A stretch of 64,000 bases of DNA, from assembly GCA_021234155.1 (NCBI GenBank), contig JAJEKV010000203.1, positions 62,001-126,000 on the forward strand, given 5' to 3'. Below the pieces are notes generated by a model. The model had not been told where the DNA came from. It ran no database searches and saw only the letters and a program-made list of their open reading frames with translations. Shown here in pieces: positions 1-64,000 of the stretch (within the stretch, counting starts at the first letter, position 1; every line of letters starts with the position of its first letter). A program made the translations under genes and the position numbers. This DNA comes from Isoetes taiwanensis (taxonomy: Eukaryota > Streptophyta > Lycopodiopsida > Isoetales > Isoetaceae).

Positions 1-2
1 TC

Positions 3-344
3 CTTCACTTCCGCCATGGCCAAGTTCAAGACCACACTGCCGAGAAACACTATCCCGCCATTGTGCTCGCTCCTCCCCGCCAAAGACGGTCCTCCTCTTC
101 CTCCCGAGGATCCGTGGTTCTTCCTCCCGGAGAATCCAGGTGTCTTCCCTCCCGAGACCACCCTTACAGCCAGGCGGAGTTCACTCCACCGGGTGGAGAA
201 GCTCATCATGGATCATCAGTCAGCCACTTCGCCGTTGGGGTGATCGAAAGTGGGTGCATGAGGCTTACCTCGACGAGGGAGCCCTCCGAAATGAAGATGT
301 ATGTCATGGAGGACGACCTTCATATAGAGCTGAAGATGGCCTGA
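3..344 (+). other. GC-rich open stretch, possible end of a coding region cut by the window edge
   Basis: One forward frame is open from the window edge to a stop at about 344, and the stretch is much richer in G+C than the AT-rich DNA that follows. The conceptual peptide is rich in Ser, Arg and Pro and then acidic; no domain is recognised. Two other frames are also partly open, so coding status is uncertain. An AT-rich stretch resembling a 3' untranslated region follows. It could be the tail of a host gene or of a retroelement. Confidence 0.2.
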
Positions 345-384
345 AGATCAAGCCTTGTTTTTTGTAATCCCTGGTTTCAATTTT

Positions 385-500
385 TTTGGTAATAGTCCTT
401 GTGACTATTCTTTGTAAAGCTTTTTAATTAAATATAGAACTTGTTTTGCAATAGTCCTTGTGACTCCATTTTTTATAAAGCTTTTTCATTAATGACAGAA
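385..500. repeat. Short imperfect direct repeat
   Basis: The motif aatagtccttgtgact occurs at about 391 and again at about 451. Each copy is followed by a T-rich stretch and taaagctttttnatta. This is a two-copy duplication of about 60 bp in AT-rich DNA. From there to about 840 nothing else is recognisable. Confidence 0.5.
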
Positions 501-944
501 CTCCTCTTCTCTACAGCTGTTGTGACTATTTTTTTTGCTTTAACTGTTCTCTGAGTTTCCACTGTTCTTTTAGTTAACTGAACTATTTCTATCCTTTTCT
601 GTATAGATATAAGAAACATGTTTGGTACTTAGTTTGCAACTCAAGTTTTTGGTGCAACTCAAGTTAATGACAGTTTTTGTCATTAATTATAAAATGCAAA
701 GTACAATTACTGAAATAGTATACCAAAACAAACATTAAAACCAACAAGGAATTTCAAGGTGCAGAATTTATGATCTGCACACTAACAAAATATGGTAACC
801 AGAAGCCAATAGGAAAATTGTTCAGAGTATTTTTCTTTAAATGCATCTTGAAGCATCTGAAGCATCTGCCAAAAATTTCTGGATGTTAGTCCAGAAACCT
901 CTTGAACAATACCATCTGCATGAAATGAACACTAAACTGTTAGG

Positions 945-1530
945 GTGTGTATACCACACCAAACCATGCACCATACCATGCCCCACACTATCATATTCAC
1001 CACCACACACCACACCATTCACCACATCCCACCACACACCACACCATTCACCACACACCATACATCATAGACCATACACCAACTATCATATTCACCATGC
1101 GAGCACATCCCACCACACACCACACCATTCACCACACACCCCACCACACACCACACCATTCACCACACACCATACACCATAGACCATACACCAACTATCA
1201 TGTTCACTGCATCCAGCACATCCCACCACACACCACACCATTCACCACACTCCCCACCACACACCACACCATTCACCACACACCATATACACCATACACC
1301 AAATGGTGGAGTGTGGAGCCAAGGGTGGAGTGTGGTGGTGGGGGGGTGGTGTGTAGTGTGTGGTGGTGGTGGGGTGTGGTGGTGGGGGGTGGTGGTGTGT
1401 GTAGTGGTGTGTGGTGGTATGATGTGGTGTGGTGGAGTGTGGTGGTGGGGTGTGGTGTTGTGGATTGTGGTGTGATGTGGTGTGGTGGAGTGTGGTGGTG
1501 GTGGTGAAGTGTGGTGGAGGGGTGGTGTGG
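945..1530. repeat. Strand-switching CA/TG minisatellite
   Basis: From about 945 to 1310 the plus strand is almost only C, A and T, built from units such as cacaccattcaccacacacc. A larger repeat of roughly 120-130 bp is also visible (about 1050-1310), marked by the phrase accatacaccaactatcat. At about 1310 the composition flips and the plus strand becomes G/T-rich (gtggtggtgtgtggtggagtg) to about 1530. The two halves are largely complementary in kind, so a long imperfect hairpin or cruciform is possible. The frames reading through it are products of low complexity. Confidence 0.85.
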
Positions 1531-1797
1531 GTACAAGGTCACAAAAATATATCAGTCGAAACAATCAAGTAACTGCTTTTTGATTGACCAAAAAGGGTAC
1601 AAGGCTTCTTTAAATCAGAAATTTTTTCTTCAAAAAAAAAAAACTTACATAGTCATAAAGTATACTATCAAGAGTATACTATTCAAAGATAGTGTCATTT
1701 ACACATTCCTTATGATAGAAAAATGTGAACACAAATGTGAACAAAAGATATATATAAGCCTGTTACATAGTTCATCTTGCAAAATCGGATATCAGAC

Positions 1798-1935
1798 TCA
1801 TGATCGCCGCAGAAAATCGAGGACCGGCTGGTCGACACGCTCTTTTCGATTGGCATCACAATGCATGACCAAAGCATCTATTAGAAATTGTTGTCATGAC
1901 AGGGCGTATTCATGAGAGAACCATTTAGATGTAAT
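1798..1935 (-). pseudogene. Last exon of the Ulp1-like gene, with internal stop
   Basis: A splice acceptor (CACAG) ends at 1936. The frame continues from the preceding exon, which ends at 2016 before a perfect GTAAGT donor. It reads ITSKWFSHEYALS, then TGA at 1894-1896, then QQFLIDALVMHCDANRKE and on to a stop at 1798-1800. The residues on both sides of the TGA look like one continuous domain end, so the TGA is probably a CGA-to-TGA transition. Confidence 0.55.
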
Positions 1936-2854
1936 CTGTGACATCCATAAATAAGGTTAGAAATATTTAAAGGAGCATGAGATGCAGTACATACGAGGGA
2001 AGACATACAACTTACTTCCATATCTCTACCAGAGACAAGAGCTTCAACATATTTGTGCATAAATCCCATCACATACAACCCACATGATGTTAAATTGGGC
2101 TGCTGTGGCACCTCTACTTGTTGAATCCGATTAACATTATTTCTCTTTATGAAATCGACGCGTCTAGATACTTGACCGATCGATGTGGTTAACATTTGTG
2201 TGTGCAGCCTACATATCACGAAATTTAGCAGACCGAATTAGCGAAGAAAAGCAAAGCAACAACTTAAAGTATTACATACACTTTGATTGCTTTCTCGTTC
2301 GTCGCATAACCTGTAAGAGGATTCAAGACGTGAATTCGTGGTGCAGGTAGGATCTTGGAATCAGATGGTGCGAGCATAAAAACAGCCAGCACAAAATGGT
2401 CATTCTCAAGGATAGGTGCAAGGATATGATAGCATTTAGCTACCACAATCCCCTTCATCCCTGATTTCACTATTTCAATGACATTCAAGATCCTTCAAAT
2501 GATTCACCCTTTCTTTTCTTTGGTAGCTTCTCTAAACCTTATATAGTTGTAAGCAGGATAAAAAAAGATTTTGCTCTTCCACTTTTCGAAAGGCAATGTC
2601 TCATACAAGCACCGGATTAGATTAAGATTAACATTAGAGACAAGGAATAGCAACAAATACAAATACGTACAACCAGTTTATTACACCGCCATAAAGATCC
2701 ACTAAGCGGCTACTCATTTTAGAGTTAGTTGCACATAAAATTGCTATGTCAGGCTTGCAACCACTTTCATTTCAGCCGGTTTACAGTTCTTGAATGACGG
2801 AATGGCGGAATTCCATAAGTTTATCCTTGTCATCATTTCGTTGTCGATCCAAGA

Positions 2855-3112
2855 TGTTAGTGTCATATTAACAATTGATCCATGACAATAAAGTATAAAT
2901 TGATACCTTCCAATCTCGCTTCCAAAGGTTTAGACCTCGCAAAACGAGTAAAATATAATAAGCTACTGAAGTATAAGTAAGTCAATGTTAGTGTCATATT
3001 AACAATTGATCCATGACAATAAAGCATAAATTGATACCTTCCAATCTCGTTTCCAAGGGTTTAGACCTGCAAAAAACGAGTAAAATATAATAAGCTAATT
3101 ATAAGTAAGTCA
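2855..3112. repeat. 131-bp tandem duplication
   Basis: Two adjacent copies begin at 2855 and 2986 with tgttagtgtcatattaac. They stay nearly identical through ataccttccaatctcg and aacgagtaaaatataataag. The duplication lies in a presumed intron of the decayed Ulp1-like gene. Confidence 0.85.
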
Positions 3113-4184
3113 ATGTAAGCTAGCAATTACCGCTTTGGTACGGATGTCCCCGCTTTAATTTGCACTCTTTTTTCCAAATGCTTTTGGCATCGCCTTTGAC
3201 CATAATATAGTCGCGTTGCCTTTGGCTGCAATCTCCAAGGCTTCTTCAACATCATCTAGCTCCTTTGAATTGTCGCAAGTCTCAAGACAAGAAAGTGCTT
3301 CATTCTAATGTTTTGAAAGCAAGACAAAAAGAAACACGCATCGCCAAAGAACAAGCCTTTTCCTCAACTTGAACTTCAACAAAGAAATTTCAGGATCAGT
3401 TTTCAATGTCGCCACCAACATCTTCAAGTAATTTTATCCGTAAACACGTCAACGTAAGTTACAAAATACAAAAAAAAAAAAAAAAGAAACCCTGAAAAGG
3501 AGAGAGAATTACTTTCTGGGCTTTCAGCTAGTTGCTCCAATAATAGCACCGGCTTCAACAGTGGGATCTCTTTTTGGAAAACAACCTCTGCTGCAAAATA
3601 TTGAACATTAGTGAACTCTAACTACAACAGATGCAATCTTAATGTAATCGAATGTAATCACCCTACCTTCCACATACCCTCCTGTCTCCAAATCCTCGAG
3701 ACCGATTGCTTATGAGTTGTTGCAATTCTCAAAGGTGATGTAGATGTGGATGGACTTCCAACATCGATAGCAACAAAGATCTTTGTGCCAGGTTCAAAGA
3801 ATTGGGATGTCCGAGAATGGTAAATGATACCCCTTCCCAATAACATTCTTCTTTTCACCTACAACATCAAATTTTGCTATATTCGAACTTAAGCATAGTG
3901 CACGAAACATGAATTGTTTAGTTTACCCCGCAGCTTTTATTTCTTCCTTTTCTTGATACTACCCATGTCTCGCATTGACACAATTGGGTGTCAATAAGAA
4001 ATGTAAACACTTGATTCAGAATCAAGGGGAGATGTAGAGTAGATAGAAGCAAAATCAAGAAAAACAATCAGATGCAAATCAAAAACAGAACAAATATTAA
4101 TTACATGCAAGTAGGTTTTACCGCAGGCAAACTTTCTCAATGATAATGTAACGACAAAATAATAGAAGTACATTAGTGTACATA

Positions 4185-4370
4185 GCTATCACAATGTAAA
4201 GGAAAACCAAATACTAAATTCAAATGCATTTCAGAACAAAATATTTTATCAATACACCCTATCAAATACATCATTCAGCATTGAATGTAAAGGAAAGTCA
4301 AATACCAAATTCATATGCATTTCTGATCACATGTAAATGCAAAGTACAGTCAATGCAATACACCCTATTA
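4185..4370. repeat. About 92-bp tandem duplication
   Basis: The phrase aatgtaaaggaaa..caaatac.aaattca.atgcattt appears near 4193 and again near 4285. Copies of aatacaccctat occur near 4252, 4359 and 4371. This is a local duplication in AT-rich, intron-like sequence. Confidence 0.7.
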
Positions 4371-5827
4371 ATACACCCTATAAAGGAATTCCGTAAAAGC
4401 ACTTCATGGCACATGTAATCAGAAGTACGTATAAAATACATTTCCTCTTTACAAAGAAAGACAAAACCACGCCAAAATCAAATGTTAATACAGCTTATGT
4501 ACATGATGGAAACTAACTACATCTAAGTACACTCAAACTAATTATGTAATCAAAATAGAAATAGATGTACCTTCGAAGGGATTCCTAAGCGTTGTCGCAG
4601 TCCTCGCACCATGAACAATCATGTACACATGTATTCGCCGTTGAAACCCCTCGAATACAAGACAAAATGGACAATATGTATGACCACAAAGTGGAGATAT
4701 TACCATGGTCGAAGTCAAGGCAATCATTGCAACCGGCTGTAAGTATTGCTTATATGTGAGAATGAAGCCCGCCTTGCTGCAAGTATGGGAGCTGGCTGCA
4801 GCCTATCGGGTCCGATCTTTCCAAATGCTTAGTCATCTCCTTTATTCTATTCTCACAGTTGGAATTAACTTCCAAATCCTTGCTGATTTTTTCAATGGCA
4901 GCTTCTAATTCTTGCAAATTAGCCTTTAAACAATCAATGGAAATCATTAGAGCATCTAAGTCAGCAATATAACTTGATTTCTCCTCCTCTAAATGGGATG
5001 CCAAAGCCATTTGCACATCGGGCTTGGCTTCCCGCTTGCTTTTAAACCCGCCATAATGCTGAATCGCTCACATATTTTTGCATCTTTACTCGCACAAGTC
5101 TTGTCAAGAAGCTCTTATCACTCTCATGCTTCAACAGCTCAATTTCCATTGTTTTCCTTTTCTCTTTTAAAGTCTCAGATTTCATCAAGCATGGAGGCGT
5201 AATCTAATGCTCTTGTTTCCACCACCTTTTCATCATTTCCAACTGCCGCCCCAATTCTACCCGAGGCATACATTTAATAGCTTTAACATTGGAAGACTTT
5301 ATCAGAAGCTAATTCCCAGTCAGTCGATTCTTTTTGAGAGCCTTTTGAATGAAGACTTGCATTTGCTTTCACCTCATCCCAATCAATGCTTACTCCTTTG
5401 TAATGAAGTGCATATGCTCGAAAGCAAAATACAATGGAATGTGATGATTTGCAATGTCCCTCCTACAAAAAAAACGTGCTCATACACGTAAAAAAAAATG
5501 CCATCCAACCAGTGCTTAATCCTCAGACTCTTGATAACCCCTAACAAATAGGGCTTCAGAACCCCAAACATCCTGCACTATTTGCACTAGCCCCGAAACA
5601 TGCTATCAAAATTGTTGCTCCTAAGTCAGCCTGATGCTTACCTTTGTCAAACTCGGGCAAGAAGACCTCCCGATCCAAGAAGACCCACTCTTGAGTTTTC
5701 GGGCAAGCTTCTAGTGGGAGACCTTGGCATGGGCTTTGACAGTTTGTTGGGAGGAGATTTCCTTGAGATGTCTTTGTTCCAAGCTGCTTCGCCATGATCT
5801 CTTCCCCGGTGCTTCACTCTCAAAAAT

Positions 5828-5945
5828 GCAAGCTTTTGGCTATGGAGGTCCTGATCTTGGCTATGAAGGTTCGAATATGGATGTCAAGCTTTCGGCTATG
5901 GAGGTTCGAATATGGATGTCAAGCTTTCGGCTATGGAGGTTCGAG
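5828..5945. repeat. Three-copy tandem repeat of about 36 bp
   Basis: The unit caagcttt.ggctatggaggt followed by tcgaatatggatgt is repeated about three times just upstream of the first exon piece of the Ulp1-like gene. A G+C-poor stretch from about 5950 to 6110 holds nothing recognisable before the tRNA array begins. Confidence 0.8.
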
Positions 5946-6303
5946 CGGGAGGAAGGTTGAACAGAGCGCGGGAGGAGTTCAAAATTATTTGCCCTATTAA
6001 TGATTCATTCCAAGAATAATAATTTCTGGGGGGAGGGATTTCCTTACATTTTGAATTTGTAAATGTAAAATACGGGCACTTTTTTTGCCCACCCTTTCAT
6101 GCTTCTACCCAACAACTAAGATGATGAAGAAAAACTTCAGATAAGATTAATATTGAAACCCCAAATCCTTATCTAACACAATGAATCTTCTTGTTGTGAA
6201 ACGATACCTATTTTATTGACGAAGCGATTGCCAAGTTCCTAACTCTTAAAAAGATCAAAGCTTGCAACAAAGAATTCCAATGGGCTTACTCGCCAAAATC
6301 CAA

Positions 6304-6377
6304 TGGCCTATGCAGGCGTCGAACCTGCGACCTTCGCATTATTAGCACGACGCTCTAACCAACTGAGCTAATAGGCC
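6304..6377 (-). tRNA. tRNA-Ile(AAU), array copy 1
   Basis: 74 nt including the discriminator base. The acceptor stem is GGCCTAT/ATAGGCC and the anticodon loop CTAATAA gives AAT. The anticodon stem has one G-U pair (cgcatt on the plus strand) and the T-loop is TTCGACG. All arms can still form. Confidence 0.85.
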
Positions 6378-6775
6378 TGAAGATTGGAAGCTGCATTTTT
6401 CTAACCTCCGCAAGTATTTTATACGGCATGCAGTTTTGTTACTTTTTTTGACATCTCGCGAAGAACACGAAACAATGATGCTGACAACATGAAATGCGTT
6501 ACTACGAGATGCAAAGCCAGTGAGTGTGTGAAAGTCTAGATTACCACTAGTTTTTAAAAAACTAAAGTGGCCTCGTAGATCCAAACAACTAAGATGTTGA
6601 AGAAAAACTTCAGATAAGATTAATATAAAACCCCAAATCCTTATCTAACACAATGAATCTTCTTTTTGTTAAACCATACCTATTTCATTGACGAAGCGAT
6701 TGCCAAGTTCCTAACTCTTAAAAAGAACAAAGGTTGCAACAAAGAATTCCAATGGGCTTACTCGCCAAAATCTAA

Positions 6776-6849
6776 TGGCCTATGCAGGTGTCGAACCTGC
6801 GACCTTCGCATTATTAGCACGACGCTCTAACCAACTTAGCTAATAGGCC
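6776..6849 (-). tRNA. tRNA-Ile(AAU), array copy 2
   Basis: Same 74-nt fold and AAT anticodon. One change in the D-stem (plus strand ccaacttagc) breaks a base pair and alters the A box, so activity is less sure. Confidence 0.7.
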
Positions 6850-7202
6850 TGTAGATTGGAAGCTGCATTTTTCTAACCTCAGACATCTCGCGAAGAACAC
6901 GAAACAATGATGCTGACAACATGAAATGCGTTACTGTGAGTTGCAAAGCCAGTGAGTGTGTGAAAGTCTAGATTAGTTTTTAAAACACTAAAGTGGCCTA
7001 GTAGATCCAAACAACTAAGATGTTGAAGAAAAACTTCAGATAAGATTAATATTGAAACCACAAATCCTTATCTAACACAATGAATCTTTTTTTTGTGAAA
7101 CCATACCTATTTTATTGACGAAGCGATTGCCAAGTTCCTAACTCTTAAAAAGATCAAAGCTTGCAACAAAGAATTCCAATGGGCTTACTCGCCAGAATCT
7201 AA

Positions 7203-7276
7203 TGGCCTATGCAGGTGTCGAACCTGCGACCTTCGCGTTATTAGCACGACGCTCTAACCAACTGAGCTAATAGGCC
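7203..7276 (-). tRNA. tRNA-Ile(AAU), array copy 3, exact consensus
   Basis: Matches the consensus of the array base for base. Stems are acceptor GGCCTAT/ATAGGCC, D GCTC/GAGC, anticodon TCGTG/CGCGA and T GCAGG/CCTGC. The anticodon AAT would be deaminated to IAU and would read AUU and AUC codons. Confidence 0.93.
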
Positions 7277-7670
7277 TAAAGATTGAAAGCGGTCTAACCT
7301 CTCCAAGTATTTTATACGGCATGCAATTTTTTTACTTTTTTTGACATCTCGCGAAGAACACGAAACAATGATGCTGACAACATGAAATGCATTACTACGA
7401 GTTGCAAAGCCAATGAGTGTGTGAAAGTCTAGATTACCACTAGTTTTTAAAAACCTAAACTGGCCTCATAGATCCAAACAACTAAGATGTTGAAGAAAAA
7501 CTTCAGATAAGATTAATATTGAAACCACAAATCCTTATCTAACACAATGAATCTTTTTTTTGTGAAACCATACCTATTTTATTGACGAAGCGATTGCCAA
7601 GTTCCTAACTCTTAAAAAAGAACAAAGCTTGCAACAAAGAATTCCAATGGGCTTACTCGCCAAAATCCAA

Positions 7671-7744
7671 TGGCCTATGCAGGTGTCGAACCTGCGACCT
7701 TCGCATTATTAACACAACGCTCTAACCAACTGAGGTAATAGGCC
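7671..7744 (-). pseudogene. tRNA-Ile copy 4, degenerate
   Basis: Full length, but with several changes in the anticodon arm (plus strand attattaacacaacg) and a broken D-stem (tgaggtaata). Probably inactive. Confidence 0.7.
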
Positions 7745-7935
7745 TGAAGATTGGAAGCTGCATTTTTCTAACCTCTCCAAGTGTTTTATACGGCATGCAG
7801 TTTTGTTACTTTTTTTGACATCTCGCGAAGAACACGAAACAATGATGCTCACAACATGAAATGCATTACTACGAGTTGCAAAGCAAGTGAGTGTGTGAAA
7901 GTCTAGATTACCACTAGTATTTAAAAAACTAAAGT

Positions 7936-8570
7936 TTCTTCCAAATTTTCTCTCTGCTTTTTAATGATGTGGACTCTTTGGTTGACAGAGCTCTTGGTGA
8001 GGAGGCATCATGATGGAGGGCATGCTCGGGAGGTGGACCCTGCTACTGTCCCTTTATCAGCAATGGAGGTCATAGATGCTTTATTCTGGCTTAAAACAGA
8101 GGTCATTAGCTGCATTACATTCAACCGTCTGCTGGAGGATGAGGACCTTTGGAGGTTCAATCCGGAGATAAAGCCATATTTCCGAGCCAAACTCAAGATC
8201 CATGAAGACGCTCGGGATTCCTGAATTATGTACCTGCTGGATTCAACAGGCTATGGTCCCAATGAATTGGATGATCTGATGTTCATTCATACAGAGGAGA
8301 CCTTCGCTATCATCACTGAGGAGGCATGGATTATTAAACTGATGACGTGATCATAAGACTATATCTGTTTTTATCTGAATTACTGTTATAAGGTGGTCTT
8401 TTTTTGATCGGGCATCCTTCCCTTAAAGGATATTGGTGGTTATTCTTAGCCATCCTTTTCCATGGTGGGGCTTGTTTGCCTACTATGGTTCTTTTGTATG
8501 TATGACTATGTAACTTTTCCCATACAGTAATATAAATCTGCTGTTTCCTCAAAAAAAAAATAAAAAAAAA
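7936..8570 (+). mobile_element. Retroposed insert with A-rich tail and 14-bp target-site duplication
   Basis: The sequence splits a tRNA-array unit. The unit motif taaaaaactaaagt is found at 7922-7935 and repeated at 8571-8584, and an A-rich tail (about 8551-8570) precedes the second copy. This is the mark of target-primed reverse transcription on a plus-strand RNA. The insert carries an 86-codon frame (7964-8224), including EVIDALFWLKTEVISCITFN, with a 3' UTR-like region behind it. The parent transcript is not recognised: it may be a 5'-truncated LINE or a retrocopy of a host mRNA. Confidence 0.85.
7964..8224 (+). pseudogene. 86-codon frame inside the retroinsert
   Basis: The frame reads from ATG to TGA with no interruption. 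The first residues (MMWTLWLTELLVRRHHDGG) may not be the true start because the insert looks 5'-truncated. The second half is charged (LLEDEDLWRFNPEIKPYFR, then AKLKIHEDARDS) and resembles the C-terminus of a soluble protein. No family is recognised. The frame has no promoter of its own, so expression is doubtful. Confidence 0.4.
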
Positions 8571-8792
8571 TAAAAAACTAAAGTGGCCTCGTAGATCCAA
8601 TCAACTAAGATGTTGAAGAAAAACTTCAGATAAGATTAATATTGAAACCACAAATCCTTATCTAACACAATGAATCTTTTTTTTGTGAAACCATACCTAT
8701 TTCATTGACGAAACGATTGCCAAGTTCCTAACTCTTAAAAAGAACAAAGGTTGCAACAAAGAATTCCAATGGGCTTACTCGCCAAAATCTAA

Positions 8793-8866
8793 TGGCCTAT
8801 GCAGGTGTCGAACCTACGACCTTCGCGTTATTAGCACGACGCTCTAACCAACTGAGCTAATAGGCC
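8793..8866 (-). tRNA. tRNA-Ile(AAU), array copy 5
   Basis: Consensus apart from one T-stem change that turns a G-C pair into a wobble (plus strand cgaacctacg). AAT anticodon. The whole fold is retained. Confidence 0.85.
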
Positions 8867-9257
8867 TGAAGATTGGAAGCTGCATTTTTCTAACCTCTCC
8901 AAGTGTTTTATACCTGCATGCGCTTTTGTTACTTTTTTTTGACATCTCGCGAAGAACACGAAACAATGATGCTGACAACATGAAATGCATTACTACGAGT
9001 TACAAAGCCAGTGAGTATGTGAAAGCCTAGATTACCACTAGTTTTTAAAAGACTAAAGTGGCCTCGTAGATCCAAACAACTAAGATGTTGAAGAAAAACT
9101 TCAGATAAGATTAATATTGAAACCACAATCCAATGAATCTTTTTTTTGTGAAACCATACCTATTTTATTGACGAAGCGATTGCCAAGTTCCTAACTCTTA
9201 AAAAAGAATAAAGCTTGCAACAAAGAATTCCAATGGGCTTATTCGCCCAAAATCTAA

Positions 9258-9333
9258 TGGCCTATGCAAGTGTCGAACTCACGACCTTCGCGTTATTAGC
9301 ACGACGACGCCTAACCAACCGAGCTAATAGGCC
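9258..9333 (-). pseudogene. tRNA-Ile copy 6, degenerate
   Basis: Contains an extra acg repeat in the anticodon/D region (acgacgacgcc), a changed T-arm (gtcgaactcacg) and D-loop changes. The 76-nt length and lost pairs suggest it is inactive. Confidence 0.75.
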
Positions 9334-9701
9334 CTGAAGATTGGAAGCTACATTTTTCTAACCTCTCCAAGTGTTTTATACGGCATGCGCTTACATTACT
9401 TTTTGACATCTCGCGAAGAACACAAAACAATGATGCTGACACATGAAATGCATTACTACGAGTTGCAAAGCCAGTGAGTGTGTGAAAGTCTAGATTACCA
9501 CTAGTTTTTAAAAGTCTAAACTGGCCTCGTAGATCCAAACAACTAAGATGTTGAAGAAAAACTTCAGATAAGATTAATATTGAAACCCCAAATCCTTATC
9601 TAACACAATGAATCTTCTTGTTGTGAAACCATACCTATTTTATTGACGAAGCGATAAGCTTGCAACAAAGAATTCCAATGGGCGTACTCGCGAAAATCTA
9701 A

Positions 9702-9775
9702 TGGCCTATGCAGGTGTCGAACCTGCGACCTTCGCATTATTAGCACGATGCTCTAACCAACTGCGCTAATAGGCC
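9702..9775 (-). tRNA. tRNA-Ile(AAU), array copy 7
   Basis: 74 nt with AAT anticodon. One D-stem mismatch (ctgcgctaat on the plus strand) and a change at the junction before the anticodon stem. Possibly weakened. Confidence 0.65.
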
Positions 9776-10174
9776 TAAAGATTGAAAGCTACATTTTTCT
9801 AACCTCTCCAAGTGTTTTATATGGCATGCAGTTTTGTTACTTTTTTTGACATCTCGCGAAGAACACGAAACAATGATGCTGACAACATGAAATGCATTAC
9901 TACGAGTTGCAAAGCCAGTGAGTGTGTGAAAGTCTAGATTACCACTAGTTTTTAAAAGTCTAAACTGGCCTCGTAGATCCAAACAACTAAGATGTTGAAG
10001 AAAAACTTCAGATAAGATTAATATTGAAACCCCAAATCCTTATCTAACACAATGAATCTTCTTGTTGTGAAACCATACCTATTTTATTGACGAAGCGATT
10101 GCCAAGTTCCTAACTCTTAAAAAGATCAAAGCTTGCAACAAAGAATTCCAATGGGCTTACTCGCCAAAATCCAA

Positions 10175-10248
10175 TGGCCTATGCAGGTGTCGAACCTGCG
10201 ACCTTCGCGTTATTAGCACGACGCTCTAACCAACTGAGCTAATAGGCC
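10175..10248 (-). tRNA. tRNA-Ile(AAU), array copy 8, exact consensus
   Basis: Identical to the array consensus over all 74 nt, with every stem paired and A and B boxes intact. Confidence 0.93.
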
Positions 10249-10578
10249 TGAAGATTGGAAGCTACATTTTTCTAACCTCGCCAAGTAGGCATGGCAGTTC
10301 TGTTACTTTTTTTGACATCTCGCGAAGAACACGAAACAATGATGCTGACAACATGAAATGCATTACTACGAGTTGCAAAGCCAGTGAGTGTGTGACGACC
10401 ACTAGTTTTTAAAAAACTAAAGTGGCCTCGTAGATCCAAACAACTAAGATGTTGAAGAAAAACTTCAGATAAGATTAATATTGAAACCCCAAATCCTTAT
10501 CTAACACAATGAATCTTTTTTTGTGAAACCATACCTATTTGATTGACGAAGCGATTGCCAAGCTCCTAACTCTTAAAA

Positions 10579-11951
10579 TGAGAATGAGAATGATATTTTA
10601 TCGTCCACTGAGGCCAATCGGCCTATGGGACCCATAAGGAGCGCAGCATACTTATACTATCCGGGTTAAAAAACCCCCGCCCCGAAGGGTTTTCGAGGGA
10701 AAAACCGTGGCAGTAATAAGAATACATCAATGTATATATACATGTCAAGTGTGTGCCCGAGGACATAGCTGATCTCGCATGTCCATAACCTCCTGAAGGT
10801 ATGGTCCCAGCACCCGTACGGATGTTGTGCTCAATGTCACATGTAACGGCTGGCCAGGCCTGACCAACTCAGCATAGCGCGTCCGAATTTGATCATATGC
10901 TGGGCAACTTTGAAGGGTATGAGATTCATCCTCAATGACTCCCATTTGGCACCATTGACAGAGCCTGTCCTGGAGAAGCTCACCAATCCATCTGCCCGTC
11001 TCAATTCGAAGATGCTGTACCCCTGTGCGAATGGAGGCAATGAGTCTGCGCCTTTTCATGGGCAAGTGGGTACGCAGGTAGCATTGCGGGCCTCGTTCCA
11101 ATGTGGGATTTATGTGGCGCTGGTAGTGTGCTGTCTTGACATGTTCAAGGGCATTGGCATCCCAAAGCTTGCTGAGGAAGCAAGCGTCAAGATATTGCCT
11201 GAAGCTATGGTGATCTGCCTCTGTTTGCACATGTATGCACCTGTGCTCCTGCACATTCCATCTAGCCATCCATTGAGATCTCTTTTCCCTCCAGCAGGCC
11301 TTAAGACGCTGCGGCCCCATTGCCGTGATATAAGCTAGTTTAGGGAGACGAGCATCGTCCATATTGACCACCTTCTGAAAATAGACAATGTGGCGATCAA
11401 GGGCCGCCCTCTGAAGAGGCAAGAATCCTGTCTCCTGCAGTAGAATTTGATATGGGACTGTGGACTTCACCCCTAGTGCTCGTACTAAGAAGGCTTTCTG
11501 GACCTGCTCCAAGTCATTCCAAGTAGCAAGTGATACTACTGGACCCCATACTTCCACCCCGTATAAAAGGACAGGCTCTACTAAGACCTTGAACAGGTGT
11601 GACCGATGGGCCCAATCATACAACTCCGCTCTATGACTATTGTTTTGCATTGCATATAGTGCCTTCCAGCCTGCCGTCACTCGTAGCCGTATGGATGTGT
11701 CCCAGTGCATAGTAGAAGGAAACTCCACTCCCAAATACTTGTATGTGGATGCAACTTCCACATTCTGGCCTTGGTAACTGAAGGAGGGGACCCTCGGCTG
11801 ACGTGAAGATGATATGAAAACCACCTTAGTCTTGGTCAGGTTGACGCGCATATCAGTCGCTTGGCAGAATGTGTCCAGGGCATCGAGATGTCGTTGCATG
11901 TCTGCTGGTGTGTAAGCTAGGAGGTCCACATCATCAGCATATATTAACTGT
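10579..11951 (-). mobile_element. 5'-truncated non-LTR retrotransposon (LINE) inserted in a tRNA unit
   Basis: The array motif ctaactcttaaa is broken at about 10578 and the matching aagatcaaagcttgc resumes at 11952. Between them lies a minus-strand LINE. Its 3' side carries a repeated gagaat tail (minus strand ATTCTC repeats) instead of poly(A), then a 3' UTR and a reverse-transcriptase frame that is cut off just before its YADD motif. A diverged relative lies near 29,610-30,330. Truncation at the 5' side is normal for LINEs. No clear target-site duplication is seen. Confidence 0.85.
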
Positions 11952-11971
11952 AAGATCAAAGCTTGCAACAA
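10745..11971 (-). CDS. C-terminal part of LINE reverse transcriptase ORF2-type protein
   Basis: An uninterrupted frame of 408 codons ends at 10745. The catalytic motif LIYADDVDLLAY lies near residues 9-20, so the fingers and most of the palm domain are missing. Then come the thumb-like region (KTKVVFISS, TYKYLGVEF; the latter is a typical LINE motif after the palm) and a long C-terminal extension. That extension holds a Cys/His knuckle, CQWCQMGVIEDESHTLQSC, near residues 338-356, as in the zinc-binding tails of many plant and algal LINEs. The first six or seven codons come from the tRNA-array spacer, not from the LINE; the true element begins at about 11951. The lack of any stop over 1.2 kb says the insertion is young. 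The fragment cannot act alone because its polymerase domain is incomplete. Confidence 0.85.
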   Translation of the reverse strand: MLQALILQLIYADDVDLLAYTPADMQRHLDALDTFCQATDMRVNLTKTKVVFISSSRQPRVPSFSYQGQNVEVASTYKYLGVEFPSTMHWDTSIRLRVTAGWKALYAMQNNSHRAELYDWAHRSHLFKVLVEPVLLYGVEVWGPVVSLATWNDLEQVQKAFLVRALGVKSTVPYQILLQETGFLPLQRAALDRHIVYFQKVVNMDDARLPKLAYITAMGPQRLKACWREKRSQWMARWNVQEHRCIHVQTEADHHSFRQYLDACFLSKLWDANALEHVKTAHYQRHINPTLERGPQCYLRTHLPMKRRRLIASIRTGVQHLRIETGRWIGELLQDRLCQWCQMGVIEDESHTLQSCPAYDQIRTRYAELVRPGQPLHVTLSTTSVRVLGPYLQEVMDMRDQLCPRAHT

Positions 11972-12004
11972 AGAATTCCAATGGGCTTACTCGCCAAAAT
12001 CTAA

Positions 12005-12078
12005 TGGCCTATGCAGGTGTCGAACCTACGACCTTTGCGTTATTAGCACGACGCTCTAACCAACTGAGCTAATAGGCC
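12005..12078 (-). tRNA. tRNA-Ile(AAU), array copy 9
   Basis: First copy beyond the LINE. One anticodon-stem pair is lost (plus strand acctttgcg) and one T-stem pair is weakened to a wobble. Otherwise consensus with AAT anticodon. Confidence 0.7.
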
Positions 12079-12477
12079 TAAAGATTGAAAGTTGCATTTT
12101 TCTAACCTCTCCAAGTGTTTTATACGGCATGCAGTTTTGTTATTTTTTTTGACATCTCGCGAAGAACACGAAACAATGATGCTGACAACATGAAATGCAT
12201 TACTACGAGTTGCAAAGCTAGTGAATGTGTGAAAGTCTAGATTACCACTAGTTTTTAAAAGTCTAAACTGGCCTCGTAGATCCAAACAACTAAGATGTTG
12301 AAGAAAAACTTCAGATAAGATTAATATTGAAACCCCAAATCCTTATCTAACACAATGAATCTTCTCTTTGTGAAACCATACCTATTTCATTGACGAAACG
12401 ATTGCCAAATTCCTAACTCTTAAAAAGAACAAAGGTTGCAACAAAGAATTCCAATGGGCTTACTCGCCAAAATCTAA

Positions 12478-12551
12478 TGGCCTATGCAGGCGTCAAACCT
12501 ACGACCTTCGCGTTATTAGCACGACGCTCTAACCAACTGAGCTAATAGGCC
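12478..12551 (-). tRNA. tRNA-Ile(AAU), array copy 10
   Basis: 74 nt, AAT anticodon. Changes fall in the T-arm (gcgtcaaacctacg on the plus strand), including the T-loop TTCGA core, which alters the B box. Transcription may be reduced. Confidence 0.6.
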
Positions 12552-12929
12552 TGAAGATTGGAAGCTGCATTTTTCTAACCTCTCCAAGTATTTTATACGG
12601 CATGCAGTTCTGTTACTTTTTTTGACATCTCGCGAAGAACACGAAACAATTGTGCTGACAACATAAAATGCATTACTACGAGTTGCAAAGCCAGTGAGTG
12701 TGTGAAAGTCTAGATTACCACTAGTTTTTAGATCCAAACAACTAAGATGTTGAAGAAAAACTTCAGATAAGATTAATATTGAAACCCCAAATCCTTATCT
12801 AACACAATGAATCTTCTTTTTGTGAAACCATACCTATTTCATTGACGAAACGATTGCCAAGTTCCTAACTCTTAAAAAGAACAAAGGTTGCAACAAAGAA
12901 TTCCAATGGGCTTACTCGCCAAAATCTAA

Positions 12930-13003
12930 TGGCCTATGCAGGTGTCGAACCTGCGACCTTCGTGTTATTAGCACGACGCTCTAACCAACTGAGCTAATAG
13001 GCC
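12930..13003 (-). tRNA. tRNA-Ile(AAU), array copy 11
   Basis: Consensus except for one base in the anticodon stem (plus strand ttcgtgtta) that converts a G-U pair to a Watson-Crick pair. The fold is complete. Confidence 0.88.
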
Positions 13004-13394
13004 TGAAGATTGGAAGCTACATTTTTCTAACCTCTCCAAGTATTTTATACGGGATGCAGTTCTGTTACTTTTTTTGACATCTCGCGAAGAACACGAAACA
13101 ATTGTGCTGACAACATGAAATGCATTACTACGAGTTGCAAAGCCAGTGAGTGTGTGACGACCACTAGTTTTTAAAAGACTAAAGTGGCCTCGTAGATCCA
13201 AACAACTAAGATGTTGAAGAAAAACTTCAGATAAGATTAATATTGAAATCCCAAATCCTTATCTAACACAATGAATCTTTTTTTTTGTGAAACCATACCT
13301 ATTTTATTGACGAAGCAATTGCCAAGCTCCTAACTCTTAAAAAGATCAAAGCTTGCAACAAAGAATTCCAATGGGCTTACTCGCCAAGATCTAA

Positions 13395-13468
13395 TGGCCT
13401 ATGCAGGTGTCGAACCTGCGATCTTCGCGTTATTAGCACGACGCTCTAACCAACTGAGCTAATAGGCC
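13395..13468 (-). tRNA. tRNA-Ile(AAU), array copy 12
   Basis: Consensus apart from one base in the variable region (plus strand gcgatcttcg). All stems are intact. It is the last copy before the Helitron complex. Confidence 0.88.
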
Positions 13469-13720
13469 TAAAGATTGAAAGTTGCATTTTTTTAACCCCT
13501 CCAAGTGTTTTATACGGCATGCAGTTTTGTTAATTTTTTTGACATCTCGCGAAGAACACGAAACAATGGCATTACTACGAGTTGCAAAGCAAGTGAGTGT
13601 GTGAAAGTCTAGATTACCACTAGTTTTTAAAAGACTAAAGTGGCCTCGTAGATCCAAACAACTAAGATGTTGAAGAAAAACTTCAGATAAGACTAGTAAT
13701 GGTGCCCAGCGTTGCTGGGC

Positions 13721-14571
13721 ATAATTTGGAAGCCTATGAAAGTTCTAGCTGCAATGAGAAAATTACGCAGTATCAATTTAATATTTGTACTCTTTTCTCG
13801 TAATTTCTGTACAAAGGATAAAAAATGAACGGGTGCCAAGAATATGTTGTTGGATTCGTTCATTAAAATGTTGGCAAAGTATAGCTTGAAATACCTTCAA
13901 TTGTAGGAGGGTGATGTCTCATTCATTCAAGTTCACATCGAATAACGTCATTGAACCATATAAATCATCGGTTGATTGCTCCAGCTGAGCAATGTGTTCG
14001 AAAACATGATATCGTCGCATCATTTTTTGTAGGTGCCTGTAAAGCAAAAGCATGATGCTAATTGATACATTTTTCTGGATGCCTGTAAAACAAAAGCATG
14101 ACGTTAATTGATATAACTTTTTGAATGCAACGAAAAATATGTCTTATCCTAGGGTTGATAACAATGCCAAGATCTTTCGATACCTAAGTTGTGTGTTCCT
14201 TATTCTCTTCCATCTTCGTTGTAGGGGAGAATTTTAAGAGAAAGTTCTTTAAAAAAGGGCCTTTTTATCCACGTCACACGTCATTTTACCATACCCCCTT
14301 TCGTTTCGTATAACTCTTGTAGTTGTTGTTAAAAAAGGACATGACAATACAATCATTTAAGTATAAAATTGTAGTTGTTGAAAAATGACATGGCGCATAG
14401 TTGTAGAAAAGGACATGGCAATACAGTTATTAAAGTATAAAGTTGTAGTTATTGGAAACGAACATGGCATTAGAGTTATGTAAGTATAAAGGAACAAACA
14501 CCAAAGTCTATTTAAAATAATAAAATCATTCCTCAAAAAGTGCACAAAGTAAACAAAGTCCGGGCATCCCA
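13721..14571. other. Left arm of the outer Helitron, no gene seen
   Basis: AT-rich sequence with short internal repeats (aagtataaa.ttgtagttgttg and aaaaggacatg.caatac, each two or three times near 14330-14480). Nothing protein-coding is supported. Confidence 0.5.
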
Positions 14572-16559
14572 TCTTATCTTATCCTATATTATAATGTTAT
14601 TGTGTAAGTGTTGGACCCAGCCCTAATTTTAACGGCCCAGATTCGACCAAACCAATGGCGATGATGATGCCACGTCACAAAGTTTTGAGTTTTTTTTAGG
14701 GTTCGCGAGGGCGCCTATGGCGCCTGCTGCATTCCTCCAGTGGTATCCACATGCACGCCACAGGTGGAACGGCACTGCTAGGTTCGACGACTTCTTCAAG
14801 TGATTTATGCTCGATGCGTAAGATCCGTGTTCGATTTTATGCTGGGATGGTCTTCGTCTCTCTGTTTCAAGATTTGGTTGAAATTTTGGACAGTCCAGAT
14901 AGCCCTTTTCTTCTTGCTTTAGTGATTTAGGGGTTCTTTAGTGATGGAAGAGCAGGCCAAGGTCTGCAACACCCATCGCGGCAAATCTCGGCGTCACTAT
15001 CCTCTCTAAAGCACCTTTCGCTTCTTCAAGTTCGGCTCCACAGGATTCGAATGGAGCTTGGGATGGCACACACTCTTGATGATTCATATCTAAATCCATG
15101 TATCGATTTCATGCCCGAATGGCTTTCTAGCGATGTCTCTCACAACCCGTGAAGGCGACGAAGTTGCTTTAGCGTTGGCTTCTAAGGTGCATTCTCTGTT
15201 AGCCTAGGGTTTAATCTTCATTAGGCATGAGTTTAACTTCTGTATGTTTGCTGAACGTTCTTTAAGACATCTGGGATTCTCCTTGCGAATCACCATTCAA
15301 TCACACAGATTGAATACACAAATTGTCAAACCCGCCGTCATTTATGAAAGTTATTTTGATGTTTGGTAGGCAACTACCAATACTACTGCACTAGGGTGAT
15401 GCTTTGGAGTATTGTACCTTCTTAAATGTTCTTTACATTTTACAAATCACAGATAAAGCATTAAGCTTCAAACACTGCTTACATGTGGATGAAATTTTCT
15501 GCAGTAGAGTTGCCTGTTCATGCTGCTTCTATTTCATGGTAATATGTGTTTGCAAGGGTTTACAGGTTTATATGTAAGCTGCAGTTTACTCAATTTGTTT
15601 CTGGGTTTTGCAATATTGCGATATAAGGTCTTTAGTATTCATAGCAATCCTATATGAGCCATTAATGCAATCATGTTGTTGGAACTGCCTTTCTCAATAT
15701 ATGCGAGCTTCTAACATTCTTGGAGCATTTCTGAAGATATGGAAGAGAGAAACATGGCTTTATTGAGTTTTATGGATGCGCTTAACAGGCATTGCAACAT
15801 CTCGATCACATCATATGCGTGCATGAGGACTAAAGCCAAAATTATCCATGTCAGCATTCTTACCAGCTTCCAAAACTTTTACTTTCTCTGAGTGCTTTCC
15901 AATGATAGTAGTAGGTTTAATTTAGGGCAAAGTCCTCCACGTCTTTAACCATCAGGCATGACAAGAGTGCATGTGAAATCGTTGGAGCCAATTTGCTCCA
16001 CGTTGCAAAGCAATTTTTCACAAATATAAGTATAGCTCTGTTTTTAGAGCAGGATGCAGATAACTGGGTATAAAGTCCACCAAAGAATTATCTGGGGTTC
16101 ATCCTAGCAGCAGATTAAGGATATAACAGGATATAATGTCTGGATTGGTAGGGGCAGCAGATGGATCTCAACAAACATGGGACTCTTATATAAGTACCGA
16201 AACTGGTCTTGGGATGATCATGCTGCCTATGGTCTGCCTGCAATGATAATTTAGTATATATAAAAGAACCAAGTCTCAAATTCACTATATTGGCGTGATA
16301 CGTTGCCAATTACATAGCTATTTAACCAATATTTCTGTAATGTTATCATCAATGTCCAGAATAGACTTTGTGTCTCATAGCAGGGCTCTATGCGAAATTC
16401 AACATGGCTCAGGCAGGTATTGGAGCATCATCATGATGCAGGAGCATCATCATGATGCAGGCCGGGGCATTTGCATGTCAGTGTTATATTTGTTATTACT
16501 GATCAGGACTAGAGACTGCAGAGTTAACTTCACATGATAAAATGTTGACATATCATTGT

Positions 16560-16700
16560 TGTTCTATACATTCCACAGGTCAATTATGGAATTGGCGGAT
16601 GGTATGGGCATGACAATGGTGATATTTAGGCATAAACATTCCACATGTCAGTTATGGAATTGGCGGATGGTATGGCCAATGGGAGGGGCATGGTTTTGTT
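16560..16700 (+). repeat. Duplicated exon-like segment inside Helitron B
   Basis: The phrase tatggaattggcggatggta occurs at about 16584 and again at about 16660. Each copy is preceded by cattccacaggtca or cattccacatgtca. Read in frame it gives YGIGGWYG, Gly-rich and plausibly from a captured exon. No family is recognised. Confidence 0.5.
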
Positions 16701-17111
16701 TGCACCTTTCGAAGCATTATCCATTCTCATTGAACAAGGTATAACCAGTTCCACTCTTTTGTTTTTGCTATTTAGGTATGAGAAACAGAGGAAAGTGAAA
16801 AATTATAAATTTCATGTCTTCTTTGTCTTCTTTGTCCTATATGAATGGCTGGTTGCGTTACTTGGTTTGTCAACCAATATTCAAAAGGTCTTAGTAACCA
16901 ATCCATCTGTTTTTCTCTCAAGATGAGAAACAGGCATATTCGAGTTATGCCATTGCAATGAACATGGCAATCATTCGAGATGTTTTTCAGGCAACTATAT
17001 CTGCAGCTGAAGTATTATCTTCTTTTCTTCTTTTTTGTCATCCAAATTGTGTAGATATGCCATTTTCTCAAATCAGAGTTCTTTCTTATATTAGATATTG
17101 GGAGATATAAA

Positions 17112-17220
17112 TACAGAGTTTACAAGCAGTCAAAATTTGCCAGGCACAACATTAAATTGAATTGTACAGAGTTTACAAGCAGTCATAAACTGCCAGGCAC
17201 AACATTAAATTGAATTGTAT
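17112..17220. repeat. About 55-bp tandem duplication in Helitron B
   Basis: The segment acagagtttacaagcagtca through caacattaaattgaattgta is present twice in a row. A second small duplication (aatcattaggatatggagat) follows at about 17408 and 17452. Confidence 0.8.
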
Positions 17221-18029
17221 TAAATTTAAGTAATCATTGATTAGCTACCTTTTGTGAAGGTTTTTGTCATGGAATTTTGTAAGTAGTCGTCTTTAACTTT
17301 ATTTTTCCTTACCCCTTTCCACATTGATAAGAGAATGAATTACTATCTGATGCCAACTACAATCCACATTACAATCCACACTAGATCTAAGCCAGTTTAC
17401 ATGGTTAAATCATTAGGATATGGAGATTGTAATACCTTTTGACATAGCAATGAATCATTAGGATATGGAGATTGTAATACCCTTTGTTTGACATAGCAAT
17501 GAACCCGTCAATGTTAAAGTAGGTTGTGCGTTATTGCAATACATGATATGGTCATTATCTCTTGCAACAAAAGTCATATGTCTAATCCAAATGATAATGT
17601 CTACAACCATCAATTATTATAGACACTTTGTGATTGCTAAGCATCATTTGCTAATATAAAGCTCACATGACCTATAGATATGTGTATCAAGCTTAGTCAA
17701 CATACCAATTAAATTATTTCACGCAGGTAGTATCTCTAACCCATTATTCTCATACCCTAGAGAGATTTAAAATTCAGCAAAGATATCACAAATTATGAAG
17801 GTAGTATTTTTGAGTGATTAGTATCATATCCCTCTAATGTTGATTTACAGATTTTGACTACATTTCCACTGCGTTTGTTAGTCATTGACAGGGTCCAAAT
17901 GTAGCCCAACAACACTGGCTTGGTTACAAAAGCTACAAAAGTTGAATTGTTAACACATGTTTTCTTATTTCGGTGAAAACATTTACAGGCTCCCAAATTA
18001 TGCCCAGCAACGCTGGGCACAATTACTAG

Positions 18030-19705
18030 TATTATAAAGGGAAAAGGGAAACGGAAAAGGGAAGGAAAAGGAAAAACGATGAAAGGGAAAAGGGAAAAGG
18101 GAAAACGATGAAAGGGAAAAGGGAAAAGGAAAAAAAGAAAGGGAAAAAGGAAAAAAGAAAAGGGAAAAACGAAAAAAAGGAAAAGGGAAAAGGAAAAGGA
18201 AAAAAAAATGGGATGGGAAAAGGAAAAAGATGAAAGGGGAAAGGGAAAAGGGAAACGGAAGGGGGAAGGAAAAAGAAAAATGATGAAAGGGGAAAGGGAA
18301 AGGGAAAAGGGAAAAGGAAAAAGGGAAGGGAAAAGGAAAAATGAAAGGAAAAAGGAAAAGGAAAAGGGGAAAAGGGGAAGGGAAAGGAAAATGAAAAGGG
18401 AAAAAAAGGAAAAGGAAGAGGGAAGGGAAAAAGGAAAAACGATGAAAGGGAAAAAGGGAAAAAAAAGGAAGAGGGAAAAGGAAAACAATGAAAGGAAAAA
18501 GGGAAAAGGGAAAAGGAATAAAAGGAAAAAGGGGAAAAAGGAAAAGAAGGAGAAAAGGAAAAATGGAAAGATAAAAGAAAATAGAAAAAAATAGAATAAC
18601 GAGGGGAAGGGAACGGAAAAAAAAGAGGGGAGAAGGGTAAGAAAAAAGGTGAGAAAAGGGAAAAATGGAAGGAAAATAAGAAAAAGGTTGAAAAGTCTAT
18701 GGGAAAAAGAAAAAGGAAAAAAAGGAAAAGAGAGGGGAAAAAGGGAAAAAAGAGAACTTGGGAAAAGGAAATGAAAAAGAAAAAAAAGGAAAGGGGCGAA
18801 AAAAAAGGGAAAAAGAAAGGGTGAAGAAAGAAAAAAAAAAAAGCAAAAAAAAAAGCATCGAGAAAAAGGAAGAGGGAAAAATATGGAAAATGAGGAAAAA
18901 AGGTAAAAGAAAGTAGAATAGACAAAGGGTAGGGAGCAAGGAATAGGAAAAGAGGAAAAGAGGAAGGAGAAAAAAGGGGCCAACTTTAAAAAAGGGAAGA
19001 GGGAAAGGGTGAGGAAATAGAAAAAAGAAAGGGAAAAAGAGTATGGGAAAGGGAAAAGAAAAAAAAGAAACAAGAAAAGGAGAAAGTGGAAAGGGGAAAA
19101 AAGGGGAAGAGGATGGGGAAAGAAGGAAAAAGGGTACATAAAAAGGTTGAGAAAAGGGAATGGAAAGAGGCATATGAAAGCGAAGGAACAGGAAAGGGAA
19201 AATGTAAAGGAAGGGAAAGAGAAAGGAAAAGGGAAAAAGGGAACATCATAAAAAAAAAAGGGTGGGGGGAAGTGAAAAGGGAATGGAAAGTTGAAAGGAA
19301 AAAGGAAAAAAAGAAAAAAAGAGAAAGGAAAAGAGCAAAAGGAAATGAAAGGAGAGAGAAATGGGAAAAAAGATGGGGAAAAGGGCACGTGATCAAGAGG
19401 AAGAGGGTGGGGAAAGGAAGAAAAGGGCACATAAAAGGTAAGCAAAAAGAGAAAAAAAATGCATGAGAAATGGGAAAGAAAAAAGGAAAGGAAAAGGAAA
19501 AGGAAGAGGAAGGGGAAAGGAAAGGGAAAAGAGGTGGAAAAATGGGAAGAAGCGGGGAAAGATAAAAAGAAGAAAAGAGAGAAAAAAATTAAAAAGGGAA
19601 GGCAAGGGAGGGAGAAGGGGTTTAAAAAAAAAAAGGAGAATAAAAAAAAAGAAATTAAAGGTTCCTAATTTATGCCCATTAAAAGGCTTTAGGTACCATT
19701 ACTAG
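18030..19705 (+). mobile_element. Polypurine Helitron C
   Basis: Its first five bases are probably 14577-14581, separated by Helitron B. From about 18036 to 19655 the plus strand is nearly all G and A (ggaaaaggg-type units, often with acgatgaaaggg). The 3' end is at 19702-19705 (ccattactag). The usual hairpin is eroded: tgcccattaaaaggctttag no longer pairs. Helitron D starts at the next base. The usual 5' sub-terminal sequence of this family is missing. Confidence 0.75.
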
Positions 19706-21763
19706 TCCTATATTATAATGTTGTGTAATGGACCGCACCCTAAATCGGACGGTCGAGGATTTGATTGACCAATGGTGGAGATGATGTGTGCGTGTCTTCA
19801 ACTAAAATTTCATCTTGACTATGGCTTCAATAAGGAAAGGGAAAAGGAAAAAGGAAAAAGGAAAAGGGAAAAGGGAAAAGGGGAAGGGGAAGGGGAAGGG
19901 GAAGGAAAAGGGAAGGAAAAGGAAAGGGAAAGGGGAAAGGGAAAAAGGGAAGGGAAGGAAAAGGAAAAAGCGATGAAAGGGAAAAAAAAAGGAAAAGGGA
20001 AGGGAAAAGGAAGGGAAAAGGAAAAAAGCGATGAAAGGGAAAAAGGAAAAACGATGAAAGGGAAAAGGAAAAAAGAAGAGGGGAAGGGAAAAGGAAAAAA
20101 AAAAAAAGGGAAAAAAGGGAAATGGAAAAGGGAAAGCGGAAAACGGAAAAGGGAAAGGGGAAAAGGAAAAGGGGGCGGGAAAAGGAAAAAAAACGATGAA
20201 AGGGAAAAGGGAAAAAGAAACGGAAAGGGGAAGGGAAAAGGAAAAAATGATGAAAGGGAAAAAGGAAAAAGGGAAAAGGGAAAAGGAAAAAGGGGGAAGG
20301 GGAAAAGGAAAAAAGATGAAAGGGAAAAAGAAAAACTTTGGGAAAAGGGAAAAGGGGAAAGGAAAAGGAAAACTATGATGAAAGGAAAAGGGAAAAGGAA
20401 GAGGGGAAGGGAAAAGGAAAAAGCGATGAAAGGGAAAAGGAAGAGGGGAAGGGAAAAGGAAAAAAGCATGAAAGGGAAAAGGGAAAAGGAAGAGGGAAGG
20501 GAAAAAGGAAAAACGATGAAAGGAAAAAAAAGGGAAAAAAGGAAAAAGGAAAAGGAATAAAAGGAAAAAAGATAAGAGGAAAAAGGAAGCAGAAGGAGAA
20601 AAAAGGAAAATGGAAAGATAAAAGAAAATAGAAAAAGGAATAGAATGACGAGGGGAAAGGGAAACTTGAAAAAAGCACCACATAGGGTAAGAAAAAGGTG
20701 AAAAGGAGAAAAAGGTAAGGGAAAATAAGAAAAGGTTGCAAAAGTCTATGGGAAAAAACAAAGTAAAAAGGAAAAGAGATAGGAAAAGGGAAAAAAGAGA
20801 ACTTGGGAAAAGGGAAATCTTTTTTTTGAAAAAAAGGAAAAGGGCGTGAAAAAAGGGGAAAAGAGAAGGTGAAGAAAAGAAAAAGGAAAGCAAAAAGAAA
20901 GCATCGAGAAAAAAAGGAAGAGGGAAAGGATGGAAAAATGAGGAAAAAGGTGGGGAAATTAGAATAGACAAAGGGTAGGGAGCAAGGAATAGGAAAAGAG
21001 GAAAGCGAAAAGGGCGCGAGAAAAAAGGGGAAGAGGGAAAGGGTGAGGAAATAGAAAAAAGAAAGGGAAAAGAGTATGGGAAGGGAAAAGAAAAAAAAAA
21101 CAAAAAAAGGAGAAAAGTGGAAAGGGGAAAAAAAGAAGAAGATGGGAAAAGAAGGAAAAAGGGTTACATAAAAAAAAGGGTGAAAAAGGGAATGGAAAGA
21201 GGCATATGAAAAGCGAAAGGGCAGAATGAAAAGGAAAATGTAAAGGAAAAGAGAAAAAAAGGGAAAAAGGGAACAAATCATTAAAAACAAAAGGGTGGGG
21301 AAAGTATGAAAAGGAATGGAAAGTTGAAAGGAAAAGGGGGTTCTAAAAAGGAGAAGGAAAAAAAGAGCATGAGGAAAAGAGGAGAGAGAAATGGGAAAAG
21401 AGATGGGGAAAAAGGGCACATGGGATCAAGAGGAAGAGGGTGGGGAAAGGAAAAAAGGGCACATGAAAAGGTAAGCAAAGAGAACGAAAAAATGCATGAG
21501 AAAAAAGAGAAAAGGAAAAGGAAAAGGAAGAGGAAGGGGAAAAGGAAAGGGAAAGAAAGTAGTGGAAAAATGGGAAGAGCAGGGAAAGATAAAAAAGGAA
21601 GGGAAAAAGCCGTGATAAGAAAAAGAAAAAAAAAAAAAGGAAGGGGAAAGGGAAGGCAAAGGGAGGAGAAACGGGTTAGAAAAAAAAAAGGGAGAATAAA
21701 AAAGAAAGAAACCACAAAGGTTCCTAATTTATAACCAGCAAAGAAGGTAAATACCATTACTAG
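19706..21763 (+). mobile_element. Polypurine Helitron D
   Basis: It starts TCCTATATTATAATG directly after the CTAG of Helitron C. A 5' sub-terminal block of about 100 bp shared with other family members follows (gaccaatggtggagatgatg, catcttgactatggcttcaa). The polypurine interior is at about 19829-21715 and the 3' end ccattactag finishes at 21763. The hairpin is eroded (ataaccagcaaagaaggtaa). Confidence 0.85.
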
Positions 21764-23880
21764 TCCTATATTATAATGTTATGTAATGGACCACCCTAGA
21801 TCCGACGGTGAGAAAAGATTCATTTTTCAAGGGATTTGGAGATTCAACATAAAAAATCTGAGGGCCCCTATCGAAAGCGAGGCGTTTTAAAATACTAGTG
21901 ATGGCCGGGGGTTTCACTGGGGAACATCTTTGCCCTAAACCGGTTGATGTTGAAGGCATTGTTTGAAGAAAAATAAAATAAAAAATAACACTTGAGAAAA
22001 GCTTCGGTTCAAAATCACATCTCAATGCCACGGCTCAGCCATGCCAAGCCCGTTCGCATTACGTTTGTCATTTCTTAGGGTTTTTTAGCTTATTCTAAGG
22101 TACGCCATGCAGCTATGGCAAGCCCATTGCAAGACCGAGCAAGCAAAACATTATCAAGATTTTGAGTTCTAATAGGGGTTTACCTTGCTCACGAAGCTTA
22201 ACCTATTCTGATTTTGGTATTTCTTTTCACTCTCATTACTATGAAAGAAGGCGATTGATCCGGCACCTATTTTTATGGCATATCATCCTAAAAGTACATT
22301 CGAGGTTCTTCCCCAATCATATTTTTGGGTTATCCATTTTTTTGTTCAAAAATATGAAAGCTAAACACCATCATAGCTTTTACTGCTTCTCTGTTCATGC
22401 AAAGGCCTGTCGCTGGGGTATCCGTTCTCTAGACATCGTTTACCATCACAAGGTATTTAGAACCTTGCGATAATGCCTACAAAGGATTTGACATTTCAAG
22501 ATATCTGTTGAAAAGCAGTTGGATAGAGCATAGCATGGGCATTCAGGCTCAAACATTCTATTTTCATTCCTTGCAGGTTTCATGGAGCATCTTCGCGAGG
22601 TTTCAACTTTATGGGTTACAGGAGCAAAAATGCTTGGCGCCTGGGTTATCAAAATATAATCTTTCTTCTCAACAAATTCGAAAGTGGCGTATATAAATTT
22701 CTTTGCTATAGATATTTGAGCATGTAGGACTTTGCAAAGAATGGTGCTTCTTTGATTTCGATTTTTGACTATGTCAATTTAAGGTACGTTTGAGATGTTA
22801 GCTGCTTATTTTCTCATGCCCGGAAGGATGTTATAAATGCTTTTACCAGCTACGGCATGTTTCTGAAAGGTTCTCATCAACTATGCATATGTTTTAAATT
22901 GCTGTAGCGTATCCTCTTCTTGGTAGTTCATATGTTTGTTTTGCCATTTTTAATTAGCCGATCACATTATTCATATAATTTCACGAAGTGGCCATCTTGG
23001 TTGGGTAAAATGGATAGCATTTGGTCCAAAGGGATAGTGGCTTTGTATGGGTTCTTCAGTGGGCTGCATCAAAGGGAGCTATAACAATCCGGTGCGGAGT
23101 CCCTTTGTCCTACTTTGGCAGTTCTTCTCCTAACTATAGGACTTCTCTTTGCGGTACTTTGTTTTTCATCTAAGTGGGTCTAGACTCTTCTAATGTTGAT
23201 AAAACTGCAAACTAATTAGATTTAAGGAAAACCGGCTGAAAACATGTACGATAACTTTGTTATTAAAAATGTGGAGAGTTATGAATCACCACTCCACTTT
23301 CTAAAGGCTGCAACATTTTTCAAGCATAACCTCCAAGGACTTGAGCATCTAGACCATGGAGATATATCTCTTTTCTTTTGTCTTATTATTAAGCATATTT
23401 TTTGCAGGCTATCACAGGAGCTTCTTCAAGTTCTTGACTACATGCCTCTCACATGAACCTTTCTTTCTCAAGGTCCCAATGGATATTTTAAAGAGTGCCA
23501 CTTTAGTTCATCTCTGTTGTTACTAAATACTTCAGGGAACATTCTAATTATATTGTGATATGGTACTACATTTAAAAAACCATATCCAAGGTATATGAGG
23601 TTTTAATAATCTATCAGCTTATACAATCATTTTTGTGCATTCTACTGTTGGAGCCTTCACATGAAACTGAAGAGTATGTTGACTCGATGTGAAAGGGCTC
23701 TTGCAACATGTTAGATAACTGTTTTTGTCTGTTAAAAGTGCTGACTCAAAGTTGCTTTTGGGTTTTTCTTTGTCTTTCAATAGAATCAATCTTTTCATAA
23801 TCAATTGAGTAAAAACCTAGAGGAATTCCTCAACACACTCAACGAACTAGAAGGAAGATAGCCAAGATTTAAGATATAAC
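21764..23880 (+). mobile_element. 5' portion of Helitron E and unassigned sequence
   Basis: TCCTATATTATAATG and the sub-terminal gttatgtaatggaccacc begin immediately after the CTAG of Helitron D. No matching 3' end was found before the sequence turns into the pyrimidine tract of Helitron F at about 23885. The interior has no convincing gene; several short frames lack motifs. The right boundary is not resolved. Confidence 0.55.
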
Positions 23881-25619
23881 CTTAAATCTTCCCTCTTCCT
23901 TTCCCCACCCTCTTCCTCTTGATCATGTGCCCTTTTCCCCATCTCTTTTCCCATTTCTCTCTCCTCTTTTCCTCATGCTCTTTTTGCTTTCCCTTCTCCT
24001 TTTTCCGCTTCCCTTTTCCTTTCAACTTTCCATTCCCTTTTCATACTTTCCCCACCCTTTTGCTTTAAGGATTTGATGTTCCCTTTTTTCCCTTTCCTTT
24101 CTCTTTTCCCTTCCTTTACATTTTCCCTTTCCCCAATTCCTTCGCTTTTCATATGCCTCTTTCCATTCCCTTTTCTCAACCTTTTTATGTACCCTTTTCC
24201 TTCTTTCCCCATCTTCTTCCCCTTTTTTCCCCTTTCCACTTTCTCCTTTCTTGTTTCTTTTCTTTTCCCTTTCCCATACTCTTTTCCCTTTCTTTTTTCT
24301 ATTTCCTCACCCTTTTCCCTCTTCCCTTTTTCTCGTGCCCTTTTAAGCCTTCCTCTTTTCCTATTCCTTGCTCCCTACCCTTTGTCTATTCTAATTTCCC
24401 CCCCACCTTTTTCCTCATTTTTCCATCCTTTTCCCTCTTCCTTTTCTCGATGCTCTTTTTGCTTTCCTTTTTCTCTTTCTTCACCTTCTCTTTTCCCCTT
24501 TTTCCGCCCTTTCCTTTTTCTCTTTTCTGGTTCCTTTTCCCAAGTTCTCTTTTTCCCTTTTCCTATCTCTTTTCCTTTTTACTTTTCTTTTTCCCATAGA
24601 CTTTGCATGCAACCTTTTCTTATTTTCCCTTACCTTTTTCTCCTTTTCTCACCTTTACTTCTTACCCTTCTCGCGGTGCTCTTTTTCCGTTCCCTTTCCC
24701 CCTCGTCTATTCTATTCCTTTTTCTATTTTCTTTTATCTTTCCATTTTCCTTTTCTCCTTCTCTTTCCTTTTTCCTCTTATCTTTCCTTTATTCCTTTTC
24801 CTTTTTCCTTTTTCCCTTTTCCCTTTTCCCTTTCATCGTTTTTTCCTTTTCCCTTCCCCTCTTCCTTTTCCTTTTCCCTTTCATCGTTTTTCTTTTCCCT
24901 TCCCTCTTCCTTTTTCCTTTTCATCGTTTTTCCTTTTCCTTCCCCTCTTCCTTTTCCCTTTTCCCTTTCATCGTTTTTCCTTTTCTTTTCCCCTTTCCCT
25001 TTTTTTTTTCCTTTTTCCTTTTCATCTTTTTTCCTTTTCCTTTTCCCTTTTCCCTTTCCCTTTTTCCTTTTCCTTTCATCATTTTCTTTTCCCTCCCTTT
25101 TCCGTTTCCCCTTTTCCTTTTTTCCCTTTCATCGTTTTTTTCTTTTCCCCGGTCCCCTTTTCCTTTTCCCCTTTTCCTTTTCCGTTTTCCGTTTTCCCTT
25201 TTCCATTTTCCCTTTTCCCTTTCATCTTTTTTTCCTTTTCCTTCCCTCTTCCTTTTCCCCCTTTCCCCTTTCATCGTTTTCCTTTTTTTTTCTTTCATCG
25301 TTTTCCTTTTTTTTTCCCCTTTCCTTTTCCCTTTTTTCCCTTTCATCCTTTTTCCTTTTCCCTTTTCCCCCTTCCCCTTCCCCTTTTCCTTTTCCTTTTT
25401 CCTTTTCCTTTTTTCCTTTTCCTTCCCTTCCCTTCCCCTTTTCCCTTTTCCCTTTTCCCTTTTCCTTTTCCTTTTTCCTTTTCCCTTTCATATTGAAGCC
25501 ATAGTCAAGATGAAATTTTAGTTGAAGACATGCACACATCATCTCCACCATTGGTCAATCAAATCCTCGACCGTCCGGATTTAGGGTCGCGGTCCATTAC
25601 CTAACATTATAATATAAGA
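23881..25619 (-). mobile_element. Polypurine Helitron F, 3' end missing
   Basis: The 5' end is at 25619 (aacattataatataaga on the plus strand), with the shared sub-terminal block at about 25485-25600. The interior, about 23885-25495, is a pyrimidine tract on the plus strand and so polypurine on the element's own strand. The last few hundred bases and the hairpin/CTAG end of the family are absent, so it is truncated on the left. Confidence 0.8.
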
Positions 25620-25622
25620 TAA

Positions 25623-27662
25623 CTAGTAATGGTACCCGACCTTCTTTGGTATAAATTAAAGAACCTTTAATTTCTTTCTTTTTTATTCTCCCTTTTTTTT
25701 TTTTTTTAACCCGTTCTCCCTCCCTTTGCCTTCCCTTTCCCTTCCCTTTTTTTTTCTTTCTCTTTTTTTATCAGCTTTTTCCTTCCTTTTTATCTTTCCT
25801 GCTCTTCCCATTTTCCACTACTCTCTTTTCCCTTTCCTTTTCCCCTTCCTCTTCCTTTTCCTTTTCCTTTTCTCTTTCCCGTTTCTCATGCATTTTTTTT
25901 TTCTTCTTTTTGCTTACCTTTTCATGTGCCCCTTTTCTTCCTTTCCCCACACTCTTCCTCTTGATCATGTGCCCTTTTCCCATCTCTTTTCCCAATTTCT
26001 CTCTCCTCTTTTCCTCATGCTCTTTTTTGCTTTCCCTTCTCCTTTTTTCAAGCTTCCCTTTTCCTTTCAACTTTCCATTCCCACTTTTCATACTTTCCCC
26101 ACCCTTTTGCTTCGATGTTCCCTTTCCTTTCTCTTTCCCCTTCCTTTTACATTTTCCCTTTCCCGTTCCTTTAAGCTTTTCATATGCCTCTTTCCATTCC
26201 CTTTTCTCAACCTTTTTTTATGTACCCTTTTTTCCTTCTTTCCCCATCTTCTTCCCCTTTTTTCCCCTTTCCACTTTCTCCTTTCTTGTTTCTTTTTTCT
26301 TTTCCCCTTTCCCATACTCTTTTCCCTTTCTTTTTCTATTTCCTCACCCTTTCCCTCTTCCCTTTTTTTCTGCCCTTTTAAGACCTTCCTCTTTTCCTAT
26401 TCCTTATCCCTACCCTTTGTCTATTCTAATTTCCCCCCCCCTTTTTCTCATTTTTTTCCTTCCTTTCCTCTTCCTTTTTCTCGATGCTCTTTTTTGCTTT
26501 CCTTTTTCTCTTTCTTCACCTTCTCTTTTCCCCTTTTTCACGCCCTTTCCTTTTTCTCTTTTTCTCGTTCCCTTTTCCCAAGTTCTCTTTTTCCCTTTTC
26601 CCTATCTCTTTTTCCTTTTTTTACTTTTCTTTTCCCATAGACTTTGCAACCTTTTCTTATTTTCCCTTACCTTTTTCTCCTTTTCTCACCTTTACTTCTT
26701 ACCCTTCTCCTTACACGCTCTTTTTCCGTTCCCTTTTCCCCTCGTCTATTCTATTCCTTTTTCTATTTTCTTTTTATCTTTCCATTTTCCTTTTCTCCTT
26801 CTCTTTCCTTTTCCTCTTATCTTTCCTTTATTCCTTTTCCTTTTTCCTTTTTTCCTTTTCCCTTTTTTCTTTCATCGTTTTCCTTTTCCTTCCCTCTTCC
26901 TTTTCCCTTTTCCCTTTCATCGTTTTCCTTTTCCCTTCCCTCTTCCTTTTCCCTTTCATCGTTTTCCTTTTCCCTTCCCTCTTCCTTTTCCTTTTCCCTT
27001 TCATCGTTTTTTCCTTTTCCTTTTCCTTTTCCCTTTTCCCTTTTCCCTTTTCCCTTTTTCCCTTTCATCGTTTTTCCTTTTCCTTCCCCTTTTTCCTTTT
27101 CCTTTTCCCTTTTCCCTTTTCCCTTTTCCTTTTCCCCATTCATCATTTTCCTTTTCCTTCCCCTTTTCCGTTTCCCTTTTCCTTTTCCCTTTCATCGTTT
27201 TTCCTTTTCCCGTCCCCTTTTCCTTTTCCCTTTTCCCTTTTCCGTTTTCCGTTTTCCCTTTTCCATTTTTCCTTTTCCCTTTCATCTTTTTTCCTTTTCC
27301 CTTCCCCTATTCCTTTTCCTTTTCCCTTTCATCGTTTTTCCTTTTCCCTTTCATCGTTTTTCCTTTTCCTTCCCTTTTTCGTTTCCCTTTTTCCCTTTTC
27401 CCTTTCATCTTTTTCCTTTTCCCTTCCCCTTCCCCTTCCCCTTTTCCCTTTTCCCTTTTCCTTTTCCTTTTTCCTTTTCCCTTCCCCTTCCCCTTTTCCC
27501 TTTTCCCTTTTCCCTTTTCCTTTTCCTTTTTCCTTTTCCCTTTCATATTGAAGCCATAGTCAAGATGAAATTTTAGTTGAAGACACGCACACATCATCTC
27601 CACCATTGGTCAATCAAATCCTCGACCGTCCGATTTAGGGTGCGGTCCATTACACAACATTA
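25623..27662 (-). mobile_element. Polypurine Helitron G, main part
   Basis: The 3' end CTAG (minus strand) is at 25623-25626, with an eroded hairpin beside it (ggtacccgaccttctttggt). The polypurine interior is at about 25690-27545 and the shared 5' sub-terminal block at about 27550-27650. Its 5' terminus is split by Helitron Q: cacaacatta ends at 27662, and the missing TAATATAAGA is found at 35403-35412. Joined, they restore the canonical terminus exactly. Confidence 0.85.
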
Positions 27663-27675
27663 TCTTATATTATAA

Positions 27676-29507
27676 CTAGTAATGGTGCCCAGCGTTGCTG
27701 GGCATAAGTTGAGAGCCTGTAAATGCTTTGGGATGCAGTGAGAAAAGCCCTATCCCTTTCCCTTTCCTTTTTGCTCTATCCCGCATTTCATTTTTTCTTA
27801 TTTTCTCTACTTTTTTTTTCTTTTCCTTTTTTTTTTCTCGTCTTTCTCACATGTTTTCTTGATTTCCCATCCCTTTCCTTCCCCCTTCCCTGTTCCCGAT
27901 AACCTTTTTCCCTTCCCTTTTGCTCCTTTCTCTACCTTTTCCCTCTTCCCCTTTCTCTTTTTTTATGCCTTCTCTTTTCCCCACCCTTTTCCATGTCTTC
28001 CCTTTTTCTCAACCTTTTACTCTTTCGCCCTTTTCCATGCCTATTTTCCATTCTCTTTTCCTCCTTTTCCCACTCTTTTCCTCCTTTTTTTGTGTGCCCT
28101 TTTCCCTTCCATTTTTCTTTTTCTCCCTCTCGTTTTCCATGCCCTTTTTACCTTCCCTTTTTCCATCTCCTCACCCTTTCCCTCTTTCCCTTTTCCATGT
28201 TCCCTTTTTTCTTTTCCCTTTTCCATTTTCCTCTTTTCCTTTTCCTTTTTAAATACTCTCTCTTTCCCCCCTTTTCCATTCTTTTTCTTTTCTATTTCCC
28301 TTTTCCCATGCCCTTTTTCCCACCCCTTTTTTCTTCTTTCTATTTTTCCGTGCTTCCTTTTCCTCCTTTTCCCACCCTTTCCCTCTTCCCGTGCAATCCC
28401 TTCTTTCCACCCTTCCTTTTTTTCTTTTCTTTTTCCTTTTTAACCTCATGTCCTTTTCCCCTTTCCTCCCCTCCATCACTCCCCTGCTTCCCTTTCCCTT
28501 TTTTCCCGTTTCCTTTTCTTGATGGATTTTTTTCTTTCCGTTTTCCTCCTTTGCCGATCCTTTTCCTGTGCACTTTTTCCCTTCCTTTCCTTTTCCTTTT
28601 CCCTTTTTCCATGCCTTTTGCACATTTGTTTTATTCTCTTATTTCCTATACCCCATTTTCCTCTTTTCCCCACCCTTTCTCTCTTGCCCCTTTTCTTTTC
28701 CCTTTTTTCTTTTTTCCCTTTCTTCACCATTTTTCTCTTCCCTTTTCTCTCATGCCCTTCCCCCTTCCATTTTCTCGTTTCCCTCTTTCTTTTTCCTTGT
28801 GACCTTTACCTAGGTTCCCTTTCCCCCTTTTCCCTTTCCTTTTTCTTTCTTCTCACTTTCCTTTTTTCTATACCCATTTTCTTTTCCCCTCTCCCCATCC
28901 TTTTCTTGTTCCCCCTTGTCCCTTCCCTTTTCCTCATTTTTCCAACCTTTCACTCTTCCTCTTTTCTTGATGCATTTTTTCCCTTCCCTTTCCCTTTTCC
29001 TATGCCATTTGTCCCTTCTTTTTTCCACTTTCCTCAACGCTTCTCTTTTTCCCCCTTTTCCCATTCTCCTCCCCTTTTCCATGCTTTTTTTCTCCTTCAT
29101 TTTCTCCTTTTTTCAACCTTTTCCTCTTTCCTTTTTTTTTCATGCCCTTTCCATTTACCTTTTCCACTTTATCTCTTCCTCCTTCCCTCGTGCCCTTTTC
29201 CTAGGTTCCCTTTCCCTTTTTCGTTTTCCATGCCTTTTTCTCTTCTCTTATCCCCACCCTTTTCCCTTTTCCTTTTGCCCTTTTCCCTTTTCCCCATGCC
29301 TTTTTGCCCTTCACATTCTCTCTTTCCATTTCCCTTTTCCTTTTCCCCCTTTTCATTTACCTTTTCCCCTTAAGAGATCGAAGCATGACCAATCACAGTG
29401 TTGATAAGTCGTGCAATAAATCTAGGCCTTCGGATGCATCCAGATGATCTCGGCCATTCAAATTAGGGCTCGATGCACTACTTACGGTATAACATTATAA
29501 TATAAGA
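27676..29507 (-). mobile_element. Polypurine Helitron S (second subfamily)
   Basis: Both ends are complete: CTAG at 27676-27679 with the perfect hairpin at 27687-27703, and a 5' end at 29507 (aacattataatataaga). The interior at about 27750-29372 is pyrimidine-rich on the plus strand but is made of different words (cttttccc, ccatgcccttt) from the other copies. The 5' sub-terminal sequence (gatgatctcggccattcaaa) also differs. This is an independent expansion. Confidence 0.9.
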
Positions 29508-29606
29508 TAGTTAAGGTGCCCAGCGTTGCTGGGCACAGTTTAAAAACCTGTAAATCATAATCCAGCAATGAGAAACCTACATCCATTGTACAATCTTTGT
29601 CATTCA

Positions 29607-30330
29607 TGGAAGGAAGGAAGGAAGGAAGGAAGGTACTTTTATCGTCCACGGAGACCAATCGGTCTATGGGACCCAATACAAAAACGCAGCAAGCGGATTA
29701 CTGCCCGGATTAAAAAACCCCCGCCCCGAAGGGTTTTCGAGGGAAAAACCGTGGCAGCAATCAACCCGGCGACAAACCGCGGCTAATCATATAAAATGCG
29801 AGAAACATCCCAATATATCTGATCATGCACCACCCCCTTAGTGCCTAGTCTGACGAGACGGCCCGGTGAGGGGCAAATGTGACCGCAGGTCCAGCACCTC
29901 CGGATGTATGACCCCCGGGCGCATCGCAACGGCCGGTGTGTTCATCGACAATGCAAGGGCACGCATTGTCCGTCATTACTAAGGGAGTGTATCCGGCCTG
30001 ATCCGATGAACACCGGCAACTCGGAAAGTGTGAGACTCATCCTCAATGGCACGGTTTGACAAAGACCATGATGAGCCTGGCCCGGGGGGGCTCCCAATCC
30101 ACCCGCCTGCCTCGAACAAAGAAGATGGTGGGCACAAAATCGAATGGAGGCAATGAGTCCCCGCGCTTTTTCGCACGCAAATTGGGAACGCAGAGTAATA
30201 GTTGTGGGCCCGGGCTAACACGGGGTTGATGTGCTCCTTGTAATGGGCCATTTTGACCTGCTCTAGAGCAATGGGGTCCCAGAGCTTGCCAAGCAAGGGA
30301 AAACCAAGCCAAAAAACCATTGCCACTCTT
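29607..30330 (-). mobile_element. Diverged LINE 3' fragment with (GGAA)n tail
   Basis: The sequence is homologous to the 3' UTR and C-terminal reading frame of the LINE at 10579-11951. Shared phrases include ttttatcgtccac, gggttaaaaaacccccgccc (with one change) and ccgaagggttttcgaggg, and the protein fragments GKLWDPIALEQVK and EDESHTF. The frame is broken by stops and shifts. Its 3' side carries five or six ggaa repeats (about 29607-29632) where the other copy carries gagaat repeats. It is truncated at about 30,330. Confidence 0.8.
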
Positions 30331-30419
30331 TTGTACCTTGCAAAACAACCAACAATGGACCCGGCTATAGTGTTGGGAAAGGGCATCCTGGTGATGGCAG
30401 GGGATCTTCTAGCTTCGTT

Positions 30420-33400
30420 GTACCCTAAGCTTCTCGCCTCACTCTTGAATCTACGTTAATTGCTAAGGAATATTTCTAAGCCAATAGGGGGTTTCCATGT
30501 GTAAATGATATAATAACTTGCTTATCTAAAATTATTAACATTTTTGTATATAAAATTGTCTTGTATTTTAAAGCGTAAAATTAGAATTTTAATATTACGT
30601 GTAGAACTTCCTAAGATTTGTGGAGAGGGGAGCATGAATGGAAAAACTAAAGAGGGATTTCATGTTTGGACTTGATTTGAAGAGGTTCCTTATTGTCAAA
30701 CACACATCTATCAAAGACCAAGGCATTTGGTAAACATTTGCTTTTTTGTTTATCATATAATTATTGATGTTATCTATTTGCAGCTTCAAGCAAAGATTTT
30801 GATGTATTTGCAGAACTTCCAAAGTGAAAAGTGCAGATGTATTTCGTCGAAGTGTGAAGCATTTGTCCATATCTCCCATAGAGAATGCATAACAATTTTA
30901 AAGATTCCTGTAAAAATTATATTACTTCCCAATTGGATAACAGTCAAGAACTATTTGTTTGTCATATTTCTAAAGATAAACTACATTCATATAATAGTAG
31001 ATGTGCAAAAACTCCTGAAAAACAGAAACTTGAATGGAATATGCTATACTCAACAAAGTGGGTGCTTTCCGCGAAGCATGTTACAAAGCATTGACTACAA
31101 CTGTAGAAATCATTTATTGGCTAAAGGGGTATATCTTGAGAAAGATAATAGTAGATGTGCAGAGGTTATTAAAAAATAGAACTACTTGAACAGAATATGT
31201 TATATTCACGAAAATGAATACTTTTCTATGAAGCATGTTACAAAGCATTTGACTACTATGTTACAAAGCATTTGACTACTTTGCTGGGGATAAATGGGTG
31301 ATATATCTTATAAATAGCTAATAGATATTAAATGGGTGATATATCTTATAAATAGCTAATAGATATAGACAATACAGTAGATATAGACAATATCTTAAAG
31401 GATGTCATCCTTTAAGATTCACGATGGCTATATAAAAGCCTCGTAATAACAGCAAAGATTTTCGTCACATGAAGCTTTACCTATTTCATCAAATGATTTT
31501 GAGAGATCCATAATGTCTGCAGTGGGAAATCTACATGCCCAATTGCTCTACGTTGATGGAAGAGGCCTTCAAAATTCAACCTACAATCTGCAATACCTCG
31601 TCAATGTAAGATTAGATTTATCACCAGTCATGTTGTAAATTTATAAACTCTGATGAGCGTGAGGGGTTTTTTTAATGATCTTTTGCTTTGTCAGATTGCA
31701 AGGCAAATGATGATGATCACTTTATCTAAAAGTTTACTACTGGCACCAAGTTGGTTCTCCTGTCTGTAATACAATTGTAAGCATCTTTACATGACTTGTT
31801 GGCCTCTTCCATGGGGTCATATTGGCATGTGTCTGGAACATGTATCCCTATAGCGATTGGAAAATGGAGCAGTTCATTTTGCAAGCAGCTCATAAGATCT
31901 TAAATGAACTTGCCTTGCTCACTTTTATTCTAGTTATGCTCTTTCATGTCAACAGCTTAATGGTCTCGTGAAGCAGATGCCTTTGCTATAGCATCAAAGC
32001 TGCGTGAATCCTGTGTACTAAATTTAGATTTTAAAATGGCAGGAAGTTCCAAGGAAATGTTTTTCTAGATGGCCATGTTTTAAGAAGTGGGCTTTTAGTA
32101 TTTGTAAGGTTTTAGTCTGCTGGGTAATATGGAAGAACTGATGCCAAATGGTTCTTAGACATGAATGCACTCCTGCTACAGGCCTGTATCAAGAGATTAA
32201 ATTTCATCTGCATATATGAATCTTCAAACTGCAAATGTTTGGCTACAATACAGATTGACATAATCACCCAACTCCAATGTGCCTGAATAATAAATAACAT
32301 ATTGATTATGATATTAATGTCAATGATCATATATTGGGCAAGATATATATACCTTGTCAATAAAAGTGGAAGAATAACAATGGTAGTTTTGCTCAAAATG
32401 TGAGAGAAATCCAAGTCCAAGTGATCCATAAAGCTAATCCACAAAAGGAACAACAATCAGAGAAGTTATAAAAATGTTCATAAACAATGTTGAGGAAGAG
32501 ATAAAAAGGTACCCCACTCATGTAATGTGCTGCTTCGTCCATACTTTCAAAACCTATTGCACATGCATGTTTAGACAAACGAAAAGCTTAGACAAAATAA
32601 TTCTCAGGTTAATTTCATATTGCTAATTGCAAATCTTATCTTCCCATGACATGCAAGCATCGCAGTTCTAATAGTGGGAAATTCCAACATGGAAGGGTAG
32701 AAAACTGTTGCCAACGATCTTAGCCATACTTCTTGAATGTTTAAAATTTTTTTTAACCGAAAGCGGTATTCCTCTAGCCCACAATAAAAATGGAGTTACA
32801 AAACAGAGTTATAAAATGCATTTTGTGCCAGAAGATGGATGCAACACAAGAAGAGCATGATCATCTTCTGAAACAACAGAGTGCATAGCCTAGCGTTGGT
32901 GTGTCTAGATAAAAATTTAAAGTTGTCAACTTTGCAGCTTATCTGATAGTGCCAACCAGTTTAAACTTGCTGAAGTCCGGTTGCCTTCTTTGGATAAAGC
33001 TTGTAACAAAGATTGCCAATAAACCATATCCAGTCGTTCCGATAGACCAACTCCAGTCATTCTTGAGCAAGCACTATAGACCTCCAGGGCCTGAAGAATA
33101 TGCGTTTGCCATAACCTGATATATGCAATAACAAACCTGATAAAAGGAAGGAGAATCGAGAATGAACAGTAGCCGCCTACGCCATTTCCAAGAGCTCAAA
33201 ACTGTGGCCAGAACGTGAAGATCTTGATGAAGAACACATCCGACAACGGGACCACCCCAGTTTCTGCGGATCTTCTGCTGATTGTTGCATCACCGTCGGT
33301 CGAGCAAGGAAAAAGACCCTAAAGAAAAGAAAAGAAAAAACCCTAAAGAAAAAGAAGCTGGAATAATAACTTTCAAGCATAAAAGAAATGTTTTGTTAGC

Positions 33401-33640
33401 TCACCGGATTTCCACGGATGCCATAGCTGAATGCTTGACATAGTTGTAGGATTGCTTAATACGAACAGAACATAGATTTGTTAATAGGGATGGCTTAAGA
33501 CAAACCTTCAAAAGAAAAGCCAACCTGGGAGCTGGGACGAACCATAGATAGCCGCAATGGCGAGCACATCGATTTGTTGGGGTTTTTCTCACGCTAACAA
33601 AGGTGCAACAAATCGTGATTCCTTTGAATTCTAAGCTCCA
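30420..33640. other. Interior of Helitron R, no gene recognised
   Basis: AT-rich sequence with short tandem duplications (tgttacaaagcatttgacta twice near 31227-31277; gtgatatatcttataaatag twice near 31298-31355). Frames of 60-150 codons occur but none has recognisable motifs or convincing composition. Confidence 0.5.
31392..31418. repeat. Perfect 13-bp inverted repeat
   Basis: ATCTTAAAGGATG, one central base, then its exact reverse complement. The stem would be strong and unlike the Helitron hairpin. Function unknown. Confidence 0.85.
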
Positions 33641-33894
33641 TCTGTTCCGCCATGGCAAAAACTCCTGCCGGATTGGAGAAGGTGCCCTCGCTAACCCTAG
33701 CCCAAAAAAACCTTAGAATCTTACGTGGCGTCATCTCTTCCATTGATTTCATCAAATCTGGGCCGTCGAAAATTTTAGGGTTTTATGCACGACATACACT
33801 AAAACTTTATAATAAAGGATGTTGTGTAATGGACCGCGCCCTAGATCAGGCGGCCCACATTAACTCTTTGAATAGACGGTCGTGATCATTCCAG

Positions 33895-33968
33895 AAAAAA
33901 CCCTAACCCTATCCGTCGGAGTTGAGTCCTTCTTCACTTACAAACCCTATCCGTCGGAGTTGAGCTGG
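33895..33968. repeat. About 50-bp direct repeat in Helitron Q
   Basis: The phrase ccctatccgtcggagttgag occurs at about 33906 and again at about 33945, near the 5' end of Helitron Q after its interruption. Confidence 0.8.
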
Positions 33969-34967
33969 GTTCCTTTTTATCTGGCTCAGATTTTCGAACC
34001 TAAGGGTTCTTTTTCTTTCTGCTGCAACGCTTCCTCTGTTTTCGGCTTCACCTTCTTCCGTTGGGTTCCGTCCAGCTGATCCATTACAAATTGAATCGAC
34101 ATGAAGTCGAAGAAGCAAAGGTCCTATCTTCAGATTGTTTAGTTAGAACAGGGCAGGGTACGACCTGTGTAAAGGGGCAGTGGCTATGGCAGAATACTGC
34201 TCTTCTTTGGAGGGTCACGGCCTTGCAGATCAGCTCATCTTCGATTTTTACAGTATGGCGGATCGACAATGGCCTAGCCTAATCGAATCCCTCCTCCGTT
34301 TGATTTTCCAGGCTCAATCTTCAAGCAAATGGGGTTTTCTGGCAAGAACAGGCCTAGCTTGGCTATGGCATGGCCAAATCGGCATGATTATTGTCAATTC
34401 TACACCTTCCTCATCTCTATTTTGTTTTTTTTTTGCAAGTTAAGTTTCAAACCAAGGCAGTTTTCCGAAAAGAACAGGCCGAAATCGAAACTGGCTTAAG
34501 GGTACCAGGAACAGGCCGATTGGATGCTTCTAGCTCCTAGATTTTGCATTTAGTTTACTCTTAATCCTTCTTAGACCTCTACCGACAAGTGAAATTGCTA
34601 ATAACACAGGAATTTTCGGTTCTAGATAAGATTGGGAAAGATGCAGGACGGCTTGGTTTACATGCCGTTGGTTCCAAAAGGGCATACAGACTGCAACAGA
34701 TAAAAGATAAAGGTGCACCAGTATTCACAAAGGATTTCCTTCAGGGTAAATCCTTGTGAAAACTTGCTACCAAGACAATCAGACAGGATTTATTTAAATT
34801 AAATTTCATCACAACACACACAAAAAAAGGGTTTATTCATTCATGATAAACTGGAAAGGAAGACATCATGCACAACTTTCCTTTCCATCATGCACAACTT
34901 AAAGGTCATATTGGGACTTCAGAGTTGTCACAGGTAAGGGTTTTAACTTATAGGTTCCCCAAGTTAT

Positions 34968-34990
34968 GCCCAGCAACGCTGGGCACCTAG
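34968..34990 (+). other. Internal Helitron 3'-end remnant
   Basis: A perfect GCCCAGCAACGCTGGGC hairpin is followed by ACCTAG rather than ACCATTACTAG. It lies 412 bases before the 3' end of Helitron Q. Confidence 0.8.
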
Positions 34991-35402
34991 ATTTGGCTTA
35001 CAAGTTATTTCGACGGTCCAAATAGTCCATGCTCATCTTGCCCTTTTCTTTTTCCTTTCTTTTGTTTGAGCAACTTCGTTACCTGGAGCCGATCACGTCT
35101 GCTACAATGCCAAGCTTCAGATTATGGTGGAAGCTAGCAGAGCACATTGCAGATTTGCTTGCTTATTCATAAGGTTTTTAAAAGGTATTCTGTTATTTAC
35201 TTTGAACAGTGGATGATGGAAGTAGAAGCAGGGATAACGAAGACTGGCTTTGAAGATAGCAAATTGTTAAACGAAGACTGGCTTTGAAGATAGCAAATTG
35301 TTAATAAGTTTGCATGTGTGAGAAATGACTTCATATCAATAAAGACCAACATCCTTGACAGGTTCCCAACATTTGCCCAGCAACGCTGGGCACCATTACT
35401 AG

Positions 35403-35412
35403 TAATATAAGA
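35403..35412 (-). other. Displaced 5' terminus of Helitron G
   Basis: Ten bases, TAATATAAGA on the plus strand, complete the 5' end of Helitron G that stops at 27662. They are followed at 35413 by tgttattgtgtaagtgttgg, the 5' sub-terminal sequence of Helitron P. Confidence 0.75.
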
Positions 35413-36339
35413 TGTTATTGTGTAAGTGTTGGACCCAGCCCTAAATCGAACGGCTACGATGGATTGAGCAGATCTAACGGACGAGTTTCGCTTTCATTTC
35501 TAGATCTCGATCTAACCCTAAAGAAGGAACGTGTTTATCCCTGGGTTCGGATTTATCTTACCAATGGCTGCATGAACCGGGCATCTTGATCTTCGGCAGC
35601 ATGTTGGGTCTACCGGAAGTGCCCTCTTTGGTCTGACTTCGGCAAAAGCCAGGGTATTCCAAACCGTTTCTAGCATGCTATCCGGGTGAGGCTGTTTTTG
35701 TCGAGCCACAAAGAAGCTCGGCTTATCAGTATCAAGCCGCAATGAGCGGTATGCAACTTTATGCGGAGAGGATTGAACCCTAACCCCTCTTTCTCTTACC
35801 TTCACGATTTCTTTTGATGGTAGGAGCCAAGCATGAGGTTGGAGCATATCGAGCTTTGAGGCTTAAGTTTGAAAAGGTGCTAGCTATGCTCTCTATCTTT
35901 GAGGATGCGGTGTAGCAAATCTAGGGCTTCTACAAGATCCATGGAGGTGAACTTCGAGCTTTTCTTTGGCCCAAGCATCAGGTGTTGCATCAAGATCAAT
36001 TCTTACCAAGTTCTCAATTTAAATCATTATCAAGATCTCTTGATTGCATGAAATAATAATGTATATCATATTTACACAAATGGGCTACTATGGTTGGAGA
36101 TTGCCATTTAGTGGAGATTCTGGATTAGGTATTGGTGTACGTAACGGGGGACGGCGTTGTAAAGGACCATGGTGACGGGGATTTGGTCAAGCATACATGG
36201 GATTAAAATGAATCTGTTCTAGGTAAGGGATTCCATTTGCATGGTTCTTTTCATTTTATAGTGTTACACAAGCGGTTGCGCCATTGATGTAATGTTGTGC
36301 GGGACCTTGCTAATAAGAAAAGGGCGGATACCTCCCGTG

Positions 36340-36870
36340 ATGTACCATGATACCATTAGACCATGGCCAAGTAAGGTAAAACATAACTAGACTATTGGGA
36401 GATGGGAAGTTTACAAATCCCACATGCTTTATGTTGACTTTAATTGCAGCGAGACATCTTATCAAACCGCTTTGTATAATTGTGTAGGTATTTATGGAAC
36501 TTCGGATCCCATTTAGGATACCGCTTTGTTGGAAGCATAAACAAGCAACCGATTAGTTGGGTCCGTTTGTCATTATGTATGAGAAAAATGTTGCAAAATG
36601 CATTATGCAATTACTTATGCAAACTATGGCGGTTTATACAAAGAAGGCTCTATCTTCATTTCTCAAAAGCACTCAAGGTAGCGGTACCCATGATACCATT
36701 AGACCATGGCCAAGTAAGGTAAAAATTAACTAGACCTGGGAGGTGGATACCGCTTTTGGAAGCATAAGCAAGCAACCGTTTATGACATATGCCCAAGTTG
36801 CAGTCTATTTGTCATTATGTAACAAAACAATGCTTTAAAATGCATTATACAATCCAACTATGGCAGTGCT
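36340..36870. repeat. Imperfect duplication of about 330 bp period in Helitron P
   Basis: The phrases ccatgataccattagaccat, ggaagcataa.caagcaaccg, tttgtcattatgta and aaaatgcattat occur in the same order in the two halves (from about 36348 and about 36686). Short frames within it may derive from a captured gene, but none is recognised. Confidence 0.7.
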
Positions 36871-37057
36871 TATACAAAGAAGGCTTCACCCCTTCAAAAC
36901 AATATATAGTCATGTGAGAAACAATTGCATTATATATATTCAAAGATGAACAGGTTAAGTTGAAGTTAAGTTAGCTAACATGCTTCTATGTTTTGCCCAA
37001 TTCGTTTTATAATGTAGGGTGAACTATCAAGAGGACGCAAGTGATACTCACAATATG

Positions 37058-38812
37058 GGATGGAAACCCTAGGAGCAGTCTAGGGCGGCGGCGTCATCCT
37101 GCCTGCTTGGGATCGGCGATAGTGCCTCGCCTTTGGAAAGCAATTACGACCCAGCCGCTTTCTTCTTCCCCAAACTTATGGTTGTGTCTAGAATGGTGTA
37201 CCCTGGCAGAGATCATTTGCAAAAGGGAAGGCCGGCTGGAGTATGGCCGCTACTTCTGCTACCCGCTCTTGGATGATCTTATCAGGGGTAAGATATGTTA
37301 TTTTAGATTGTTGTCATGTGTTTGGTGGAGGTTCGAGCAGTTCAAGCTCTGATACAGTTCAGATTCGTCAAGAAGTAAGCTTATATAGCTTACCTATTGT
37401 GTTTCTTTGCTTCTATCGGGCATCTGAGGTCATCTTTTGCTGGGTTGCATGCCTTTTGTCTGATGGTTGCTACAGGGCAGTGGTTTCGTGGACTGTTTCC
37501 TTGTGGTATATCCTCTTTTCCTTGTGTATACATTGGGCCAGTGGCTTTTAATTAACAGATTCGTAGGCATTCAGATGGCTGCACTCATTGTAGTCATGCT
37601 AGGGACTGTTGCACTCATTGCAGGCAGGAATTTTGTTGCACTCATTGCAGTTAAGGTTTGCTGCACTCATTGCAGGGCTATGCTTTCTTGTTATACTCTG
37701 GTTCTTTGTTGCTTATGGGAAGGCTTGGGTATGTGCCTACAGAGGTTGCCCTCGGTTTCTAGACATGGAAGAAGCTTTGTCTCACAATGTCCAGGTGTTA
37801 ATGTTTAGGGTTCCTTGTGGATGGGCAGGACAAGGGCATTGCAGTTTCAGTATTCGAGAGTAGTTGCTTCACTTAGTCATGTTTCAGAATACAATTCTGG
37901 TCGCTTTGGCTGCGAGTATTTGGGGCAGCAGGAAGAGTGCCCTAGATTTATTGAGCCGGCATCTCGGGTGCTTCAATGTTGCAGCATCTATCTAGTAGCC
38001 AGGATAATTTGGAATGTAGTGGCTTCTGGATTGAGCAGTTTACTTTATGTGGAAAAGGTGCATTCAGTAGACTGTAGGAAGAAAGAAGGCCTTAGTATGG
38101 AGCATGAGTTGGAGAAGTGGCAGCCTTGAGTGTTTAAATTTGCAATATCTTTAAGTCTAGCTTTCTTCAGCGGATTCTTAAGCATAATATATGGATCTAG
38201 TGGGAGCTCTGCTATTTTATGTCGCCCTCTCCTATCCCAGCTAGGAGGTGGTGTGGGATTTAGAGAAAGCTTAGTGAAACAAGGTCAGGAACAAGCAGGA
38301 TATCTATTAGCCACTTGGTACGGGAGGATCAAGTGGTGTTATAGCTGGTAAGAGCATCAAGGGAGACGAAAACTCAAGCAAGCGAGTGGATAAGTGCAAG
38401 AGATGTGGACCACCCATTTATTTGGGGAGGGCCTTAGCGGCATATGGGTTGGAGAAGACGGTGAGGGTTGTTGTGCCCTCCCTCTAGTATCTTGACGCAT
38501 ATGTGATTGCAGGTTCTAGTTAACGCGTGGAAGGAAGCTTTCTTTGTACTTGCCTCTCTACTTGTATCTCCGGGGTGGAACATTAGGTGGTGTCGTCTTC
38601 AGTCTGTCACATGATATCTTGCTTCTAATGATTTTATGGAGCTTTGCTATTTTCTGTTCGCGCATCTGGGTTCATAGTGCGGGATTGCTATATTTGATCC
38701 ATTAAGGGATCTGAGCATGTGTGCTGACATGTGTAGGTTATCTGGCTATCACAGAGCCTTGAATAAATGTATTTATTACATATTATTAATAAAAATAAAA
38801 ATATCTTGCCTT

Positions 38813-38842
<30 letters not shown>
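37058..38842 (+). mobile_element. Retroposed insert with long poly(A) and 14-bp target-site duplication
   Basis: The target atactcacaatatg is at 37044-37057 and again at 38843-38856, with about 30 A residues (38814-38843) before the second copy. The insert begins with a GC-rich stretch (ccctaggagcagtctagggc) and contains a small repeat of gcactcattgcag (four or five copies, about 37580-37680). Frames of up to 113 codons exist but none is recognised. It is either a non-autonomous LINE-mobilised element or a retrocopy of a transcript, and it is younger than Helitron P. Confidence 0.88.
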
Positions 38843-38846
<4 letters not shown>

Positions 38847-39371
38847 TCACAATATGTGATAAAGGCTTTGTTAGATAGAATGGGAATGGGCAGGGCAGGG
38901 CATTCTAGAATGCACCATGTAAGCAGACATGGGACTTCCACAACCATTAATCGAGGCTCCATTATGCACGATGTAATTTTATTTCATCAACGTCTGGCAA
39001 ATTCTTTCAGTTCCTTCTACATTTTCTTATGACAGTATAAAGTGTTTACCTTTGTAATCAATGTTTTGATGCTAGGAGCATAATCAAGAGAGAGTTAGTG
39101 CGAGAAATAGCTACAAATTTTGTCAAAGTAAGAAATGGAATTACTTGGAGTGCAAACTAATAAGTATATTTATATTGCTGATGAATTAAACGTCGTGCAA
39201 ATAGCTAGGAGGAAAATGTATGCCAAATAAGCTCCCAAAATAAATTAAGCTCGGGAAATAAGCTCAGCAAGACAACATAATATGTTCCCAGCAAGTTCCG
39301 TTAGATTGTACAAGTTCCCAAAATTTACATGTTCCCAAATTTTGCCCAGCAACGCTGGGCACCGTTACTAG

Positions 39372-42370
39372 TTAATCTATGACAGCCTTTGTCTCCAAAC
39401 ATAACTCGTTGAGTGTTCTAAAAAGATGAAGTTATCCCTGTAGGGACATGTAACTATAACCTGCTGTAAGAGTATGCAAATCAAGTCCAATCATTTGTTT
39501 GCGACCTGCATAATTCATGTAGCTCCTGTTGGTTTATTTTATTCAATTTCCATGCAAAGATACCTTTGCACTAATTCTTAGACATATTCACAGGAAGTTC
39601 TAAGCATTTTACAAATTTACCCAAAGCCTGCCATATAATTGTAATTTGGTAACTGTAAATGTTGGAAACTTGTTGGCCATATAATAATTATTTGTGGGAT
39701 ATCCCAACTTCTTTTTTGAGCTATTTCAACGGCCATTTTTTGCCTAGCTTAATTAATTATCTGTTTGCATATTTTTTTTATAGCCGATGGGCCCTTTGAG
39801 CTTTGTTTATTGGGTTTATCAACATTTAAAAATGTTGTATAGTTCTTTGAAATGACTATTGTATATGCAAAGATGATTTTTTGAAACAACTATTGTATAT
39901 TTTATATATGCAATAATTACATTTGACATTGTCTTTGCACAATATTCCATGTCATGCTAGCTTTGTTACATGAACTTAGAGTCTTTCTTATAGATCAGCA
40001 TACTCCATAAGAGGATTATTTGAAAAAATATAAATTACACTTCTGGCACAGGGCAATGCTGATATATGCTTACAGGTTCTTAGAAAGACCTACTAATCTG
40101 CTTATGGATCTAGACAAATATAGCGCATCTTTATACATGATACAACAAATTGACACTGCAAGGCACATTTGGGTTAATGTAAATCTTTGTATTATGTTTC
40201 TTTATACATGCGCTGTCACATTGGGCAATCCATTGCAGAATTTGACATGTACCAGGGACATCTAAACATTTGTGTCATGTTGCTATTGTAGAGGGTAAAT
40301 ATTTGTAAGTGTGGCCGAAACTCCTTATCCGATGAAGCTAAATATGTTAAAATGCTGACAAAGCCTGATGTGCTTTAATGTTAGAAAATGAACATTTAGT
40401 CTACAGACCATCTCAAACTTTGCATGCTATCTTACCTGTTTGAATATCACCGAAATTGCATCCCTCATATGATTCTTGACATGGACGAAATGGTCTTTTG
40501 CAGGTAGCACACATGTAGTCAAATAGGATTTTATTCTTGCACACCTTGGGTCTCCTGACTACCATGCAAGAAATAAGACTATGCTGCTCCCAACTATTCT
40601 AACAGTCAAAAAACATTTCAATCCCTATCAAATCCAAAGCAAATAAACATATCCTTTGTTGAAAACAACAGATTCTTTGTTGAATTACAATAAACATTTT
40701 CAGATATATCTCTGGAGGATGCTGGAGACATAACCTCATATCTTTAGCTTGATGTGATGGTATTCATCACAAAACATATCTGCTGCCATGCACATTCTGA
40801 TGGAAGGCTGAACATATGGCCAGTTTGAAGACTCCTGCAGAAATTCACAATCATATACCAGCAAATTCAATCAAAATAGCAACCAATGCAAATGTTCCTA
40901 ACCAAGCTTTGTCCCACCAAGCTTAAACAATTTGGAATAGAGAATTGACGAAATGGCAAATCCCTTTTGTGCATTTGTACATGGCCGTTGGACACAGTTC
41001 GACCCTAAAAGCGAAAGACAAAATCTTTATATTCTGCTTTAGACAGAATGAAAACACCTAATGATCTGCAACTAACTCTGCCATGTCCTATTTCAACCAG
41101 ACCAATTCTAAGGGCAATATCTAACTATAAGCTGACGTAGATAGAGACCCAGCTCTAAAAGCACACGTTCGTGAAGTGGATCCCTATATTATAAGCTAGC
41201 TAAGATCAAAACAACTACAGTTTAAAGCACAATTCATAGTAAAAATAATTACATGTAGCAATTACCTGCCATTAACGTAGAAATCCTCTGAAGAACTCAA
41301 CTCCGACAAAGCTATGAACTGGCATTTTTAACCATCCTTGGGCAAAGGCTTTGAATCTGGGTAGATCATAGCAAGAGGCAAATCATGTGAAATATTGCTG
41401 GAATGAATCAGACAACACAAAATCAAAAAAAAGTTCTGCTTCCGATCTGCAGACATCCAAAGAGTATGCTTCTGCTTTTGCTCCACGACATCAAGGGAAT
41501 AAAAAAAGAATTATTTTGCCACATCATAGACGTTGATACAGTAAGTGGCATACCAAAAACTAAAGAAGGTCGATCCATTGAGTGTTTTTGGACGTGGCTT
41601 CCTGGCCTTCAGGTACAGCCTTGGAAGTGCTCTTAATACGATAACCAGGGTATGTTAATATAACCAGGGTACGATAACCAGGGTATTATTGCTCGAATCA
41701 TTGCAACAAGGGTATGTTAATATTGTAAGCCCCCTCTCACGCATATGATAACAGAGGTTTCCAGATGCGTGGGTTTGCCCCGGTGATCCGTGAGATGATG
41801 CTCCAAATAAGAGATAATGCGAATACGTGAGTTCTATACAAATTTCTTCCTTTCGGCTCCCTAAAATACAGGGATCAAGTGCCATAGCCTCTGCCGTCTC
41901 CATAGCCCCTTAGGAAAGCAAATCGGCAAGAGACTGGCCTCTGGAGCAACCGATAGGGCAAAAAAAAAATGGCAAAATCCACTTACCTTGAAGGCGGAAT
42001 TCTGCTGCCGCATATCAGAAGCCACGATACCAACCATCTGAGTTCGGTTCTGGGATATGATGGCCAAGCTGTGAGGGTGAGGCATGGACTGGGAATGTAT
42101 TCAAACTCGGCACATCTCTTTGCCGCCAAGACTACTTTCTGCACCAAAGGGAGCATCAAAGGAAGTCTAGCAGCATCAAAACCTCAAACGTCCACTGAAG
42201 GTGCATGCCGGACTTCCTGTGCACTGCCGCCCTCGCTAACCCTAGCAAAAAAAAACCATATTATTTTAAAGAATCTTACGTGGCATCATCTCTTCCATTG
42301 ATTTCATCAAATCTGGGCCGCCCAAATTAGGGCTGGGTCCAACACTTACACAATAACATTATAATATAAG
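39372..42370. other. Right arm of the outer Helitron, no gene recognised
   Basis: AT-rich sequence, apart from a small repeat near 41640-41700 (ataaccagggta and agggtatgttaatat). A TCCCTATATTATAAG at about 41180 resembles a Helitron 5' end but has no sub-terminal match. Near 42,225-42,320 it shares ccctcgctaaccctagc and cattgatttcatcaaatctg with Helitron R, as expected for the same Helitron subfamily. Confidence 0.5.
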
Positions 42371-42528
42371 ATTAATATTGAAACCCCAAATCCTTATCTA
42401 ACACAATGAATCTTTTTTTTGTGAAACCATACCTATTTTATTGACGAAGCGATTGCCAAGTTCCTAACTCTTAAAAAGATCAAAGCTTGCAACAAAGAAT
42501 TCCAATGGGCTTACTCGCCAAAATCCAA

Positions 42529-42602
42529 TGGCCTATGCAGGTGTCGAACCTGCGACCTTCGCGTTATTAGCACGATGCTCTAACCAACTGAGCTAATAGG
42601 CC
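42529..42602 (-). tRNA. tRNA-Ile(AAU), array copy 13
   Basis: First copy after the Helitron complex; its 3' flank begins at 42372. Consensus except for one base at the D/anticodon junction (plus strand cacgatgctc). The fold is complete. Confidence 0.88.
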
Positions 42603-42999
42603 TGAAGATTGGAAGCTGCATTTTTCTAACCTCTCCAAGTGTTTTATACGGCATGCAGTTTTGTTACTTTTTTTGACATCTCGCGAAGAACACGAAACAA
42701 TGATGCTGACAACATGAAATGCATTACTACGAGTTGCAAAGCCAGTGAGTATGTGAAAGTCTAGATTACCACTAGTTTTTAAAAGACTAAAGTGGCCTCG
42801 TAGATCCAAACAACTAAGATGTTGAAGAAAAACTTCAGATAAGACACAAATCCTTATCTAACACAATGAATCTTTTTTTTGTGAAACCATACCTATTTTA
42901 TTGACGAAGCGATTGCCAAGTTCCTAACTCTTAAAAAAGAACAAAGCTTGCAACAAAAAAGAACTTGAATTCCAATGGGCTTTTCACCAAAAAATCCAA

Positions 43000-43075
43000 T
43001 AGCCTATCGCGGTGTCGAACCTTAATCTTATTCCAAGTTTTTATACGGCGCTTTAACCAACTGAGCTAATAGGCC
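43000..43075 (-). pseudogene. tRNA-Ile copy 14, degenerate
   Basis: The acceptor and D-arm ends are recognisable (gctaataggcc on the plus strand). The anticodon and variable regions are replaced by spacer-like sequence (cttattccaagtttttatac). Confidence 0.75.
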
Positions 43076-43429
43076 TAAAAAATTGAAAACTGCATTTTCT
43101 AACCTCTCCAAGTGTTTTATTGAAGTATGCATTTCGGTTTAGTTATTTTTTGACATCTCGCGAAGAACCGCGAAAAAATGATGCCGACAACATGAAATGC
43201 ATTACTACGAGTTGCAAAGCCCGAGTGTGTGTGTGAAAGTCTAGATTACCACTAGTTTTAAAAGTCTAAAATGGAATTCCTCGTAGATCCAAACAACTAA
43301 GATGTTGAAGAAAAACTTAACTTAATGGTTGAAACCCCAAATCCTTATCTAACAAATGAATCTTTTTTTTTTTGTGAAACCATAAATTTTATTGGCACAA
43401 GTTCTAACTCTTAACAAAAAAACAAAGCT

Positions 43430-43560
43430 TGCAACAAATGCCTTCCAATGGGCTTACTTTGCAAAATCAATGGCCTATTAGCTCGCTTGGTTAGAACGCC
43501 GCGCTATTAACATGACGGTCGCAGTTTGACATCAATCTTCAGGCCTATTAGATTTTGGAG
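43430..43560. other. Inversion junction between the two arms of the tRNA array
   Basis: The 3' flank of a minus-strand unit (ccttccaatgggcttacttt) runs into aatggcctattagctcg, the start of a plus-strand tRNA. A second partial ggcctatta at about 43542 leads into the plus-strand 3' flank (gcgagtaagcccattgg). The tRNA acceptor stem begins and ends with complementary GGCC, which could have supported the switch. Confidence 0.8.
43472..43530 (+). pseudogene. tRNA-Ile remnant at the inversion point
   Basis: It starts ggcctattagctcgcttggtt, with the anticodon arm altered (gccgcgctattaacatg) and the T-arm cut short (gtcgcagtttgacatc). Not functional. Confidence 0.7.
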
Positions 43561-43961
43561 CGAGTAAGCCCATTGGAATTCTTTTGTTGCAAGCTTTGAT
43601 CTTTTTAAGAGTTAGGAACTTGGCAATCGCTTCACAATAAAATAGGTATGGTTTCACAAAAAAAAAAGATTCATTGTGTTAGATAAGGATTTGGGGTTTC
43701 AATATTAATCTTATCTCAAGTTTTTCTTCAACATCTTAGTTGTTTGGATCTACGAGGCCACTTTAGTTTTTTAAAAACTAGTGGTAATCTAGACTTTCAC
43801 ACACTCACCGGCTTTGCAACTCGTAGTAATGCATTTCATGTTGTCGCGATCATTGTTTCGTGTTCTTCGCGAGATGTCAAAAAAAAAAACTGTAACAAAA
43901 AATGCCGCATGCCGAATAAAACACTTGAGAGGTTAGAAAAATGCAGCTTTTCCAATCTTCG

Positions 43962-44042
43962 TGCCTATTAGCTCAGGCTTGGTTAGAGCGCCGTTGCTAA
44001 TAACGCTGGCATCAGGTCGCAGGTTCGACACCGCATAGGCCA
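43962..44042 (+). pseudogene. tRNA-Ile copy in right arm, degenerate
   Basis: First acceptor base changed (tgcctatta), insertions in the D-loop (aggcttgg), and an extra stretch between anticodon and T-arms (ctggcatcagg). Length 81 nt. Confidence 0.7.
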
Positions 44043-44447
44043 TTGATTTTGGCGAGTAAGCCCATTGGAATTCTTTTGTTGCAAGCTTTGTTCTTTTTAA
44101 GAGTTAGGAACTTGGCAATCGCTTCAATAATAAAATAGGTATGGTTTCACAAAAAAAAAGATTCATTGTGTTAGATAAGGATTTGTGGTTTCAATATTAA
44201 TCTTATCCTCAAGTTTTTCTTCAACATCTTAGTTGTTTGGATCTACGAGGCCACTTTTTATCTTTTTAAAAACTAGTGGTAATCTAGACTTTCACACACT
44301 CACCGCTTTGCAACTCGTAGTAATGCATTTCATGTTGTCGCGATCATTGTTTCGTGTTCTTCGCGAGATGTCAAAAAGTAACAAAACCGCATGCCGTTTT
44401 ATAAAAAACACTTGAGAGGTTAGAAAATGCAGCTTTTTCAATCTTCG

Positions 44448-44521
44448 TGCCTATTAGCTCAGCTGGTTAGAGCGTCGTGTACAATAACGCCAAGGTCGCA
44501 GGTTCGACACCGCATAGGCCA
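44448..44521 (+). pseudogene. tRNA-Ile copy in right arm, degenerate
   Basis: 74 nt, but the first pair of the acceptor stem is lost, the anticodon loop reads gtacaataac instead of gctaataac, and the T-stem lacks a base (gacaccgcat). Confidence 0.65.
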
Positions 44522-44918
44522 TTGATTTTGGGCGAGTAAGCCCATTGGAATTCTTTGTTGCAAGCTTTGTTCTTTTTAAGAGTTAGAACTTGGCAATCGC
44601 TTCAAAAAAATAGGTATGGTTTCACAAAAAAAAAAAAGATTCATTGTGTTAGATAAGGATTTGTGGTTTTCAATATTAATCTTATCCAAGTTTTTCTTCA
44701 ACATCTTAGTTGTTTGGATCTACGAGGCCACTTTTAGTCTTTTAAAAACTAGTGGTAATCTAGACTTTCACACACTCACTGGCTTTGCAACTCGTAGTAA
44801 TGCATTTCATGTTGTCGCGATCATTGTTTCGTTTTTCGCGAGATGTCAAAAAAGTAACAAAACCGCATGCCGTATAAAAACACTTGGAGAGGTTAGAAAA
44901 TGCAGCCTTTCAATCTTC

Positions 44919-44989
44919 GGCCTATTAGCTCGCTTGGTTAGAGCCGTACAATAACGCTAAGGTCGCAGGTTCGACACCCGCATAGGCCA
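44919..44989 (+). pseudogene. tRNA-Ile copy in right arm, degenerate
   Basis: 71 nt. The D-arm (gctcgcttggtt) and anticodon arm (gccgtacaataacg) are both damaged. Confidence 0.7.
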
Positions 44990-45379
44990 TTGGATTTTGG
45001 CGAGTAAGCCCCATTGGAATTCTTTTGTTGCAAGCTTTGTTCTTTTTTTAAGAGTTAGGAACTTGGCAATCGCTTCAAAATAAAATAGGTATGGTTTCAC
45101 AAAAAAAAAGATTCATTGTGTTAGATAAGGATTTGTGGTTTCAATATTAATCTTATCTGAAGTTTTTCTTCAACATCTTAGTTGTTTGGATCTACGAGGC
45201 CACTTTAGTCTTTTAAAAACTAGTGGTAATCTAGACTTTCACACACTCACTGGCTTTGCAACTCGTAGTAATGCATTTCATGTGTTTCGTGTTCTTCGCG
45301 AGATGTCAAAAAAAGTAACAAAACTGCATGCCGTATAAAACACTTGGAGAGGTTAGAAAAATGCAGCTTCCAATCTTCA

Positions 45380-45453
45380 GGCCTATTAGCTCAGTTGGTT
45401 AGAGCGTCGTGCTAATAACGCGAAGGTCGCAGGTTCGACACCTGCATAGGCCA
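45380..45453 (+). tRNA. tRNA-Ile(AAU), right arm, exact consensus
   Basis: All 74 bases match the array consensus, as do the promoter-like upstream bases (ataaaac and ccaatcttca). One of three intact copies in the right arm. Confidence 0.93.
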
Positions 45454-45853
45454 TTGGATTTTGGCGAGTAAGCCCATTGGAATTCTTTGTTGCAAGCTTT
45501 GTTCTTTTTAAGAGTTAGGAACTTGGCAATCGCTTCGTCAATAAAATAGGTATGGTTTCACAAAAAAAAAGATTCATTGTGTTAGATAAGGATTTGTGGT
45601 TTCAATATTAATCTTATCTGAAGTTTTTCTTCAACATCTTAGTTGTTTGGATCTACGAGGCCACTTTAGTCTTTTAAAAACTAGTGGTAATCTAGACTTT
45701 CACATACTCACTGGCTTTGCAACTCGTAGTAATGCATTTCATGTTGTCAGCATCATTGTTTCGTGTTCTTCGCGAGATGTCAAAAAAAGTAACAAAACTG
45801 CATGCCGTATAAAATACTTGGAGAGGTTAGAAAAATGCAGCTTTCAATCTTCA

Positions 45854-45932
45854 GGCCTATTAGCTCAGTTGGTTAGAGCGCGTGGTATGGTTAATAACGC
45901 GAAGGTCGCAGGTTCGACACCTGCATAGGCCA
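45854..45932 (+). pseudogene. tRNA-Ile copy with anticodon-arm insertion
   Basis: Acceptor, D and T arms are perfect, but the anticodon region reads gcgcgtggtatggttaataa, about five bases longer than normal. This is too long for an anticodon arm and is not an intron at the usual position 37/38. Confidence 0.7.
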
Positions 45933-46286
45933 TTGGATTTTGGCGAGTAAGCCCATTGGAATTCTTTGTTGCAAGCTTTGTTCTTTTTTAAGAGTTAGGA
46001 ACTTGGCAATCGCTTCGTCAATAAAATAGGTATGGTTTCACAAAAAAAAGATTCATTGTGTTAGATAAGGATTTGTGGTTTCAATATTAATCTTATCTGA
46101 AGTTTTTCTTCAACATCTTAGTTGTTTGGATCTACGAGGCCACTTTAGTTTTTTAAAAACTAGTGGTAATCTAGACTTTCACACACTCACTGGCTTTGCA
46201 ACTCGTAGTAATGCATTTCATGTTGTCAGCATCATTGTTTCGTGTTCTTCGCGAGATGTCAAAAAAAGTAACAAAACTGCATGCCG

Positions 46287-46332
46287 TATAAAACACTTGG
46301 AGAGGTTAGAAAAATGCAGCTTCCAATCTTCA
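46287..46332 (+). promoter_or_regulatory. Pol III upstream elements (TATA and CAA) of a tRNA-Ile gene
   Basis: TATAAAA at 46287-46293 lies 46 bases before the tRNA, and CAA at 46324-46326 lies 9 bases before it. Plant tRNA genes typically carry a TATA-like element at about -30 to -50 and start transcription at a CAA just upstream, so this fits. The same two elements are conserved in nearly every unit of the array; this unit is given as the example. Confidence 0.6.
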
Positions 46333-46406
46333 GGCCTATTAGCTCAGTTGGTTAGAGCGTCGTGCTAATAACGCGAAGGTCGCAGGTTCGACACCTGCAT
46401 AGGCCA
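46333..46406 (+). tRNA. tRNA-Ile(AAU), right arm, exact consensus
   Basis: Identical to the consensus. The internal A box (TAGCTCAGTTGG) and B box (GGTTCGACACC) are both intact. Confidence 0.93.
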
Positions 46407-46411
46407 TTGGA

Positions 46412-46415
46412 TTTT
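46412..46415 (+). terminator. Short T run, likely pol III terminator
   Basis: TTTT begins six bases after the tRNA, within ggattttggcg. This is the minimal pol III stop. It is conserved in most units; further T runs follow at about 30-60 bases. Confidence 0.5.
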
Positions 46416-46804
46416 GGCGAGTAAGCCCATTGGAATTCTTTGTTGCAAGCTTTGTTCTTTTTAAGAGTAGGAACTTGGCAATCGCTTCGCCAATAAAATA
46501 GGTATGGTTTCACAAAAAAAAAGATTCATTGTGTTAGATAAGGATTTGTGGTTTCAATATTAATCTTATCTGAAGTTTTTCTTCAACATCTTAGTTGTTT
46601 GGATCTACGAGGCCAGTTTAGGTTTTTAAAAACTAGTGGTAATCTAGACTTTCACACACTCACTTGCTTTGCAACTCGTAGTAATGCATTTCATGTTGTC
46701 GCAAAGATCATTGTTTCGTTCTTCGCGAGATGTCAAAAAAGTAACAAAACCGCATGCCGATAAAACACTTGGAGAGGTTAGAAAATGCAGCTTTTCAATC
46801 TTCG

Positions 46805-46875
46805 TGCCTATTAGCTCAGTTGGTTAGAGCGTCGTGCAATAACGCTAAGGTCGCAGTTCGACACCGCATAGGCCA
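46805..46875 (+). pseudogene. tRNA-Ile copy in right arm, degenerate
   Basis: 71 nt. The acceptor starts tgcc, the anticodon loop lacks a base (gtgcaataac), and the T-arm lacks bases (gtcgcagttcgacaccgc). Confidence 0.7.
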
Positions 46876-47274
46876 TTGATTTTGGCGAGTAAGCCCATTG
46901 GAATTCTTTGTTGCAAGCTTTGTTCTTTTTAAGAGTTAGGAACTTGGCAATCGCTTCAATCAATAAAATAGGTATGGTTTCACAAAAAAAAGATTCATTG
47001 TGTTAGATAAGGATTTGTGGTTTCAATATTAATCTTATCTCAAGTTTTTCTTCAACATCTTAGTTGTTTGGATCTACGAGGCCACTTTTTAGTTTTTTAA
47101 AACTAGTGGTAATCTAGACTTTCACACACTCACTTGGCTTTGCAACCTCGTAGTAATGCATTTCATGTTGTCGATCATTGTTTCGTGTTCTTCGCGAGAT
47201 GTCAAAAAAAGTAAAAAAACCGCATGTCGTGAAAAACACTTGGAGAGGTTAGAAAATGCAGCTTCCAATCTTCG

Positions 47275-47298
47275 TGCCTATTAGCTCGCTTGGTTGGT
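47275..47298 (+). pseudogene. tRNA-Ile 5' fragment in a scrambled unit
   Basis: Only tgcctattagctcgcttgg is present before the sequence jumps back to spacer (tataaaacacttggagagg). From here to about 47,770 the unit is rearranged, with duplicated spacer pieces and a second short ggcctattag near 47,345. Confidence 0.75.
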
Positions 47299-48117
47299 AT
47301 AAAACACTTGGAGAGGTTAGAAAATGTTTCACTTCCAATCTTCAGGCCTATTAGCCTATTAGTTGCAAGCTTTTTTTTTTAAGAGTTAGGAACTTGGCAA
47401 TTTGTTCTTTTAAGAGTTAGAACTTGGCAATCGCTAAAAAATAGGTATGGTTTCACAAAAAAAAAGATTCATTGGTTAGATAAGGATTTGTGGTTTCAAT
47501 ATTAATCTTATCCAAGTTTTTCTTCAACATCTTAGTTGTTTGGATCTACGAGGCCACTTTAGTTTTTAAAAACTAGTGGTAATCTAGACTTTCACACACT
47601 CACCGGCTTTGCAAACTCGGTAATGCATTTCATGTTGTCGATCATTGTTTCATAGGCCATTGTCAAAAAAAAGTTTTGGATAAAACACTTGAGAGGTTAG
47701 AAAAAGCCCATTGGAATTTTTAGTTGCAAGCTTTGTTCTTTTAAGAGTTAGGAACATTGGAATTCGTTCTTTTTAAGAGTTAGGAACTTGGCAATCGCTT
47801 CAATAAAAAATAGGTATGGTTTCACAAAAAAGATTCATTGTGTTAGATAAGGATTTGTGGTTTCAATATTAATCTTATCTCAAGTTTTTCTTCAACATCT
47901 TAGTTGTTTGGATCTACGAGGCCACTTTTAGTCTTTTAAAACTAGTGGTAATCTAGACTTTCACATACTCACTGGCTTTGCAACTCGTAGTAATGCATTT
48001 CATGTTGTCAGCATCATTGTTTCGTGTTCTTCGCGAGATGTCAAAAAAAAAAGTAACAAAACCGCATGCCGTGATAAAACACTTGGAGAGGTTAGAAAAT
48101 GCAGCTTCCAATCTTCG

Positions 48118-48193
48118 TGCCTATTAGCTCAGCTTGGTTAGAGCGTCGTGGCTAATAACGCTAAGGTCGCAGGTTCGACACCTGCATAGGCCA
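48118..48193 (+). pseudogene. tRNA-Ile copy in right arm, two small insertions
   Basis: First acceptor pair changed, one extra base in the D-loop (cagcttgg) and one in the anticodon stem (cgtggctaataa). The T-arm is intact. Confidence 0.6.
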
Positions 48194-48612
48194 TTGTATT
48201 TTGGCGAGTAAGCCCATTGGAATTCTTTTGTTGCAAGCTTTGTTCTTTTTAAGAGTTAGGAACTTGGCAATCGCTTCGTCAATAAAATAGGTATGGTTTC
48301 ACAAAAAAAAAAAAATTCATTGTGTTAGATAAGGATTTGTGGTTTCAATATTAATCTTATCTGAAGTTTTTCTTCAACATCTTAGTTGTTTGGATCTACG
48401 AGGCCACTTTAGTCTTTTAAAAACTAGTGGTAATCTAGACTTTCACACACTCACTTGCTTTGCAACTCGTAGTAATGCATTTCATGTTGTCAGCATCATT
48501 GTTTCGTGTTCTTCGCGAGATGTCAAAAAAAATAGTAACAAAAAAAAAGATTGCATGCCGTGATAAAAACACTTGGAGAGGTTAGAAAAATGCAGCTTTC
48601 AAATAATCTTCG

Positions 48613-48688
48613 TGCCTATTAGCTCAGCTTGGTTAGAGCGTCGTGGTTAATAACGCGAAGGTCGCAGGTTCGACACCTGCATAGGCCA
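48613..48688 (+). pseudogene. tRNA-Ile copy in right arm, two small insertions
   Basis: Like the previous copy, with tgcc start, cagcttgg D-loop and an anticodon region of gtggttaataac. The T-arm and 3' acceptor strand are perfect. Confidence 0.6.
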
Positions 48689-49093
48689 TTGGATTTTGGC
48701 GAGTAAGCCCATTGGAATTCTTTGTTGCAAGCTTTGATCTTTTTAAGAGTTAGGAACTTGGCAATCGCTTCGTCAATAAAATAGGTATGGTTTCACAAAA
48801 AAAAAAAATTTATTGTGTTAGATAAGGATTTGTGGTTTCAATATTAATCTTATCTGAATTTTTTCTTCAACATCTTAGTTGTTTGGATCTACGAGGCCAC
48901 TTTTTAGTTTTTAAAACTAGTGGTAATCTAGACTTTCACATACTCACTGGCTTTGCAACTCGTAGTAATGCATTTCATGTTGTCGCCATCATTGTTTCGT
49001 GTTCTTCGCGAGATGTCAAAAAAAAACGTAACAAAACCGCATGCCGTATAAAAACACTTGGAGAGGTTAGAAAAATGCAGCTTTCAATCTTCG

Positions 49094-49168
49094 TGCCTAT
49101 TAGCTCAGCGCTTGGTTAGAGCGTCGTACAATAACGCTAAGGTCGCAGTTTCGACACCGCATAGGCCA
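49094..49168 (+). pseudogene. tRNA-Ile copy in right arm, degenerate
   Basis: The D-loop is expanded (cagcgcttgg), the anticodon loop reads gtacaataac and the T-arm is changed (gcagtttcgacaccgc). Confidence 0.7.
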
Positions 49169-49574
49169 TTGGATTTTGGCGCGAGTAAGCCCATTGGAAT
49201 TTTTTTGTTGCAAGCTTTGTTCTTTTTAAGAGTTAGGAACTTGGCAATCGCTTCATCAATAAAATAGGTATGGTTTCACAAAAAAAAGATTCATTGTGTT
49301 AGATAAGGATTTGTGGTTTCAATATTAATCTTATCTGAAGTTTTTCTTCAACATCTTAGTTGTTTGGATCTACGAGGCCAGTTTAGGTTTTTAAAAACTA
49401 GTGGTAATCTAGACTTTCACACACTCACTTGCTTTGCAACTCGTAGTAATGCATTTCATGTTGTCAGCATCATTGTTTCGTGTTCTTCGCGAGATGTCAA
49501 AAAAAAAAAAAAAAAACCGCATGCCGTGATAAAACACTTGGAGAGGTTAGAAAAATGCAGCTTTTCAATCTTCG

Positions 49575-49648
49575 TGCCCTATTAGCTCAGCTTGGTTAGA
49601 GCGCCGTGCTATAACGCTAAGGTCGCAGTTTCGACACCGCATAGGCCA
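49575..49648 (+). pseudogene. tRNA-Ile copy in right arm, degenerate
   Basis: 74 nt, but the anticodon loop has lost one A (gtgctataac) while the D-loop and 5' acceptor have gained bases. The T-stem is broken (cagtttcgacaccgc). Confidence 0.7.
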
Positions 49649-50048
49649 TTGGATTTTGGCGAGTAAGCCCATTGGAATTCTTTGTTGCAAGCTTTGATCT
49701 TTTTAAGAGTTAGGAACTTGGCAATCGCTTCGTCAATAAAATAGGTATGGTTTCACAAAAAAAAAGATTCATTGTGTTAGATAAGGATTTGTGGTTTCAA
49801 TATTAATCTTATCTGAAGTTTTTCTTCAACATCTTAGTTGTTTGGATCTACGAGGCCACTTTAGTTTTTTAAATACTAGTGGTAATCTAGACTTTCACAT
49901 ACTCACTTGCTTTGCAACTCGTAGTAATGCATTTCATGTTGTCAGCATCATTGTTTCGTGTTCTTCGCGAGATTTCAAAAAAAGTAACAAAACTGCATGC
50001 CGTATAAAACACTTGGAGAGGTTAGAAAAATGCAGCTTCCAATCTTCA

Positions 50049-50122
50049 GGCCTATTAGCTCAGTTGGTTAGAGCGTCGTGCTAATAACGCGAAGGTCGCA
50101 GGTTCGACACCTGCATAGGCCA
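50049..50122 (+). tRNA. tRNA-Ile(AAU), right arm, exact consensus
   Basis: Perfect match to the consensus over 74 nt, with the normal upstream ccaatcttca and downstream ggattttggcg. Confidence 0.93.
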
Positions 50123-50545
50123 TTGGATTTTGGCGAGTAAGCCCATTGGAATTCTTTGTTGCAAGCTTTGTTCTTTTTTAAGCGTTAGGAACTTGGCAAT
50201 CGCTTAGGAACTTGGCAATCGCTTCGTCAATAAAATAGGTATGGTTTCACAAAAAAAAGATTTATTGTGTTAGATAAGGATTTGTGGTTTCAATATTAAT
50301 CTTATCTGAAGTTTTTCTTCAACATCTTAGTTGTTTGGATCTACGAGGCCACTTTTAGTTTTTAAAACTACTAGTGGTAATCTAGACTTTCACACACTCA
50401 CTTGGCTTTGCAACTCGTAGTAATGCATTTCATGTTGTCGCATCATTGTTTCGTGTTCTTCGCGAGATGTCAAAAAGTAACAAAACCGCATGCCGTGATA
50501 AAAAACACTTGGAGAGGTTAGAAAAATGCAGCTTCCAATCTTCAG

Positions 50546-50620
50546 TGCCTATTAGCTCAGCTTGGTTAGAGCGTCCGTGCTAATAACGCTTAAGGTCGCA
50601 GTTCGACACCGCATAGGCCA
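50546..50620 (+). pseudogene. Last tRNA-Ile copy of the array, degenerate
   Basis: Starts tgcc, with an extra base in the D-loop and in the anticodon stem (gtccgtgctaataa) and a shortened T-arm (gtcgcagttcgacaccgc). Confidence 0.65.
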
Positions 50621-50957
50621 TTGGATTTTGGCGAGTAAGCCCATTGGAATTCTTTTGTTGCAAGCTTTGATCTTTTTAAGAGTTAGAACTTGGCAATCGC
50701 TTCAATAATAAAATAGGTATGGTTTCACAAAAAAGATTCATTGTGTTAGATAAGGATTTGGGGTTTCAATATTAATCTTATCCCTCAAGTTTTTCTTCAA
50801 CATCTTAGTTGTTTGATCTACGAGGCCACTTTAGTTTTTTAAAACTAGTGGTAATCTAGACTTTCACACACTCACTTGCTTTGCAACTCGTAGTAATGCA
50901 TTTCATGTTGTCCCTAGATCATTGTTTCGTGTTCTTCGCGAGATGTCAAAAAGTAAA

Positions 50958-51770
50958 AGAACCTAACTCTATGCTATAGATTAGATCTTGTTCTTTAGTT
51001 CTTCCGTGATGTATATGGATGATGTATCTCTGTGAACTCCTTGTATTGGGAAGGGGGGTAGAGACCTCAAGCCTAGTAGTTGATGCTTCTAGTTAGCCTC
51101 TCTAGCACACTGTAGATTCGGCCTGTGTACAAGAACCACACCTGGTTGTGGGTGAAGGGGCCAGACTGGCTAAGAAGGAGGTTCATGTTCTGACTCTTGA
51201 ACGATCCCTCTGGTGTGTAAGGCCTACCAGGGATCATTGTGACTAGGTCCAATAGCTTGCCACTGAGTGCGGGCAAGGTATGGGCTCGACACCCGTGAAG
51301 TGGTGTTCACTTTCCAAAGGGTTCACCGAACACGGGCAGTGGCCCTCTAGTCACCTTGAGTCAGCATGTAGATCTCTGGAGGGAGTGATCCCTTCCTGCC
51401 CCATCGGAACTGGGAGGATGAGACCCAGGAATAGCCCTTTTGGCTATGCATCCGACGGGCTACAGTCAGGTCCCAACACTTTTCAGCCTACTCTGCAAAG
51501 TGTGCATAGGAGGGGCGGATGGAGTGGACAACCCAATGCCATGTTCTTATGCCAGCCAAATCCATTGCCATGAATTCTGTCTGCAATGAACTCTGGAGAC
51601 CCAAGCCGTCAGTCATCCCTTTGAGTCTGAGCCTTGGGTAGGATTTCCTATGTGATGTGCTGATCTTTGTCTATGCAGATATGTGGAGGACCATCCTTCG
51701 TGATGACGACCATGCAAACTCTAAGCATGACGATCACTTGAAACAACTCTATTAAGGATTGGTTCCCAGC
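50958..51770. other. Unidentified, moderately GC-rich block next to the array end
   Basis: The tRNA unit ends within gatgtcaaaaagtaa, and an unrelated, GC-richer sequence begins. Conceptual peptides in both directions (up to 97 codons, 51280-51573 plus) lack recognisable motifs. It may be part of another retroelement. Confidence 0.35.
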
Positions 51771-52026
51771 TTAAAAAATGAATCTTGGATCGGCAATGGA
51801 ATAAAATGCCCCAGACAGATGGACTTGCAGGCTGCAGTAGATGAACTCTAAAATAAATAGCACAAGTCTTTGAAGAAAAAAACCCAGAATCTGGAAATTG
51901 CTAAGAATAGCCTGTGCAACTGCAGCAACCCAAAAGCGAGAATAGGACTCCCGAATATAACAAGGCCGGAAAAGGAGCACACCAAAAAGGTCGTTAGCAA
52001 AATGGAATGGAAAAACACAGGTGAAT

Positions 52027-52171
52027 TATAACGTTCCTAACTGACATGCCCTCAAGCAACTGGGCAAAATCGTCTAGACGTTTATGAGTAGTTGTTTCTA
52101 TCCATTTATGCCGGTGTCTCGAGAACTTGACACCAAGATCCACTCGAGCGGTCTCTCATGGGTCCGTTACA
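52027..52171 (-). repeat. TRIM LTR 1
   Basis: 145 bp; one end decayed (tataac in place of tgtaac), the other ccgttaca. A polypurine tract (atctctcccac on the plus strand) follows at 52172. Confidence 0.85.
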
Positions 52172-52317
52172 ATCTCTCCCACTAGAACTATGCTCGTCCT
52201 CGAGCATCACAAACCATAGACCACACCATCCCATGGTGTCCACGGCCAAGTCATGACCTACCATCCAATGATATTTCGGGTCATACTTGCCTCCATGAAG
52301 ACTCGAACTCAAGCCCT

Positions 52318-52329
52318 GCTCTGATACCA
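52318..52329 (-). other. TRIM primer-binding site
   Basis: gctctgatacca on the plus strand is TGGTATCAGAGC on the element's strand, two bases from LTR 2. It matches the 3' end of plant initiator tRNA-Met. Confidence 0.88.
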
Positions 52330-52331
52330 AC

Positions 52332-52475
52332 TGTAACTTCCTAACTGACATGCCCTTAGCCACCTGGGCAAAACCATCTAGACATTTATGAGTAGTCGCT
52401 TCTACCCATTTATGTTTTTGTCTCGGGAACGCAACACTAAGATCTACTCGAGCGGTCTCCCATGGGTCCGTTACA
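52332..52475 (-). repeat. TRIM LTR 2
   Basis: 144 bp, from tgtaacttcctaac to gggtccgttaca, flanked by a primer site on one side and a polypurine tract on the other. Confidence 0.88.
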
Positions 52476-52603
52476 ATCTCTCCCACTAGAACTATGCTCA
52501 TCCTGGAGCATCACAAACCAAGTCATGACCTACCATCCAACGGTATTCTGGATCATACTTGCCCCCATGGAGACTCGAACTCGATCCCTGCTCTGGTAAC
52601 AAC

Positions 52604-52758
52604 TGTAACGTTCCTAACCGACATGCCCTTAACCAACTGGGCAAAACCGTCTAAACGTTTATGAGTAGTCGCTCTACCCATTTATGTCGGTGTCTCAGGA
52701 ATGCCCCACAAGCACATTCAAGGATCGAATACTCGAGCGATCTACCATGGGCCCGTAC
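52604..52758 (-). repeat. TRIM LTR 3, altered end
   Basis: Starts tgtaacgttcctaaccgac. The last third is replaced by cacattcaaggatcgaatac, a segment also found in the next LTR remnants. The adjoining primer site is mutated (gctctggtaaca, 52590-52601). Confidence 0.75.
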
Positions 52759-52876
52759 GACCCAAGGAGACCGCTCGAGTGGAACTTGGTATCAGAGCAG
52801 GGCTCGAGTTCGAGTCTCCATGGGGGCAACTATGATCTGTAATACTGTTGGATGGTAGGTCATGACTTGGTTTGAT
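52759..52876 (+). mobile_element. Inverted TRIM fragment
   Basis: An LTR piece with an internal deletion (ggagaccgctcgagtgga) is joined to a plus-strand primer site TGGTATCAGAGC at 52787-52798 and part of the interior. It is opposite in orientation to the rest of the array. Confidence 0.8.
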
Positions 52877-52975
52877 TGTAACATGCACATTCAAGGATCG
52901 AATACTCGAGCGGTCTATTGTAACATGCACATTCAAGGATCGAATACTCGAGCGGTCTACCATGGACCCGTTACA
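52877..52975 (-). repeat. Two shortened TRIM LTR remnants in tandem
   Basis: The stretch tgtaacatgcacattcaagg...gcggtcta is repeated with a 42-bp period (52877 and 52919); the second copy continues to cccgttaca. The polypurine tract follows. Confidence 0.8.
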
Positions 52976-53129
52976 GTCTCTCCCACTAGAACTACGCTCG
53001 TCCTCGAGCATCCAAGGCTGTACCATATCTATGTCATACCATGTCACAATGATTACCAAGTCTTTGCAACTTATCCATGCATATAGGCACCCATGGAGAC
53101 TCGAACTCGAGATCTGCTCTGATACCAAC

Positions 53130-53274
53130 TGGGACGTTCTTAACCGACATGCCCTTAACCAACTGGACAAAACCATCTAGACGTTTATGAGCAGTCGCTT
53201 CTACCCATTTATGCCGGTGTCTCGGGAACGCGCCACCAAGATCCACTCGAACGATCTCCCGTGGGTCTGTTACA
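53130..53274 (-). repeat. TRIM LTR, right-hand end of array
   Basis: 145 bp, from tgggacgttcttaaccgac to gggtctgttaca. The primer site gctctgatacca is at 53116-53127. The flank tgaac follows. Confidence 0.85.
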
Positions 53275-53279
53275 TGAAC

Positions 53280-56200
53280 CAACCACTGTAAAATGATATG
53301 AAGAAGGAACTGGTTAGCAACACTATGACAGCCCCTGGAACGGAATATAAGAAGACCCAAAAGGAAATGTCGAAAGTGGCTGCAATAACTCTTCGAGCAT
53401 GAAAAAGCATCCGCTAAGAAGGGAAATTCGCAATAAAAACTCCATAACCGCACAATAATCTTGAATAGAAGATGGAAACACGGTTTGGGCGGCAAGACTT
53501 TGCACAAAAATACGGCAAAATAGCTCCGCACTGAAGTACCATGATCTGGCTGCAACCATAGAAATACCGCTAAAACACCTGGGAAATTCGAAATGGCAAA
53601 CAATATGGAAAAAGCTTTCACATCCATCAATGGCAAATTGCATGGCAACATAATCCGTGATATTGGCCTTAACAAGTAATCTGCAGCTTCACCAAGTTTT
53701 CTCAAATGCCCGACCTTCTTATCATTGGCTGAAAAATCCCACAAATAATGGATTTCAAGTAAAAAAATGATTCAAGAGAAAAAAGATGAAGAAATTGAGA
53801 AATGAAGGTTGAAAAACAAAGGCCTACTTGGATCCTGACATTGCCTCTAATGTGGTAACCATGCTGAAGAAGGCGACAATCACGAAGCTACAAAACCCTT
53901 CGCTCTGATAATGCAGGTAAGCGATCTTCTTCGCATAATAAAATAAAATAGGGAATAAAATAACTGCCGCATCTAACGGATAAAAATAAAATAGCAAAAT
54001 CAATGGCCCAGAATGCGCATAAACTATTATCTTATTTCGGCTTTAGTAATGTATATAGATGTTTCAATTAGACTTAATATAAAACACTTCCTTTCACTGA
54101 GAAAAAATATGATGAAATGGAAATATGTTGTCCTTGAGAAATACAAACCTTTTGATTCAACAACCCCCCTTTTTTTTGCTTGCCCACTCTATTTGGATTT
54201 TTACAACCTTTAATTGTTGATAAAAGAACAAAGTGCCCGAACAAAAAAGCCCTAGGAAAAAAATTCCCTTGCAAAAGCAATATTTGTGTGAAATAAAAGG
54301 AACAGAAATGATAAATAAAGGCATCCCAAACACAGAATTTCACTTTTTTTACTCATCATGATCATTGTTCCACTGCCATTGTTTTGCCGAAAATTTTTTG
54401 GCCAAGGATCCATGCCATGTGTACGACATTGGAACTCATATGCACAAAACCATTGGTGCAAAAAGAACAAGGTGCTGCGCACGGAGGGTTGCCCTCCAGT
54501 TTCTTGAGGGTGAAGTGGCCTAAATCAAAACGTGGTCATGTTTTCACAATTTATATTTAAATTAAAGTAGAGCTCTACCATGTTCTTACAATCAGTTTGT
54601 AGGTCCCCTACATTCATGTACAAGCCCGTCCGCATGTGCCCCTCGATTGAATTGTGTATGCAACTGAGTAGTTTAATGTTGTAGAAATATCTGTACTTGT
54701 TTTATGTCTTGCAGACACAATCACAACACGTGCCAGTACTCATAATATTTTAAGCTATAGGTGTTAAAATGCAAGCTTATATGGCATAACCACGATATCA
54801 GATCGTTCCTAACAATGCAAGGTGTCAATTTCACTGGAGAAGAAGAACTAACTGTATGTGCAAGACGATCCACCAACTTCCAGTGTTACATCATGTGTTC
54901 ATGGAACAATAATGAAAAAGTCCCATTACATTTCGAGAGCAAATGCCCTAGTGTAGAAATGCCATAAAAACAACATTGTAAAGTGTTAGCTTTCCAAAGC
55001 TCTTTTGTAGCGTCAACAACTTGGCCAACTTCATGCCTAATTATCCTGATGCACCGCTAACACTTGTGAACGCCAATCCCATATGAAGGACATCCCAAAC
55101 GATCTATATACAATATTACAACTCGGAAAGACATCCGAATGTCATTATATAGCATTTAATGGTATTCAATACATAGCATTTAATAAGACAAACCCGAGGT
55201 GGATCGATACATGCGTATGATGAGCGCCGCACAAAGTCAACACATGCTTTCACAGGCTCTCTATTAATGACCATCGTCTTTATTATACAGAGCAACCTTG
55301 AGCTATAGCTCAAACCAAGTGGACTCGATACATGTGTATGATGGGCGCCGACAAAAGCCGAGCACATGCTTTCATTGGTATGCCTCTATTTATGACCATC
55401 GTGCTATTATACACAAGCAATCTTGAGCTATAGCTCGACATTAACATTTGCCCGCAAGACACATCTAAAGAAGATCGATTACTTACACACACATCTAGCA
55501 AATACATCCGAATCAAGCACCACGGATTACCTTTGCCATTGCATCACAAGGTTGCACTTACACCGGTGTCTTTGGCCGGCTATTCATGTCCAACTATTGC
55601 CAAGATGCTACATTTTTTAATCACCTCAATCTGCACAAAGTTTCGGACAAGTGAACAAAGCAACTCAATAAAGATTACTCAAGACAAATACAAATACCCT
55701 CGAAATATGCACAACTTCTAAGGCCCTCTTGAGCTTCCTTTCTGGAGCCTTTGCCGCTACCTAGACCTCCTTTTCTAGAGCTGCAAAGCAAACTGAATAT
55801 TCACTACTTGCTGTTAGAATCAACCAAAAGGCAGTAAGAAAACTGAAATTTCAGTAATGAGAAGACTATGTTTGTTGACTCACACCTTTGACTGTCTTAA
55901 AGATGTCACTAGCAACACTAGGCACCAACCACTCCAGCTCTGGAAGTCAAAACCATGTATATAAGCAAATTTGTACAACTTAAGAGAGTGCCTTTTCTCT
56001 TGTATTTGCAGGATGGGAACTTATCCTTCAACATTCACAAGTGCCACATTGTCGATGGTTGCGAACCCTTTTACAAAACAATTTGGGCATATTGTTTTCG
56101 TTGCAAAAATGGAGCTGCATCTTAATCATGGAACTTTAGGCTGGATATTGCTTGTACATGAATAAGAAAATATTATGAACTACATATCATGGTTTTCAAT

Positions 56201-56977
56201 GGTACATGTGATGTCTAATTGTTGGACTACTTGTATGAAACAAAATGTCCAATAGAAATGTGAAATTTGTTGTTCATCACATAGCAATAGCCATATTTTA
56301 GCCTGTATTTATAGAAGATAAATTGCGTTGGATAATTATCACGGCACAGATTGCTTTTTGCTCTACATGTTATATACCTAAGTATCCTTTCCACCACACC
56401 ACCTGTGAAATGGTTGTGTATCACAATCAAGTGTCAAGAATCTTGCCGCACTGAAGCAATCACTATGTCTGGAAATGAAATGATCGTTATTAACCTTCTT
56501 GAGACCTAACACGCCCAATCTATTCACAAAAGTTCATGTCATTTGCAAAACAGATGGCATTTCATCAGAGAAACCTTGGACCAAGGAATTGACATCAAAG
56601 AATTATACTTCCCCAAGTTTACCAATCAACGAACCAATGTATGGCTATACATGCTTTCAACTTATCAGCTCACATTGCATAATGGCAGCGAAAAACGACA
56701 CTCCCGGAATAATTTATAAGTGTAGCAATCCATTGCTTGCAGTATTAAGTGTAGCAATTCATTGCTTGCAAAATAGCTGGTGGTCTGGTCCTACAATAGC
56801 TGGGGTTGATTAACTTTTCCCAACTTTCTATGCGATCGCATCCAGGGGAATTCCATGCAGAGAAAAAATGCATTTCCATTTCAAGGAACCCCTTAAGTAA
56901 AATAATGTACTTTTGGTACCAACATCTGATGTGACTAAGCATCATGCGAGGAAACGGAGAAAAAAAGGTAACATACA
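53280..56977. other. AT-rich region without a supported gene
   Basis: A minus-strand frame of 236 codons (53034-53744) runs partly through the TRIM LTR and is not convincing as a gene; its upstream part (53280-53744) is hydrophobic and unrecognised. At about 56,012 a good acceptor (gtatttgcag) is followed by an open stretch that reads DGNLSFNIHKCHIVDGCEPF and YKTIWAYCFRCKNG, which looks exon-like with paired Cys residues. Without neighbouring exons no product can be named. Confidence 0.3.
55192..55440. repeat. About 125-bp tandem duplication with a small palindrome in each copy
   Basis: Copies start near 55199 and 55322 (gat.cgatacatg.gtatgat), share acatgctttca and tatgaccatcgt or taatgaccatcgt, and each ends with the palindrome gagctatagctc. 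The two copies differ at many positions, so the duplication is old. Confidence 0.75.
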
Positions 56978-58665
56978 TCTTATATTATAAAAATATAGCG
57001 TGTGTCTTCAATGGAGCCCTAAATCGGACGGTCGAGGATTTGATTGACCAATGGTGGAGATGATGTGTGCGTGTCTTCAACTAAAATTTCATCTTGACTA
57101 TGGCTTCAATATGAAAGGGAAAAGGAAAAAGGAAAAAGGAAAAGGAAAAGGAAAAGGGAAAAGGAAAAGGAAAAGGAAAAACGATGAAAGGGAAAAGGGA
57201 AAAGGGAAAAGGAAAAGGGGAAGGGAAAAGGAAAAATGATGAAAGGAAAAAAGAAAAAGGGCAAAGGAAAAGGGGAAGGGAAAAGGAAAAATGATGAAAG
57301 GGAAAAGGGAAAAGGAAAAGGAAAAGGGGAAGGGAAAAGGAAAAATGATGAAAGGGAAAAAGGGAAAAGGAAAAGGGGAAGGGGAAGGGAAAAGGAAAAA
57401 CGATGAAAGGGAAAAGGGAAAAGGAAAAGGGAAGGGAAAAGGAAAAAAAGATGAAAGGGAAAAGGGAAAAGGGAAAAGGGAAAAGGGAAAAGGGAAGAGG
57501 GAAAAGGAAAAACGATGAAAGGGAAAAGGGAAAAGGGAAAATGAATAAAAGAAAGGTAAGAGGAAAAAAGAAAGAGAAGGAGAAAAGGAAGAAGGAAAGT
57601 AAGGGTGAGAAAAGTAGAAAAAGGTAAGGGAAAATAAGAAAAGGTTGCAAAGTCCATGGGAAAAAGAAAAGTAAAAAGGAAAAGAGAGGGGGAAAAGGGC
57701 AAAAGAGAACTTGGGAAAAGGGAACGAGAAAAGGAGAAAAAAAGAAAGGGCAAAAAAAAGGAAAGAGAGAAAGGGTGAAGAAAGAGAAAAACGGAAGCAA
57801 AAAGAGCATCGAGAAAAAGGAAGAGGGAAAGGATGGAAAAAGGAGGAAAAGGGTGGGGGGAAAGTAGAATAGACAAAGGGTAGGGAGCAAGCAATAGGAA
57901 AAGAGAAAAAGAGGAAGGAGAAAAGAGCACGAGAAAAAAGGGAAGAGGAAAAGGGTGAATAAATAGAAAAAAGAAAGGGAAAAAGAGTATGGGAAAGGGA
58001 AAAGAAAAAAGAAACAAGAAAGGAGAAAGTGGAAAGGGGAAAAGGGGGAAGAGGATAGGGAAAGAAGGAAAAAGGGTACATAAAAAAGGTTGAGAAAAGG
58101 GAATGGAAAGAGGCATATGAAAAGGGAAAGGGAACGGGAAAGGGAAAATGTAAAGGAAGGGGAAAGAGAAAGGAAAGGGAAAAAGGGAACAGCGCAAAGC
58201 AAAAAGGTGGGGAAATTATGAAAAGGGAATGGAAAGTTGAAAGGAAAAGGGAAGCGGAAAAAGGAGAAGGGAAAGCAGAAAGAGCATGAGGAAAAGGGGA
58301 GAGAGAAATGGGAAAAGAGATGGGGAAAAGGGCACGTGATCAAGAGGAAGAGGGTGGGGAAAGGAAGAAAAGGGCACATGAAAAGGTAAGCAAAAGAGAA
58401 CGAAAAAAATGCATGAGAAACGAGAAAGAGAAAAGGAAAAGGAAAAAGCAGGGAAAAAGAGTAGTGGAAAAATGGAAAGAGCGGGGAAAAATAAAAAGGA
58501 AGGGAAAAAGCTGATAAGAAAAAGAGAAAGAAAAAAATGGCAAGGGGAAAGGGAAGGCAAAGGGAGGGAGAAGGGGGTTAGAAAAAAAAAGAAGAAGGAG
58601 AATAAAAAAAGAAAGAAATTAAAGGTTCCTAATTTATGCCCAGCAAGGCTGGGTACCATTACTAG
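56978..58665 (+). mobile_element. Polypurine Helitron T, complete and stand-alone
   Basis: Starts TCTTATATTATAA after an A at 56977 and carries the shared sub-terminal block (57035-57115). The polypurine interior is at about 57112-58620. It ends with the hairpin CCCAGC-aag-GCTGGG (58639-58653) and CTAG at 58662-58665, followed by T. Removing it leaves a simple A^T site. It belongs to the same subfamily as C, D, F and G, but lies outside the tRNA array. Confidence 0.92.
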
Positions 58666-61600
58666 TTCTGTATATAAAATATTCCAAATTATCTGGCAGC
58701 GTCCGCCAAGGGATGTAAAGAAACTCCATCTCCATATATACCAGCATATGTAACTCATGGAAATTATAGAATAGAATAAGCACATTTTTTGTGTTTTGAA
58801 GAATCCGTTTGCTGTTTCTCTGTGGAAATGAAAGGAAAACCCAGGTCACACTATGTTGACAAGAACACGATTCCTTATAAAAAGAAATGAGACTCCACAT
58901 TTACAAGCTTACAAGGTTTTATATGCTATATACCAAGAAGGATGTGAATTACATTTCAGAAGCTACAATTCCATTTGAATTTATAATTCTACAGTTGCAT
59001 CATGCCAAAATAGTGTTTATCTTGCAGTTATAGTTAAGTAAGACAATGCACTTTCAACGGATTACAACCTCCAGAGTAAGCTTTACATATATCCACATAC
59101 CATTTGCTTTGGTTGGTGGTTGAGGCCAGACTACCACATGCATTGTAATTACATGGAAACATGACTCTCTGAGTACATGTGAAATTTTTAACGAAAATTA
59201 TCCAATGTTTTATGCCCAAAGAATTCCATATCATGTCAATTAATTGTTTTCACTGCAGAACATCCACATTCTTTGAGTTTGATGCCAAGCATTCTAGATC
59301 ATGGATGGCAAAGCATATTCAAATTGTAGATGCTTTTTTTTCTAGAACATGACATTCTATATATCCGGACCACTCTAAGAGGAAGGAAGTAATGTAATAA
59401 GAAGAAGACAAGAAGAAGGTATGGACGGATTTTAAAGCAATCAATACTGCGGCAGATACAAGATACTGACCAAGTTGCATGTGGGGAAGCGTTATGCCCT
59501 CAACTGCTCCTAGGCATTTTTCTACATGATTACACCATGTGATCCTAAACCAGTTAATTTTAAAAGCACCCACTAAAAGCTACTTGTACCAACTAGGAAG
59601 CACATGGTAATCAGAATTCTCATTTACTAAGGATTCCCCTGGTCAAACTAGAAAGGTCATACACATGCCATAACAAATTTTAAGAAACAATAGCTTGAGC
59701 ACTAGAGCTTGTCATCCAACCTTTCCTACACCGAAAACCAACCTGCAAGCGCAGCCCAAAGGAATAATGATGACTTTCCAGCTTTTAACAAATCTCTCAA
59801 TTCTTGACCTGCATATTCAGCAAGTTAAAATATTTTACAGACCACATTACACCAAACAATTACATGACTGAAAAGGATGGATTGCTTAGAATGGTTCTTC
59901 CCTTCTTACTTGGAGCAATTTCCTAATGACTATTTCCCCAGCCAATCCAAAGTTGCAAAACTAGAAAACAATCAACGCATGGGATGACTCAAGACAACCT
60001 CGCAAGGCACGCCAAAATACTAATTTTAAGTGTTAGGATGAACTCATGTTTGCTGATTGAGAAGTTACTACACCTCAGATGTGTACACGCCGCCTTGATC
60101 GATTCCCGAAAAGATGGCATAAGAAATAGCAAGATTTCAAAAATCCAAATCCCCCCAACAACAAGGTGAAGATTCAAAGAATCTATTTAGCCTAGCAATC
60201 AAAGTTGAAAAAGTCAAGAGGCCACCTAGAAGTCAATTTAAAGTGAAAGGTAATCAATTAAATTTCAATACGGTTGGGACACTTTAATGCCCTCTAAAGA
60301 AACGTGGAAAACTACACAACAGCTTTTTCTCTTACCATTTTATCTTTTCTTAGCCTTGAAGTGGTTTATGGCATTCGAGTAACCTTTCACGCCCAACGCC
60401 GCATCACAAGGATGTAAAAATATAAGCTTTTCTATCTATAAAGTGTTAATAATGTTTACGCCAAGCAGCTTCACCAATACATGGCATCAATTAGTTGCAC
60501 AAACAAAATCTAGCCATAGTAATATGTCAAAGATGTTAAAGCATATCTCTTTTCCTTTCTCGTTAAGCATGCGGGGTTGCTAACAAATTGGGCATGTTCC
60601 CTTTAAATTTAAGGCTTGCTTGTAGGCAAATAAAGAAGATGGCGTGAACATGCATTATAAGTGCATGAAACACATAGATAATGTTCATGCAATCCTATGC
60701 TAATGTGCTCACCGCACTAAAACTATAAGTGAATGGATGGAGACGCAAAGAAAATGTAAAGCCGGACAAATTCCGTCTCTGCAGCCATGCATGCCTCATT
60801 CAGTTTTTACAACCGCTTTTTTTTGCTACATCCCTTAATCCATAACATTCAAATCTTATCACAGCTTTGGAGCTTGTTGTAGCCTGCTTTTGGCAACTAT
60901 TAAAGACCCATCTACGTAAGATAATGCAAGTAGGCTTGTGCCAAAATCTCTTTCAAGATTTGTCTTTGTGCTTTGTACATTCTCATGCAGAGTCTCTTTT
61001 CCGCCCCGAGATGTGCCATGATTGATCCCGTGTTAAATCCTTTTTAACTGCAGGCAAAATATTTGTGCATCCTACTTCAAATCTTTGGCCTCAAGAGCAC
61101 GCTTTTGTGATCATTTTCTGCTTTATCTTATTTCTGCGTGGGCATAGTTCGATGGATCAAATGCAAAGAAAGATTTGCATGTGGGGACATGGATTAAGAG
61201 AATAAACAAGTTTTACGAGAATCAAATATTAGATAAAGAAATAGCCATCAAACATGGGTTTTTGCATAAGTTGAGCATAGAACCGAGCCATGATTCTTAC
61301 AAAATGACAAAACCCATCCTTACTCTAAGAAATCAAAGCCCGGAAAATACAATAACTCAAACCTTTATATTCAACCTCAAGGCTTTGTAAACTCGAACAT
61401 GGCCCTCAAGACGTAATCCAGATCACTCAATCTGAAAATTTGCAATATAAAAATGGGATCAATTTTTTTTTTATAGATCCTAATGGGTGATCGCGAACTC
61501 CTTCAATGGCCTCACCAACGCTTTCAATCAACTAAAACAAAAACAAACACTTGTAAAATTTATTCAACAAATGGAGGCGAAGAAATCAAGGCTTACTAGA

Positions 61601-61978
61601 TTAGAGAAGAAGGCGTTAAAGAGTTACCGACAAGAGGTGAAACCGAGAGGACATGGTGGGTCGTTGCAAAAGATGCTAACGAGAGTATCCATAGCCGATG
61701 CTCTGTTGTATTGCCGCCATCCGTTCGAACATCACCGGCCCACAATGCAGGTGACCGCCAATTTACAGAGAAGAGTAGGTTTTTAGCAGTCACCGACATA
61801 TCCTAGGTATATTCTAGTATATACTTAAGATATGCCATAAACCCACATAAACAAGGGTTTGCCCCCCTAGGGGCAACCCAAAAATCCAACATTTGAATTT
61901 TTTCTATGCCATTAGAATTCAATAGCCATTATCGAATTGCTGTACACAAACATTCTGTTTTATTCAATTATATCACAA
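58666..61978. other. AT-rich region, nothing recognised
   Basis: Short frames below 100 codons on both strands, with no domain motifs, convincing splice patterns or RNA genes. A 99-codon frame at 61487-61786 (plus) is Lys/Arg-rich with a coiled-coil-like start but is unrecognised. Confidence 0.4.
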
Positions 61979-64000
61979 CTAGAAAAAGTGCCCAGCGTTG
62001 CTGGGCTTTTGTTGGAAATATGCCATTATACATTGATGATGGGCAAAGAAAGTCGGGCTACGAGGTTTCTTGTGTTCATGGCAACATTGAATTTAAAAGG
62101 CTCATCTTAATGGGGTTTAGAAGACACATTTTTTGTTTTTTCCCCTTTTTTTTTTCCACGATTGTTCATTCAAAGGACTTGGCCAAGACTTAGATCCATA
62201 GGATACCATGGAGCCAAGTTAATGACAAATGTTGGGGTTAGTATTTATTCTAGACCGCGATAAAGTATTAGAACATGATACCAATATGCATTGTTAGCAA
62301 AAGCAAGAATTTTCTTTCTATGTTGTTAAAGTTGAAAACCTAGTATGTTCTTTTATGTTCATATGTATGTTATAAAACTATAGAAGACAAAACCCGCTAT
62401 TGCAGGCAAAGCTGAAAAACTTGTAAACTTATCGAGCAACTTCTATTTCTTATAGTTATTGAAAATAAATAATTGGCCTTTTACATCCTCTATATAGGTT
62501 TCACATTTCTTAGCACAGAAGATTGATGATTAAGGTTACACTGTTAACAATTTTTGGGTGGCCCACTATAATTGTATAGACCTGCTTTCATAAATTGCCT
62601 TTTAAGTACTACATAGCCCTAATTTAATTCATGCTTATCTTAATGCCATGACAAAATTAACATAATGTATATATATTCGAAATAAATAAAGGACAGCTTA
62701 AAGCCAGTCCATTATATTCGAGGATTGATCTATTACCTTTCTCAACCAAAGTGATATTAGAGTGCAATAAGTTCTCTCACATGAATGCATAAGTTGGATT
62801 GGTGAAACCTAGAACCAACCTAGATGCCTTTGAAATTAGTAATTTTGGGGCCTAATGCTATGCCAAATGGGCCCCTGCATGTACTACGAACCTTAAGAAT
62901 TAAATATCCTCTAACGTAAGCATAGACACTTTGGCTTAGATTCCAATTCATATTTCAAGTCACCGAACAGTAATGCTTATGCTTTTGCACTTGTATTCTA
63001 TCTTACTATAGCTGAGTCACGTAAAATATAGCAAACTCTAAGGTTACTTTAAATGTAAACCAATCAAGAATACAAACGGACAACCATGGTCACATATATA
63101 TCAAGATCTGCTTTTAGATGAGTACAAAGTAATTCAACGATATGATAACGAATGTTTTCAGCTTCCAAAATAAGTCAAAATACCTTTTACTGTCAGAATA
63201 TAAATTACATATGGCTTTTTTTTTTAAAAAAAAAATATTATGAATTTGCCAACCTAGTCCAATACTATATTTAAGGACTTACTCTTTGGAAAATAGCCAA
63301 AGTTGTACCTCTTAGGAGATTGATTCAAGAACATAACAGGCAAATGTTCAACAACATATTCTTTACCATGGAAAATGTATGCGGACTTCAGATATAATTT
63401 GTATTCAAAGACGAAGTTTCACAACATCCCCAATCGGTTATGTAGATCCATTCCATAAAAGAGCTTGTCAATCCTTTGGCAAAATCATCAAAAACACTTG
63501 GAGTATTGTTCATGTCCATCCTTCTTTCATCCAATATAAAGGCAATGAAGAGCAATAAGAAGAGAGATGTTTGTACCGCATCCAATCAAGAATTTGTTAA
63601 CATGATAATGGTAACAAATCTAGGGCCGAAGGTATATAAGTCGCTTGGTTTATCACCCGGCCACTCACTTCACCTTCTTAGCCTTATGCTAGATAAAGAA
63701 CAATGGATTAAAAAGTCAGGTTGCATGATAACAATACAAACATTATGGCAATTGTCGGTTTCAAAAGCAACTAAAAGTGTGGAAATTTTCCTAGGAACTG
63801 TGGTTCCATGTACTCAATAGCCATGCACAATTAATTAGATGCTTTCCATCTTCAAAACAAGATAATAAATTCAATGCAATCACTCCCCTCAAATTATCTT
63901 CTCATTAAAGCACAAGCAAAACAAATATTGAAATTATTACTTCTTTTGATCATTTAGAGTCGTTAACTATGCTTTACCTTTACCACAAACATATAGGAGG
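61979..64000 (-). mobile_element. Helitron U, 3' end and body; 5' end outside the window or lost
   Basis: CTAG (minus strand) is at 61979-61982, with the perfect 17-nt hairpin at 61990-62006. The spacer between them is ACTTTTT instead of ACCATTA, so the 3' tail differs from the other copies. No 5' terminus is found before 64000. The body is AT-rich. A 114-codon plus-strand frame at 63476-63820 has no recognisable motif. Confidence 0.7.

Follow-up and report, generated by a model that had tools for sequence, protein, structure and literature searches.

Helitrons of Isoetes taiwanensis insert preferentially into the left termini of resident Helitrons

Helitrons are thought to accept nearly any A^T within AT-rich DNA. 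In a 64,000-nucleotide stretch of the Isoetes taiwanensis genome (contig JAJEKV010000203.1, positions 62,001 to 126,000; hereafter the window), the initial annotation described Helitrons inserted again and again into the 5' termini of other Helitrons, and attributed this to the richness of these termini in A^T sites. A question arises, is the self-nesting real, is it peculiar to this locus, and is A^T richness enough to produce it?

The nest is a single 28.7-kb insertion inside a tRNA-Ile repeat array. Its outermost Helitron, M (13693-42371, minus strand; 28,679 bp including the nested elements), has the 5' end TCTTATATTATAATGTTATTGTG and a 3' hairpin followed by CTAG. The empty site of M is present in sister repeat units, the joined flanks aligning at 111/112, in agreement with insertion without target duplication. 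The junction strings of the inner elements were located where the initial annotation had placed them, and upon removal of the inserts the rejoined termini match uninterrupted copies. Removal of Q (27663-35402) rejoins TCTTATATTA (35412-35403, minus), the displaced first 10 bases of G, with TAATGTTGTGTAATGG (from 27662, minus), where the main body of G begins (25623-27662, minus); the restored terminus agrees with two uninterrupted copies, L024 and L018, at 111/111 bases. Q is itself split by R and S (27676-33819), without which TCTTATATTATAA (27663-27675, plus) rejoins TGTTGTG at 33820, matching L125 at 59/61 bases; the remainder of Q (33820-35402, plus) terminates in hairpin and CTAG. Q came after G, and R and S after Q, as had been proposed. 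R (1,832 bp; 27676-29507, minus) and S (4,312 bp; 29508-33819, minus, the final G of its CTAG missing) lie side by side, neither inside the other, with S abutting the 5' end of R; as S is located at the A|TC boundary of R, insertion of S after R would be the simpler order.

The third proposed order, B after C, is wrong and should read B after D. B (14582-18029, plus) lies in a left terminus at TCTTA^TATTA, and when it is taken out TCTTA (14577-14581, plus) rejoins TATTATAA at 18030. C is ruled out as host, given that the sequence from 18038 on is a polypurine body, not the continuation of the terminus, and that the remainder of the terminus, TGTTATTGTGTAAGTG, is found at 35413. Because this remainder belongs to D, the host of B is D, whose rejoined left terminus is identical to L127, L136 and L138 over 41/41 bases. 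The second piece of this terminus (18030-18037, plus) consists of TATTA and a TAA that can be placed here or at 25620-25622, and the rest of D (TGTTATTGTG to CTAG; 35413-39371, plus) is inserted within the interior of M. The left terminus of D is interrupted more than once. X1 (18038-19705, plus), a polypurine Helitron without its first ~330 bp, adjoins with its 3' end TACCATTACTAG the element X2 (19706-21763, plus) at a head-to-tail junction, CTAG|TCCTATATT, and X2 is followed head-to-tail by the 5' end of X3 (21764-23893, plus; right limit approximate), for which a 3' end was looked for and not found. H (23894-25619, minus) has its 5' end at 25619 and lost its 3' end near 23894; H and G are separated by a 3-bp TAA, which suggests that H sits in the D left terminus at TATTA^TAATG. 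X1 and X2 appear to belong to one family. Broken pieces are thus part of the nest, X1 without a 5' end, X3 and H without 3' ends. In all, 11 Helitron 3' ends were counted in the window, a pseudo 3' end within Q (34968-34988; hairpin 34968-34984) being excluded: seven adjoin a left terminus (G at a distance of 3 bp, and B, Q, R, S, X1 and X2 directly) and four do not (M, D, one at 58665 and one near 61980). That such a structure arose by assembly error or by recombination between similar termini is hardly credible. The incompleteness of X1, X3 and H would fit such an origin, yet taking out the inserts gives back perfect or near-perfect termini in five cases, three of them in the window, and the same kind of one-sided junction recurs about 200 times, in both orientations.

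The elements have the features of Helitrons, rolling-circle transposons mobilised by a RepHel transposase (Rep HUH plus PIF1 helicase). They begin with a 5' TC terminus, TCYTATATTATAATGTT, and end with the 3' CTRR terminus in the form CTAG, usually preceded at 7 bases by the hairpin GCCCAGC-AAC-GCTGGGC; insertion is at A^T without target duplication, with T at +1 in 90/90 flanks and A at -1 in 95% of 40. Among 1813 candidates, 150 matches to the Helitron_like_N profile were scored, and in one copy, C1036, Helitron_like_N, PIF1 and the family 3' end occur together, which ties RepHel coding sequence to these termini in this one copy; its own CTAG lies against TATTATAATGTT of another, split left terminus (right junction only). 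Helentrons and Helitron2 elements use a target other than A^T and have different termini, and the A^T target and CTAG ends place the Isoetes elements outside them. The available text of published descriptions sets these groups apart in the same way (PMC5148889, PMC4067079). Likewise, as far as the accessible parts of the sources go, canonical Helitrons (Helitron1; the active Helraiser/Helibat, wheat Xuan-Feng) have in common with the Isoetes elements the 5' TC, the 3' hairpin with CTAG, the A^T target without duplication, the Rep(HUH)-PIF1 helicase and the AT-rich 3'-side flank (PMC4778049, PMC5876387, PMC13286980).

We surveyed the 1.66-Gb genome using 3342 right ends (N3; hairpin and CTAG) and 4179 intact left terminal sequences (LTS; N5). 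In the same orientation, 139/3342 right ends have a left-terminus core 0-14 bp downstream, versus only 8 junctions at 15-45 bp. On the opposite strand an LTS motif lies within 14 bp downstream of 84/3342 right ends, and only 9 junctions fall at 15-45 bp; 59 of the 84 are recognisable LTSs, whereas 25 of them, and 15 of the 100 same-orientation junctions listed, are not clear LTSs. With this excess the survey did not give the result that would have spoken against the initial annotation, a lack of enrichment in 5' termini; Helitrons do self-nest into such termini, throughout the genome. Insertions occur at A^T steps inside the LTS, in both orientations, or at or just before the A|TC boundary, and the bias, resolved to the base, has disappeared by 15-45 bp on both sides that were tested. 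Among the 100 same-orientation junctions listed (of 139), 45 are head-to-tail at A|TC, 15 at TCTTA^TATT, 2 at TCTTATA^TTATAA and 12 at 1-6 bp upstream, with 11 variants and 15 others; same-orientation insertions at TATTA^TAATG and TATAA^TGTT are few (3, in a search limited to the GTGTAA families). Of 22 opposite-strand loci that were read, 18 have a T just beyond the LTS, 3 the CTAG of another copy and 1 a G, the pattern expected for real 5' ends. In a non-random sample of 90 flanks chosen without regard to nesting (the first 90 right ends listed, contigs C1-C74), 12-13 lie in left termini (12 flagged by regular expression; L007 and L174 dropped by eye, L107 and L110 added, L104 doubtful), and in 3/90 a further right end lies no more than 40 bp away. 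Same-orientation CTAG|TTACTAG or CTAG|TAACTAG joins were met incidentally, so right termini are not free of insertions. Outside the window, nests were read on both sides at L068/L073 (one place, 435 bp) and L076 (1,876 bp), and apart from these and the window the survey counts rest on one junction each. At L071, L072 and L074 the opposite junction was sought within 7 kb and none was clear, and at L071 no Helitron frame was recognised by eye. L075 is by eye a nest at TCTTA^TATT, but was rejected as a nest read on both sides since the insert has an irregular 5' end (TCCTCCTATATT).

Are the head-to-tail pairs insertions at all? They might be concatemers, formed when rolling-circle replication overruns its terminator, which is the explanation put forward for tandem arrays of bat and silkworm in the part of that report available (PMC4067079). 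The A|TC boundary (class s0) is the commonest class (45/100 listed) and seemingly used in one orientation only, a head-to-head search having returned 2 junctions, near-identical copies of one place and without a clear LTS pair; the apparent common family of X1 and X2 points the same way. Concatemers, however, give no account of the internal or opposite-strand sites, and in 16/16 s0 pairs the 1.5-kb sides show no blastn similarity to each other (16 of ~63 estimated pairs; a pair of elements >3 kb could escape), so that we regard this origin as improbable.

A broader alternative is that the elements merely prefer A^T sites followed on the 3' side by AT-rich DNA, of which the LTS is a chance example that is not itself recognised. 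Ordinary insertions indeed have AT-rich flanks on the 3' side, at +2 to +11, that are faintly LTS-like, and the same 3'-side preference is described for Helraiser in the accessible text (PMC4778049). Our target model was built from flanks of ordinary insertions, 74 of them downstream and 33 upstream, with bases treated as independent and with 16/90 flanks (nested, doubtful, right-end-like or duplicate) and 7/40 upstream ones left out. The model gives a 16-fold pull at s0+, with wide bootstrap limits (s0+ 4.4-39), but it underpredicts four of five site classes about 30- to 460-fold: observed over expected is 73 at s0+ (A|TC), 68 at s5+ (TCTTA^), 29 at s10-, 461 at s13- and 10 at s7+ (~3 events), ratios that are inflated by an undercount of N5, in which variants are missed. 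It also predicts equal use of TCTTATA^TTATAA and TCTTA^TATT, whereas the former is barely used. Octamers identical to those of the LTS but outside left termini are taken at a rate about 20- to 40-fold lower (computed by hand in sequence enriched in Helitrons, LTS cases being separated by eye via matching places); this ratio is conservative, because at least 3/60 of the non-LTS octamer cases (L084, L175 and B of the window) are LTSs on other evidence. A control A^T inside the right terminus, examined in the opposite orientation alone and set in DNA less rich in AT, had no insertion among 7 matches. The upstream flanks (33) carry a mean of 3.7 A^T sites at 15-45 bp, where the excess is gone. Self-nesting thus exceeds what the target preference of the elements elsewhere predicts, and preference for AT-rich targets as the whole explanation is unlikely. 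Of the cause suggested in the initial annotation, the AT preference stands, yet it is much too weak to yield the rates observed, and A^T richness is not the sole cause.

Nor does accumulation in harmless DNA explain the pattern. If insertions into transposon-rich regions simply survive, sites 7-37 bp upstream of LTSs should be favored, and they are, with 3.9e-4 per site versus a genome average, worked out by hand, of ~1.3e-5; available passages on maize also report Helitrons inserting into or close to one another (PMC3288121, PMC12477314). Survivorship or regional clustering would, however, predict no drop within 15-45 bp of the terminus, and a sharp edge is found on both tested sides. Per A^T site, s5+ is ~13-fold and s0+ ~39-fold above this upstream flank, taking 6/8 of the same-orientation junctions at 15-45 bp as genuine. 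We consider this alternative very improbable.

The likeliest account is that AT-richness contributes part of the bias and recognition of the LTS by the transposase the remainder. Incoming copies probably prefer as target the ~17 bp with which resident copies begin, TCTTATATTATAATGTT, by way of RepHel recognition of the LTS. RepHel would need to recognise and open the LTS for transposition to start; it may also bind resident LTSs and melt their AT-rich first bases, and the transposon circle would integrate into the DNA so opened. The A^T boundary would be restored ahead of each new copy, leaving the site reusable and letting nests grow. Since the 17-mer occurs in quantity mainly in the LTS itself, a long motif read in naked DNA and recognition of the LTS by protein would look the same. 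More tentatively, the LTS might act in trans as a genuine, sequence-specific attachment site, at which RepHel bound to residents captures incoming copies, each copy serving as a landing pad. If so, Helitrons would be targeting themselves in a way that spares genes and rewrites the left ends of elements.

Helitron clustering, tandems and nests are already published. In the literature covered, mostly outside subscription journals, no printed precedent was found for an insertion hot spot in the LTS. In IS608/IS200-IS605 transposons, which are bacterial, have no helicase and use a strict short target, the target sequence doubles as the left cleavage site. These single-strand transposons have an HUH enzyme in common with Helitrons (PMC5876387), and the likeness is an analogy only. 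Maize Helitrons are reported, in the parts of the papers available, to prefer inserting near or inside one another and form head-to-tail G/T junctions and nests, in those parts described without a base-resolved hot spot or sequence-matched test, unlike here (PMC2267711, PMC3288121). The accessible account of Fusarium FoHeli includes an insertion 2 bp upstream of a 5' end and proposes self-insertion for elements with several 5' termini, but the cases are few and the termini Helitron2-like (PMC5148889). Against targeting of the LTS, new Helraiser insertions in human cells do not cluster around donor sites, according to the available text (PMC4778049). Unlike canonical Helitrons, the Isoetes elements place a large share of their insertions in resident left termini. 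A strong, base-resolved preference for the left end offers a straightforward origin for Helitron clusters and for elements with multiple 5' termini, and it lets one ask if target choice is made by the same transposase that opens the left end.

The Helitrons of the window share a left (5') terminus, TC(T/C)TATATTATAATGTT, and most copies end in the right (3') terminus GCCCAGCAACGCTGGGC-N-CTAG. The region described in the initial annotation is a portion of a bigger nest. Helitron M runs from 42371 to 13693 on the minus strand with its termini present, and because its joined flanks match neighbouring units (~430-490 bp) of a tRNA-Ile(AAU) repeat array at 111 of 112 bases, M is a single insertion, 28.7 kb long, whose empty site is seen in the adjoining array. 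These tandem units border the nest at 6108-13692 and 42366-50963; 17 of the 20 ARAGORN calls there are tRNA-Ile(AAU), and the array orientation flips near 43475. The array also holds a LINE-like frame of 413 aa (10745-11986, minus strand), whose RVT_1 score of 29.4 bits is just below the Pfam cut-off of 29.6. Helitron D (3' end at 39371) lies inside the interior of M, and its first 13 bases are interrupted by Helitron B plus the whole 18038-35412 block. The count for the window is 11 right ends, of which 7 adjoin a left terminus, that of G at a distance of 3 bp.

As the initial annotation had proposed, termini rejoined after removal of the inserts align to uninterrupted copies: 111/111 bases for G, 41/41 for D and 59/61, against one copy, for Q. 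Removal of B does rejoin a 5' terminus, at TCTTA^TATTA (^ marks the insertion point), with D and not C as its host. Q entered G at TATTA^TAATG and R entered Q at TATAA^TGTT, while S, which lacks the final G of CTAG, sits next to R at its A|TC, the boundary between host A and the element's 5' TC; the order is more simply read as R first and S second. Since a 3-base TAA remains between H and G (25620-25622), we infer that both lie within D's terminus. X1, X2 and X3 are arranged head-to-tail, X1 without its 5' end and X3, like H, without its 3' end; the truncated X1, X3 and H meet at breakpoints 18037/18038 and 23893/23894, and the X1-X2 block is related to the G-H block in inverted orientation (84-86%). 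A 158-aa frame within S (29979-30455), without a Pfam match and partially like the 413-aa frame by eye, is possibly captured sequence. Polypurine/polypyrimidine Helitron bodies of 1.5-3.8 kb with GC skew up to ~0.85 (18038-21740, 23900-29370, 57100-58600) are possible triplex-forming or slippage-prone cargo.

The target of left-terminus insertion, its sites, orientation, sharpness and excess are shown. The genome surveyed (1.66 Gb, 1110 contigs) holds 3342 exact right ends and 4179 exact intact left termini. The expected excess at 5' termini was found: at 0-14 bp a right end precedes TATAATGTT 139 times in the same orientation and ATATARGA, on the opposite strand, 84 times. A gap of 15-45 bp leaves 8 and 9, some of them chance matches or double counts, and therefore the excess is gone by that distance. 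It vanishes upstream of the element in one orientation and inside the element in the other. Site classes were assigned for 100 of the 139 same-orientation matches, and among those listed 45 are head-to-tail, 15 TCTTA^TATT, 2 TCTTATA^TTATAA, 12 lie 1-6 bases upstream of the terminus, 11 are variants and 15 other. All 84 opposite-strand junctions were classed (TATAA^TG 24; TATTA^TAATG 18; position 17-19, 13; variants 4; not recognisable 25). Likewise, in a nesting-blind sample, the first 90 of the 3342 right ends, a left terminus follows 12 (13 counting the place L104), and 7 of those 12-13 are also among the strict matches of either orientation. Left termini at L019, L027, L030/L051, L035/L055 and L053 were struck twice, once at or near A|TC and once inside on the opposite strand.

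The opposite-orientation control at right termini gave 7 rows, representing 4 tail-to-tail junctions, and none at A^T within the right terminus; another right end lies within 40 bp in 3 of the 90 nesting-blind flanks. Same-orientation insertions at the right terminus's own A^T (CTAG|TTACTAG or CTAG|TAACTAG, including L027/L048) were met incidentally, without a genome-wide count, thus right termini are also targeted at some rate. Beside the ends at L114 and L161, the flanks contain a further Helitron-like right end, whose hairpin reads GCCCGGCAACGCCGGGC.

Is AT-richness sufficient? The initial annotation attributed nesting to the many A^T sites of the AT-rich terminus. Flanks of ordinary insertions are indeed AT-rich from +2 to +11, with C strongly avoided at +9 and +10, in agreement with the flank preference described for Helraiser, an active Helitron (PMC4778049). 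A target model that draws on 74 flanks downstream and 33 upstream of insertions, with wide bootstrap limits and an undercounted number of intact left termini, expects 0.05 to 0.86 insertions for five site classes. With same-orientation figures scaled from the 100 listed rows to 139, A|TC has ~63 observed, 73-fold above the model (wide bootstrap limits, left termini undercounted), TCTTA^ ~21 (68-fold) and TCTTATA^ ~3 (10-fold); the opposite-strand classes, ~18 and ~24, are 29- and 461-fold above it, so that four of the five classes exceed it 29- to 461-fold. In a model-free test, right ends precede T-WW-TA-WW-A 146 times; 56 of 100 matches listed carry one of three octamers present in the terminus, and in 40 of those 56, compared by eye, the exact terminus continues. 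By rates worked by hand from octamer frequencies in 328 kb, insertion in termini is ~43x that at all such octamers elsewhere and ~21x that at the same three. Per A^T site, TCTTA^ is ~13x and A|TC ~39x the adjacent 7-37 bp upstream, taking 6 of the 8 same-orientation rows at 15-45 bp as genuine. Observed insertion exceeds both the target model and the rate at octamer-matched sites. Sequence preference is thus one contributor, and a further property of the terminus has the larger share.

At A|TC head-to-tail is common, and a genome search for head-to-head yielded 2 rows; these duplicate a single place almost identically and show no clear terminus pair. The target model itself gives ~4.5 to 1, head-to-tail being favoured because the AT-rich side must be 3' of the incoming element; a nick at A|TC by RepHel, the transposase (Rep HUH plus PIF1 helicase), could add to the bias. 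Rolling-circle concatemers could also swell the head-to-tail excess, yet all 16 pairs tested had no similarity between sides within 1.5 kb, which argues against concatemers of short elements.

Helitrons are described head-to-tail in maize (PMC2267711), where they are reported to prefer insertion near or inside one another (PMC3288121, PMC12477314, both citing Yang & Bennetzen 2009); bats and silkworm carry them in tandem arrays (PMC4067079), and insertion at 5' ends is considered for Fusarium and Metarhizium (PMC5148889); in the portions of the literature searched we found no base-resolved left-terminus hot spot tested against matched sequence.

RepHel genes are many (150 matches scored of 1813 candidates). 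On contig C1036 one copy encodes both a Helitron_like_N and a PIF1 helicase domain, with part of the helicase in a second frame, so it may not be intact; a right terminus of the same family as the window Helitrons follows it. This end adjoins TATTATAATGTT of another Helitron (right junction only), and therefore an element that carries the coding portions of an autonomous Helitron appears to nest in a left terminus. To start transposition, RepHel must find and open the left end. It probably also engages the left ends of resident copies, where it would open the AT-rich first bases so that the incoming circle can integrate. The authors of the Helraiser work point to a patch of AT-rich sequence beside the site of cleavage in its left end (PMC4778049). 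As A|TC is formed anew ahead of every inserted copy, growth of the nest can repeat.
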